Shown here: one piece after another, positions 1-32,415 of the stretch | How positions within the stretch are numbered: the first letter of the stretch is position 1 | Layout of the letters: each line of letters begins with the position of its first letter | Origin: a virus | Virus record (IMG/VR): IMGVR_UViG_3300045996_001004 | Span: 1-32,415 of that record | Strand: one strand, 5' to 3' | Length of the DNA: 32,415 nucleotides | Translations under genes and position numbers: made by a program | Notes under the pieces: generated by a model | What the model was told of the DNA's origin: nothing | Seen by the model: only the letters and a program-made list of their open reading frames with translations | Database searches by the model: none

Positions 1-175
1 TGAGCCACGCCTTGACGAAATACTGCGGTCCGAACACGACGACTTCGTTTACGCCCTCAACCCGGCTGCTGCGGGGAGTAATGTTGCTGTAAACGCACTC
101 AGTGTTATCGGGATACTGGAATACGTGTCCAGCCTTGTAGAAATCTTTGCGGAGAACAGAGATAGGTCTGAACAT
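1..175 (-). CDS. Partial hypothetical protein, cut by the left edge
   Basis: An open frame starts at an ATG at 175 and runs off position 1, giving about 58 residues (begins MFRPISVLRKDFYKAG). The start has a good ribosome site, AAGGA six bases upstream, which overlaps the stop of the preceding gene. The visible part has alternating hydrophobic residues and no recognised motif. It belongs to the tightly packed minus-strand operon. Function unknown. Confidence 0.7.
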   Translation of the reverse strand, partial: MFRPISVLRKDFYKAGHVFQYPDNTECVYSNITPRSSRVEGVNEVVVFGPQYFVKAWL

Positions 176-178
176 TGG

Positions 179-406
179 TTATCCTTCGAAATGTAAATAG
201 CCGCCGTCACGCATGTCGTTAACGTAGGTCACTGTCCAGCCAGCGCTTTGGTAGGCTGTAATGAGCAGGTCTTTGATGCGGTGGTCATGTAGCGCGAAAT
301 TCCTATGACCAGTGCTGAGCATTTCGTCTATTTTTTCAACTGCCGCATCAAACGCCGGTTGCGCTCTTTTCTGCTCTCTTTCTTTTGCTTGGCTTGGACT
401 GATCAT
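179..406 (-). CDS. Hypothetical protein, 75 aa
   Basis: I do not recognise this protein. The N-terminal half is charged and likely helical (lysine/glutamate/arginine up to about residue 25). The C-terminal half is mixed, with a TAYQSAGWTVTYV segment that looks like an alpha-beta pair. The start ATG at 406 overlaps the upstream stop as ATGA and has GAGG six bases before it, which supports translational coupling. It ends in TAA three bases before the next start. Confidence 0.75.
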   Translation of the reverse strand: MISPSQAKEREQKRAQPAFDAAVEKIDEMLSTGHRNFALHDHRIKDLLITAYQSAGWTVTYVNDMRDGGYLHFEG

Positions 407-492
407 GCTTTGCCTCGCGGTTTAGGCTGAGTGCACCCACAGCAACACATTACAACGTTTTTGCCACCGTAGATGCACTCAGTCTTTGTCAT
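403..492 (-). CDS. Small cysteine-rich protein, 29 aa
   Basis: A 29-residue frame starts at an ATG at 492 and ends in TGA overlapping the next start (ATGA). The peptide has five cysteines, including a CCCGC cluster, and a basic tail (KPRGKA). The ribosome site is weak (AAAGAAAAA). The tight overlap with the following gene is the main evidence that it is translated. A metal-binding knuckle is possible but unproven. Confidence 0.45.
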   Translation of the reverse strand: MTKTECIYGGKNVVMCCCGCTQPKPRGKA

Positions 493-532
493 ACTGTTTT
501 TCTTTGTTCTATTGTTTCGTCTTTACTAACGC

Positions 533-1900
533 TTATGCGCTCAGCTTGTCGATGACTTGCTTGCCGACTTCCGTATTCGCCATGCCTTCCAGCATAGCAC
601 CGAACGCCGCGCCGCCCTTGGGTGTGAGGAGATCCGAGACAGATTCAATACCGGACTTCACGCTGCCGGTATTCGCAATGATCTTGAAGTCAGCATTGGC
701 AAGCGCACTTGCGTTAGCAATGCCGATCTTCTCGTAAGCTTCCACCTGACGAACGCTGACGAGATACGCCTGATAGCCTTGGCTGGTAGCGATCTTGTCT
801 GCGAGCAGGATCTGTGCGTTGACGGGAGCCATGAGCAGTGCCTGTTCCGCAGCACCCTTGGCTCGGCCTTCTGCTTCGATGCCCTGTGAATTGAGCACCA
901 TAGCCTCACGGCGACCGTCAGCGACAAGGACGGTCTGTTGCTTGTCACCTTCCGCCGTTGTGATCTGCGCGTCACGGGCAGCTTCTGCGTTGATGATGCG
1001 GGTCTGGCGTTCCTGATCCGCAGTGACCAGCGCAATCTCACGCTTGATCTCTGCACCACGAACCTGCTCGACCTGAATGATGGCCATGTCACGTTCCTTG
1101 GTGATCTTGGCCTGTGCTCGCACTTCCTGTGCAGCCTGCTCACGAGCAATGCCGACTTCACGTTCCTGCTGTGCGGCACGCTGTCCAACAGCCTGTAGCT
1201 GTTCCTGTTTGCGGAGTTCCACTTGCTGCGCTGCGTCCACTTCAGCAATAGCCGCCTTGCGCTTGTTCTCCGCCACGACGGTACGTGACTCGGTTTCGAT
1301 CAGACTGGACTTCTTCGCCATGATGTCAGCGATGATCTTGGAGCCCTTCGCATCACGAATGTCCATCAGCTCCAGCGACTTCACTGTCTGGACGCCCCAT
1401 GCCCGCAGACCTTCGTCTACTTCAGCGGTGAATGCATCACCGAACGTGGCACGGTCGCCCATGATATCGTTGATATCGTGCTTCGCAAGAATACTACGTG
1501 CAGCACCTTGCATGATCACTTCCAATTGCTCTTCCATCTCTTCGAAGCTACTGGCACGAGCCGCAGCAAGGTTCGTATCGGTGATCACGAAGAACCCCAC
1601 CACATCCAGTTCGAACGGTGCACGATCTCTGTCATATGCCTCGTAACTTTCCAGCGCGATGCTGAAGTTGTTCACGGGCAGTACAATACGGGTAACACCG
1701 AAGATCGGGACGAACGACGGAATGTTGTAGTAGGTGTTGCCTGACGACTGATTGGCTCCGTATGACGTGGTTTTCTTGGAACTCTGCACGATGTGAACGA
1801 GATTGGTTGGGACGACGACACGCCATGCAAACGCTAGAATGACAGCGAAAGCAATGGCAGCGGCGACAACACCAACACCTAGCAGTGTGGTAAATTCCAT
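533..1900 (-). CDS. SPFH/band-7 (flotillin-like) membrane protein, 455 aa
   Basis: This is a stomatin/prohibitin/flotillin/HflKC-type protein. Residues about 5-27 form one hydrophobic membrane segment, followed at about 28-195 by an SPFH-like beta/alpha domain. Residues about 195-345 are a long Ala/Glu/Gln/Arg-rich coiled coil (repeated EA, AQ and QE heptads) typical of flotillins, and the C-terminal 100 residues are Gly/Ala-rich. In bacteria these proteins oligomerise on the inner membrane and scaffold other membrane proteins or FtsH-like proteases. In a phage this suggests membrane remodelling, protease control or superinfection exclusion, which is inference. The start ATG has AGGAG 11 bases upstream. 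It lies downstream of a tRNA-like gene on the same strand. Confidence 0.88.
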   Translation of the reverse strand: MEFTTLLGVGVVAAAIAFAVILAFAWRVVVPTNLVHIVQSSKKTTSYGANQSSGNTYYNIPSFVPIFGVTRIVLPVNNFSIALESYEAYDRDRAPFELDVVGFFVITDTNLAAARASSFEEMEEQLEVIMQGAARSILAKHDINDIMGDRATFGDAFTAEVDEGLRAWGVQTVKSLELMDIRDAKGSKIIADIMAKKSSLIETESRTVVAENKRKAAIAEVDAAQQVELRKQEQLQAVGQRAAQQEREVGIAREQAAQEVRAQAKITKERDMAIIQVEQVRGAEIKREIALVTADQERQTRIINAEAARDAQITTAEGDKQQTVLVADGRREAMVLNSQGIEAEGRAKGAAEQALLMAPVNAQILLADKIATSQGYQAYLVSVRQVEAYEKIGIANASALANADFKIIANTGSVKSGIESVSDLLTPKGGAAFGAMLEGMANTEVGKQVIDKLSA

Positions 1901-1942
1901 TCGTTTCTGTGCTCCTGTTTGTTGTTTAGTGGTGAATGAGTC

Positions 1943-2028
1943 TAGGACATGCGGGATTCGAACCCGCGCAATTACCCCGCACTCTGAGAGATGGACAGCA
2001 GGGGTCCTACCGTTAGATGAGTTGCCCC
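1943..2028 (-). tRNA. tRNA-like gene with a 19-base anticodon loop (tRNA-Asp(GUC)-like)
   Basis: On the minus strand a perfect T arm (GCGGG, loop TTCGAAT, CCCGC) is followed by an acceptor strand ATGTCCT that pairs with GGGGCAA at the 5' end (two G-U pairs, one mismatch). A D loop with AACGGTA and a three-pair D stem are present. The anticodon stem CCCTG/CGGGG is good, but the loop between its arms has 19 bases, not 7. It starts CTGTC (GUC in the canonical position) and contains a mini-hairpin CTC-TCA-GAG. No CCA is encoded. It may be a tRNA with a 12-base insertion, a decoy, or a decayed gene. The identity is uncertain. Confidence 0.55.
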
Positions 2029-2357
2029 AGACTCACTCGTGAGGAAACACAGCACACACCAACCGTACGGCTTAAGAGCAGCCCAAGGGCAAATTGCCGA
2101 GGACTACCTTTGCAACATTAAGTCACATTCTGCGGTCGTGTCAGATGTGTGCTGTGTTCTGAATTCCCAACGTTGTCGCTCACAACCTCCCGTTGCGCTG
2201 TGCGTTTGGTGTAAAGGTGTAGCATGGTGTTGGGACTTTTGCGCCGTTTTTCAGCGCAAACCGGGTGGGCGAGGCCGGTGAGTTCATAGAAAGTAGCGAG
2301 GGGTATTAGCCATTACACGCCAACAATCTCCCCCACACGGTCCCCCGCCCAACGTCG
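2029..2357. other. Intergenic region with a 12-bp inverted repeat
   Basis: No convincing gene is seen. AACACAGCACAC (2046-2057) is repeated inverted as GTGTGCTGTGTT (2147-2158), enclosing about 90 bases, and could fold into a long-stem RNA between the 49-aa gene and the tRNA-like gene. A minus-strand frame of 35 codons (2180-2287) lacks a ribosome site and is not called. A smaller hairpin, TTTGCGC/GCGCAAA, lies near 2236-2260. Confidence 0.5.
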
Positions 2358-2507
2358 TTACTGCTTACTGTCGTCTGTCAACCGTTGATAACTCGTAAGC
2401 AGGTTTCTGGCACGAGCAATAGCGCGAGCCAGATGATCGTTGTGTCCGTCACGCAACTTCAACTGCGCTTCGGACAGAAGTTCGTCTAATGTTTTCTGTT
2501 CGGCCAC
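2358..2507 (-). CDS. Hypothetical helical protein, 49 aa
   Basis: A GTG-started frame at 2507 encodes a 49-residue charged, probably all-helical peptide (AEQKTLDELLSEAQLKLRDG at the start, ARAIARARNLL in the middle). It ends in TAA. The palindrome-like element GTAAGGAAATTTACTTAC (2518-2535) ends 11 bases before the start and overlaps the stop of the upstream gene, so translation or transcription may be controlled there. Function unknown. Confidence 0.6.
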   Translation of the reverse strand: MAEQKTLDELLSEAQLKLRDGHNDHLARAIARARNLLTSYQRLTDDSKQ

Positions 2508-2517
2508 GTCTTACACC

Positions 2518-2535
2518 GTAAGGAAATTTACTTAC
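2518..2535. promoter_or_regulatory. Operator-like palindrome, one mismatch
   Basis: GTAAGGAAATTTACTTAC is an 18-base palindrome with one mismatched pair. It matches the perfect TAAGTAAATTTACTTA sites at 9542-9557 and 15827-15842. It lies between two minus-strand genes, just upstream of a GTG start. Confidence 0.5.
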
Positions 2536-2738
2536 TGTTTAAGGGTCTGCAACAGAGGCAGGACTTGACGCTCCAGTTCCTCACCGTAGAGAATCGCGTA
2601 GTTGACTTCGGGACGGTGGCGATACTTGTCCATTTCCAAACGCTTGGTCTGTGCTTGGTACTGGCGAAGTAGCCCTTCCAAGAAACCGGAGAGGTATTCC
2701 TTTACCTCACCCGGAATGTTTTTCTCGTCGTAGTCCAT
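2532..2738 (-). CDS. Hypothetical protein, 68 aa
   Basis: I do not recognise this protein. It is acidic at the N terminus (MDYDEKNIPGEVKEYL) and predominantly helical, with a Gln/Lys/Arg-rich middle and a Leu-rich end (QVLPLLQTLKQ). The start ATG at 2738 has GAGG eight bases before it, overlapping the stop region of the upstream gene, which indicates operon coupling. No cysteine pairs or membrane segments are seen. Confidence 0.75.
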   Translation of the reverse strand: MDYDEKNIPGEVKEYLSGFLEGLLRQYQAQTKRLEMDKYRHRPEVNYAILYGEELERQVLPLLQTLKQ

Positions 2739-2745
2739 CTAGTCC

Positions 2746-3120
2746 TCACTGGTAATCTGTTTCCGGTGCTTCACCTTCCGTAACAGCGTCTTCGTCCTCA
2801 CCCGAAAACTCTGACATCTCTGCTTCGGTAAAGGAACACGAGGCAACTTCACCTTCGCGGTGCGCTTCGTCTTCACGAGCTTGGTCCTCCACGTCCTTTG
2901 CCGTAATCAATCTGTTGAAAATCTCTGTGACACGCAATCTGAACTCGATTGCAGCGTCAACCACGTAAGCCTCTGACGGATCTTCTCGCTTCAGCTTCTC
3001 CAACTCAGCGTAATGCACGGGAGATAACCTCAAGCAATCACTAACATCCACACCCTGTTGCATGGCATGGAACAGTGAGCGAGCCTCGACCATTGCATCA
3101 TGTTCTACGCTGTTTGGCAT
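2746..3120 (-). CDS. Hypothetical acidic protein, 124 aa
   Basis: A helical, strongly acidic protein. Its last 35 residues are Glu/Asp-rich (SEFSGEDEDAVTEGEAPETD). I chose the ATG at 3120 because GGGAG lies five bases upstream. An in-frame GTG at 3132 would place that site inside the gene. The preceding 42-aa gene ends two bases upstream, so the two are probably coupled. The acidic tail resembles DNA-mimic or chaperone-like phage proteins, but there is no family match by eye. Confidence 0.78.
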   Translation of the reverse strand: MPNSVEHDAMVEARSLFHAMQQGVDVSDCLRLSPVHYAELEKLKREDPSEAYVVDAAIEFRLRVTEIFNRLITAKDVEDQAREDEAHREGEVASCSFTEAEMSEFSGEDEDAVTEGEAPETDYQ

Positions 3121-3122
3121 GT

Positions 3123-3251
3123 TTACTCCCACCCTCGATGACTACGTTCACGACAAACCCACTCGTAATTACGCTCAGTGCTGTGCTTGATTGGTTTGGG
3201 TGCCTCCAATACTCCTACACCCAATAACCAGTTCCAGAATTTGCGGAACAC
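3123..3251 (-). CDS. Small hypothetical protein, 42 aa
   Basis: A GTG start at 3251 has GAGG nine bases upstream, and the frame ends in TAA just before the next gene's ATG. The peptide begins with an aromatic, hydrophobic stretch (FRKFWNWLLGVGVLEAP) that could lie on or in a membrane, followed by a charged tail with one cysteine. It is the first gene after the promoter at 3332-3359. Function unknown. Confidence 0.55.
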   Translation of the reverse strand: MFRKFWNWLLGVGVLEAPKPIKHSTERNYEWVCRERSHRGWE

Positions 3252-3273
3252 TTGACTTTACCTCACATGAGAA

Positions 3274-3312
3274 GGGGGACAATCCCCAGCGCCACTGGCA
3301 AAATTGTCCCCC
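3274..3312. other. Strong hairpin in the 5' leader
   Basis: GGGGGACAAT (3274-3283) pairs perfectly with ATTGTCCCCC (3303-3312) around a 19-base loop. It sits between the minus-strand promoter at 3332-3359 and the 42-aa gene. There is no U-run on either side, so a leader structure, RNA processing site or operator is more likely than a terminator. Confidence 0.6.
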
Positions 3313-3331
3313 GGATTAAACACTAAACAAA

Positions 3332-3359
3332 AGTATAAGGTTTTAAGCTCTAATGTAAG
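3332..3359 (-). promoter_or_regulatory. Sigma70-like promoter (minus)
   Basis: Read on the minus strand, CTTACA is followed after 16 bases by TATACT (five of six -10 consensus bases). It would drive the minus-strand operon starting with the 42-aa gene. Confidence 0.45.
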
Positions 3360-3490
3360 ACTTGCGGCGGGCCGCGTTCGTTGTTATTAGTCATTAGCAT
3401 TTACTTATTTAATTAGGTGTTTGGTTGCTTTTGGCTTTAACGCTTCATGTGTCACCTCGTGTTACGCACTGGGCGTTCACACACGTATAA

Positions 3491-3516
3491 GGCAGCACCA
3501 GCGAACTGGCACTGCC
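3491..3516. other. Hairpin 3' of a minus-strand gene
   Basis: GGCAG-CA-CCAG, loop CGAA, then CTGG-CA-CTGCC forms a compact hairpin about 30 bases beyond the end of the 55-aa gene. It lacks a U-run, so it may be an mRNA 3' end stabiliser or a Rho-type site. Confidence 0.4.
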
Positions 3517-3545
3517 CCAGACGTGTTAGGAGGTTTGCAATGGAA

Positions 3546-3713
3546 CTACTGTTGATGCCGGTGCTTACGCCGCAACAGTTCGGCGTAGACGTAACCCTTG
3601 ACGAATAGGGTCTGTTTCTTGTCACGCAGCAGCAAACGCAATGCAGGTGTGGTAATACACTTCACTGCTTTTCTAGCTGCGTCTCTAAGGGTCTTAGTTG
3701 TTGCAGGGGACAT
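3546..3713 (-). CDS. Basic hypothetical protein, 55 aa
   Basis: A lysine/arginine-rich, mostly helical protein (ATTKTLRDAARKAVKCITT, then LLLRDKKQTLFVKGY and a basic RRKHRHQQ tail). A nucleic-acid-binding role is plausible but not shown. I chose the ATG at 3713, which overlaps the upstream stop as TAATG and has AGAG upstream, over a GTG at 3743 that would overlap the preceding gene. It ends in TAG. Confidence 0.6.
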   Translation of the reverse strand: MSPATTKTLRDAARKAVKCITTPALRLLLRDKKQTLFVKGYVYAELLRRKHRHQQ

Positions 3714-3847
3714 TACTTGCTCTTTTTCATCCCGTGATAGCACTTACCGCGAGCAGTGCAGGCACCGGTACGGCTGTGCCCCACCTTGCCCTTGATCTTT
3801 GCCTTGTTGATGGTTTCGAACTTGATGACTGCGGCCTTGGATGCCAC
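3713..3847 (-). CDS. Small basic protein, 44 aa
   Basis: A GTG start at 3847 with a near-perfect GGAGGT six bases upstream opens a 44-residue, very basic peptide (13 Lys/Arg). It has two cysteines spaced GACTARGKC and ends HGMKKSK. It overlaps the following gene by one base (TAATG). The strong ribosome site and tight packing support it. It may bind nucleic acid. Confidence 0.65.
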   Translation of the reverse strand: MASKAAVIKFETINKAKIKGKVGHSRTGACTARGKCYHGMKKSK

Positions 3848-3860
3848 GTGTTTACCTCCG

Positions 3861-4136
3861 TTACTTCGCCAGATCCGTGATGATCAAGCGCTGCGTGTGG
3901 TCTACGGTATAGACCTTGGCGCCAACCACGACGGACTTGTTTGCGAACTTCACGCTGGTCAGTTGGTGACTCAGGGTTTCTCGTTCGTTGTTTGCGGCCC
4001 TGAGTTCTCGTTCAAGTCCGCCGACACGTACAGTAGCCAGTATGTGTTTACTGGCATACAGACGCATCATGTCTTCCAACGTACAGGTATGTCCCTGCGG
4101 ATCGTTAGTGGAGCCGCACTTATCGCAAACCCACAT
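3861..4136 (-). CDS. Zinc-ribbon plus coiled-coil protein, 91 aa
   Basis: The first 20 residues (WVCDKCGSTNDPQGHTC) hold a C-x2-C ... H-x-C knuckle typical of small zinc ribbons. Residues about 35-65 are charged and likely helical or coiled coil (LERELRAANNERETLSHQL), and the C terminus is beta-like (VVVGAKVYTVD). It ends 13 bases before the next start. The domain arrangement suggests a nucleic-acid or protein adaptor; the family is not recognised. Confidence 0.75.
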   Translation of the reverse strand: MWVCDKCGSTNDPQGHTCTLEDMMRLYASKHILATVRVGGLERELRAANNERETLSHQLTSVKFANKSVVVGAKVYTVDHTQRLIITDLAK

Positions 4137-4259
4137 GAGTTACACCGCCTTTCCAAAGCTGGTAGTGGTTGGAGCTTCCCCGGTTAGCTACTTCTCCCTC
4201 ACCACATTTACCCCCGGTTCTTATCCGAAGTGTAGGTAGGACCAGCGGTTTTCTAAAGA

Positions 4260-4294
4260 CGCGCAGGGTGTAGGTTGCAGTCCCTACACCCCTA
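4260..4294. other. Perfect 9-bp hairpin
   Basis: GGGTGTAGG pairs with CCTACACCC around loop TTGCAGTC (about 4267-4292). The upstream plus-strand text CAGCGGTTTTCTAA resembles the anticodon arm of a tRNA-Arg(UCU), but the 3' half of that arm and the acceptor stem do not pair, so I call only the hairpin. The region between the genes on either side (4137-4362) contains no supported gene. Confidence 0.4.
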
Positions 4295-4362
4295 TCGTGC
4301 ATTACTTTGTCGAGCGATCACGGGATATCCGCCGGACAACCCACATTTCACGCACGCATTCC

Positions 4363-4545
4363 CTACTTCTTGGGGCTGTTCGCCTCAACGGATCTGGCCC
4401 GGATGCGCTGAAAACGCTTCTGCTGCTTGTCCCGTTCACGACGGGTACGGCCACGAGAACTGTCTTTGCCATCCAGCAGAGACTTGCCCTCAGCCAGCTT
4501 GGGCGTGAAATCTGCCACGGTCGGGTGATACACAGTGTGCTTCAC
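4363..4545 (-). CDS. Very basic hypothetical protein, 60 aa
   Basis: A GTG start at 4545 with AAGGAG five bases upstream opens a 60-residue protein. Its C-terminal half is an almost continuous Lys/Arg/Gln helix (SRGRTRRERDKQQKRFQRIR). Such small basic phage proteins often bind nucleic acid; that is inference. It ends in TAG. An AGGCC/GGCCT hairpin lies upstream near 4600. Confidence 0.65.
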   Translation of the reverse strand: MKHTVYHPTVADFTPKLAEGKSLLDGKDSSRGRTRRERDKQQKRFQRIRARSVEANSPKK

Positions 4546-4654
4546 TTTGACTCCTTTTCAGTTGGTAAGCCGAGTGGTGGCGTCGAGCCACACCCATAAG
4601 GCCGTAATGGGCCTAGAATGTTACGAGCCTCTAATGGTACGCCTTGCGGACTCT

Positions 4655-4855
4655 CTAGGAACCGGTCGCGTCACTCGGCACAGTCTCACCGTCTTGGTGT
4701 GACGGTGTGATGGGTTGATCTGGGTAAGCCTTATTCACAAACCACGTATGGGTTTGTCTGTAAGCAGGGTGATGCCACGAGGCACACCCTAATGCGTTGG
4801 TGATCGCACTGATCTCGTCTTCGGTGAACACGTCACGCAGATCAGGTTTATTCAC
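4655..4855 (-). CDS. Hypothetical protein, 66 aa
   Basis: A mixed, tryptophan- and histidine-containing protein (LGCASWHHPAYRQTHTWFVN). The GTG start at 4855 overlaps the previous gene by eight bases and has GAGGGG upstream. Its C-terminal codons overlap one copy of the dispersed repeat (4697-4715), where it is read as PITPSHQD, so the repeat has been tolerated inside a coding end. Function unknown. Confidence 0.7.
   Translation of the reverse strand: MNKPDLRDVFTEDEISAITNALGCASWHHPAYRQTHTWFVNKAYPDQPITPSHQDGETVPSDATGS
4697..4715 (+). repeat. Dispersed 20-base repeat, copy 1
   Basis: GTGTGACGGTGTGATGGGTT matches the consensus GTGGGATGGTGTGATGGGTT with two changes. It is the only copy lying clearly inside a coding end. 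Confidence 0.55.
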
Positions 4856-5048
4856 TGCGCCCCTCTGAAGGTAAAAGGGTGATACAGTGAACTTCGCTCA
4901 GTGGGATGCTTTCAGGAGGCTTGCCCACGTAATGCACGACTAGTGCAGGTTCTGCCGCACCTGCCGGATGTGGGTAAACACTTGCCATCCGACACTCGAT
5001 CTCACGTGAGCCAGTGAACCCTTTCCAGACGATATGGAGCCTATGCAC
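4848..5048 (-). CDS. Hypothetical protein, 66 aa
   Basis: A probable small beta protein (alternating strands around IVWKGFTGSREIECRM and ALVVHYVGKPPESIPL). The GTG start at 5048 has AAGGAG six bases upstream. It overlaps the next gene by eight bases and follows the preceding gene by 11. Not recognised. Confidence 0.72.
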   Translation of the reverse strand: MHRLHIVWKGFTGSREIECRMASVYPHPAGAAEPALVVHYVGKPPESIPLSEVHCITLLPSEGRSE

Positions 5049-5059
5049 GGTCTACTCCT

Positions 5060-5257
5060 TCACAGCACGTAAGAGATCAAGCGCTGAGCGTGTACGTCGA
5101 GAATGTCGATGCTGGTCTTGGGATACATCTTGAAGTGTTCCCAATGATTCTGCGTGTAGTCACGAATGAAAGCTTTAGCGGCTTCCACATCCGTGAACAC
5201 CTTGGGAGTTACGGGGTTGCTTGGACACCCGTCGTACATCCAGATGACTTGATACAT
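5060..5257 (-). CDS. Hypothetical protein, 65 aa
   Basis: The ATG at 5257 has GAGG six bases upstream, overlapping the end of the preceding gene. The protein starts as a beta strand (YQVIWMYDG), continues with a helix (DVEAAKAFIRDYTQNHWEHF) and ends in another strand, like many small alpha/beta phage accessory proteins. No catalytic motif is visible. Confidence 0.75.
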   Translation of the reverse strand: MYQVIWMYDGCPSNPVTPKVFTDVEAAKAFIRDYTQNHWEHFKMYPKTSIDILDVHAQRLISYVL

Positions 5258-5265
5258 TGGCAGCC

Positions 5266-5466
5266 TCAGTCGATTGAAACGATTTGCGAGACTGGAATAC
5301 TAATTAATCCCGCAGGCACGTTTGTATTCCAGAACTGTGCGTATCGGATTCCGCCTTGAGTGTAGAACAGCACATCAGAAGGAATGCCGACTCGGTAGGT
5401 TACTCGCGTCTCGTCAACGGTATTCTCTTTACCGTCGAGAACTTGCACTTGAACCCATGCGGCCAT
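5266..5466 (-). CDS. Hypothetical beta-rich protein, 66 aa
   Basis: I start this gene at the ATG at 5466 (AAWVQVQVLDGKEN) because GAGG lies five bases upstream. A GTG at 5511 would add a cysteine-rich 15-residue extension without a ribosome site. The sequence is strand-rich (WVQVQVL, RVTYRVG, GGIRYAQFW, ISIPVSQI), suggesting a small beta barrel or sandwich. Function unknown. Confidence 0.68.
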   Translation of the reverse strand: MAAWVQVQVLDGKENTVDETRVTYRVGIPSDVLFYTQGGIRYAQFWNTNVPAGLISIPVSQIVSID

Positions 5467-5511
5467 TGTGACCTCGCTACTCGTGAAGTAACATGAACAA
5501 CAGCATGACAC

Positions 5512-5712
5512 CTAAAACGCGATCTCAGCCTCACCACGGCGAATACGTCTAGCGCACTCACGTTCACCCTGATGCCGCTGGTACTTGCTGCGTCCCTTCA
5601 GACGTTCCACCATATTGAGGCGGGTGATCTCAGTCGTTTGCTGCAATGTCTTGTTGGCCTGAGCAGCAGCCAACGCAGTCACCAGCAAGCTTTTCAAAGT
5701 AGCAAGAGTCAT
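5512..5712 (-). CDS. Hypothetical basic protein with helical N terminus, 66 aa
   Basis: The ATG at 5712 overlaps the upstream stop as ATGA and has AGGAG eight bases before it, so I prefer it to a GTG nine bases further upstream. Residues 1-20 (TLATLKSLLVTALAAAQAN) form a hydrophobic helix and the rest is basic (RLKGRSKYQRHQGERECARR). It could be a membrane-tethered or a helical nucleic-acid-binding protein. Confidence 0.68.
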   Translation of the reverse strand: MTLATLKSLLVTALAAAQANKTLQQTTEITRLNMVERLKGRSKYQRHQGERECARRIRRGEAEIAF

Positions 5713-5912
5713 TCGGCACACTCCTGTAGTTTCCTGAGTCTGGTCCGTTGGTTACAACGTTTAGCGGCTTCCGTACGTTTCTCGCGGCAGTAAACGCACG
5801 CACGGTACAATTCAACGTCGTCAATCTTGTTTCTGCAATACGGACAACGGCCTTTTGCTAACATCCGTTGTCTGTATTCCCGTTGTTGTTTCACGTAACG
5901 TTTAAGGGCCAT
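5709..5912 (-). CDS. Small zinc-ribbon protein, 67 aa
   Basis: Two C-x2-C knuckles (GRCPYC at about residues 22-26 and ACVYC at about 39-42) lie between basic helices (KRYVKQQREYRQRM; RTEAAKRCNQRTRLRK). This is the usual layout of a small nucleic-acid-binding zinc ribbon. The start has GAGG four bases upstream and it overlaps the next gene by four bases. The exact family is not recognised. Confidence 0.75.
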   Translation of the reverse strand: MALKRYVKQQREYRQRMLAKGRCPYCRNKIDDVELYRACVYCREKRTEAAKRCNQRTRLRKLQECAE

Positions 5913-5937
5913 CGCGCCTCACCCTGCGGTGGTTACA

Positions 5938-5972
5938 AACGCTGTAAGGACTTTCAGGAAGTCCTCAGCGTT
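5938..5972. other. Strong intergenic hairpin
   Basis: AACGCTG-AGGACTT pairs with AAGTCCT-CAGCGTT (14 pairs, one TA bulge). It lies just upstream of the zinc-ribbon gene on the minus strand. No U-run follows, so it is probably an RNA stability or processing element. Confidence 0.5.
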
Positions 5973-6008
5973 GGCTTGCGTTCATCACAACAAACATTCT
6001 GATCATGG

Positions 6009-6089
6009 TTATCTCTTTGTACAGGTTTTGTAATGCCCGATCTTTTTACAAACGGGACATTCAACATGCTCAAAATGATTTCGATCCAT
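6009..6089 (-). CDS. Zinc-knuckle peptide, 26 aa
   Basis: An ATG at 6089 with GAGG six bases upstream opens a 26-residue peptide whose core is C-P-V-C-K-K-I-G-H-Y-K-T-C. This is C-x2-C-x4-H-x3-C, one residue short of the retroviral CCHC knuckle. The strong ribosome site and motif support translation. A hairpin at 6111-6141 lies in its leader. Confidence 0.6.
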   Translation of the reverse strand: MDRNHFEHVECPVCKKIGHYKTCTKR

Positions 6090-6110
6090 GTTTAACCTCA
6101 CCTTGAACAC

Positions 6111-6141
6111 TTAAGAGAAAGTCTCTTGGACTCTCTCTTAA
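6111..6141. other. Leader hairpin
   Basis: TTAAGAGA-A-AGTC, loop TCTTG, GACT-C-TCTCTTAA forms a 12-pair hairpin between the 63-aa gene and the zinc-knuckle peptide gene. It ends 22 bases before the latter's start. Confidence 0.5.
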
Positions 6142-6152
6142 TAGTTCAATGG

Positions 6153-6344
6153 TTACACGCCAAAACTTGCTGTTCCCCACCTTGCGATCTGTTTGATGTC
6201 CCACGCCATAGTAAACAAGTCGGTGGGAACCTTGTTTGTGATGTTTTCGATCTGCTCCTTGTGTTCCTTGTACATGCCGGTTCTAGCAATTGACTCTAGC
6301 GAATCAGCTAACTGCTCAAGGGCGTTTCGCATTGCAGCATCCAT
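6153..6344 (-). CDS. Hypothetical helical protein, 63 aa
   Basis: An all-helical, acidic protein (NALEQLADSLESIARTGMYKEHKEQIENI) ending in WGTASFGV. The ATG at 6344 has GGAG nine bases upstream and follows the preceding gene by 12 bases. It ends in TAA. Not recognised. Confidence 0.72.
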   Translation of the reverse strand: MDAAMRNALEQLADSLESIARTGMYKEHKEQIENITNKVPTDLFTMAWDIKQIARWGTASFGV

Positions 6345-6356
6345 GTTTGGTTGCTC

Positions 6357-6887
6357 CTATACAACCCTTGCCACGATGGGTTTCTTTATCTTCAAGCAGC
6401 AATCAGGACAGGCTTTCACCGTCTTGACTGTACTGATGTACTTCTCAGTGAATTCCATTTCCGTTTCGGATACTTGCTTAGCGTCCCAAGTACGGAATGA
6501 CTTGGAGCGTTTCTCCGACGTTGTGGTCAGTCCCTGTAGAGACTTTCCACAGAAACTGCAAGTATTCTCGTCTTGTACTGGAGCCTCACCTTTCATAGCG
6601 TTTTTGGCCCAGTCCGCATTGACGACGATCCGTGACTTATCGGCGGCAACATTTCTGTCCCACAACGATTTGTCCATGTACTGTTTGCGGCTCGCGTCCT
6701 GCATTGCGTTTGCGTTGGCAGCCGCTAACGGATTGAACACTAAGCCCTTGATCCGGACGTGCCGTTGACTGATCTGTACGGACCATGGGCAGTGATCCGT
6801 ACAGTCCCCGTCTATGTGGTACGTTTTGCGTCCACACTCGGCACAATCCCGTTTCTGGAACTTGTTAAGTACGTCCGACTTTGCCAC
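6357..6887 (-). CDS. Multi-zinc-ribbon hypothetical protein, 176 aa
   Basis: Three cysteine knuckles are spread along the protein: CAECG with a downstream C-x3-C near the N terminus, TCSFCG in the middle and CPDCC near the C terminus. A lysine/arginine-rich segment lies between the last two. This suggests a structural zinc protein acting on nucleic acid. The start is ambiguous: GTG at 6887 (GGGAG nine bases upstream, chosen) or TTG at 6893, which overlaps the upstream TGA as TTGA. It ends in TAG. Confidence 0.75.
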   Translation of the reverse strand: MAKSDVLNKFQKRDCAECGRKTYHIDGDCTDHCPWSVQISQRHVRIKGLVFNPLAAANANAMQDASRKQYMDKSLWDRNVAADKSRIVVNADWAKNAMKGEAPVQDENTCSFCGKSLQGLTTTSEKRSKSFRTWDAKQVSETEMEFTEKYISTVKTVKACPDCCLKIKKPIVARVV

Positions 6888-6889
6888 GA

Positions 6890-6973
6890 TCAATCTCTCC
6901 CAACGCTGGAGAACTTGCCGAACAACAGGGAAACCACGAGAGACAGCAGCAAAAACCCGATTACGTACTGCAT
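6890..6973 (-). CDS. Single-pass membrane peptide, 27 aa
   Basis: An ATG at 6973 with GGAG nine bases upstream opens a 27-residue peptide that is mostly one transmembrane helix (YVIGFLLLSLVVSLLFG) with a polar tail. It ends in TGA overlapping the next gene's possible TTG start. Small single-pass phage proteins can act on host membrane complexes; the target is unknown. Confidence 0.55.
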   Translation of the reverse strand: MQYVIGFLLLSLVVSLLFGKFSSVGRD

Positions 6974-6986
6974 TGGTTTGTGCTCC

Positions 6987-7006
6987 GTGGGATGGTGTGA
7001 TGGGTT
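6987..7006 (+). repeat. Dispersed 20-base repeat, copy 2
   Basis: Perfect copy of GTGGGATGGTGTGATGGGTT. It lies between two small minus-strand ORFs, in the same orientation as all other copies. Confidence 0.75.
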
Positions 7007-7024
7007 CGTGACCACATCCGGTCG

Positions 7025-7105
7025 CTATGTGTCGTGTTCTGGCGATCTCGGATGCGAATCTCCCAAAGCGATCACAATAATCAGCTCATCGACGATCTGA
7101 CCCAT
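7025..7105 (-). CDS. Possible small protein, 26 aa
   Basis: An ATG-started frame (GQIVDELIIVIALGDS at the N terminus) ends in TAG. AAGG lies about 10 bases upstream. It fills the gap between two better supported genes, but it is short and the ribosome site is mediocre. Confidence 0.3.
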   Translation of the reverse strand: MGQIVDELIIVIALGDSHPRSPEHDT

Positions 7106-7141
7106 TCAGGAACTACCTTTCCGTTCCGTCGAATTGACTGA

Positions 7142-7405
7142 TTACATATGGTCGTAGGCGCTGTACTTGAAGACTTCCTTACCGGACGGCGTGTAGACGA
7201 TCACCGTTTCGGTCTTGGGCTGTTTGATCCATTCGGATGCAAGGTAAAACATCCGATTGACGTTGGCATCCTGATGATCGATAGCGGGGCGACCATCTTT
7301 GAAGAACTTGACGACGATCCGGTAGTTGTTTGCGGGAGTCTGTACCGGAACGTTGTTACGCTTCGCCGCTAACGCCGCGACAAGATCGAGATCCTTGTAG
7401 CGCAT
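7142..7405 (-). CDS. Hypothetical alpha/beta protein, 87 aa
   Basis: I chose the ATG at 7405 (GAGG nine bases upstream) over a GTG at 7420. The protein has an N-terminal helix (DLDLVAALAAKRN), a strand and lysine turn (RIVVKFFKDGRP), and a C-terminal strand pair (TVIVYTPSGKEVFKY). It resembles small phage accessory proteins of unknown function. It is the first gene after the terminator of the 194-aa gene. Confidence 0.72.
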   Translation of the reverse strand: MRYKDLDLVAALAAKRNNVPVQTPANNYRIVVKFFKDGRPAIDHQDANVNRMFYLASEWIKQPKTETVIVYTPSGKEVFKYSAYDHM

Positions 7406-7707
7406 AGTTGCTTGCCTCACTTCCTAACCTCACCCGGTTTTATTAGTGCGATTACTGAGTAGTAAAGCGTCTTTCGCACCTCACCCGGGTACAATAAAAA
7501 ATCCCCGGCCCTGAACTGCTTACGTGTTCAGGAACCGGGGATCGTCTTACCCGCCGTATTTAGTTTTACGTTTCAGTAATGGGCGGGGAGGTTTGCACGT
7601 AGCCCGTCTTAACTACGCTTTATCTCTCCCCTGTTTGGACGGCTGCACGATATGCCGTTTCGGATATCACATTGGCGTAAACTCCCGGCGTGGGATGGTG
7701 TGATGGG
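7406..7707. other. Intergenic region without a gene
   Basis: This stretch holds the minus-strand terminator at 7495-7542 and one dispersed repeat near its right end. Two G-rich spans (around 7580 and 7630) have short open frames without proper ribosome sites. No gene is supported. Confidence 0.6.
7495..7542 (-). terminator. Rho-independent terminator (minus)
   Basis: ATCCCCGG (7501-7508) pairs with CCGGGGAT (7535-7542), with an inner CTGAAC/GTTCAG stem. On the minus strand it is followed directly by a run of T (complement of 7495-7500). It ends transcription of the 194-aa gene. Confidence 0.85.
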
Positions 7708-7709
7708 TT
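7690..7709 (+). repeat. Dispersed 20-base repeat, copy 3
   Basis: Perfect copy of GTGGGATGGTGTGATGGGTT, overlapping the stop codon of the 194-aa minus-strand gene. Confidence 0.75.
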
Positions 7710-8292
7710 ACTCCGTAGGTTCGTACTTGATTAGCGGCCCGTCTGTAATCGTCAAGCCGCCTGCACTGATACCCAGATCGGGACCGTCAACGGGAATCTC
7801 CTGATCGGGTGTGATTGTCTTGCGGGTGTCTAGTCCGACGCTCACGCTACCTTCACGTTTAAAGTTACGTGCAGCGTGTGTTTCGTTGGAGAACGGGTTA
7901 CCACGGCGTAACAGCGTCCGATCACCGCGCCACGTCATACGTTGATCCGTTACTTCCACAATCGCCCCGGTAACACGGTCGATCTGTTTACCGTGGATTG
8001 CTTCCGTTTCCATCGGTGCCCGCCGACGTTCTAGCCCTTGTTGCTGAGTGACCGACCGACGGGGCACTATGTGTGTGTCCTCGTGTTCCTCAACTACGGA
8101 ACAATCGAACAGTTTCGCGGCGTCTACCAGTCGGGCCGTGGTACTGGTGCCGTGTCTGCTATGGGTATGTCCCAAGTGTGTACCGGACGGCAAGCCGCCG
8201 ATCTTGCTGTGTATGTCGTGCAATCGTTCGCGCTCGTGCTGAGTCAGGCGGCGATTGCTACCGCCACGTTTGCCACGTTTGCCGTTACTCAT
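7708..8292 (-). CDS. Hypothetical protein with C-terminal ISAGGLTIT motif, 194 aa
   Basis: I recognise no family. The first 45 residues are very basic and Gly/Arg/His-rich (SNGKRGKRGGSNRRL). The middle is charged, with a TQQQGLERRRAP stretch, and the C terminus is strand-like. Residues 175-183 read ISAGGLTIT and are followed by exactly 11 residues. The same nine residues, also 11 from the end, occur in the 213-aa protein at 8832-9473, transcribed in the opposite direction. It is the leftward gene of the divergent pair and has its own terminator. No close ribosome site is seen (GGGAG is 16 bases away). Confidence 0.75.
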   Translation of the reverse strand: MSNGKRGKRGGSNRRLTQHERERLHDIHSKIGGLPSGTHLGHTHSRHGTSTTARLVDAAKLFDCSVVEEHEDTHIVPRRSVTQQQGLERRRAPMETEAIHGKQIDRVTGAIVEVTDQRMTWRGDRTLLRRGNPFSNETHAARNFKREGSVSVGLDTRKTITPDQEIPVDGPDLGISAGGLTITDGPLIKYEPTE

Positions 8293-8316
8293 GGTTGTGT
8301 GAGTGATGCTCCCGGC

Positions 8317-8336
8317 GTGGGATGGTGTGATGGATG
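8317..8336 (+). repeat. Dispersed 20-base repeat, copy 4
   Basis: GTGGGATGGTGTGATGGATG, matching the consensus except at the end. It lies just upstream of the leftward gene's start. Confidence 0.7.
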
Positions 8337-8678
8337 CTCCCCGGGCATAGCTCGCGCTACGTTACAGGGGGGCGCGGGTCGCAGCCGGGGTGCCCGTCGA
8401 GGGGCGCGAAGTGGAACCCGGCGAGAATCGCACGGCTCGGCCCGGCCGTCAAGCGGTCCCGCCCGGTTTTTCGACCGGCCCGCGAAAAAAAGTTTCGTCC
8501 ACTTTTCAGGACACCCGGCAGGCGGGCAGCGCTGGACCCCACACGCGCCACGATGCCCCGTAAACCGCTCAGGATGGCTCAGGACGCGCGAACCGGCCCC
8601 GGTGCGGTGTCTAGCTCCCCCCGTCTTGTGCGCCGTTCCTGCGGCCCGTGGCTCGGTCGGACTCGGGGACGGCTGAGC

Positions 8679-8698
8679 GTGGGATGGTGTGACGGGTT
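8679..8698 (+). repeat. Dispersed 20-base repeat, copy 5
   Basis: GTGGGATGGTGTGACGGGTT, one change from consensus. It is followed by a hairpin, a T-run and a promoter, the recurring cassette order. Confidence 0.75.
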
Positions 8699-8700
8699 CA

Positions 8701-8735
8701 GCCCCGCTATGCATAGGGGCGGGCGGCGTGTTTTT
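8701..8735 (+). terminator. Possible weak terminator
   Basis: GCCCC...GGGGC (8701-8720) with an inner TATGCATA palindrome is followed 10 bases later by TTTTT. The spacing is long for a classical terminator, so the call is tentative. Confidence 0.35.
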
Positions 8736-8739
8736 CCAC

Positions 8740-8769
8740 TTGACGGCCCCGGCCCACTGTCTGTAAGCT
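8740..8769 (+). promoter_or_regulatory. Promoter of the 213-aa gene
   Basis: TTGACG and TAAGCT are separated by 18 bases. The TAAGCTGGCG end is identical in the promoter at 10993-11021, which strengthens the call despite a weak -10. Confidence 0.5.
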
Positions 8770-8831
8770 GGCGGGGACAAGACAACACGGCGCAATCGAG
8801 CGCCATCACACAACGTCAACAGCGAGGCAGT

Positions 8832-9473
8832 ATGAGCAGAGACAAAGGCAAGACGAACGGCGGCAACGGAGCGGTAGCGGACGCTATCAACAAGGCGATG
8901 GCTGACGCGGCACAGAACACGGCGGCGGTCGTGGACACGGGCGGGGACGTGGACCTGTCCGCACTCGCGGGGATCGGCTCGACCGACGAGGACACCGAAG
9001 GCGCGGGCGCCACAACGGACGATGACGATCTGGACCCGAACGCCAACGTGTGGGATCGGCTGATTCAGGGCTGGAGCTTCGCCCCGGCAGCGGCCCGCCC
9101 CTTCGACAACGAGAAGAAAACGCAGCGGACGCAGAAGATCGCGGACGTGACGGTGTTGCTGCGGGGAGGCTTCGGGTACGTGCCGGGAGCGGTGAAGCTG
9201 GTGCAGGCGCTCGTCAACGGCGCCCCGCACGGGGAAACGATGCTCGATTTCAATTTCTTCTCGTCGCTCACGAGCACGGCACTCCGCCCCATCACCGACC
9301 GCGCCAAGGTGGATCTCGTCCTGATGCGTCAGCGCATCGCGGCGGATTACCTGAAGTGGCGGGAGGCCAACCCACAGGCGGCAATCGCCACGGCCCGCGC
9401 CGAAACGCGCATCTCGGCGGGCGGACTCACGATCACGATGCCGGAACCCGCGAAGCCTGCGGCAACGGCCTAG
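8832..9473 (+). CDS. Hypothetical protein with C-terminal ISAGGLTIT motif, 213 aa
   Basis: Not recognised. Residues 1-75 are polar and acidic, ending in a TTDDDDLDPN run. Residues about 75-190 are likely folded, with aromatic strands and a final helix (AKVDLVLMRQRIAADYLKWREANP). Residues 194-202 are ISAGGLTIT, with 11 residues after them, as in the divergent 194-aa protein. I start at the ATG at 8832 (GAGG five bases upstream, downstream of the promoter). The frame is open far upstream only because of GC bias. A strong terminator follows at once, so it is a single-gene unit. Confidence 0.8.
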   Translation: MSRDKGKTNGGNGAVADAINKAMADAAQNTAAVVDTGGDVDLSALAGIGSTDEDTEGAGATTDDDDLDPNANVWDRLIQGWSFAPAAARPFDNEKKTQRTQKIADVTVLLRGGFGYVPGAVKLVQALVNGAPHGETMLDFNFFSSLTSTALRPITDRAKVDLVLMRQRIAADYLKWREANPQAAIATARAETRISAGGLTITMPEPAKPAATA

Positions 9474-9482
9474 CTCGACTGA

Positions 9483-9517
9483 ACCGGGATCACCTTGGCG
9501 GGTGGTCCCGGTTTTTT
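9483..9517 (+). terminator. Rho-independent terminator
   Basis: ACCGGGATCACC pairs over 12 bases with GGTGGTCCCGGT around loop TTGGCG and runs into TTTTTT. Confidence 0.92.
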
Positions 9518-9540
9518 CGTTTGTACGGCGCCCGTGCTGC

Positions 9541-9671
9541 ATAAGTAAATTTACTTACGGGTTACGTAATCGGTCCACTTACGTAAGTTGTCCAGATACG
9601 TAAACGGGCAGGTTCGCGCACCCGTAAGCCGTTGTAAGTGAACCGCTTACGTAAGTGGCCAGAAGTTTACG
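9541..9671. repeat. Cluster of TTACGTAA-type palindromes
   Basis: Within 130 bases lie TAAGTAAATTTACTTA (9542-9557), TTACGTAA (9562-9569), ACTTACGTAAGT (9577-9588), TACGTAAAC (9597-9605), CCGTAAGCC (9622-9630), TTGTAAGTG (9632-9640), GCTTACGTAAGT (9645-9656) and AGTTTACGC (9664-9672). All are built on the half-site GTAAGT/ACTTAC. It may be a multi-operator region or an iteron-type origin. Confidence 0.7.
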
Positions 9672-9769
9672 CCCGCCACCTGAACCGGGCAAGCGGAAAC
9701 TGGACCGTTCCGGTATGTAGCCGATTCATACACGGTGTGAATGCTCCCCGAACCCGGCCATATTCGCCC

Positions 9770-9789
9770 GTGGGATGGTGTGATGGGTT
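9770..9789 (+). repeat. Dispersed 20-base repeat, copy 6
   Basis: Perfect copy of GTGGGATGGTGTGATGGGTT, followed by TTTTCCCGG and a hairpin. Confidence 0.75.
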
Positions 9790-9971
9790 TTTCCCGGCAT
9801 TTCGGCGGGTTTTCGGGTTTTTGCCCGATGGCACGGCCTGTGAAGTGTGGGAGGCGGGGCAGTGTGCGCCGTGGTAACGGTGCGGTCCGAACTGCTTGAC
9901 CGTGGTTGATGGGCTGAGCCGGGTGCTACGCTGCCCCGTTGGGCAATTCAGCCCGCTAGGAGGTTGTATCT

Positions 9972-10622
9972 ATGCCAGAAGTGACCCTCGAAACCCTGAA
10001 CGCCGCTGCCAAGCGGCAGGTGCTGGCGCTCCGGCGTCCCGTAATGGATGCGGCGCGGCAATTCGGGGCGGTGCGGGAACGGCTCTCCGACTTGGCCCCC
10101 AAGATCGTGAAGCTGTTCAACATGATCCTCGCGGACAACGAAGCATTCACGTTCGTTTCGTTCGTCCGGCTGTTCGATCCCACGGTCCCCACGCACGCGG
10201 CGGACCGGAACGGCGAGACAGGTTACCGGAATCACCGGACCTACTACACCCTCGCATACATGCGCCGTCTGGTGCAGTTGCAGGGCACCCGGCGGCGGAC
10301 ACCCGGCGGCGTACGGGACAGCGCAACCGATGCACTGGCGCGGACGTTGGCGACCGTGCTGCAAGTGGTCGAGGACTCGGAAGCCGTGTGGCACGCGATT
10401 CAATCCGAGTTTCAATTCACCGAACGCCTGATGACGCGGTTGCGGAAGCGGGTAGACGCAACCAAGCCGCTGATCCAGCTGGAGCCGACACGCCGCGCCA
10501 CGGTCAGCGTGGGCAAAGTGATCCATATGGAGCGGACGGAACCCACGCAAGCGGAAGCGGCCCAGGCCGACACCATCGAGGCCGACACACGCGGCACACG
10601 CAAGCGGGCACGTGCAGCGTAG
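9972..10622 (+). CDS. Hypothetical protein, 216 aa
   Basis: Not recognised. It is largely helical and Arg/Ala-rich: an N-terminal helix pair (LNAAAKRQVLALRRPVMDAA), a hydrophobic core near residues 40-70 (KLFNMILADNEAFTFVSFVRL), and a basic C-terminal tail ending RGTRKRARAA after an acidic TIEADT stretch. AGGAGG lies eight bases before the ATG, one of the best ribosome sites in this block. It lies immediately right of the palindrome cluster, so a DNA-binding or replication-initiator role is worth testing, but no helix-turn-helix is evident by eye. It ends in TAG. Confidence 0.78.
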   Translation: MPEVTLETLNAAAKRQVLALRRPVMDAARQFGAVRERLSDLAPKIVKLFNMILADNEAFTFVSFVRLFDPTVPTHAADRNGETGYRNHRTYYTLAYMRRLVQLQGTRRRTPGGVRDSATDALARTLATVLQVVEDSEAVWHAIQSEFQFTERLMTRLRKRVDATKPLIQLEPTRRATVSVGKVIHMERTEPTQAEAAQADTIEADTRGTRKRARAA

Positions 10623-10713
10623 CGCGGCCCAACTCGACGCCGGGGCAGGTTCGTAAGCCTGTCTCGGCGTATCTCTCACCCGTTGACGCGACACATAACG
10701 AACCGAGGCACCT

Positions 10714-10920
10714 ATGGTGATGCGTGACGAGAGTTCCCCTTTACATGAACGGCTGTCCAAGCTGCTGGATCAACAGCACCGCACCCCGGACGGGCGGGTG
10801 CAATGCTGCGAATGCCCACGGGCGGCAGTAGAACGGAGCACCGACGATCAACAGGTCCGCTGCCGGGACTGTTGGGAGCGGCACCGCTTGCGGTTTCGAC
10901 GGGTAGACCGGCGCGTGTGA
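10714..10920 (+). CDS. Small zinc-ribbon protein, 68 aa
   Basis: Two C-x2-C pairs (CCEC at about residues 31-34 and CRDC at about 50-53) flank an 'ERSTDDQQVR' linker. The tail is Arg-rich (ERHRLRFRRVDRRV), the usual layout of a small nucleic-acid-binding zinc ribbon. GAGG precedes the ATG by five bases. The stop TGA lies within a dispersed-repeat copy. Confidence 0.75.
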   Translation: MVMRDESSPLHERLSKLLDQQHRTPDGRVQCCECPRAAVERSTDDQQVRCRDCWERHRLRFRRVDRRV

Positions 10921-10932
10921 CGGTGGGATGGC
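10915..10932 (+). repeat. Dispersed repeat, divergent copy 7
   Basis: GTGTGACGGTGGGATGGC overlaps the stop codon of the zinc-ribbon gene and is followed by a GTGTGGGG/CCCTACAC hairpin (10936-10959) and then a promoter. Confidence 0.5.
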
Positions 10933-10935
10933 TCT

Positions 10936-10959
10936 GTGTGGGGATCTGCGACCCTACAC
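10936..10959 (+). terminator. Hairpin, possible weak terminator
   Basis: GTGTGGGG pairs with CCCTACAC (eight pairs, one G-U) around ATCTGCGA. There is no immediate U-run, so termination is uncertain. Confidence 0.35.
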
Positions 10960-10992
10960 GGGGCCGTTTCGTCTGTACGGGTATGTTTTTTG

Positions 10993-11021
10993 TTGACTAC
11001 TTACGTAAGTGGGCATAAGCT
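10993..11021 (+). promoter_or_regulatory. Promoter with operator palindrome in its spacer
   Basis: TTGACT, 17-base spacer, TAAGCT. The spacer contains the perfect 12-base palindrome ACTTACGTAAGT, so a bound regulator would directly cover the RNA polymerase site. Confidence 0.65.
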
Positions 11022-11374
11022 GGCGCGGGCAGCATACACACGGCGGACGGCAAGGCAAACGGAGTGCTGCGGGCGCACCGGCAAGCTAGCACAGGACTGT
11101 GCACAGCCTAGAATCCGGTCTTTCCCCGCGCACCACTAACGGAGGCCGCGCTATCCGCTTCGACACGGGGCGAGGATCAGGAACCAAGAGGCGGGATCGG
11201 GTACCGGGGCCGGATGCATACGGCGTCGGTCTGCCCCAAGCCGCTGCGGTAAGACGCTCCCCCGTGTCACTGCCCCTTGTTTGTCGGCCCGCTTCCGTAG
11301 CCAGAGGCTAACCAAAGTAGCTGCAACGTAGCGAAACGGGCGGGGCGGGCCTTTTTTCGCTAGGAGGTCACGTT

Positions 11375-11743
11375 ATGCGATGTGCAATTTGCGGCGGCAG
11401 CGGACCGGATCGGGATCTGCGGATGGTCGTCCGGGACGATTACGAGGCGGTACAAGGCACGTATCCGCCGGATGTGATCCACAACCCGGAACACGCGGCA
11501 GCACTGGGCCGGATGTGCGGGCTACTGGATCGGCTGGTCGATCCGTTGGCGCGGGTGGAGTGCAAGCCGTGCCGGGTTCAGCAAGCACGGGAGCGGGAGG
11601 CCGAGGCACGGGAACACGCCGAGGCGCGGGGCGAGTACGACGGGGAAACGTTGGGGCGGACGTATCACGATGTAGTGCAGCGGTCCCGGCTCCGGGTGCT
11701 GCGGGCACACCTCGTGCGGCTGTATGGCTCACGGGTGCATTAA
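11375..11743 (+). CDS. Zinc-ribbon/coiled-coil hypothetical protein, 122 aa
   Basis: C-x2-C pairs occur at the N terminus (RCAICGG) and near residue 64 (ECKPC), followed by a long Arg/Glu/Ala helix (QQAREREAEAREHAEARGEY) and a basic end. The first pair resembles the knuckle of HNH-type or zinc-ribbon proteins, but the catalytic HNH residues are not evident. AGGAGG lies seven bases before the ATG. It is the first gene of a run of overlapping small genes to 12535. Confidence 0.75.
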   Translation: MRCAICGGSGPDRDLRMVVRDDYEAVQGTYPPDVIHNPEHAAALGRMCGLLDRLVDPLARVECKPCRVQQAREREAEAREHAEARGEYDGETLGRTYHDVVQRSRLRVLRAHLVRLYGSRVH

Positions 11744-11760
11744 GGGGGAGGGATCAGACC

Positions 11761-12012
11761 ATGCGGCTACTACACCCGTTAGCGTGCCCTGAGCACGGGT
11801 ACCAACGGCTGGAAACGTGTGACATTTGCGTAGACGCCGCGCACCGGGAGCGGCAACTACAGCACTCGGAGGGACCGAATCAAAAAACACTCTGCGGCCT
11901 GCCGGTAGCGATGGCGGTCACCGGCCCGGTCCCGGCAGACTGGGCACGCTGCGGCGACTGTGACCGCTTGGCGAAGCTGCGGGAGGTAAGACAGGCGGTG
12001 GGCCATGTTTAA
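11761..12012 (+). CDS. Small cysteine-rich protein, 83 aa
   Basis: It contains C-x2-H (CPEH), C-x2-C (CDIC), a lone LCGLP and CGDC near the C terminus, which is enough for one or two zinc sites. GGGAGGGATCAGACC precedes the ATG, so the ribosome site is good. It overlaps the next gene by eight bases. The segment between the knuckles, ending TGPVPADWARC, is seen in small actinophage zinc proteins; that likeness is only an impression. Confidence 0.7.
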   Translation: MRLLHPLACPEHGYQRLETCDICVDAAHRERQLQHSEGPNQKTLCGLPVAMAVTGPVPADWARCGDCDRLAKLREVRQAVGHV

Positions 12013-12211
12013 CGTGCCCCACTACAGCATCATCAGAGCCACTGACGGGCGGACCTTTGGTTACTCCCTGCACGGTGACAGCGCTAGTGATTTGGCACGG
12101 GGGCTGAGCCTGTATTACCCAAACGTGGCCTTTGTCGTCTACCGGCACGGCGGCACAAGCCCCAAGGCGATAGCGTTTCGCGCCGTCAATGGACGGTTAC
12201 AGCAATCTTAG
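12005..12211 (+). CDS. Hypothetical alpha/beta protein, 68 aa
   Basis: Strand (HYSIIRATDGRTFGYSL), helix (SASDLARGLSLYY), strand (VAFVVYRHGG) and a final strand make this a small compact alpha/beta protein. It starts inside the end of the preceding gene, a translational coupling arrangement, and ends in TAG. No motif is recognised. Confidence 0.7.
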   Translation: MFNVPHYSIIRATDGRTFGYSLHGDSASDLARGLSLYYPNVAFVVYRHGGTSPKAIAFRAVNGRLQQS

Positions 12212-12220
12212 GGAGGCATC

Positions 12221-12346
12221 ATGTTGGACCGGTTACGGGACGGTTACACCCGGTTTCTCATGCGACGGATGGACCGCTGCCAAACAGAGCGCGGCTTACG
12301 GTTCTGGGAATGGATCGCAGTGCATACCACGGCGGCGGATTACTGA
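12221..12346 (+). CDS. Small basic protein, 41 aa
   Basis: GGGAGG four bases before the ATG opens a 41-residue peptide with basic, Arg-rich helices (LDRLRDGYTRFLMRRMDRC) and a Trp-containing second helix (LRFWEWIAVH). It ends in TGA. The strong ribosome site and close packing between genes support it. Confidence 0.6.
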   Translation: MLDRLRDGYTRFLMRRMDRCQTERGLRFWEWIAVHTTAADY

Positions 12347-12361
12347 CGGGGAGGTGAGCGT

Positions 12362-12535
12362 ATGGATAAGCGGCAAGCCGTCAAGCTCACGATCACGGTA
12401 AGCGGTGAAACTGACCGAGACCCGTGGGAATGGGCGGAAGGAATCGCCCGATCCTTAGCGGATGATTTGAACGCCGCTAACGGGGAGGGATGGCCCCCGA
12501 TCACTGTCGAAGCGACTGACGCTGAACCGGTGTGA
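12362..12535 (+). CDS. Hypothetical protein, 57 aa
   Basis: GGGGAGGTGAGCGT precedes the ATG. The protein has a strand (AVKLTITVSGET), a helix (EWAEGIARSLADDLNAA) and a second strand (ITVEATD), suggesting a small beta-alpha-beta fold. It ends in TGA inside a dispersed-repeat copy, and a terminator follows. Confidence 0.65.
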   Translation: MDKRQAVKLTITVSGETDRDPWEWAEGIARSLADDLNAANGEGWPPITVEATDAEPV

Positions 12536-12547
12536 TGGTGGGATGCT
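12530..12547 (+). repeat. Dispersed repeat, divergent copy 8
   Basis: GTGTGATGGTGGGATGCT overlaps the stop codon of the 57-aa gene and lies directly before the terminator. Confidence 0.5.
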
Positions 12548-12549
12548 TT

Positions 12550-12580
12550 GGACCGGCCCTAGTGGTCGGTCCGTTGTTTT
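12550..12580 (+). terminator. Rho-independent terminator
   Basis: GGACCGGCC pairs with GGTCGGTCC (one G-U) around CTAGT and is followed by GTTGTTTT. Confidence 0.75.
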
Positions 12581-12596
12581 GTACGGCGGTTTTAAG

Positions 12597-12625
12597 TTGA
12601 CTACTTACGTAAGTGGGCGTATTCT
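12597..12625 (+). promoter_or_regulatory. Promoter with operator palindrome in its spacer
   Basis: TTGACT, 17-base spacer, TATTCT. The first 16 bases of the spacer, including ACTTACGTAAGT, are identical to those of the promoter at 10993-11021, so the two units are co-regulated. Confidence 0.68.
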
Positions 12626-12672
12626 CGCGGCGCGGCCGTTTCACACACACAAGCGGCCCGGAGGATACCGAC

Positions 12673-13017
12673 ATGCAGAATGCAGACGTGAGACAAGATC
12701 CGGCGACGACGCCCGTAAGTTTCTTGCGGGACGGGTACGGCAACCTGATCGAGCGGTTCGAGCGGGACGGGATCGTAGACGTGCGGGTAACGCTCGCGGA
12801 CCGGATCGAGCGGGCCATCCTGCCCAACGATCACGAGATGCGGGAACGGTGCAAGCTGACGGTCGTGCGGTGGTACTGGCGCCGGGTGGGAGTGCTGCCG
12901 GAGTCGCCCGCCGATGCCCTGCCGGATGAGGCGCCCGAGTCCAACGCCCACCGCCGCGAGTGCGAGCACGGGTACACGTCCAACTGTCGGGCCTGCAACC
13001 CGGACGGGCCGTTCTGA
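12673..13017 (+). CDS. Hypothetical protein with C-terminal CxxC-type knuckle, 114 aa
   Basis: I start at the ATG at 12673 (GGAGG eight bases upstream, downstream of the promoter). The frame is open upstream but that part would overlap the promoter. The body is charged and mixed, with FLRDGYGNLIERFERDGIVD and a VVRWYWRRVGVLP segment. The last 20 residues (CEHGYTSNCRACNPDG) form a C-x-H/C-x2-C knuckle likely to bind zinc. It overlaps the next gene as TGATG. Confidence 0.72.
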   Translation: MQNADVRQDPATTPVSFLRDGYGNLIERFERDGIVDVRVTLADRIERAILPNDHEMRERCKLTVVRWYWRRVGVLPESPADALPDEAPESNAHRRECEHGYTSNCRACNPDGPF

Positions 13018-13292
13018 TGGCGGCGCGGAAGCGGATCGGGTTCGTGGCGGCGCCCCGTGTCGGCTCGGGTTACTGGCTGCACTACACAGCCCCGGAGCGC
13101 GAGGACGACGGGCAGGGGGCCGTCGTCGGGCACGAAGAGCGGATTCACTACTGCGCCACGCTGCGGATTGCCAAGCGTAAAGCTCACCGGGTGATGGCGG
13201 ACCCCGAGGTGACGTGGGCGACCATCACGAAACCGCTGTTTCACGTCCGCAGAATGCCCTACAGGGCACGCAAGCGGGCAAGGAAAGGGTAA
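13017..13292 (+). CDS. Basic hypothetical protein, 91 aa
   Basis: The ATG overlaps the upstream stop (TGATG). The protein is beta-like at first (IGFVAAPRVGSGYWLHYT), contains an acidic turn (EREDDGQG) and ends in a strongly basic tail (MPYRARKRARKG). It may bind nucleic acid. Not recognised. Confidence 0.68.
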   Translation: MAARKRIGFVAAPRVGSGYWLHYTAPEREDDGQGAVVGHEERIHYCATLRIAKRKAHRVMADPEVTWATITKPLFHVRRMPYRARKRARKG

Positions 13293-13295
13293 GGC

Positions 13296-13391
13296 ATGGT
13301 CTATCTCGTCGCGGCGCTGGTGTGGCTGATAGCGGGCGGCGTGTTTGCCTCCGTTTTCGGTCGCGTGGCAAAAACCTACGGGGGAGACTGA
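13296..13391 (+). CDS. Single-pass membrane peptide, 31 aa
   Basis: A 31-residue frame starts four bases after the previous stop, with AAAGGGTAAGG upstream. It is mostly one hydrophobic helix (VYLVAALVWLIAGGVFASVF) followed by GRVAKTYGGD, so the C terminus is probably cytoplasmic. It is small but well packed between genes. Confidence 0.55.
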   Translation: MVYLVAALVWLIAGGVFASVFGRVAKTYGGD

Positions 13392-13396
13392 CACCC

Positions 13397-13612
13397 ATGC
13401 TCTACGGCATCGCACTCGGACGGCTCTGTATGCCGGTGGAATACATCCGCCAGCTACCCACCGCACTAGCCGGGAAGCACCTGATCGGGATTGCGACCAC
13501 GGTAGAAGACCTGATGACTGCTCAGGCGCGGGCGGCACGCTTGGCCCGGCCGATTAACACCTACACTCGCGTTACACCCCACGGCACCCTGCACGGCATC
13601 TATCGGCGGTAG
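13397..13612 (+). CDS. Hypothetical protein, 71 aa
   Basis: GGGGGAGACTGACACCC precedes the ATG. The protein is mixed alpha/beta: GIALGRLCMPVEYIRQL, then a helix rich in Ala/Arg (DLMTAQARAARLARP) and a strand end (YTRVTPHGTLHGIYRR). Not recognised. It ends the run of small genes before a 458-base gap. Confidence 0.65.
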   Translation: MLYGIALGRLCMPVEYIRQLPTALAGKHLIGIATTVEDLMTAQARAARLARPINTYTRVTPHGTLHGIYRR

Positions 13613-13827
13613 CTGGCCTACAGACCGCCCTGCAAGTTTGCTCCCCGGCAGCTAGCAATCCCGCTAGCACCCCCACGGCTCGGCCTCACGGTCAGCCACA
13701 CTCGCAGGTGAGGGGGCCGGGGAGCATCCCGCCTGTACGGCCTCACCACGCGCCCGTAAGCCGCACCACGCGCCCGCCAGCGGTCCCGGTTGCCCTTTGC
13801 TGGCTCGCCTTGAGCGGCTCAGGTCCG

Positions 13828-13847
13828 GGGGGATGGTGGGATGGCTT
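13828..13847 (+). repeat. Dispersed repeat, divergent copy 9
   Basis: GGGGATGGTGGGATGGCTTG, related to the consensus mainly in the GGATGGTG core. Confidence 0.4.
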
Positions 13848-13907
13848 GGGGCAGGGGGCCGGATGGCTGAGCCACACGCGCAGGCCCGGTTTTGTTGGGG
13901 TTTTCGG

Positions 13908-13927
13908 GTGTGATGGTGTGATGGGTT
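13908..13927 (+). repeat. Dispersed 20-base repeat, copy 10
   Basis: GTGTGATGGTGTGATGGGTT, one change from consensus, about 100 bases before the promoter candidate. Confidence 0.7.
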
Positions 13928-14011
13928 CACGGGGGGATCAAGATGGCCGGGTGTGCGGGCCGTGCTGCTCGACAATTCTGCCCGTTTCGGGAAGCGGACA
14001 AGTGTTTTTCC

Positions 14012-14039
14012 TTGTGTTTTTGCATGGTTTGCGTATCAT
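14012..14039 (+). promoter_or_regulatory. Promoter candidate for the ATPase operon
   Basis: TTGTGT, 16-base spacer, TATCAT (five of six). The upstream GTGTTTTTCC matches the stretch before the promoter at 8740. GACTACTTAC, a single operator half-site, lies just downstream at about 14047-14056. Confidence 0.45.
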
Positions 14040-14070
14040 CTGATCTGGACTACTTACAAGGGAGCTGCTG

Positions 14071-14223
14071 ATGTGGAACGTCTTTTGGTCGTATCCGGGT
14101 GGCGGGCGCGAAGCGTGGGCGTGCTGTGCGAAGAAACGGGACGCCGAGGTAATCGCGGCGTTGCTCAGGGATCATGGTTGCGCGGACGTGCGGATCGTTC
14201 GCTATCAGAAAGGGCGTGCGTGA
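14071..14223 (+). CDS. Hypothetical protein, 50 aa
   Basis: AAGGGAG lies seven bases before the ATG. The peptide resembles a small beta-alpha-beta unit (NVFWSYPGGGREAWACCAKK, then a helix RDAEVIAALLRDHGC and a strand VRIVRYQKG). It ends in TGA overlapping the ATPase start (TGATG), so the two are translationally coupled. Confidence 0.7.
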   Translation: MWNVFWSYPGGGREAWACCAKKRDAEVIAALLRDHGCADVRIVRYQKGRA

Positions 14224-15326
14224 TGACTGGACAGGATTTGCTGACACAGTGGACGGCGTTCATTCGACAGTACGTGTATTGCTCGCAGGCGCAAGGCATG
14301 GTCCTCGCGTTGTGGGCTATGAACACGTGGGTGTATGAGCATTTCGCGGCGGTCCCGTACCTGGAGATTGTTGCGAGGACCAAGGAGAGCGGCAAGACAA
14401 CGGTGTTGGATGTGCTCAAGATGCTTTGCCGAGGCCCGGAGAAGTTTGCGATTGTCCGGGTGCTGACGATCCTGCGGATGATTGAAGAGTCCGAGGGGAA
14501 GATCACGATCTTGATTGATGAGGCGGAACAGTTCAGCAAGCCGTCATTGGGCGAGACTCGGAGCGGTATCGCGACGGGTTACAAGCCGGGTGCTCAGCAC
14601 GCTATCAGCGTGGGCAAGGGCTTTCAGCGGTTCAGGACGTATGCGCCGTGGGCGTTCGCGCAGATCGGCAACGTGCATGATGTGTTGCGGTCGCGGTGCA
14701 TCGAGATCATGCTGGACCGGGGCAAGCCGGAGCGGTACTTGATCGATTACGAGATGTCCGCTAAATCGGACGCTCAAGAGCTTGTCGTACAGTTCGTGCA
14801 GTTCGCCCGGTCCAAGGTGAAAGACGGCAAGATGCACATCCCGATTATCCCGGCTGACTGGCTCACGAGCGGCCGTGAGCGGGAGTTGTGGACGCCGTTG
14901 GTTTCGTTGGCCGGGTGGCTTGGGGTTCATGCCGATACCATGCGGCAGATACAGGCCGCAAGCGTAGACCTTGGGCTGCTCAAGACGCTACCGCCGATCA
15001 AGTGGCACTCGGCGCAAGACGAGGCCGATACCGAGGAACGGGATATGGCCGTCCGGCTGTTGCGGGATCTGGCCAGCGTGATTACGCCGGCTGACGAGGG
15101 CGTCATCTTCTCGCGTGATGCCGTGGAACGGCTCAGGGCTATCGACACGGCGCCTTGGCGTGGATGGCGTGGAACGGGCATCAACGAGATTGGGCTTGGC
15201 GCTCTGCTGCGGCGGTACGGGCTGGAGAGTGCAACGCAAAGCAAGGGCAAGGGACGCAAGGGGCGCGTGCAAGCGCAGGGCTACAAGACAGCGGAGATTC
15301 TTGCGGCGCGCAAGCGAGACGAGTAA
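14223..15326 (+). CDS. DUF3631-type P-loop ATPase (putative replication helicase), 367 aa
   Basis: A Walker A variant ARTKESGKTT sits at residues 51-60 and a Walker B ITILIDEAE at 94-102, followed by an IGNVHDVLRSRCIEI sensor-like strand. The C-terminal third (around LRAIDTAPWRGW...LGALLRRYGLES...QGYKTAEILAA) matches the pattern of DUF3631, a domain found in phage, plasmid and island primase-helicase proteins. No primase domain is fused here. The likely role is DNA unwinding or loading, which is inference. I start at the ATG overlapping the preceding stop. A strong terminator follows. Confidence 0.8.
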   Translation: MTGQDLLTQWTAFIRQYVYCSQAQGMVLALWAMNTWVYEHFAAVPYLEIVARTKESGKTTVLDVLKMLCRGPEKFAIVRVLTILRMIEESEGKITILIDEAEQFSKPSLGETRSGIATGYKPGAQHAISVGKGFQRFRTYAPWAFAQIGNVHDVLRSRCIEIMLDRGKPERYLIDYEMSAKSDAQELVVQFVQFARSKVKDGKMHIPIIPADWLTSGRERELWTPLVSLAGWLGVHADTMRQIQAASVDLGLLKTLPPIKWHSAQDEADTEERDMAVRLLRDLASVITPADEGVIFSRDAVERLRAIDTAPWRGWRGTGINEIGLGALLRRYGLESATQSKGKGRKGRVQAQGYKTAEILAARKRDE

Positions 15327-15352
15327 CAGAGTCCTCGGCGGCGCGACGTTTG

Positions 15353-15388
15353 GGCCGTTCCCGTGACTGGGGGCGGCCTTTTCTTTTT
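15353..15388 (+). terminator. Rho-independent terminator
   Basis: GGCCGTTCCC pairs with GGGGGCGGCC (two G-U) around GTGACT and runs into TTTTCTTTTT. It closes the GC-rich early block. Confidence 0.92.
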
Positions 15389-15531
15389 GTACTTGACTAT
15401 CATTCAGAACCGTGCGCCACTTCCGGCCATATGACTTGAGCGACAGGGGAAAATCGGGGGGCGGGGGGAGTCACGTACGTGGCACGAGCGGGTTTTCTAA
15501 AATTTTAAAAATACAAATTTTCAGTATTCGC

Positions 15532-15560
15532 TTGACTTTTCGACGGAAATATGCTAGGCT
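15532..15560 (+). promoter_or_regulatory. Late promoter candidate
   Basis: TTGACT, 17-base spacer, TAGGCT, with TG one base before the -10 (extended -10 type). An AT-rich stretch lies upstream. It is well placed to drive the terminase-portal operon. Confidence 0.6.
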
Positions 15561-15637
15561 TTCTGAATTAAGTTCCAATCCCGGCAAGCAATCCTGTTTC
15601 TGGTGTTGGGACTCCGGTGTGAAGGTAATCTTATTTC

Positions 15638-15661
15638 AGTGTACTGTACAGTGTACTGTAC
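15638..15661. repeat. Tandem 12-base repeat
   Basis: AGTGTACTGTAC occurs twice in tandem and the junction forms the perfect palindrome ACTGTACAGT. It lies about 80 bases downstream of the late promoter and could be an operator for a dimeric regulator. Confidence 0.6.
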
Positions 15662-15713
15662 GCTCTCGCCTTACGGCCTGCGTTAGTGTGCCACTTCTTA
15701 CCACGGCACTAAC

Positions 15714-15833
15714 ATGGATCTCCAATTATTCTTCATCCTCCAACAGATACGCATCGCAACGAAACCTACGGCACATGCTCCCGGGCCTAAGAAACCCGGA
15801 CTGAGTGCGCAGGACAACGCGAAACGTAAGTAA
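15714..15833 (+). CDS. Possible small protein, 39 aa
   Basis: An ATG-started frame encodes a hydrophobic N terminus (DLQLFFILQQIRIATKP) and a basic, proline-containing tail. Its TAA lies within the operator palindrome, 14 bases before the next gene. No ribosome site is visible, so the call is tentative. Confidence 0.3.
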   Translation: MDLQLFFILQQIRIATKPTAHAPGPKKPGLSAQDNAKRK

Positions 15834-15842
15834 ATTTACTTA
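15827..15842. promoter_or_regulatory. Operator palindrome before the terminase genes
   Basis: TAAGTAAATTTACTTA is a perfect 16-base palindrome ending five bases before the ATG of the first late gene. That gene has no Shine-Dalgarno site, so a protein bound here, or the RNA hairpin itself, could control its expression. Confidence 0.6.
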
Positions 15843-15847
15843 TAGAT

Positions 15848-16222
15848 ATGGCTCTAGTCAAACAGAAGTCCTTCTTCACCAAAGTAGCAGTCGCTAGGCA
15901 ACTGTTACGGGAGAAGTCCGAAGAGATTTTAGAAGAGTATCTGGACGTTATCAAGAGCGCGAAGGACGCTAGGGACTTTGAGACGGCTGCTAAGGCTCTG
16001 CAATGGCTCATGGAGCACATGCCTGCGGACGAGAACAACGAGCGCATCGTTGACCAGAGCATCGACAAGAAGCAAGAGGTCGTGCAGAAGGGTCCATCAG
16101 GTCCAGCAATCCAGATCGGAGTCATCGTGGGTGGTCTGGACAAGAATCAGGCGGCTATTGCCAAGCCTGCAGAGATTATCGCGCTGCCCGCAGAAGTGAT
16201 TTCGGAGACGAAAAGTGAATAA
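15848..16222 (+). CDS. Terminase small subunit-like protein, 124 aa
   Basis: It lies directly before the terminase ATPase. Residues 1-75 are helical and charged, with a helix pair (ILEEYLDVIKSAKDARDFETAAKALQWLMEHMP) followed by ADENNERIVDQS. This resembles the small packaging-initiator proteins that precede terL in many phages. A beta-like C-terminal end follows (AIQIGVIVGGL). The family assignment rests on position and this pattern. No ribosome site is visible because the operator palindrome occupies that place. Confidence 0.6.
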   Translation: MALVKQKSFFTKVAVARQLLREKSEEILEEYLDVIKSAKDARDFETAAKALQWLMEHMPADENNERIVDQSIDKKQEVVQKGPSGPAIQIGVIVGGLDKNQAAIAKPAEIIALPAEVISETKSE

Positions 16223-16406
16223 AGCAGTTCAGGACTATCTGTTTAAGGTCTACTTAACACAGATGTTACAGGGGTTTGAGAAGCAATGGGCATCCCAGCC
16301 GACTCCAATCTATCTCCCCCAGCCTTCCATGCAGGAATGGCACGTGTTCATAGATGATTTCGTAGACAGTATTCTAGATAAGGAACCAATTGAACGAAGA
16401 CGGTAA
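16215..16406 (+). CDS. Hypothetical protein, 63 aa
   Basis: The GTG start at 16215 overlaps the preceding stop by eight bases, with GGAG upstream. The protein has an aromatic N-terminal helix (VQDYLFKVYLTQMLQGFEKQW), a proline-rich linker (SQPTPIYLPQPS) and a helix with acidic residues (FIDDFVDSILDKEPIE). It overlaps the terminase ATPase start by 17 bases. Function unknown; possibly packaging-related by position. Confidence 0.7.
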   Translation: MNKAVQDYLFKVYLTQMLQGFEKQWASQPTPIYLPQPSMQEWHVFIDDFVDSILDKEPIERRR

Positions 16407-17232
16407 GCTAGTAGTCACGCTCCCAGACGGTAAACTCGAAACAATGTACGAGCCTACCTCTGAGAAACACATGTGGTTTCACCAGACCCCTACCAAAAAC
16501 CTTTTGGCATACGGGAATAGAGGCGGGGGAAAGAGCCATTTGCTCCGCTTTGACGCCCATATGAGGGCGCTTAGCGTCCCGGGCTCCCGCCTAATCCTCA
16601 TTCGTAAGACGTATCCCCAGCTTTTGCAGTCTCATTTGCAGTATATTCCGCAAGAGATGGCGAAACTGGGTGGACACTACCACAAAACAGAACATATTGC
16701 GTATTATCCAAACGACTCCAGACTGTTCTTCTCGCACGTAGCGACCGAAGAGGACTCTCTGAACCTGTTGTCTGCGGAATATATCGCTGCATACTTCGAT
16801 GAGTTGTCTACGATCTCGTGGGACTTCTTCGTAAAGCTGTGTGCATCTGTTCGTATCGGCGGCAAGTTGAAAGATATGGGGATTAAGGGCGTCGTGAGAG
16901 CAGCGACTAATCCCCTTGGGCCTTCTGCTGCTGAAGTTTTCTCTTATTTCGTGAACAAGGACGTTCCACCAGAGGACGATGCGGACTACGATCCACGGGA
17001 TTGGGACTCAATCAAGATTCAGATGGCCGATAACGCTCATATCGACATCGAGGACTACAAAAAGAGATTCGCTGGTATGCCTTCGTATCTGAAAAAGGCG
17101 TGGTTAGAGGGCGATTTCGCGCTGGAGAACCAGTTGTTCGACTTCAAACCAATCAAAGACGGTAGACAATACCACGTTATCAAGGAAATGCCGACGATTA
17201 ACGGCAAGCCATTGGTAGGAGTAAGCTGGTAA
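16390..17232 (+). CDS. terL: Terminase large subunit, ATPase half, 280 aa
   Basis: Walker A is GNRGGGKSH (residues 42-50) and Walker B is IAAYFDE (132-138), with the coupling motif AATNP near residue 185. This is the ATP-driven DNA packaging motor domain. It begins at a TTG with AAGGA five bases upstream, inside the end of the previous gene. It ends in TAA, overlapping the next ATG by one base (TAATG), so the ATPase and nuclease halves are separate ORFs in different frames. Full-length TerL proteins usually have about 450-550 residues, and the sum of the two halves is 495. Confidence 0.92.
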   Translation: MNEDGKLVVTLPDGKLETMYEPTSEKHMWFHQTPTKNLLAYGNRGGGKSHLLRFDAHMRALSVPGSRLILIRKTYPQLLQSHLQYIPQEMAKLGGHYHKTEHIAYYPNDSRLFFSHVATEEDSLNLLSAEYIAAYFDELSTISWDFFVKLCASVRIGGKLKDMGIKGVVRAATNPLGPSAAEVFSYFVNKDVPPEDDADYDPRDWDSIKIQMADNAHIDIEDYKKRFAGMPSYLKKAWLEGDFALENQLFDFKPIKDGRQYHVIKEMPTINGKPLVGVSW

Positions 17233-17879
17233 TGGATTTACAGTGGCATCAGCACGAGTCAGTGCAGATTTACAGGGGCTTCGACCTTGGATTCTTCCCA
17301 GATCCTGCTTACTGTGTCTGGGTAGCGCACATCGGTAACCGTTTCATCGCCTTCAAAGAGAAGCTTTGGTATCAACAGGTTGCTCCAGACATCGCAAAGG
17401 ACATCGTAGAAGAGTCTAGAGGCATGAAAGTCGCCATGACTTACTGCGATCCGGTCATGGACATCAAGACAGCGGCCGATGTTCGCAGCATCAGGGAAAT
17501 CTTCGAAGAGAATGGCGTCCCGATGGAGGCCAGCATCAACAACCGAGAGCACTACGCACATGCCGTGCACACAGCGTTGAAGGAAGAGGTAGCGCCGGGG
17601 GTTCCAAGGCTACAAATTCTGGAAAGAACACCGGGTTTCGGGGACATGGGTTGTCCATATCTGATAAAGACCATTCCTCAGATGCGTTTTGACCCCAAAC
17701 ACCCTCTTAGAATGGCAGACAGTCGTAACGACCACGGGGTTATCGCTTTAGCGTATTTCTTAATCAGTTCGGGTGCAGTAGAACGTCGCAGTGTTGCAGC
17801 CATCAACAAGTTGCCTAAGTGGATGCGACCGAAATACGAAGCCAAAAAAGACAAATTCTTAGGATACAATCAACCATAA
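17232..17879 (+). CDS. terL: Terminase large subunit, nuclease half, 215 aa
   Basis: This is the RNase H-fold nuclease that cuts DNA at packaging. The acidic triad is visible: D18 in RGFDLG, D73 in YCDP and D167 in SRNDHGV, followed by the IALAYFL helix. It starts at an ATG overlapping the ATPase stop (TAATG), an arrangement for termination-reinitiation. The N terminus (DLQWHQHESVQIYRG) is the region that normally joins the two domains, so this is a split gene. No intron or insertion separates the parts. Confidence 0.9.
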   Translation: MDLQWHQHESVQIYRGFDLGFFPDPAYCVWVAHIGNRFIAFKEKLWYQQVAPDIAKDIVEESRGMKVAMTYCDPVMDIKTAADVRSIREIFEENGVPMEASINNREHYAHAVHTALKEEVAPGVPRLQILERTPGFGDMGCPYLIKTIPQMRFDPKHPLRMADSRNDHGVIALAYFLISSGAVERRSVAAINKLPKWMRPKYEAKKDKFLGYNQP

Positions 17880-17887
17880 GGTAAAAT

Positions 17888-19948
17888 ATGCACGAGACAG
17901 AGATGATTACCCAGCCTACCCCGATAGACGAGGCAACGGAGCCAAAGAAGGAAGGTCCTGACGGCGCAACAAAGAAGCGCTGGGCAGAGTTCCGGCAGCG
18001 CATCGACCAGACCAAGCGCTATCGCCAGAAGTTAGTAAAGAATTGGTCCAGTAACGTTGATTTCCGACGCGGTAAGCTGTTTACGTCGCAGGGTGATGAC
18101 GACGCTATCGCAGTCAATCTGGATTGGAGTTACACAAAGACCAAGCAGGCGTCCCTGTTCTCACAGGTGCCTAAGGCTCGTGTATCTTACCTGCCTGAGT
18201 CTGGAATGCCCTCGCCTCCATGGGTTACCAAGTATGAACAGAGATTGAATGGTGAGTTGGTAAAGGGCGGTATCGAAGCAACCATGGACGAAACCCTACC
18301 AGACTGTATCAATGCTGCTGGTATTGGTGTTGCGTTCATTTCCAACGAGGTAATCACAGTACCCAAGGAACTTCCAACGATTGACATCGCTACACTTCCA
18401 CCGCAGTTACAGATGGAAGCCTTACAGAACAAGACCATCTTTGGTAAGCCCATTCCGATGGAGGTTGTTCCACAGCGTGTAGCATCCCGTTACACTGTTC
18501 GTAGGATCTCTCCCGCTGATTTCCTGTGGCCCATCAACTTTACTGGTTCAGACTTCAATAATGCGCCTTGGCTTGGCTACACGGGACGTATTCCGTGGGC
18601 AGAGGCAGCCGCACGTTTCAATCTTACTGAGGCGGACAAGGAAAAGTATAACGAAGACGATACGACTACGCTGGACAGGTTGACTGACGACGTAGACAAG
18701 GGCGAACAGTATCGTGACGACATGGTAGGATTCGATGAAATCTTCTACCACGAGTACCAGTACAATACGGATAGCAAGTCCTTCAATACCATCCATCATC
18801 TGGTATTCCTACACGGTAAGCAGGAACCTATCATTGATGAACCGTGGAAAGGACAGGCTCCGCATCCAGATCCCAACAGGCCATACGACATTATCGGCTC
18901 ATTCAAGAAACCGTTACAGGTCCTGACGCTTGCGTATCTGTCTGACGAGGACATTCCACCGTCTGACTCCGCTGTTGGACGTGCACAGGTTATCGAGATT
19001 AACCGAGGACGCACCAACGTCAACAAGCAGCGTGCACGTACCGCTCCATGGACGTGGATTGACGTTAATAGGATGGACCCAGCAATTACTGCCGCTCTGA
19101 TGCGAGGGACGTGGCAACACGCTATCCCGGTCCAAGGTGATGGATCTCGCGTCATCGGCACTGTTGACCAACCGCCGTTGCATCAGGAGAACTACAAGTT
19201 CGATGAGATCGCTAAGGGCGACTTACAGGACTTGTGGACCATCGGCTCTAACCAGTTGGGCGGTGGTTCGGGTGTAGAAACCAAGGGTGAAGCCGGAATC
19301 ATTCAGAACAACTTCCAGACCAAGGTAGGTCGTGAGCGTGCCCGAGTAGCCTCATTCTTCGTAAACATCGCAGAAGTCTTGGGTGGTCTGATTTGCTTGA
19401 ACGAAGATCCCATGAGCTTTGGTGAGGGTTTTGATCCCAGCATTTCAGAAGGTCTGAGCTACAGCATCCTTGCAGATAGCACGGTTCTTGTAGATTCACA
19501 ACAGCGTTTACAGCGTATCAACGACTTCATCAACACTTACACTAAGACAGGCTTCGTTGCACTTGAGCCTACTCTGAAGGAAGTAGCTTCGTTGATTGGT
19601 CTTGACCCCAACATTGCAATCAAGGCTCCAGATCCGGCGCAACCACCTCCTCCAAACATCAGCCTCAGGTTGACTGGCTCAGAGGACATGATGAATCCGC
19701 TTCTGTTAGCGTTCATGTTACAGACGGGTCAGGGTCCAAAGCCCGAGATGATCGAACAGGCCAAGGCGCTTATTCAGTCAGCAGTCGTCGCGGCACAACC
19801 ACAGCAGCCTCCGATGGGACCGCCTCCGGGACCTGCGCCAAACCCGGGAGAAGCTTTCCCAGAAGCCGGTTTATTGCCAGCTATTACCAAGCGTGCCGAG
19901 GACGGACCTCAGGGTGGGTCTACCGGCGGTGCAACAGGAGCTATGTAA
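17888..19948 (+). CDS. Portal protein, 686 aa
   Basis: It lies directly after the terminase. The length, the SQVPKARVSYLPESG segment near residue 95, the conserved-looking YTVRRISPADFLWP region and a helical, Gln-rich clip-to-crown part (VFINRG... IQNNFQTKVGRERARV) are typical of long phage portal proteins. The portal forms the dodecameric DNA gate at one capsid vertex and docks the terminase. The tail is proline/glycine-rich (QPQQPPMGPPPGPAPNPG), a flexible C terminus. The ATG has AAGG upstream. It overlaps the next gene by one base. Confidence 0.9.
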   Translation: MHETEMITQPTPIDEATEPKKEGPDGATKKRWAEFRQRIDQTKRYRQKLVKNWSSNVDFRRGKLFTSQGDDDAIAVNLDWSYTKTKQASLFSQVPKARVSYLPESGMPSPPWVTKYEQRLNGELVKGGIEATMDETLPDCINAAGIGVAFISNEVITVPKELPTIDIATLPPQLQMEALQNKTIFGKPIPMEVVPQRVASRYTVRRISPADFLWPINFTGSDFNNAPWLGYTGRIPWAEAAARFNLTEADKEKYNEDDTTTLDRLTDDVDKGEQYRDDMVGFDEIFYHEYQYNTDSKSFNTIHHLVFLHGKQEPIIDEPWKGQAPHPDPNRPYDIIGSFKKPLQVLTLAYLSDEDIPPSDSAVGRAQVIEINRGRTNVNKQRARTAPWTWIDVNRMDPAITAALMRGTWQHAIPVQGDGSRVIGTVDQPPLHQENYKFDEIAKGDLQDLWTIGSNQLGGGSGVETKGEAGIIQNNFQTKVGRERARVASFFVNIAEVLGGLICLNEDPMSFGEGFDPSISEGLSYSILADSTVLVDSQQRLQRINDFINTYTKTGFVALEPTLKEVASLIGLDPNIAIKAPDPAQPPPPNISLRLTGSEDMMNPLLLAFMLQTGQGPKPEMIEQAKALIQSAVVAAQPQQPPMGPPPGPAPNPGEAFPEAGLLPAITKRAEDGPQGGSTGGATGAM

Positions 19949-20268
19949 TGCCAATTTACGATTTAATCTGTAAGAATGGACACGAACAGAGGGACCGTTT
20001 ACTCAAGCTGGGTCAGCGGCCCCCATGTCCGGAATGTAACGAGCCGACAGAGACTCTATGGGACCAGTCAGCAGGGGTTATCAGCGATGATATTCCGGGT
20101 GGTATCGAGATTAGGCACGGATTATGCAATCCGGATGGAACCCCTCGCAGGTATTATTCACATACTGAGATTAGGAAAGAGGCTGAACGGCGTGGTTTAG
20201 TGAATATCGTAGAGCACGCCCCCGGCCCAGGTAGCGACAAGAGCAGACACACAACCAGATGGACATAA
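19948..20268 (+). CDS. FmdB-type zinc-ribbon protein, 106 aa
   Basis: It begins MPIYDLICKNGHEQRDR with a second knuckle, CPEC, near residue 27, matching the FmdB/putative regulatory zinc-ribbon pattern (C-x3-H then C-x2-C). Such small proteins often sit between portal and scaffold in phage head modules, where the role is unknown. The rest is polar, with a C-terminal EHAPGPGSDKSRH tail. It overlaps the portal stop by one base. Confidence 0.78.
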   Translation: MPIYDLICKNGHEQRDRLLKLGQRPPCPECNEPTETLWDQSAGVISDDIPGGIEIRHGLCNPDGTPRRYYSHTEIRKEAERRGLVNIVEHAPGPGSDKSRHTTRWT

Positions 20269-20640
20269 ATGCCTTATAAGTCTAAACAAAGTGCGTTATT
20301 CGGAGACTGGAAGGTTCCAGTAAATAAAGAGACTAGGCTGTGGTATAGACCTAACAGGAGAACAGTTAACGCCAAGCTCAGGCAAGCTATCCTAGACGCT
20401 TTACCTTTTGGAATAACACAGGAACAAGCGGATCTAGCGTTACACGCAATATTTGATTTGATTGGTGTAACAGTCATGAACGGAGAGCGAGTAACTGTTT
20501 CGGGATTCGGCAGGTTCTTCCTACAAAAGCGACCAAGAACAAGGCGTCGTTCGGGTTTCACAAATGAGAGCGTAGGGCAGCCTAAGAGTTACGTGAACTT
20601 TACACCGTGTCAGGGTTTTTTGAAAGATTTGAGGGACTAG
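20269..20640 (+). CDS. HU/IHF-like DNA-binding protein, 123 aa
   Basis: Residues about 47-95 match the HU fold: helical GITQEQADLALHAIFDLIGVTVMNGERV, then the signature strand VTVSGFGRFFLQKRPRTRR, which in HU precedes the DNA-binding arm. The C terminus (YVNFTPCQGFLKDL) corresponds to HU's final helix. The N-terminal 40-residue extension is unusual for HU (about 90 aa), so this is a longer variant. It likely bends or compacts DNA in the head or at control sites. It starts at the base after the previous stop and ends in TAG, one of only two non-TAA stops among the late genes. Confidence 0.82.
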   Translation: MPYKSKQSALFGDWKVPVNKETRLWYRPNRRTVNAKLRQAILDALPFGITQEQADLALHAIFDLIGVTVMNGERVTVSGFGRFFLQKRPRTRRRSGFTNESVGQPKSYVNFTPCQGFLKDLRD

Positions 20641-20644
20641 CGTA

Positions 20645-20965
20645 ATGGAAATCAACGAGGTAATCAAAGAACATGATGTTGTGGACTACAACTTTATGTT
20701 CCCAACTGGGTCTAAACTGACAGTAACCGTAGATTTAACACTTAATGAGTCAGCAGTCGAGATGGCAGACCGGTTTGTAGTGAATACGGTGAACAAGCCT
20801 AACTTCTCAAACCCGGAAGAGATTATAGAAGCGGAAGAGATCGTCGTATTCAAGTCAGGTCTGGCAGCCGTCACGACCTGTAAACGTAAGCAGAGACAGC
20901 CCACAGAGGAAGAGCTATTCGATATGCGCAAGCTTATGCATGAGATAGCTAAACAGACTATGTAA
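20645..20965 (+). CDS. Hypothetical protein, 106 aa
   Basis: An acidic protein with strands (NFMFPTGSKLTVTVDLTLN) and a helix-rich, Glu-rich C terminus (EEELFDMRKLMHEIAKQ). It starts four bases after the HU gene. Not recognised. By position it may be a head or DNA-processing accessory protein. Confidence 0.75.
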   Translation: MEINEVIKEHDVVDYNFMFPTGSKLTVTVDLTLNESAVEMADRFVVNTVNKPNFSNPEEIIEAEEIVVFKSGLAAVTTCKRKQRQPTEEELFDMRKLMHEIAKQTM

Positions 20966-21005
20966 CCTTGCGCCCATTGCTAGGCTCACCTTGAGGCTGA
21001 TTCCG

Positions 21006-21086
21006 ATGCACTTCCCACAGCTTCTTGGCGAGAGGTATAGCCAGACCGACGAGCGTCTGGCATACCTAGAGCTAGTCAAAAGGTGA
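21006..21086 (+). CDS. Possible small protein, 26 aa
   Basis: ATG-started peptide (HFPQLLGERYSQTDERLAYL...) with GAGG nine bases upstream inside the GGCTCACCTTGAGG leader. It ends in TGA within a palindrome. If real, it is the only late gene using TGA. Confidence 0.35.
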   Translation: MHFPQLLGERYSQTDERLAYLELVKR

Positions 21087-21116
21087 TTCATGAATCACTC
21101 TATGGGGAATCACTTT

Positions 21117-21270
21117 TGCATCAGCGCCGTAACTCCTTCATAATCAACAACTTCTGGGTGATGCACCCCCTCAAAACACGATTTCGATGCATCACCTGCA
21201 TCACATTGAAAATAAAGCACTTAGCAAACTGATGCAAAACATGCATCACCCCGATGCATCACCTGCATCA
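21117..21270. repeat. TGCATCA heptamer array
   Basis: TGCATCA occurs forward at 21117, 21188, 21197, 21242, 21255 and 21264, and inverted at 21159 and 21230. GATGCATCACCTGCATCA is present twice (21186-21203 and 21253-21270). An inverted pair, TGATGCA-AAACA-TGCATCA, lies at 21230-21248. The array looks like binding sites for a multimeric protein. Confidence 0.75.
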
Positions 21271-21388
21271 GACCCCCAAAACAGCTCAAGGTGAGCCAAG
21301 AAAAGGGCAACAGGGACACAGGTCCCGAACACAACCGTAGCGTCCGCACCTCGGATGCGTTAAACCGCAGTAAACAAAAGGATAACAC

Positions 21389-22543
21389 ATGTCAGATCCA
21401 GTAGATTTGGAACAGGTAATCGCAGATTCAGTTAACGACAGCATGTCAGGCGTGGAAGACACGTCAGATATCAGCACAGATGTAGAAACCTCCTCAGAGC
21501 CCGTAGAAGCCCCTGAGAGCGCACCAGAGCCCGAAGTAGGGGGAGAGGCCGAGGCAAGCCTAGAAGTCCCGTCTCCGGCCACGTCAGAGGCTCCTACGAC
21601 CCCTCCAGAGCCAGAGGACGAGTTCGCTAAGCTCGCAGGTATGCCAAAGATGGGCGTTGGGGGTCGAGAGAACCGCATTCCCTACTCCCGAGTCCAGCAG
21701 ATTACCAAGACCGCAGTGAACAAGCTGGCGGAAACAGTTCTTGGTCGTAAGCTGGAGAAGGGTGAGGACGCTCATAAGCTTGTCAAGGGTTACATGGATA
21801 CCGCTACCGAGCGGGAAACCAAGATAACCGAATACGAGACACGGCTCAAGACCGTAGACGAGTTTGAGAACATTATGGAAACCGATCCAAATCGTTTCCT
21901 TAACATGCTCTCAGGTCTACCCACTTACAAGGAGTTCTTCGATTTCGTCAACTCTGCCATTGATGCTCGTAACAGTGGGGTCACACAGCCACAACAGACC
22001 GCTGCGCCAGAGCCACCTGCAGACCCAGACGCAGATATGCCACAACCAGACGAGTTGCTTCCAGACGGCAGCAGCGTCTATAGTTTAGACGGACTTAAGT
22101 CCTTGTTGAAGTGGCAGGCAGGACAGACCGAAGCACGCTTGAACTCAACATATGAAGCTAAACTGAAGGCTATCGAGGATCGTTACGGTCCTATGGCTAA
22201 CGATTGGCAGGAGTATCAGCGTAAAGAGGCTGTGCGTCCCATGATTCGTAAGCAGATGGAAGAGGCTAAGACGTGGGCCATGTGGGATGAGTCTGAAGAG
22301 GAAGTCCTACAGGTTCTACAGAAGAACCCCAACATCTCTCTAGAGGGCGCCTACCGTGAGGTAGTCTTCCCGAAGCTCATTGCAGATCGTAACAAGGTTC
22401 GTCAGGAAGTTATTCAGGAAGTAAAGAAGGCTCCTGTTGCTTCTAGTATGCCTAGTCGCGCTGCAACAAAGCCTGTTGCAACCTCCGGCGGACCTCGCAG
22501 TCTTGAAGATATTATCAAGGAAAGCATTAGCACAATCAAGTAA
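21389..22543 (+). CDS. Scaffolding protein, 384 aa
   Basis: It is placed between portal and major capsid protein. The first 85 residues are acidic and Pro/Ser/Glu-rich (SDPVDLEQVIADSVNDSMSG, then EAPESAPEPEV). Residues about 85-190 and 225-350 are charged coiled coil. The C terminus is basic and short (PSRAATKP...EDIIKESISTIK), the usual capsid-binding end. This composition and order are typical of phage scaffold proteins, which shape the procapsid and leave before DNA entry. AAAGGAT lies upstream. No protease is fused. Confidence 0.85.
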   Translation: MSDPVDLEQVIADSVNDSMSGVEDTSDISTDVETSSEPVEAPESAPEPEVGGEAEASLEVPSPATSEAPTTPPEPEDEFAKLAGMPKMGVGGRENRIPYSRVQQITKTAVNKLAETVLGRKLEKGEDAHKLVKGYMDTATERETKITEYETRLKTVDEFENIMETDPNRFLNMLSGLPTYKEFFDFVNSAIDARNSGVTQPQQTAAPEPPADPDADMPQPDELLPDGSSVYSLDGLKSLLKWQAGQTEARLNSTYEAKLKAIEDRYGPMANDWQEYQRKEAVRPMIRKQMEEAKTWAMWDESEEEVLQVLQKNPNISLEGAYREVVFPKLIADRNKVRQEVIQEVKKAPVASSMPSRAATKPVATSGGPRSLEDIIKESISTIK

Positions 22544-22556
22544 TAGAAAAAATTAC

Positions 22557-22585
22557 TTGACAAACTCAGGAAGTTGTGATACATT
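22557..22585 (+). promoter_or_regulatory. Promoter upstream of the tRNA cluster
   Basis: TTGACA, 17-base spacer, TACATT. It begins 14 bases after the scaffold gene and drives the tRNA cluster and probably the capsid gene. Confidence 0.7.
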
Positions 22586-22620
22586 CTGAATAGACTTTAG
22601 GAAGTATCCTCTCTCCAACC

Positions 22621-22687
22621 GGGTGTTCAACTTATCCCCTTCCTATAAGTCTTCCGAACACCCTTCCGGGGGCGCGTGTTTGCGCCC
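22621..22687 (+). other. Structured leader before the tRNA cluster
   Basis: GGGTGTTC pairs with GAACACCC (22621-22663) with an inner ACTTAT/ATAAGT stem, followed by GGGCGC/GCGCCC (about 22669-22687). These may be processing or protective hairpins for the tRNA precursor. Confidence 0.5.
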
Positions 22688-22719
22688 TGCTAGGTGGAAT
22701 CCCTAGGCCCCCGACCAAT

Positions 22720-22795
22720 ACGCGAGTAGCTCAGAGAATAGAGCACCAGTCCTCAAGACTGGGGGTCGGAGGTTCAATTCCTTCCTTGCGTGCCA
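22720..22795 (+). tRNA. tRNA-Trp-like with anticodon UCA (opal-reading)
   Basis: The cloverleaf is complete: acceptor ACGCGAG/CTTGCGT, D stem GCTC/GAGC, anticodon stem CCAGT/ACTGG, T arm GGAGG-TTCAATT-CCTTC and encoded CCA. The seven-base loop is CCTCAAG, so the anticodon is UCA, which reads UGA. A1-U72 and discriminator G73 match bacterial tRNA-Trp and the arm resembles it. Position 33 is C instead of the usual U, and C32 can pair with G38. The D loop lacks GG. Charging and suppression are inferred. Confidence 0.8.
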
Positions 22796-22796
22796 T

Positions 22797-22871
22797 GCGT
22801 GGGTAGCTCAGTGTTTAGAGCAGCCGGTTTTAGCCGGAAGGTCGTAGGTTCAAATCCTACCCGACGCTCCA
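22797..22871 (+). tRNA. tRNA with a six-base anticodon loop (Lys(UUU) or UUA)
   Basis: Acceptor GCGTGGG/CCGACGC has one mismatch. The D stem GCTC/GAGC and T arm GTAGG-TTCAAAT-CCTAC are good, and CCA is encoded. The anticodon stem CCGG/CCGG encloses only TTTTAG. Depending on which position is missing, the anticodon is UUU (Lys) or UUA (which would read UAA). Confidence 0.7.
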
Positions 22872-22872
22872 T

Positions 22873-22946
22873 GCCGAGTTAGTTTAATTTCAGAACGCCA
22901 TCCGTATAGGGTGGCAGTCTTGGTGGGAATCCAAGATTCGGCTCCA
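22873..22946 (+). tRNA. tRNA with anticodon UAU and altered loops (Ile-like)
   Basis: Acceptor GCCGAGT/ATTCGGC and anticodon stem CCATC/GGTGG are intact and CCA is encoded. The loop CGTATAG puts UAU at 34-36 but has G at position 33. The T loop is TGGGAAT in place of TTCGAAT. Isoleucine identity is provisional. Confidence 0.7.
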
Positions 22947-22954
22947 ATTTTTGA

Positions 22955-23029
22955 GCGGGATTCGTATAACGGTATTATCCGAGCCTTCCAAGCTTGTGGA
23001 TGCGAGTTCGATTCTCGTGTCCCGCTCCA
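22955..23029 (+). tRNA. tRNA-Gly(UCC)
   Basis: It closely resembles bacterial tRNA-Gly(UCC): acceptor GCGGGAT/GTCCCGC, D loop AACGGTA, anticodon arm CGAGC-CTTCCAA-GCTTG, T arm GCGAG-TTCGATT-CTCGT and encoded TCCA. It is the only cluster member with both canonical loops. Confidence 0.88.
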
Positions 23030-23143
23030 CTTCCCTCCTCTTTCTCCCCTTCGTGCAGCAGTGTCAGGCACGGTAAACATGACGATACTCGGACTACCCG
23101 ATAGATAGCTTAACAACCTAACTATTCCTTTTGGAGTATCTAA

Positions 23144-24088
23144 ATGGCAATTACTGTAGAACAGATTGCTGCGGTATCATACCCAGCAGTTCTTGCCGAG
23201 ATGCGTAAGCCCGCAAACCAGTGGGCGGAGAACGCAGCACTGCGTGTACTTGAGAAGATGGGCTTCATTAAGCACATTTCTCTGGGCGAGAACATTGAAA
23301 TCCCCGTAGATTATCGTGTAAACCCGGATACAGCAATCCTTGCATCCGATCAGGATACAGCAAGCTTGCTGAAGACCGAGATTGTTACCTCAGCGGTATT
23401 CGACATCGCTCAGCTCAACGTTCCAGTAACCTGGACCAAGGGCGACGATGCAAAGAATCCGTCTGAGAATCAGAAGATTGCTCTTGTAAAGGCTCTTCTG
23501 GAGAACGCAATCAATTCACACGACGACCTTATTGAGCAGCGTATTTTCACCAGTTCAAGCGTTGGCGGTGTTGAGGTTCTTGGTCTTAACGACCTCGTTC
23601 CAACATCTGGTCAGGGCACAGTTGGCGGCATTAGCGCCGTTGACGAGACTTGGTGGAGAAATCAGTCAGATACCTACGTAGACGGCACCGACATTGAGGC
23701 AGTAATGACCAATGTGTGGAACGACTGCGCAAAGGGTTCAGGTTCAACCCTGCAGCCCAAGGTTCTGATCAGCGGTTCAACCCCACATTCACTCTTTGAG
23801 TCACAGTTGCAGGCTCTCCAGCGCTTCGGTAACGGAGACGACAGCTTCAACGCTGGCGCAAAGAACCTGAAGTTCAAGGACGCAGACTACGTTTTCAGCC
23901 AGTACGGTGGAGACAGCATCTACTTCCTGAACCCAAAGAACTATCAGCTTGTCGTAAGCAAGCAGTACTTCCGCGATAAGGGTTCCACCTACGACGTTCC
24001 GGGTCAGAACGCATTCTACTTCTTGATTTACAGCGCACTTCAGTTCGTTGTAAACAACAAGTCCCGCCTCGGCGTAGCACACGTATAA
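23144..24088 (+). CDS. Major capsid protein (HK97-fold type), 314 aa
   Basis: It follows the scaffold gene and tRNAs and precedes decoration proteins. The length and pattern fit HK97-like capsid proteins without a delta domain: an N-terminal helix (VEQIAAVSYPAVLAEM), an extended E-loop-like region (GENIEIPVDYRVNPD), an LIEQRIF spine helix and a strand-rich C terminus (YFLNPKNYQLVVSKQ). Assignment is by position and pattern. GGAG lies nine bases before the ATG. A terminator follows at 24102. Confidence 0.85.
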   Translation: MAITVEQIAAVSYPAVLAEMRKPANQWAENAALRVLEKMGFIKHISLGENIEIPVDYRVNPDTAILASDQDTASLLKTEIVTSAVFDIAQLNVPVTWTKGDDAKNPSENQKIALVKALLENAINSHDDLIEQRIFTSSSVGGVEVLGLNDLVPTSGQGTVGGISAVDETWWRNQSDTYVDGTDIEAVMTNVWNDCAKGSGSTLQPKVLISGSTPHSLFESQLQALQRFGNGDDSFNAGAKNLKFKDADYVFSQYGGDSIYFLNPKNYQLVVSKQYFRDKGSTYDVPGQNAFYFLIYSALQFVVNNKSRLGVAHV

Positions 24089-24101
24089 TCGTTAGTATAG
24101 A

Positions 24102-24135
24102 GGGGGAGTAATTCTACTCCCCTTCAGTTTTCTTT
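24102..24135 (+). terminator. Terminator after the capsid gene
   Basis: GGGGAGTA pairs with TACTCCCC around ATTC and is followed by TTCAGTTTTCTTT. The U-run is interrupted, so partial termination is likely. Confidence 0.7.
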
Positions 24136-24155
24136 AACCTCCGCCAGCCGTAATC

Positions 24156-24175
24156 CGTAAGTAATTTTATTTACG
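24156..24175. promoter_or_regulatory. Operator-like palindrome
   Basis: CGTAAGTAATTTTATTTACG is an imperfect 20-base palindrome with the same half-sites as the elements at 9542 and 15827. It lies between the capsid and decoration genes. Confidence 0.5.
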
Positions 24176-24222
24176 CACGTACGGATGTCCGGGCTAACCA
24201 CCTTCATGGTGAGGAGAATAAA

Positions 24223-24669
24223 ATGGCAGCACCTTTTAACGAAGTTCATTCAACAAAGAAGCAGCGTCTCATGACGCGTCGGCGCGACCGTGAGGGCAAC
24301 GAATACATTTACCTCAAGGGCGTTGCAAGCTGTATCGCAGGTAGCTGGGTAATGTTCGACGAGGCAGGTACTACAACCTTGCTCGACACGGACGTTGCGG
24401 CATCCTTGATCGGCGGAATTGCAGTAGCTCAGGCCGCAGTAGACGCAACAACCGAGTACGGCTGGTTCATGATTTTCGGAACCTGCTCAGCAGGGGCCGC
24501 AACCGTAGCAGACAATGCTAAGGTATTCGCTAGCGCAACTGCTGGAGTTTGCGACGACACTGGAACCGCAGGCAACCAGATTGTTGGTGCCTACTGGCGA
24601 TCAACTGATGCTAGCTCTCTAGCAACTGTCCAGTTGATTTTCCCAGTTAGCGGCGTTAACGTAGCATAA
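24223..24669 (+). CDS. Putative capsid decoration protein, 148 aa
   Basis: After a basic N-terminal region (KKQRLMTRRRDREGNEY) the protein is almost entirely beta, Gly/Ala/Thr-rich (ASLIGGIAVAQAAVDATTEY, then NQIVGAYWRS). Small beta proteins directly after the capsid gene commonly coat or stabilise the head. This is inferred from position and composition. GTGAGGAG precedes the ATG. Confidence 0.65.
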   Translation: MAAPFNEVHSTKKQRLMTRRRDREGNEYIYLKGVASCIAGSWVMFDEAGTTTLLDTDVAASLIGGIAVAQAAVDATTEYGWFMIFGTCSAGAATVADNAKVFASATAGVCDDTGTAGNQIVGAYWRSTDASSLATVQLIFPVSGVNVA

Positions 24670-24687
24670 TAGCTGCGTAGGTCTAAG

Positions 24688-24724
24688 GGAGCCCTTCATT
24701 TCGAGGGGCTCCATCTTCTTTTCT
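24688..24724 (+). terminator. Terminator before tRNA-Ala
   Basis: GGAGCCCTT pairs with AGGGGCTCC (nine pairs, one G-U) around CATTTCG and is followed by a pyrimidine-rich tract, ATCTTCTTTTCT. Confidence 0.75.
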
Positions 24725-24726
24725 GT

Positions 24727-24800
24727 GGGCGCATCGTTCAATAGGAGGATGTTTGCCTTGCACGCATAAGATCCCAGTGCAATTCTGGGTGTGTCCACCA
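24727..24800 (+). tRNA. tRNA-Ala(UGC)
   Basis: Acceptor GGGCGCA/TGTGTCC contains the G3-U70 pair that identifies alanine tRNAs, with discriminator A and encoded CCA. The anticodon loop CTTGCAC gives UGC. The T arm is CCCAG-TGCAATT-CTGGG, so the usual TTC of the T loop is TGC. The anticodon stem has one U-U mismatch. Confidence 0.85.
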
Positions 24801-24833
24801 TATCACGTCTAAGACGTTTTCAAGAGGTTTAAT

Positions 24834-25247
24834 ATGGCAGTTCCTTTCCAGAGATTTTTCTTCAACCTTCTGCCCGCTGGTTTGCTTGTTAACAAGTCAA
24901 ACGGCAACGGTCTGGGCTACGGCACAGGGGCAGGTGGAGCGGTAACACAGATTACCAGCGCTTCTACAGGCGTTACACTTAGCAAGTACTGCGGCCAGAT
25001 TACAACTGTTGCATTAACCACAGCAGCGGCAGCAGAGGAAGCCTTCGTTGTTACTAACACTAAGGTTGACGCAAACGACGTTATTGTCGTTAACACGACA
25101 TACGCAGGTGGCGGTAAGCCAGTAGTTTTCGTAACAAACGTTGCTGCAAACGCCTTCACCATCAATATCAGCAACGTGCACGCTTCAGCGGCACTTGACG
25201 CTGTTCTAGTTGTCAACTTCGCGGTTATCAAGAGCGTAGCAGCTTAA
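24834..25247 (+). CDS. Putative head fibre/decoration protein, 137 aa
   Basis: A beta-rich, Ala/Val/Thr-rich protein with the pattern GGAVTQITSASTGVTLSKYCGQIT seen in phage structural proteins near the capsid gene, followed by alternating strands (AFVVTNTKVDANDVIVVN). It is probably a surface fibre or decoration subunit. It has AGAGGTTTAAT before the ATG. A terminator follows at 25271. Confidence 0.6.
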   Translation: MAVPFQRFFFNLLPAGLLVNKSNGNGLGYGTGAGGAVTQITSASTGVTLSKYCGQITTVALTTAAAAEEAFVVTNTKVDANDVIVVNTTYAGGGKPVVFVTNVAANAFTINISNVHASAALDAVLVVNFAVIKSVAA

Positions 25248-25270
25248 TTCGGTAACACGAGTTTAAACTT

Positions 25271-25318
25271 AAGCGCCTTATCCTATCCGCACTGGTGGGG
25301 TAGGGCGCTTTGTATTTT
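25271..25318 (+). terminator. Terminator
   Basis: AAGCGCC pairs with GGCGCTT across a partly paired 26-base interior and is followed by TGTATTTT. It separates the head genes from the 965-aa gene. Confidence 0.7.
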
Positions 25319-25328
25319 AGGGCTAATA

Positions 25329-28226
25329 ATGAAAACATATATCAAGAGTCTGCTGTTTGTGTTACTGTTGCTGGCGTTTCCAGCAGCCGGTCTAGCGCAG
25401 AACAACCTGATTTCGACCGGAACTATTTCCACCGCAGGTGCAGATTGCAGCACAACTACGAACTGCGTCATCCTCGGTGTGCAGGACTTCCCGTCAATCG
25501 GTTTGTATCTGAACGTAGCAACAAGCGGCACCTTCGTGTTCGAAGCAACGACTGCAGCTAACGCTTCAACCGGCACGTGGTTCGCAATCAATGACGACGT
25601 TGCAGCAGCCGGAACAGCTACCGCTGACGGTTACTTCACGTTCTCAAACCCCGGTTACACCTTCATCCGACTGCGCGCATCCGCAATTAGCGGTGCAGCA
25701 ACGGTAGCAGCCGTTCGCGGTTTCACGGGCCTGCGCTCAACAGCAACTCTGTCAGGTTCTGCACAGGGTGACGGTGCATTGCAGGACGGCGCAAACAGTG
25801 CAATCGAGGCAACCGTAGCCGACCTGACCAACAGTAACCCGCTTGCTGCCATGATCGTAGATGGTTCCGGTAACCAGATTACGTCATTCGGCGGTGGAAC
25901 ACAGTATGCAGTAGACGCGGCTCTTGGTGCAACCCCAACGGGAACGTTGGCCGTAGCAATCCGAGATGATTCACTGTCAGGACTTACCCCAGTTGAGGGA
26001 GACGCTATCGGTCTGCGTGTAGACGCGAACGGTGCATTGTGGGTTATCCCATCAGGAACCACCGCAGTTAGCGGCACTGTAACAGTGACGGACGGTGCAG
26101 GTGCGTTAAACGTTATCGTAGACTCTGGGTCTGTAGCAGTAACAAACGCAGGTACGTTTGCAACCCAGATTGTGCAGGGTGGATTTACCGCAACAGTTCG
26201 TGATTTGGCAAACGACGCATTGAACGTCGCGATTGTAGACGGGTCAGGCGCACATATCACCAGTTTCGGTGGTGGAACGCAGTTCGCAGAGGATGTGGCA
26301 AGTGCTGATGGAAACGTGGGCACACTGGCTATTGCTCGTCGGACAGCAACTCCGGCTAACACTTCAGACACAGACGGCGATTACGAAGTTCTGCAGATGG
26401 CTGCCGGACGTTTGTGGACGAGCACCATTCTGACTGACGGAACAGATACAGCGCTAATTGACGGTTCTGGAAACCTCGCTGTTACATGTTCGAACTGTTC
26501 TGGCTCAGGCGTCTCCGTAAACGAAGACGTGGCAAGCGCAGACGCGCATCCCGGAACTCCGGCTTACTCCGTTCGTAACAACACACTGACTGGTGCAACC
26601 ACCACAGATGGTGACTACCAGCCGTTGAAGTCAACCGCAGCGGGTGCGATGTATATCGCCCCGACGTTTGGTGATACCGTCGCGTCAACCGGTACAGGTG
26701 CAAGCGGCGCACAGACACAGCGAGTTGTCACAGCAACAGACTCAACCATCGGTACTGTTACCGCAGTGACCACGGTCAGCACCGTAACAAACGTTGCTAC
26801 AATTGGTACATCAGTAACTCCCGGCACGGCTGCCGCTAACCTTGGTAAAGCTGAGGATGCTTCACATACTTCAGCAGATACGGGCGTTCTAGCATTGGCT
26901 GTCCGTCGAGATACCGCTGCTTCCAGCACGGTAACAGACGGTGAATACGCAACATTCAATCTGGATTCTACTGGACGGCTGTGGTCTAACTCAGAACTGC
27001 CGGATGCTGCAACCATTGCAGACAACACAGCGACCCCAACAGTCCCGGGCGTAGCTTCATTCAACATGTGCTACGACGCGGCTAGCTCTAACTGGGACTT
27101 CTGCCGGACTGCGCTGTCTACCGAGGGAACTCACGGAACGACTCTCGGCACGATTACATCAGTCGTTGGTGGAATTCTGATGGGTAATGCTTCAACCGCA
27201 ACCCCAACAGACGTAGGCGCTGATGGTGACGCTGCAGCTATCTGGTTAACCCGGAATGGTGCCGTAAACGTTGCTGATGGTGGTGGAACGTTGACTGTTG
27301 ATGGTACAGTTACGATTACAGACGGAGCAGGTGCGGTAAACGTAATCTGCGACTCAGGCTGCTCAGGCGGTTCGCAGTATGCGCACAACCTTGCTTTGAC
27401 TGCGGATTCCACGAACACCACGATTGCTGGATTCCATGCCAAGGACTTCGACGGTTCTGCGTTACCAAGCGCGGTCGGGACCGAGGGTGATGCGGTTATG
27501 GGTGCCGCTTCTCTCTCAGGCGTTCAGTACGTCATGATCGTCAACGAGGATGGAAGTCTTGAGCGTGGAACATCTACAACCCCAATGGTTGTGGGTGACG
27601 GTTCAGGCGCACTCAACGTCATCGTAGACTCAGGCGCAATTGTCGCAAGCAACGGTGGAACATTCGTCGTGCAGGAGAATGGTGCAGCTTTGACCGCTTT
27701 GCAGTTGATTGACGACACCATTTTCGCAGACGATGCAGCATTCACTGCTGGAACACATAAGGTTCAGATGTCGGGCTTCCTCGCTGATGATACCATCGGT
27801 GGCACGGACAGCACAAACGAAGATGATGCTGGTGCGGCCCGTATGTCAATTGACCGTATTCTCTTTCAGCGTCCGGGCGGATCAACTGTGCACTACCGCA
27901 CGTCAGCAGGTGCTACAGAAGACGAGCACGAAGTTAAGGCAACTGGTGGAACGCTTTACAGTATTCTTGTAACTAACACGAACGCTGCAGCACGTTACCT
28001 TCGTTGCTATAACCTGACCGCAGCAAACACGACTCCGGGCACAAGCACCGTGTTCTTTGGTGCAGCGATTCCCGGTAACACCGCAGGTGCAGGTTTCTCA
28101 ATTCCGTTCCCAAGCGGCTTGACGTTCGACACAGCGCTTACGTGTGCACTTACGACAGGTGCAGCAGATAACAGCGTTGCTGAAGTCGCAGCAGACGAAA
28201 TCAAGGTAATTTATACATATCGATAA
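25329..28226 (+). CDS. Large repetitive virion protein with signal peptide, 965 aa
   Basis: A classical Sec signal lies at the N terminus (MKTYIKSLLFVLLLLAFPAA, cleavage after GLA at residue 23). The mature part has about five degenerate repeats of about 48 residues: an E/D-D-x-A/S start, LAV-R--D in the middle, then TDGDY and GRLW (clear near residues 200-245, 320-360, 400-445 and 505-550). Between them lie VDSG and TDGAGALNVI strands. This matches beta-rich virion fibre-type proteins. The C-terminal 120 residues form a separate beta domain (RYLRCYNLTAAN... IKVIYTYR). A signal peptide on a virion protein is unusual. Confidence 0.65.
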   Translation: MKTYIKSLLFVLLLLAFPAAGLAQNNLISTGTISTAGADCSTTTNCVILGVQDFPSIGLYLNVATSGTFVFEATTAANASTGTWFAINDDVAAAGTATADGYFTFSNPGYTFIRLRASAISGAATVAAVRGFTGLRSTATLSGSAQGDGALQDGANSAIEATVADLTNSNPLAAMIVDGSGNQITSFGGGTQYAVDAALGATPTGTLAVAIRDDSLSGLTPVEGDAIGLRVDANGALWVIPSGTTAVSGTVTVTDGAGALNVIVDSGSVAVTNAGTFATQIVQGGFTATVRDLANDALNVAIVDGSGAHITSFGGGTQFAEDVASADGNVGTLAIARRTATPANTSDTDGDYEVLQMAAGRLWTSTILTDGTDTALIDGSGNLAVTCSNCSGSGVSVNEDVASADAHPGTPAYSVRNNTLTGATTTDGDYQPLKSTAAGAMYIAPTFGDTVASTGTGASGAQTQRVVTATDSTIGTVTAVTTVSTVTNVATIGTSVTPGTAAANLGKAEDASHTSADTGVLALAVRRDTAASSTVTDGEYATFNLDSTGRLWSNSELPDAATIADNTATPTVPGVASFNMCYDAASSNWDFCRTALSTEGTHGTTLGTITSVVGGILMGNASTATPTDVGADGDAAAIWLTRNGAVNVADGGGTLTVDGTVTITDGAGAVNVICDSGCSGGSQYAHNLALTADSTNTTIAGFHAKDFDGSALPSAVGTEGDAVMGAASLSGVQYVMIVNEDGSLERGTSTTPMVVGDGSGALNVIVDSGAIVASNGGTFVVQENGAALTALQLIDDTIFADDAAFTAGTHKVQMSGFLADDTIGGTDSTNEDDAGAARMSIDRILFQRPGGSTVHYRTSAGATEDEHEVKATGGTLYSILVTNTNAAARYLRCYNLTAANTTPGTSTVFFGAAIPGNTAGAGFSIPFPSGLTFDTALTCALTTGAADNSVAEVAADEIKVIYTYR

Positions 28227-28236
28227 AGGTGATTAG

Positions 28237-28656
28237 ATGGCATACAACCAAGCAACTATTACACAGATTGACCCAGCAGACACGCAAGAGCGTGTAAGGA
28301 TTGTGGTTCGATTTACTGGAAATGCTGGAGAGCCAGCAGTCACTCGTGAACGATATGTCACTGCAGACGATACGAACCAAACTTTGCGAAGTTGGGCACG
28401 TAACGAGGCTAGTCGTTTACTAGCTCGTAAAAACATTGCAGACAGCCTTACGGTAGGTCAGACAGTTAACCTGTCTGCTCCTGCTCCTGACGCTGCTGCA
28501 GAAGCAAAGAACACTTGGTTTGGTAAATTGCAGCGATTCAAACAAGGTAAGGCTGCACGAGATGCGGGATTACTTGTCCCATCTACTGCGGACATGGACG
28601 CATTGAAAGCTGACCTTGAGGCAACTTACCTCGCAGCATACTTTACAGATTTCTAA
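28237..28656 (+). CDS. Hypothetical protein, 139 aa
   Basis: The start follows the 965-aa gene by 10 bases with AAAGGTGATTAG upstream. The N terminus is beta-like (VRIVVRFTGNAG), followed by helices (TLRSWARNEASRLLARKN; TADMDALKADLEATYLAAYF). No signal peptide is present, unlike its neighbours. It may be a structural or chaperone protein for the adjacent fibre protein. Confidence 0.72.
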   Translation: MAYNQATITQIDPADTQERVRIVVRFTGNAGEPAVTRERYVTADDTNQTLRSWARNEASRLLARKNIADSLTVGQTVNLSAPAPDAAAEAKNTWFGKLQRFKQGKAARDAGLLVPSTADMDALKADLEATYLAAYFTDF

Positions 28657-28666
28657 GGAGCATCGG

Positions 28667-29449
28667 ATGACATTACGCAGATTAGCCTCGACTTTACTCG
28701 TCGGGGCTTTCCTGTTTCTGTTTGCAGGTAATGCAGAAGCAGCAGCCTCTTGCTCGCTTAATGGTGCCGTTGCTTACGGAACCGGCAACGGAACCAACAT
28801 AGGCACTGTTACAGTCGCGGCAACTTGGACTATCACAGATGCGACTAACCAAGTTGCAATCTTTTTACTATCCGTAGACAACACAGGAACGGACTACAAC
28901 TTCACTGGAACGTGGGGTGCTGGTGATGCGCAGACTGACACACAGTTTGCGGAGATTGGCACGGTTGCCGCTACCGGTATTTACACCAAAATCAGTTATA
29001 TTGTAAATCCTGATGCTGGTTCTGCTTATAATTTTATCGCTAACTGGGGCGCTAACCGAGGTTGGCGAGTAAGCTTGCTGGTGTGTAACGATGTAGATAC
29101 AGGCGGAATCTTCGATACAGCGGATATTGTAACTGCGTCGGACGCGGATATTACTACAGGAAGCGCTGTAGCTTGTGCATCTGGCGATTACGTTATTGGT
29201 TTAGCATCATGGGATAACCGTTCTACAGTTTCTGCTAACTTCTCAGCCGACCAGTTAGTAGAGTCTAATGCTGACGGTGCAATTTGGCACGGTGTTGCGG
29301 GCAATGCTTGTTCTGCGTCACCAGTCAGTTTTACAGCAACTGCGGCAGGCACAAATAACTCAGCGCTTATTACTGTAAACATTAATCAAGCTGCTGCTGC
29401 GGGTGGAAGTGTCCCCCAAATGATGCTACTTGGGATTGGAGCTAATTAA
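28667..29449 (+). CDS. Exported beta-rich protein, 260 aa
   Basis: A clear signal peptide (TLRRLASTLLVGAFLFLFAG, cleavage after AEA at about residue 25) is followed by a beta-rich, Asn/Thr/Gly-rich domain with repeated VAATWTITDATNQV-like strands and paired cysteines. It resembles lectin-like jelly-roll structural proteins but no family is certain. AAGGAG lies six bases before the ATG. It overlaps the next gene by one base. The last 20 residues are Gly/Ala-rich. Confidence 0.65.
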   Translation: MTLRRLASTLLVGAFLFLFAGNAEAAASCSLNGAVAYGTGNGTNIGTVTVAATWTITDATNQVAIFLLSVDNTGTDYNFTGTWGAGDAQTDTQFAEIGTVAATGIYTKISYIVNPDAGSAYNFIANWGANRGWRVSLLVCNDVDTGGIFDTADIVTASDADITTGSAVACASGDYVIGLASWDNRSTVSANFSADQLVESNADGAIWHGVAGNACSASPVSFTATAAGTNNSALITVNINQAAAAGGSVPQMMLLGIGAN

Positions 29450-31098
29450 TGCGTAAAATTTTATTAGTTCTAGCAATACTATTAGGTTTTGTAATTCCGG
29501 CAAAGGCACAGGACCACACCACGCTCAAGATGGCGTGGCCGAAGGCTGCTGGCGCCTCCGCTGGAGGTGCGGGGCTCAGCACATCCAACCGCATCAATCG
29601 CGCCTATCAGGGGCTGAAATACGAGTTCCGTGCGGTCTGTCGTGGCGGTCATTACCCTTATACTTATTCATTGAGTGGTGAGCCCTCCGGTATGACTATT
29701 GTTGCTAGCGATACAGACAATGGGATCGCCAACACCGCTGGACACATTGAGTGGCCGAACCCGCAAGCGTCGGACGCCAGCATCACCGTGACCTGCATGG
29801 ATCAAGACGGCGACACGGCCTCAGCCACTTGGGGCGTCACCGTCTCCACCACGATTGGCGACGACGGCTTTTGCTTCCTCGACGCCGATAGTGGGTCCGA
29901 CTCGACCGGCAACGGATCGAGGGACTTCCCGTATGCCTCGTTGGCCAAGATCAAGGACGCGGCGGACCTGTGCTCACGCGCCATCATCTATCTGCGCGGT
30001 GCGCCCGAGAATACGCAGTCGTACCACTTCGGCAACGGCTTCACGTTGGCCGGTAACACGGCGGAACTCCGCGAGGACGCTGGCGAGCCGGTCATCCTGA
30101 TCGGGTATCCGGGTGACGCCATCCCGATCATCGACAACGATGACCACAACCCCGGGACGCCGTTGAACGAGATTTTCCTTCGCGGCTCGAACATCTGGAT
30201 TCAAGACATTCACCACCGCGATGCGGGGCTGCACGGGTTCAACCTCGAACGCAGCGGCACCACGAACGGCTACGGCTCCTATTTCTGGCGCGTGACGTTC
30301 ACGGGTGGCGGTCCGGGTGTCAACGGGTCCAACACGGCCTACGTGTTCTACGAGGCGCAGGAGGCGAACCCGTCCTACCACGACGTGATGCTGAATCTGG
30401 ACGTGTCGGACATCAACTACGGGAACTCCTTCAACCTGAACAAGTCGTACTCCCAGATCGAGCCGATCTTCTCGGACATCGAGATTTACAATGTCCACGA
30501 TCGGACCGGGGAAGCAGACGGGCTCTTCAGCATCAAGGACAGTGTAGTAGACTACACGATCCGGAATAGCAAGTGTTCAGGTCTGCCTTCCGTGGTACCG
30601 TGCATCGGCGGGAGCCAGAACGCCGCCCCGCTGGCCGTGCGCGGCGAGGTTCATCACAACAATATCATCACCCCTGGCGGCGTCGCGATTCACCATGCCG
30701 AGTTCGGGAACACAACCGCGACTTATCACTACAACAACACGATTCAAGGGATTGTGCGGATCGGTTCCCCGGGTTCAGTTGACACGGGCGAAGGACCGTT
30801 CACATTCACCCGCGACGTCATGGTGAATTCCTCGTCTACGGGTGGCAGCTGTCCGGCGCGTCTCACATGTGCGAACGTGACCGACCTGTCAGTCCTGAGC
30901 GTCGATGCGAGCGTCGTCCTCGGCGCAGACGACGGCACCATCGTCAGCACGACGACTGGCCTGTTGCAGGGCCAGAACCTAATCGACTACGGACCGGATT
31001 CTGCGACTCCGCGTGGTCATCAGCTTGGGGCTGGCGGCGGTGGTGGCAGTAGCCCCGGCACTCGCGGTAAAGGTAAGATGAAAGGCCGTATTAGATAA
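29449..31098 (+). CDS. Exported beta-helix protein (pectate-lyase-fold-like), 549 aa
   Basis: It has a signal peptide (RKILLVLAILLGFVIPAKA, cleavage at about residue 20). Residues about 50-135 form an Ig-like beta domain (FRAVCRGGHYPYTYSL ... SATWGVTVS). From about 140 comes DADSGSDSTGNGSRDFPYASLAKI, the common start of right-handed parallel beta-helix domains, followed by many N/D-rich turns (IIDNDDHNPG, NLDVSDINYG, HHNNIITPGG). Such proteins bind or cleave polysaccharide. The catalytic residues cannot be assigned. Codon use becomes more GC-rich from about 29515 to 31050 than in neighbouring genes, suggesting acquisition. It may be a tailspike. Confidence 0.7.
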   Translation: MRKILLVLAILLGFVIPAKAQDHTTLKMAWPKAAGASAGGAGLSTSNRINRAYQGLKYEFRAVCRGGHYPYTYSLSGEPSGMTIVASDTDNGIANTAGHIEWPNPQASDASITVTCMDQDGDTASATWGVTVSTTIGDDGFCFLDADSGSDSTGNGSRDFPYASLAKIKDAADLCSRAIIYLRGAPENTQSYHFGNGFTLAGNTAELREDAGEPVILIGYPGDAIPIIDNDDHNPGTPLNEIFLRGSNIWIQDIHHRDAGLHGFNLERSGTTNGYGSYFWRVTFTGGGPGVNGSNTAYVFYEAQEANPSYHDVMLNLDVSDINYGNSFNLNKSYSQIEPIFSDIEIYNVHDRTGEADGLFSIKDSVVDYTIRNSKCSGLPSVVPCIGGSQNAAPLAVRGEVHHNNIITPGGVAIHHAEFGNTTATYHYNNTIQGIVRIGSPGSVDTGEGPFTFTRDVMVNSSSTGGSCPARLTCANVTDLSVLSVDASVVLGADDGTIVSTTTGLLQGQNLIDYGPDSATPRGHQLGAGGGGGSSPGTRGKGKMKGRIR

Positions 31099-31105
31099 TA
31101 CGTGC

Positions 31106-31134
31106 TTGACATTTTCAGCAAAATGTGGTATAGT
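31106..31134 (+). promoter_or_regulatory. Strong sigma70 promoter
   Basis: TTGACA, 17-base spacer, TATAGT: a full -35 consensus, five of six -10 bases and ideal spacing. It is the strongest promoter in the window by sequence. Confidence 0.85.
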
Positions 31135-31171
31135 CTGCTTTTAACTCAACCGGACCGTAAAAGGAGTATGA

Positions 31172-31498
31172 ATGCGTAATATCGTCAGCGGAGTCGTAGT
31201 AGCGTTAGTATTGGGGTTAGCAGTCGTCAGTACGGCGGGACAGAGCGTCCTTCCGGGCGCAGCGCCAGCCGCGCAGACTAAGCTTTCCGAGCTTGATCAG
31301 CTTAAGGTAACTGTCGTAAAGCTAAGTGACCAGCTAGCCAGTTGTCAGCAGCTAAAGGCACAGACCGAGATCCGGTCCTCAGCCAACAATCTGCAGGCAG
31401 TCATCGAGAAGAACTATCCCGGATTCACCGTAGATTGGAATACCGGTGCACTAGTTCAGAAGGCGGCACCGACCGCCAAGCCAGCCCCACAAAAGTAA
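31172..31498 (+). CDS. Exported or membrane-anchored coiled-coil protein, 108 aa
   Basis: Residues about 5-23 are hydrophobic (VSGVVVALVLGLAVVSTAG), a signal peptide or membrane anchor. A coiled coil follows (ELDQLKVTVVKLSDQLASCQQLKAQTEI) and then a Pro/Lys/Ala-rich tail (APTAKPAPQK). The layout resembles inner-membrane spanin subunits, but no partner gene is visible and the tail is unusual, so the name is not assigned. It has its own strong promoter and terminator. GGAG lies seven bases before the ATG. Confidence 0.68.
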   Translation: MRNIVSGVVVALVLGLAVVSTAGQSVLPGAAPAAQTKLSELDQLKVTVVKLSDQLASCQQLKAQTEIRSSANNLQAVIEKNYPGFTVDWNTGALVQKAAPTAKPAPQK

Positions 31499-31511
31499 GG
31501 GCTAGGTCAAT

Positions 31512-31546
31512 ACCAACAGGGGAAGCCGCCCGTTTGTTGGTGTTTT
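31512..31546 (+). terminator. Terminator
   Basis: ACCAACA pairs with TGTTGGT around a 16-base loop and is followed by GTTTT. Confidence 0.7.
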
Positions 31547-31578
31547 AACACAAATGCGGTTTGAAACAAGAGGACAAT

Positions 31579-32124
31579 ATGAGCAAAACAAAGATCGTCC
31601 GTTTAACGGAAGAGGAAATCGCCGCTGTCGAGGCATTTCGTAACGGAGCCAAGGCAGTAGAAACTATTCAGGAAACCAGCAAGACTTCAGACGCGCAACA
31701 GGCACTGGCCGACGCTTTCGTAAACGCTATCGAGCGAACCCGACCACCACAGAAACTCACCGTTGCTACTGCAAAGCGCAAGACGCCTTGGATGCCAGCA
31801 GACGGTTCCCCCAAGCCAAAGATGAAGCGTAAGTTTTATCAGCATGGTTTGATTATCGGGAATAACGTAAGTCCAGAGGAAGTCGAGCTTCTGAACCAGT
31901 TAAAGCCGGGACGCTTTTGTGAGGGCAACGTAATCGTTACGCTGCGAAAGGATAAGGGAATCGACATTTCTTATCCAGTCCGAACAGCCTCCCAGCGTTT
32001 GAAGTTGGTTAACGTTTTCGGTATTCGAAGCTTTGCCGAACTTCTACGTCGGTGTATTGACGAGAAGGCAAATCCCAAGAAGTACCGTGCTCCAGAGGAC
32101 GCTGATTTATACGATCTAGACTAA
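31579..32124 (+). CDS. Hypothetical protein, 181 aa
   Basis: I start at the ATG at 31579 (AGAGG five bases upstream) rather than at an in-frame TTG 18 bases earlier. The first 60 residues are helical and charged (LTEEEIAAVEAFRNGAKAVETI). A basic, proline-rich linker follows (ATAKRKTPWMPADGSPKPK), then a compact alpha/beta C-terminal domain (SPEEVELLNQLKPGRFCEGN; SQRLKLVNVFGIRSFAELL). No family is recognised. A strong terminator follows. Confidence 0.75.
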   Translation: MSKTKIVRLTEEEIAAVEAFRNGAKAVETIQETSKTSDAQQALADAFVNAIERTRPPQKLTVATAKRKTPWMPADGSPKPKMKRKFYQHGLIIGNNVSPEEVELLNQLKPGRFCEGNVIVTLRKDKGIDISYPVRTASQRLKLVNVFGIRSFAELLRRCIDEKANPKKYRAPEDADLYDLD

Positions 32125-32157
32125 TATAGGCTGACAATCAACGTATCGCCACACGTC

Positions 32158-32196
32158 AGGGGCCAGAGCTTTCCTAGCTTTGGTCCCTATTTTTTT
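32158..32196 (+). terminator. Strong rho-independent terminator
   Basis: AGGGGCCAGAGCT pairs over 13 bases with AGCTTTGGTCCCT (two G-U) around TTCCT and is followed by ATTTTTTT. Confidence 0.93.
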
Positions 32197-32215
32197 ATAC
32201 CAGTTGCCCATTTAG

Positions 32216-32228
32216 GGCTCACCTTGAG
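32216..32228 (+). repeat. GGCTCACCTTGAG, direct copy
   Basis: It is identical to 20983-20995 and, as there, ends just before a small ORF, whose Shine-Dalgarno (TTGAGGA) it contributes. Confidence 0.55.
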
Positions 32229-32236
32229 GACGACAT

Positions 32237-32386
32237 ATGCCAAAGATGCTAAAGGGCAACACACAGGGCGTGATTGATTCCAATATCAAGATGCTCTGTG
32301 ATCAGGGTTATTCCCATGCAAAGGCGACTCGCTGCGCACTTTGCCATGCCAACAAAAAACACGACAAACATTCCACCAAAAAGTAG
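32237..32386 (+). CDS. Small basic cysteine protein, 49 aa
   Basis: A 49-residue frame (N terminus PKMLKGNTQGVIDSNIK) has the cysteine motif RCALCHANKKHDKH and a His/Lys-rich end. The IDSNIKMLCDQGYSHAKA stretch resembles the short N-x-I-x-x-G-x-x-x-x-A-V-A motif of small phage proteins that follow structural genes. The ribosome site is in the repeated GGCTCACCTTGAGGA leader. It ends in TAG. Confidence 0.65.
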   Translation: MPKMLKGNTQGVIDSNIKMLCDQGYSHAKATRCALCHANKKHDKHSTKK

Positions 32387-32392
32387 GGTCTC

Positions 32393-32415
32393 ATGCGAGA
32401 AATTGTATCTGTTAT
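32393..32415 (+). CDS. Partial CDS at the right edge
   Basis: An ATG at 32393 with TAGGG upstream opens a frame (MREIVSV) that leaves the window. Too short to classify. Confidence 0.45.

Follow-up and report, generated by a model that had tools for sequence, protein, structure and literature searches.

Same-facing tandem octamer pairs in the early region of a phage contig: candidate binding sites for a DUF3631/RepAM-type AAA+ protein

The window analysed here, 32,415 nucleotides long, is the whole of IMG/VR record IMGVR_UViG_3300045996_001004 and represents a fragment of a phage genome, so that a genome-wide check was possible only in a relative, G002 (99.8 kb). Its divergent early region carries conserved genes, two promoter-like sites in opposite directions and a series of short repeats, and is followed by a gene for a DUF3631 protein (Table 1). 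Rfam families other than tRNA were not found in the window, no near relative was present among the GenBank phages searched, and a search for a host among genome contigs with the capsid and DUF3631 proteins returned nothing.

Table 1. Repeat sites, genes and promoter-like sequences of the early region, in window coordinates
Feature	Position	Strand	Context and counterparts
Tandem-octamer site, GTGTGACG-GTGTGATG-GGTT	4697..4716	+	within 3' end of small minus-strand ORF 4655-4855
Tandem-octamer site, perfect	6987..7006	+	directly 5' to a 27-aa minus-strand small ORF (by eye); G002 81,043
Tandem-octamer site, perfect	7690..7709	+	touches stop codon of minus-strand gene 7708-8292; G002 81,966
Conserved early gene	7708..8292	-	sites on both flanks in the window and G002
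Tandem-octamer site	8317..8336	+	5' leader of minus-strand gene 7708-8292; G002 82,658, L100 6007
Leftward promoter-like site, TTGACG-17 nt-GATTCT	8424..8452	-	by eye; kept in G002; not in consensus-scan output
Tandem-octamer site	8679..8698	+	rightward promoter-like site ~60 bp downstream; G002 82,995, L100 6344
Rightward promoter-like site, TTGACG-18 nt-TAAGCT	8740..8769	+	by eye; kept in G002 and L100; not in consensus-scan output
Tandem-octamer site, perfect	9770..9789	+	upstream of gene 9972-10622
Conserved early protein	9972..10622	+	60-68% identical in G002 and L098; less likely binder
Tandem-octamer site, GTGTGACG-GTGGGATG	10915..10934	+	holds TGA stop of gene 10714-10920; L098 1387
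Tandem-octamer site, GTGTGATG-GTGGGATG	12530..12549	+	holds TGA stop of gene 12362-12535, then terminator-like hairpin; L098 2486, G002 86,397
Tandem-octamer site, weakest	13828..13847	+	upstream of DUF3631 gene
Tandem-octamer site, GTGTGATG-GTGTGATG	13908..13927	+	last before DUF3631 gene; G002 86,846, L098 3023, L091 269
DUF3631 (RepAM-type) AAA+ protein, predicted C-terminal winged helix, proposed site binder	14223..15326	+	start codon via homolog alignment

A preliminary description had reported a 20-base repeat, GTGGGATGGTGTGATGGGTT, perfect at three positions and altered at seven, on the plus strand whatever the gene direction and missing from the late block, and each of these points was borne out. 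Perfect copies lie at 6987, 7690 and 9770 and copies with 1-3 mismatches at 4697, 8317, 8679, 13828 and 13908; all eight copies within three mismatches are on the plus strand, against a chance expectation of 0.00 (100 dinucleotide shuffles). The copies at 10915 and 12530 are 5 and 4 bases off, yet match the true unit, GTGKGAYG-GTGKGAYG, in which two 8-mers stand head to tail, in most cases with G(G/C)TT after them. When tandem 8-mers were sought de novo over 4-15.4 kb, ten copies were likewise obtained, compared with at most three in 60 shuffles. All ten are contained within 4697-13927 and none is on the minus strand or in the late block. Six are intergenic (6987, 8317, 8679, 9770, 13828 and 13908), and the reported overlap with stop codons was seen at 7690, which touches one, and at 10915 and 12530, which contain one. 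The single octamer occurs 21 times on the plus strand, 19 of these inside the ten pairs, and once on the minus strand, so that it is the pair, not the octamer alone, that is selected. The pairs are 80-2290 bp apart across 9.2 kb, and not gathered in one short segment by the gene as in a compact iteron origin of SaPI, SCC or plasmid type.

No other IMG/VR contig has the exact 20-mer, but arrays of the same type with another spelling were found in seven relatives by the same comparison of tandem 8-mers with shuffles. The unit reads GTGTTGCG in G002, GTGCAACG in L098, GGTAGCAC in L100 and GTGT(T/G)ACG in L091 and L019. Arrays are strong in the window (10 copies), G002 (7), L100 (7) and L098 (3), with shuffle maxima of 2-3, while the fragments L091, L083, L085 and L019 have two copies each, which for L083 is within its shuffle maximum. 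Each array has one orientation, independent of gene direction. As GTNNNAC is itself a dyad, site direction is set by the spacer base and the centre, and in L085, where the spacer is C, direction relative to the other arrays is ambiguous. The proposed genome-wide count of copies and strand bias, run in G002, placed all exact and one-mismatch copies at 81,043-86,861 of 99.8 kb, on a single strand; a whole-genome spread of the Chi or KOPS type was thus seen neither there (81-87 kb) nor in the window (4.7-13.9 kb). The 17-mer of G002 matched 18 stretches, two of which belong to G002; the other matches are probably due to chance. Several arrays occupy identical gene borders across relatives despite their changed letters, a re-spelling at kept positions that would be expected if the sites co-evolve with a cognate protein. 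Single sites in G005 (L043:2563), G004 (12152) and L075 (5814) may be due to chance.

The distribution of early genes points to the DUF3631 protein as that partner. Its gene was detected in the window, G002, L091, L098 and L100, in all of which short repeated sites lie near it (13828 and 13908 in the window), and the L083 contig opens with what reads, by eye, as the C-terminus of a DUF3631 protein. Co-occurrence of array and gene amounts to six cases, which are not phylogenetically independent. Conversely, 11 relatives sampled upstream of TerL have 1-2 chance-level tandems each and no DUF3631 gene. Marginal ORF hits aside, this is the sole early protein that L100 has in common with the window, G002 and L098. 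PF12307 was matched with 54.7 bits in the window, 49.7 in G002 and 26.7 in L100 (cutoff 24). An AlphaFold model (pLDDT 71, with the AAA+ core poorly predicted at residues 73-155) has a winged-helix-like C-terminus and an MCM-like AAA+ match (VIA Z 9.8), while Foldseek gave no match with E below 0.001. G002 encodes a DNA polymerase of its own as well as a helicase/primase-like protein, and the DUF3631 protein therefore need not be the replicative helicase. The protein encoded at 9972 was set aside as a binder, as it occurs in the array-less G005 and L075 and was not found in L100; its model had no convincing PDB match.

Tandem 8-bp boxes resemble MetJ or omega-type operators, and it is conceivable, if rather unlikely, that the sites are operators of another phage regulator, of helix-turn-helix or ribbon-helix-helix type, co-regulating the early operons. 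Many early gene borders are occupied, several sites lie 40-100 bp upstream of promoter-like sequences, and, as with immunity-type operators, the spelling shifts in concert from phage to phage. However, no such regulator was found among the scanned early proteins, no early gene besides DUF3631 is common to all four well-covered array-bearing genomes, and strict orientation over divergent operons would be unexpected; the true binder could be a regulator encoded elsewhere in the ~100-kb genome. It is far less probable that a repressor sits at gene borders and halts elongating transcription, as at the stoperators of cluster A mycobacteriophages. Those are likewise dispersed, asymmetric gene-border sites with a spelling that varies by phage, and the present sites lie at stop codons and in intergenic gaps. 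Stoperators are single 13-bp sites tied to a repressor, which are aligned with transcription and do not work in the reverse orientation (PMC6550527, PMC9283540), whereas the sites described here are tandem octamers oriented independently of transcription. About 10 of 35 copies run opposite to the genes around them, namely 4697, 6987, 7690 and 8317 in the window, 4089 and 6007 in L100, and 921, 1044, 1967 and 2659 in G002 (L041 coordinates). No cognate repressor or immunity gene was seen in the window or the family-searched part of G002, nor an integrase, ParA or repressor in G002 by simple motif and partial family searches.

Orientation that is uniform irrespective of genes, and confinement to the part of the window in which gene direction and GC skew both change, would also suit a polar replication-fork barrier of the Tus/RTP type, another strand-directional element or a strand-specific priming signal. 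This is very unlikely, given that the sites' presence follows a helicase/initiator-type gene, that no separate fork-arrest protein is known and that the cumulative GC-skew minimum of G002 is near 90 kb, not at the divergent promoters. Less probable again is a signal acting in RNA, for antitermination, stability or translation start, which the preliminary description had entertained, or a mobile short repeat. Some copies do precede terminators or ribosome-binding-like sequences, but the antisense copies and the absence of an intrinsic fold in the 20-mer argue against it, and terminator-like hairpins follow only 5 of 33 sites compared with 9% of random positions, so near to background that a link between site and terminator was dropped. 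As the same gene borders in relatives carry differently spelled sites, unlike a recently spreading repeat, movement of copies between relatives was not supported, and gene cassettes and mobile repeats were rejected. Confinement to the early region, at conserved gene borders, likewise speaks against the earlier suggestions of packaging or a recombination hot spot. G-quadruplexes were discarded because neither G002 nor L098 retains the G-runs.

The interpretation we favour, with a probability of about 0.6, is that the repeats are sequence-specific, iteron-like tandem octamer pairs bound by the phage's own DUF3631/RepAM-type AAA+ protein. Of the functions first considered it is thus a DNA element in replication that gains support, from the fixed orientation, the positions kept with changed letters and an initiator-type gene that is exclusively shared. 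Each subunit would recognise one octamer through its predicted C-terminal winged helix, and the protein may assemble on the sites of the divergent early region (4.7-13.9 kb), where it would start or steer replication and perhaps also control the early genes that the sites border; the uniform direction of the pairs could then give polar loading of a helicase. A bolder and only tentative extension is a distributed polar origin, in which many same-facing iteron pairs, scattered across the early region, would serve as loading points for a RepAM-like helicase, so that replication or helicase travel exits one way, and each lineage would have re-spelled all its sites together with its initiator. Candidate binding sites are thereby put forward for the DUF3631/RepAM family, no iterons of which were found described in the literature searched, and the arrays show such sites changing together within a phage lineage. 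It also raises the question of why initiator sites should be scattered over 9 kb yet fixed in orientation, an arrangement not described for such sites in the literature searched.

Self-loading initiator helicases such as SaPI Rep and SCCmec Cch2 recognise repeats beside their genes (PMC7581432). The phage system is similar in its element-specific short repeats adjoining the gene and, for SaPI Rep, in the combination of a helicase with a C-terminal DNA-binding domain, which is only predicted for the phage protein; it differs in that those proteins belong to other helicase subfamilies (DUF927, Primase_Cterm) and their iterons sit closely packed just downstream of the gene, whereas the phage pairs are scattered. 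The alpha protein of P4 also unites helicase and winged-helix origin binding in one protein, and its iterons (ori and crr) form two separated compact clusters, unlike the ten pairs across 9 kb seen here. DUF3631 corresponds to RepAM, which initiates replication of actinomycete elements such as pMEA300 (PMC3218068), and the window protein is of the same family, PF12307, as the RepAM modules of these integrative conjugative elements, although no prim-pol gene was seen beside the phage gene. At remote DUF3631 genes, carried by Streptomyces plasmids, by a Nonomuraea replicon and by another viral contig, 9-bp units are repeated in tandem at the gene itself or shortly beyond its end, while two further loci, L108 (Phipami28) and L111, have no clear tandem array. 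In the Streptomyces and Nonomuraea replicons the repeats are clustered within ~370 bp and in both orientations; in the phages, by contrast, the 8-bp pairs all face one way, are spread over 9 kb and lie mostly upstream of the gene. L110 has five tandem 9-mer copies in the 5' end of the gene and six inverted copies in its 3' end; GTAGCGG occurs 13 times in 361 bp of L112 compared with twice in the rest of 13.5 kb, and repeat copies near the gene number 12 in L113 and 9 (TACGGCT) in L114, compared with six elsewhere in each. Their cores are similar to the phage units, GGTAGC being common to L112, L113 and L100, and TTACGGC to L114 and the L091 site.

The strand bias attributed in the preliminary description to a dispersed 20-base repeat was borne out, with ten copies on the plus strand, none on the minus strand and none expected. 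The window, 32,415 bases long, represents one whole IMG/VR record and comes from a tailed phage with no close relatives in GenBank. The natural unit of the repeat is the octamer GTGKGAYG in a tandem pair, mostly followed by G(G/C)TT; the octamer occurs 21 times on the plus strand and once on the minus strand, nearly always within the ten pairs. The right part of this array and the DUF3631 module coincide with a GC-rich island (0.62-0.66 versus about 0.5), which is also present in the relatives G002 and L098.

Related loci were collected by capsid search (20) and large-terminase search (34). G002 (99.8 kb, capsid 81% identical to that of the window) carries a differently spelled tandem octamer, GTGTTGCG-GTGTTGCG, in six copies plus one weak copy, all on one strand and confined to 81-87 kb, and several sites occupy the same gene borders in both phages. 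Other relatives have units of their own, namely GTGCAACG (L098), GGTAGCAC (L100), GTGT(T/G)ACG (L091 and L019), GTGTAACG (L083) and GTGTAACC (L085). De novo counting gave ten tandem octamers in the window, seven each in G002 and L100 and three in L098, against shuffle maxima of 2-3, and one or two in each of 11 related early regions, about as many as in their own shuffles. The fragments L091, L083, L085 and L019 have two each, which is weaker evidence, and in L083 this equals the shuffle maximum.

Within every array all copies share a single direction, even those lying among leftward genes. This speaks against elements whose orientation has to match transcription; stoperators, for instance, fail on reversal (PMC9283540). 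The half-unit GTNNNAC is a dyad, so what distinguishes the two directions is the spacer base plus the centre; in L085 the direction is consequently ambiguous.

Comparison of early ORFs (all of L100 against the window and G002, E below 0.01; L098 against L100) yielded one shared family, the DUF3631 AAA+ protein, besides two marginal ORF hits. The DUF3631 HMM matched the window, G002, L091, L098 and L100, the last despite an out-of-frame row, and nothing else above threshold among the relatives compared; the first 157 bases of the L083 contig, read by eye, encode a matching C-terminus. Identity to the window protein is 30-45% across the five-phage alignment. AlphaFold modelled the protein with moderate confidence (pLDDT 71; residues 73-155 poor). 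The model aligns with MCM AAA+ helicases (Z 9.8), and a winged-helix-like fold is predicted for the final 80 residues; since Foldseek returned nothing below E 0.001, the fold assignment counts as support but does not decide the matter. Pfam DUF3631 corresponds to RepAM, the replication initiator of pMEA300 (PMC3218068).

If DUF3631 proteins read such repeats, short repeats would be expected at unrelated DUF3631 genes, which offers an independent test. In a viral contig (L110, protein 27% identical), five perfect copies of CGTCGGTTC lie near the 5' end of the gene, and the 3' end holds six in the inverted form, GAACCGACG. Around the gene's end in two Streptomyces plasmids, where primase/polymerase and integrase genes lie nearby, GTAGCGG occurs 13 and 12 times within ~370 bp (elsewhere 2 and 6), and TACGGCT occurs nine times directly after the Nonomuraea gene versus six in the remainder of 17 kb; these segments were picked after the repeats were seen, so the counts are descriptive. 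The remote loci of Phipami28 and L111 have no clear array. The repeat cores resemble phage units in sequence, GGTAGC being common to both plasmids and the L100 unit, and TTACGGC to the Nonomuraea replicon and one L091 site. Recognition of repeats adjoining a helicase's own gene is known from SaPI Rep and SCCmec Cch2 (PMC7581432).

Co-occurrence, adjacency and co-variation suggest that DUF3631 proteins bind the sites. Most likely, the winged helix would bind each octamer pair and the protein would assemble into initiator complexes within the divergent early region, a putative replication role that draws on family knowledge; site direction might set the polarity of action. G002 encodes a polymerase of its own as well as a helicase/primase-like protein; the initiator may therefore act in an early or auxiliary replication mode, or in regulation. 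The array is a new arrangement, scattered, one-way and paired, of what is probably (about 0.6) a known kind of site, the iteron.

Locations of array sites and other elements
Feature	Genome	Position
Array copies among leftward genes	window	4697-8317
Array copies among leftward genes	G002	921-2659 (L041 coordinates)
Array copies among leftward genes	L100	4089, 6007
Shared border	window, G002	both ends of gene homologous to window 7708-8292
Shared border	window, G002	far side of divergent promoter region
Shared border	window, G002	segment preceding DUF3631 gene
GC-rich island	window	~8000-14000
AAGTAAATTTACTT (palindrome; two exact, two near)	window	2520, 9543, 15828, 24159
TTACGTAA	window	9562, 9579, 9647, 11001, 12605
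GTGCGCCACTTCCGGC (16 bases)	window	15412-15427
Large terminase ORFs	window	16390-17232, 17232-17879
tRNA cluster	window	22720-23029, 24727-24797
SPFH/Band 7 family protein	window	533-1900 (-)

A second dispersed set of sites, made up of the palindrome (also in G002 and L098) and of TTACGTAA, which lies twice inside promoter-like spacers, looks like operators of another regulator. Ahead of the late block lies GTGCGCCACTTCCGGC, which, allowing up to 2 mismatches, is present in all array-bearing relatives and was not found in L084 or L076. The SPFH/Band 7 gene belongs to the leftward block. The large terminase is divided between its ATPase and nuclease parts, the two ORFs meeting at TAATG; the L018 terminase is split at the same place, and most other relatives have it intact. 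One window tRNA has a UGA-reading anticodon and one G002 tRNA a UAA-reading anticodon; most late ORFs of the window stop at TAA.

Follow-up and report, generated by a model that had tools for sequence, protein, structure and literature searches.

A nonapeptide common to the C-terminal tails of two divergently encoded, non-homologous phage proteins: a possible lineage-specific docking motif

Results

Genes and features of the locus

The window, the whole stretch of 32,415 bases analysed here (G000), is a contig of an uncultured tailed phage; the terminase, portal-position, and major-capsid genes lie at its right. P0002 (7708-8292, minus strand) encodes a family-less protein of 194 aa, and P0001 (8832-9473, plus strand) encodes a protein of 213 aa with a low-complexity N-terminus, a predicted beta-domain (residues about 78-141), a helix (156-179), and a low-confidence tail. 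The plus-strand reading frame of P0001 is open from 8331 and its first ATG (8334) would give 379 aa, but the ATG at 8832 is the likely start because GAGG lies just upstream and the homologs have short N-termini. The divergent intergenic region between the two starts (8293-8831, 539 nt) contains two GTGGGATGGTGTGA(T/C)GG repeats, at 8317 and 8679, and a palindrome, CCGCTATGCATAGGGG, around 8704-8719. Directly after P0001 stands a strong, intrinsic terminator-like hairpin (9481-9514, plus strand; 15 pairs and a T tail), and the conserved next gene is P0003 (9972-10622, plus strand), which is 62% identical in the related record G002. A DUF3631 ATPase-like protein with visible Walker A/B motifs is encoded at 14214-15326 (plus strand). 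Its gene is close to P0001 in four records (the window, G002, G013, and G042), where it marks a likely replication module.

The module around P0001 is rich in GC (8-14 kb, about 0.62-0.66), and the one around P0002 is lower (mostly 0.48-0.54 by kilobase); the P0002 gene itself has 0.57 GC. The GC-rich block (8001-14000; about 0.5 elsewhere) coincides with the plus-strand early module, and this base composition is suggestive of a mosaic origin. Separately, a dispersed repeat, GTGGGATGGTGTGATGG (0-3 mismatches), occurs in ten copies between 4697 and 13924, where 0.05 would be expected by chance (sites 4697, 6987, 7690, 8317, 8679, 9770, 10915, 12530, 13828, and 13908). All ten are on the plus strand, whichever way the genes run; the early region has most of them, and P0002 is flanked by copies. 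The repeat was not found in the checked G002 or G013 loci, and L028 has one match with 3 mismatches. In the window, two ORFs that overlap by one base (TAATG), one for the ATPase and one for the nuclease, encode the terminase large subunit (16390-17879); relatives such as L017 have a single ORF, and L025 also seems interrupted near the same place. In L028 (G013), about 1 kb of intervening sequence (about 424-1473) separates aligned residues 78 and 80 of the terminase ATPase region, and this insert may be an intron, an intein, or a homing element.

A nonapeptide common to both C-termini

Translation bore out the starting observation of the first-pass annotation: both proteins carry ISAGGLTIT followed by exactly 11 residues, P0002 ending in ...GPDLG-ISAGGLTIT-DGPLIKYEPTE and P0001 in ...RAETR-ISAGGLTIT-MPEPAKPAATA. 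The codons are ATC AGT GCA GGC GGC TTG ACG ATT ACA in P0002 (7744-7770, minus strand) and ATC TCG GCG GGC GGA CTC ACG ATC ACG in P0001 (9411-9437, plus strand). As had been claimed, six of the nine codons differ; 18 of 27 nucleotides are identical and all nine differences are synonymous. The remainder of the two proteins was said to be dissimilar, and we likewise saw no evident similarity outside the motif; beyond it, two tail residues coincide (K at +6 and T at +10).

In simulations that encoded the nonapeptide independently, drawing codons from the usage of the respective gene and module, 19.9 +/- 1.8 bases and 2.9 codons were identical, as compared with 18 and 3 observed. Each copy also matches the codon bias of its own gene and surroundings, with a motif GC3 of 0.89 in P0001 and 0.56 in P0002 against whole-gene values of 0.85 and 0.58. 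The observed identity is about that expected of independent coding and thus leaves no residual DNA homology, and the codon differences rule out a recent duplication, which the first-pass annotation had also dismissed. Since the differences are synonymous, the codon bias is local, and the 18 of 27 identities fit independent coding, the identity of the nonapeptide is a fact at the protein level: it was either long kept by selection or gained independently.

Frequency of such matches

In the curated set of 42 window proteins (8098 aa), ISAGGLTIT is the only shared k-mer of at least 7 residues (7-, 8-, or 9-mer). From composition alone, a genome would be expected to have 4.5e-4 shared 9-mers; the figure falls to 1.3e-6 when the C-terminal offset must also be equal and to 6e-8 when, in addition, the genes must be adjacent. 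As an empirical control, 897 phage ORFs from the window and related records were compared for 9-mers in pairs without BLAST similarity. Across genomes, 1 of about 369,000 dissimilar pairs had a common 9-mer; within genomes, 3 of 32,902 did, and P0001/P0002 is one of these three. The sole cross-genome case is ITAGGLTIT in two repetitive fiber-like proteins, which suggests that the string comes from a favored class of beta-sequence and that the composition estimate is somewhat optimistic. Statistically, the match between P0001 and P0002 is non-chance, and coincidence at equal offset in adjacent genes is unlikely unless the scan is very large. Other within-genome dissimilar pairs with an exact 9-mer occur in G014 (L097; MGARPSSFK) and G001 (L091/L092; PTPMEQELL), where the string lies at or near the N-termini of called ORFs.

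Homologs and gene order in related phages

P0001 and P0002 matched nothing in Pfam, PHROGs, NCBIfam, or PDB sequences and were absent from 50,697 phage records (tblastn, INPHARED); tblastn of INPHARED with three of their homologs also gave no match. When viral and genome contigs were scanned directly for proteins closely related to P0001, P0002, and P0003, only G002 came up. Further relatives were recruited via the major capsid protein (MCP, 20 loci) and the terminase large subunit (TerL, 35 loci), some 55 loci, the whole records being searched and the profiles iterated locally. The pair was found in only three of these, and G042 has a weak P0001-like protein alone (E 0.26), plausible by its position beside DUF3631. 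In G002, whose MCP is 81% identical to that of the window, the same divergent layout is present with about 510 nt between the two starts, and the P0002-like protein (E 1.5e-23, 39% identity) and P0001-like protein (E 8.6e-8) are both matched. In G013 the two stand in tandem, with the P0001-like gene ahead of the P0002-like one. The former was initially chosen by eye from position and tail, and profile matches to it are circular since it was already in the alignment. In G034, also tandem, the P0002-like protein is an independent profile match (E 1e-14) and the P0001-like member was chosen by eye. The homologs are distant (18%-39% identical). In G013, and by eye in G034, the gene after P0002 is zinc-finger-like; in the window and G002 such a gene lies near P0002. 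In G005 and G022, different genes precede the P0003 homologs.

P0001 and P0002 are real genes that belong to no known family. Four phage records have the two linked, in divergent orientation in the window and G002 and in tandem in G013 and G034. The pair thus makes up a linked unit on the early/replication side, an assignment that is secure for the former two records and probable for the latter two.

The motif in relatives and elsewhere

ISAGGLTIT is absent from the homologs in G002, G013, and G034 and from the G042 candidate. The P0001-like tails read NGITAGTTIKRSNAAVAVDADEF (G002), VLAGTTVRPSEIKADAVVYSDDDLISLGLMEANTPKPAAV (G013), TPQAISVTGVELDMSLSN (G034), and TMTAGKGKATDADYESDTITV (G042), and the P0002-like tails EPMVEIVLGPALDDDE (G002), VPIMDNLEIDRLNLDYNDL (G013), and VPVDPIRPEISLDLDNDG... 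(G034). Loosely related strings do occur in the P0001-like tails, namely ISVTGVELDM (G034), ITAGTTIK (G002), and ISLGLMEANTPKPA (G013), but the resemblance of ISVTGVELDM in G034 and ISLGLM...PKPAA in G013 to the window tail is not significant (shuffle fractions 0.23 and 0.06). P0001-like and P0002-like tails within one record do not resemble each other significantly either (0.10 in G002, 0.98 in G013, and 0.16 in G034). As the motif is absent and the tails are not significantly alike in these three records, nothing points to shared tails as a property of the family. Co-divergence of tails within genomes was considered and rejected: the diagonal was the best of 24 permutations, but this was driven by the window, without which the signal was negligible, and the other pairs were not significant.

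An exact-pattern scan of 2.9 million viral contigs returned no other SAGGLTIT, and none near a C-terminus. Twelve of its 14 matches were ITAGGLTIT, nearly all internal to repetitive, fiber-like proteins and one cut off by the contig end, which again points to a favored beta-type sequence. Three loci (L003, L007, and L010) encode short proteins with tandem 'TAGGLTVTAGGLVVTAGGL' repeats that are apparently fiber- or structure-like.

These results divide the earlier claims. Conservation at the protein level holds for the identity itself and fails in the homologs; three related phages have both proteins without the tag. The first-pass annotation also held that relatives lacking the tag, or the motif being widespread at unrelated internal positions, would make the match chance. 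The former is what we found and the latter is half true, since the near-identical ITAGGLTIT is internal elsewhere but exact SAGGLTIT is not. However, chance does not follow, as the expectation for coincidence within the genome stays at about 1e-6. Relatives without the tag limit any conserved role and leave the statistics untouched.

Predicted structure

AlphaFold2 monomers of P0001 and P0002 were built from three-sequence alignments and both models are poor. That of P0001 (pTM 0.52) has a beta-domain and a long helix with pLDDT of about 60-79 and draws the motif as a small hairpin in a low-confidence tail; P0002 is poorly predicted (pTM 0.17). In both of these shallow, overall poor models the tail pLDDT is below 50, and the tails are probably disordered. 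Foldseek searches of the P0001 model against PDB and BFVD returned no match at E<=0.001. The predicted beta-domain and helix were also checked against single-stranded DNA-binding proteins (SSBs): Foldseek again gave nothing at E<=0.001, and profile searches of Pfam and PDB were likewise empty; from architecture and neighborhood, an SSB-like role of P0001 is only a guess.

Discussion

We propose that ISAGGLTIT is a lineage-specific short linear motif (SLiM) carried on the disordered tails of two non-homologous, functionally linked proteins, and that the two tails would most likely bind the same surface; we place this reading at slightly under even odds (about 0.45). That surface might belong to a third protein of the replication/early module that both tails contact, or it might be the beta-domain of P0001 itself, in which case P0002 would dock by copying P0001's own tail. 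The motif would have been gained or fixed in the lineage of the window. This reading is favored by the exact match of nine residues in neighboring genes, equally far from both C-termini (about 1e-6 expected for the genome, and rare in real phage pairs), the all-synonymous differences, the low pLDDT of the tails, the linkage of the pair in four records, and the proximity of P0001 to DUF3631 in four. The T7 replisome tails provide a precedent. Weighing against it, the motif pair is seen in one genome and the homologs lack it, and ISAGGLTIT belongs to a G/A/S/T-rich beta-sequence class that recurs in fiber proteins. A more specific and doubtful version is a two-protein tail-mimicry switch in the early/replication module, in which the peptide would be a private, uncharged beta-strand C-terminal tag, P0001 would bind itself via its tail, and P0002 would join or compete for the same groove.

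The match could instead be a coincidence between two independently evolved beta-type tails. Small-residue strings like [IV][ST]AGGL[TV][IV]T would be favored, and a large scan would sometimes give an exact match. The recurrence of ITAGGLTIT in unrelated fiber-like proteins and as the only cross-genome 9-mer match between non-homologous proteins of the control set speaks for this explanation, as do the relatives without the motif and the related strings already held by the family tails (6% of shuffles reach the window-tail alignment in the case of G013). Against it stand the expectations of about 1e-6 for the genome at equal offset and 6e-8 for adjacent genes, so that even 10^5 scanned windows would still yield about 0.1 equal-offset cases. 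As the motif is not conserved, any role is lineage-specific or not essential, and coincidence stays alive as an account that we regard as unlikely. Somewhat less probable still is that an old illegitimate recombination event placed a copy of one gene's end on the other gene and that purifying selection kept both copies. The equal distance from the stop and the coinciding K and T after the motif fit such an event, but the synonymous sites look saturated, serine is encoded by AGT in one copy and TCG in the other, and similarity is not evident beyond the motif. Moreover, copying would still need selection at the protein level and would explain the origin of the motif, not its function.

The first-pass annotation had suggested a targeting tag, a protease site, or a virion-inclusion signal and could recall no signal of this form. 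We also found none, and nothing specific favors any of the three. We know of no protease site of the ISAGGLTIT type. A protease site or degron timing the removal of both proteins would suit a near-C-terminal position in probably disordered tails, but with no phage protease identified that recognizes the string, and no conservation of the motif in the homologs, we consider it the least probable of the explanations weighed here. A virion-inclusion, assembly, or encapsidation signal, in which a cargo-loading-like C-terminal peptide would bind the HK97-fold capsid, is scarcely more probable. Short C-terminal peptides with hydrophobic residues around glycine do load HK97-fold encapsulins (PMC7925596), but the GSL core and nearby basic residue are absent, both genes are on the early/replication side away from the capsid genes, and G002 lacks the peptide despite its closely similar MCP.

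Should ISAGGLTIT serve for docking, it would connect two orphan families of phage proteins, and a 20-residue peptide would be a testable handle on the partner. More generally, looking for exact k-mers common to non-homologous proteins encoded by one phage offers a usable and statistically clean route to functional links.

Comparison with known systems

Cargo-loading peptides of encapsulins are short, C-terminal, composed of glycine and hydrophobic residues, and common to otherwise unrelated cargo proteins (PMC7925596), and the window peptide shares these traits. Unlike them, it is without the GSL core or the C-terminal Arg/Lys pattern, is followed by 11 residues, and is encoded in genes unlinked to a shell gene. 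We rejected an encapsulin-type targeting peptide on this ground, as the GSL-type core and nearby basic residue of the T1/T3 peptides are lacking (PMC7925596). Convergent SLiMs, as sought by SLiMFinder, span 3-10 residues and occur where unrelated proteins have disordered tails (PMC1989135). ISAGGLTIT is such a short stretch (3-10 aa) and recurs above chance in non-homologous proteins, but it consists of two instances in one genome, with no pattern conserved across orthologs, whether in the G002, G013, and G034 homologs or in the G042 candidate (18%-39% identical).

Among known systems, the docking precedent comes from phage T7: in its replisome, the SSB gp2.5 carries a tail similar to the one that the helicase-primase gp4 uses on the polymerase gp5. 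The acidic C-terminal tails of gp4 dock on basic patches of gp5 (PMC12593628). As in T7, non-homologous proteins of one phage would dock on one partner in the window through short, probably disordered C-terminal tails. The T7 tails are acidic, whereas ISAGGLTIT is uncharged and beta-type; the window tails end in MPEPAKPAATA and DGPLIKYEPTE and do not show the acidic C-terminus with an aromatic or hydrophobic end that marks SSB-Ct/T7-type tails. Only the P0001-like tail of G002 (...VAVDADEF) comes nearer to this acidic, terminal-Phe form. The pair is a plausible instance, in a single genome, of a known kind of arrangement, the shared docking tail, in two orphan families.

Follow-up and report, generated by a model that had tools for sequence, protein, structure and literature searches.

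A probable multi-operator array of palindromic sites, with matching sites in predicted promoters, in an unclassified tailed phage

The window, i.e., the whole stretch of DNA analyzed here, is the 32,415-base virus record IMGVR_UViG_3300045996_001004, which comes from an unclassified tailed phage. The direction of the genes switches at about 8.3 kb, with leftward genes to the left of this point and rightward genes to the right, and a large terminase is encoded among the rightward genes from about 15.8 kb on. Related terminases are carried by seven viral contigs. The relatives discussed below include a 99.8-kb contig (G001, comprising the pieces L009 and L016–L020) and a 13.8-kb fragment (L004, also denoted G002); the window and L004 are fragments rather than whole genomes. 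The window, G001 and L004 all encode a 216-aa orphan protein and a protein containing the DUF3631 domain, in the same gene order. In the window, both genes are located inside a block of about 62% GC (positions 8000–15400) with flanks of about 50% GC, and a block of the same composition (about 62% vs about 50% in the flanks) is found at the same place in G001 (L009 3000–9000). Elsewhere (pieces L016–L020), G001 codes for a Ro60/TROVE protein, an HU-like protein, DNA polymerase A, endonuclease VII, an RNA ligase, an RlaP-type RNA-repair domain and a polynucleotide kinase-phosphatase domain.

The region between the genes for the 213-aa and 216-aa proteins (Table 1) contains, at positions 9541–9671, a dense cluster of GTAAGT/ACTTAC half-sites that had been noticed in a sequence-only reading of this DNA. 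The cluster is confirmed and well beyond chance expectation, being the densest 131-nt stretch of half-sites in the window, although the original count of at least eight is not reproduced: only five half-sites are exact (starting at 9553, 9577, 9583, 9634 and 9651), and there are ten when up to one mismatch is allowed. Among 300 shuffles of the whole window, the maximum per 131 nt is three exact half-sites and nine with one mismatch; for shuffles of the 8–15.4 kb block, the respective maxima are two and six. The sequence TTACGTAA is present in three copies in the cluster and five in the window, compared with 0.34 per shuffle. The cluster begins 27 bases past a 15-pair terminator-like hairpin, in accord with the earlier estimate of about 25 bases after a strong terminator, and it does precede the gene for the 216-aa protein but is not adjacent to it, the start codon being 300 bases away. 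Only weak promoter-like sequences overlap the array, and a putative weak promoter of the 216-aa gene is located near 9906–9932.

Within the cluster, there is a 17-bp register that the sequence-only reading missed. Autocorrelation peaks at 17, 34 and 51, and Tandem Repeats Finder reports a period of 17 at 9562–9607. The register is occupied by four 16-bp palindromes with the consensus CCACTTACGTAAGTGG and one base between neighbors; their centers, at 9565.5, 9582.5, 9599.5 and 9650.5, correspond to 0, 17, 34 and 85 bp, each of them a multiple of 17, whereas the slot at 51 is empty and the slot at 68 holds a half-site only. Dyads of at least 11/16 occur about 1.7 times per shuffled 7.4-kb block, with a maximum of three within 131 nt. 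As for the full palindromes, of which the earlier description gives three or four, the cluster contains a single full ACTTACGTAAGT (9577), in addition to GCTTACGTAAGT at 9645. Outside the cluster, the window contains two copies of ACTTACGTAAGT, at 10999 and 12603. A literature search found no occurrence of this core operator, and scans of viral contigs for TTGACTACTTACGTAAG or for two copies of TTACGTAA 17 bp apart return isolated matches in unrelated contigs, at approximately the chance level. One of the scan matches, in L030, is promoter-like and was rejected as having no relation to this phage.

Table 1. Predicted features in and around the palindrome cluster
Feature	Position	Strand	Remarks
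213-aa protein, upstream of the array	8832..9473	+	weakly conserved in G001
Intrinsic terminator-like hairpin, closing the transcription unit of the 213-aa gene	9481..9514	+	15 pairs, T tail
ATAAGTAAATTTACTTAC, 18-bp palindrome family, same half-sites rearranged	9541..9558	.	recurs at the homologous place in G001
Predicted operator 1, CGGGTTACGTAATCGG	9558..9573	.	11/16
Predicted operator 2, CCACTTACGTAAGTTG	9575..9590	.	15/16
Predicted operator 3, CCAGATACGTAAACGG	9592..9607	.	12/16
Half-site GTAAGTGA, on the 17-bp grid	9634..9641	+
Predicted operator 4, CCGCTTACGTAAGTGG	9643..9658	.	15/16
216-aa orphan protein, candidate regulator	9972..10622	+	conserved in G001 and L004
Predicted promoter P1, TTGACT-17-TAAGCT	10993..11021	+	predicted operator 10997-11012 in spacer, operator score 25.1
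Predicted promoter P2, TTGACT-17-TATTCT	12597..12625	+	predicted operator 12601-12616 in spacer, operator score 25.1
Possible half-site CTACTTAC, leader of the DUF3631 gene	14050..14057	.	read from sequence, weak
DUF3631 protein, RepAM-type initiator candidate	14223..15326	+	Pfam E 1.8e-14
Tandem 8-mer (GTGNNNNG)x2, window	4697, 6987, 7690, 8317, 8679, 9770, 10915, 12530, 13828, 13908	+
Tandem 8-mer (GTGNNNNG)x2, relatives	G001 81043-86846; L004 1387, 2486, 3023; L008 176, 211, 269	+

Elsewhere in the window, the 16-bp site is found at the 15/16 level at only two positions, 10997 and 12601, in both cases as CTACTTACGTAAGTGG, and both copies are located in the spacers of predicted promoters, P1 and P2 (Table 1). 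Permissive sigma70-type scoring of both strands of 8201–15400 ranks P2 first (15.2) and P1 second (12.9) among sigma70-like promoters; the promoter matrix is E. coli-like and might not be that of the host, so that the argument is the ranking rather than the score. A stricter consensus scan likewise lists P2 (12597). When the 32 kb are searched with an operator matrix trained on these same six window sites (four in the array, P1 and P2), these are the only ones above 17 bits, the next best site scoring 12.7. Around the operator, P1 and P2 resemble copies of each other and therefore might not represent two independent cases.

The same matrix, which was trained without L004, identifies two outliers in that relative, CCGGTTACGTAACTGG at 1455 (21.2) and CCATTTACATAACCGG at 3104 (17.0), followed by a site scoring 10.0. 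The two outliers coincide with the two best promoters (1485 and 3107) of the scored L004 region, and the probability of both falling within 40 bases of the top promoters by chance is about 1e-4. The site at 3104 shares bases with the -35 box of the promoter preceding the DUF3631 gene, and the site at 1455 ends about 15 bases upstream of a TTGACTAC promoter. Although its training was independent of L004, this check is not completely blind because TTACGTAA at L004 1459, first spotted in a pattern search, had been seen before the matrix was built. Compared with the window, the site at 1455 carries a double change that is dyad-symmetric, as would be expected of a binding site with two-fold symmetry. 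G001 contains no ACTTACGTAAGT, and its DUF3631 promoter has only a weak site (86932, 10.7); at the homologous intergenic place in this contig, there is no array but a single 18-bp palindrome.

The features that are read directly from the DNA, namely, the sites, their grid, the overlap with promoters and the matching sites at the promoters of a relative, are best accounted for by one regulator that would act at all the sites. Given the same site inside two of the best promoters, the cluster most likely serves in early gene control and not as an origin. With a probability of about two in three, it is an array of several operators for a regulator of the phage, which is probably a repressor and would also occlude P1 and P2. 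The sequence-only reading had proposed an origin or a master operator; the palindromes in the P1 and P2 spacers and at the best promoters of L004 favor the latter, in the form of a multi-operator region, whereas there is little to support an origin. Under the multi-operator interpretation, a dimeric, phage-encoded transcription regulator would bind the four abutting 16-bp operators of the array as well as the lone operator in the -35/-10 spacer of each of P1 and P2, where it would block RNA polymerase; in this way, two or more rightward early operons would be turned off. Lying between the terminator and the 216-aa gene, the array would be the site of highest occupancy, with neighboring dimers binding together, cooperatively, and could either control a nearby promoter or set the amount of free regulator. 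The finding is a genuine regulatory feature and, as an operator array, would represent a known kind of system in a poorly known phage group. If the interpretation is right, it provides a concrete circuit of early gene control, with named operators and promoters, for a group of phages known only from metagenome contigs, as well as a direct bait for finding the regulator of this group. The comparison with L004 further points to symmetric changes of the operator from one relative to another, which would offer a handle on the evolution of regulator specificity.

Among the known systems, the closest parallels differ from this array in distinct ways. The OR and OL regions of phage lambda, the targets of CI and Cro, consist of palindromic operators of about 17 bp that are arranged in a row in the early control region and overlap -35 and -10 boxes. 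Here, too, several similar putative palindromic operators are clustered (four dyads on the 17-bp grid, 9558–9658), and such operators overlap -35 or -10 elements at the predicted promoters P1, P2 and L004 3107. Unlike the lambda operators, however, those in the array abut, with one base between them, and further single operators are found in separate promoters kilobases away; moreover, the window and the families listed for G001 yielded neither a CI/Cro-like protein nor a lysogeny gene. No integrase is among the Pfam families listed for G001 (25 of 49 listed for one part), and HTH_3 is absent from this contig. In Cluster A mycobacteriophages (L5, Bxb1), the site of a single regulator is dispersed over the genome as 20–30 stoperators of 13–14 bp that lack dyad symmetry and are oriented along transcription, with a consensus that differs between related phages (PMC6550527). 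The sites described here are similarly present at several genome places, and their consensus shifts between relatives; they differ from stoperators, and do not belong to that class, in being palindromic, in their small number (only six strong ones in 32 kb) and in that these are all located in promoters or in one array.

The regular tandem repetition with a period of 17 is also reminiscent of the short, regular spacing of repeats in lambda and plasmid iteron origins, and the initiator protein of an iteron plasmid can additionally recognize palindromes in the promoter of its own gene. It is conceivable but unlikely that the cluster is an iteron-type origin, where a DUF3631 or 216-aa initiator would load the 17-bp repeats, open nearby DNA and repress promoters via the same palindrome. 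The DUF3631 protein is encoded 4.5 kb downstream of the array and has a predicted C-terminal winged helix; the model of its middle part is poor (pLDDT 57), with no significant fold match, and no relatives were found in species genomes. DUF3631 has been named RepAM, the initiator domain of actinobacterial integrative elements (PMC3218068). Given that a plasmid-type initiator domain with a predicted winged helix is encoded in the block, replication functions might well be located there, but several observations argue against placing them in the array. Although the GC-skew minimum is no more than about 1.5 kb away from the array, the minima coincide with the gene-strand switch in both the window and G001; because skew follows gene orientation, the skew profile, which the sequence-only reading had suggested as a check, was computed and does not discriminate an origin. 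The lambda origin is located inside the initiator gene O, where its four iterons are accompanied by an adjacent AT-rich tract (PMC7466680), whereas the array is intergenic, is not conserved at the homologous place in G001 and shows no separate AT-rich tract; among the 60-mers of the block, the array itself ranks in the top two for AT content (62% AT over the richest 60 nt, compared with 38% AT, i.e., 62% GC, in the flank 9672–9971). No exact DnaA box is present between 4.7 and 20 kb.

A further argument against an origin in the array is that another repeat family in the block fits this role better. A tandem 8-mer element occurs in ten copies in the window, six strong copies in G001, and three each in L004 and L008 (Table 1), with tetramers that are phage-specific (GGAT/TGAT, TTGC, CAAC and TTAC/TGAC); an exact copy of the window's element was not found in any other viral contig. 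These elements are always on the plus strand, whichever way the neighboring genes run, cluster around the divergence point, and in each of the four contigs include copies that precede the DUF3631 gene. The fixed orientation is more compatible with replication or packaging than with transcription. The tandem 8-mer family appears to be the better origin candidate in the block, possibly as an initiator-binding repeat, and might be the more unusual feature of this block.

Near the array, no gene product was recognized as a repressor or as a helix-turn-helix protein. The obvious first candidate for the regulator is the 216-aa protein, in view of its location and its co-occurrence with the block. 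Its sequence identity over the alignment is 60% with the G001 protein and 67% with that of L004, and outside these two genomes, no relatives were found in viral contigs, genome contigs, phages or plasmids. The protein shows no family match, and its structure model, of moderate confidence (pLDDT 68), yields no convincing fold match in PDB, the viral library or the VIA re-alignment. A more elaborate scenario, in which this orphan belongs to a lineage-restricted DNA-binding family, binds both the array and the promoter operators, represses from them and also helps to start replication, seems distinctly improbable. The best VIA re-alignment of the model is with Spo0J, but the Z score of 4.2 is far below the level that is meaningful for a helical model. 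Apart from this match, a centromere-like function, in which a ParB- or ParR-like partition protein would load onto the array, is suggested by the sites themselves, given that parS sites are 16-bp palindromes and that ParB/parS, Noc and KorB sites in general are ungapped palindromes of similar length. The sequence of the array sites differs from all of these, the ParB and KorB profiles have no match at E <= 10 in G001 or in the window and L004, the latter two being fragments, and the presence of the array palindrome inside promoters also speaks against a centromere, making this explanation very unlikely. That the inverted repeats act as an RNA or single-stranded DNA structure, such as an attenuator or a hairpin, is hardly credible: both strands of the array fold better than shuffles (z of -3.8 and -4.7), but palindrome copies pair with one another by construction, and the P1 and P2 palindromes are in the promoter spacers and therefore are not transcribed from those promoters.

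Apart from the array, the region contains other palindromes. A second type, AAGTAAATTTACTT, has the same half-sites in a different arrangement. The window carries it at 9543 and 15828, plus a copy with one change at 2518, and further copies are present in G001 (47172, 62114 and 83729), L004, L005 and L023; in the relatives, it is usually intergenic, at the 3' ends of genes, or immediately before a putative small-terminase gene. A scan of viral contigs for the 18-bp palindrome GTAAGTAAATTTACTTAC finds it only in G001 (two copies) and L023, as well as in two contigs in which it is apparently coding sequence. This second type may be read by the array-binding protein or by another one. In the promoter region upstream of the terminase genes, each phage has a different palindrome: TGTACTGTACA in tandem in the window (15544–15662) and L003, ACTTAC-N5-GTAAGT in G001 (L009 8972–9026), and a TTACTTTACATAAAGTAC palindrome in L008 (approximately 1780–1830). 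A TTTGTACGG-like sequence repeatedly follows intrinsic terminators in the window (at approximately 9519, 10975, 12578 and 15388) and also in L009, L004 and L008.

The window also encodes, at 22720–22871, a tRNA with the anticodon UCA, which reads UGA, next to a tRNA with an unclear anticodon. The UCA tRNA raised the idea of TGA recoding, which was rejected given that the large genes are open in the standard code; none of the 20 rightward window genes checked ends with a TGA stop, and no in-frame TGA recoding was seen. In G001, a tRNA with a UUA anticodon is predicted at L020 16347–16422, and the UCA- and UUA-anticodon tRNAs are possible nonsense suppressors.
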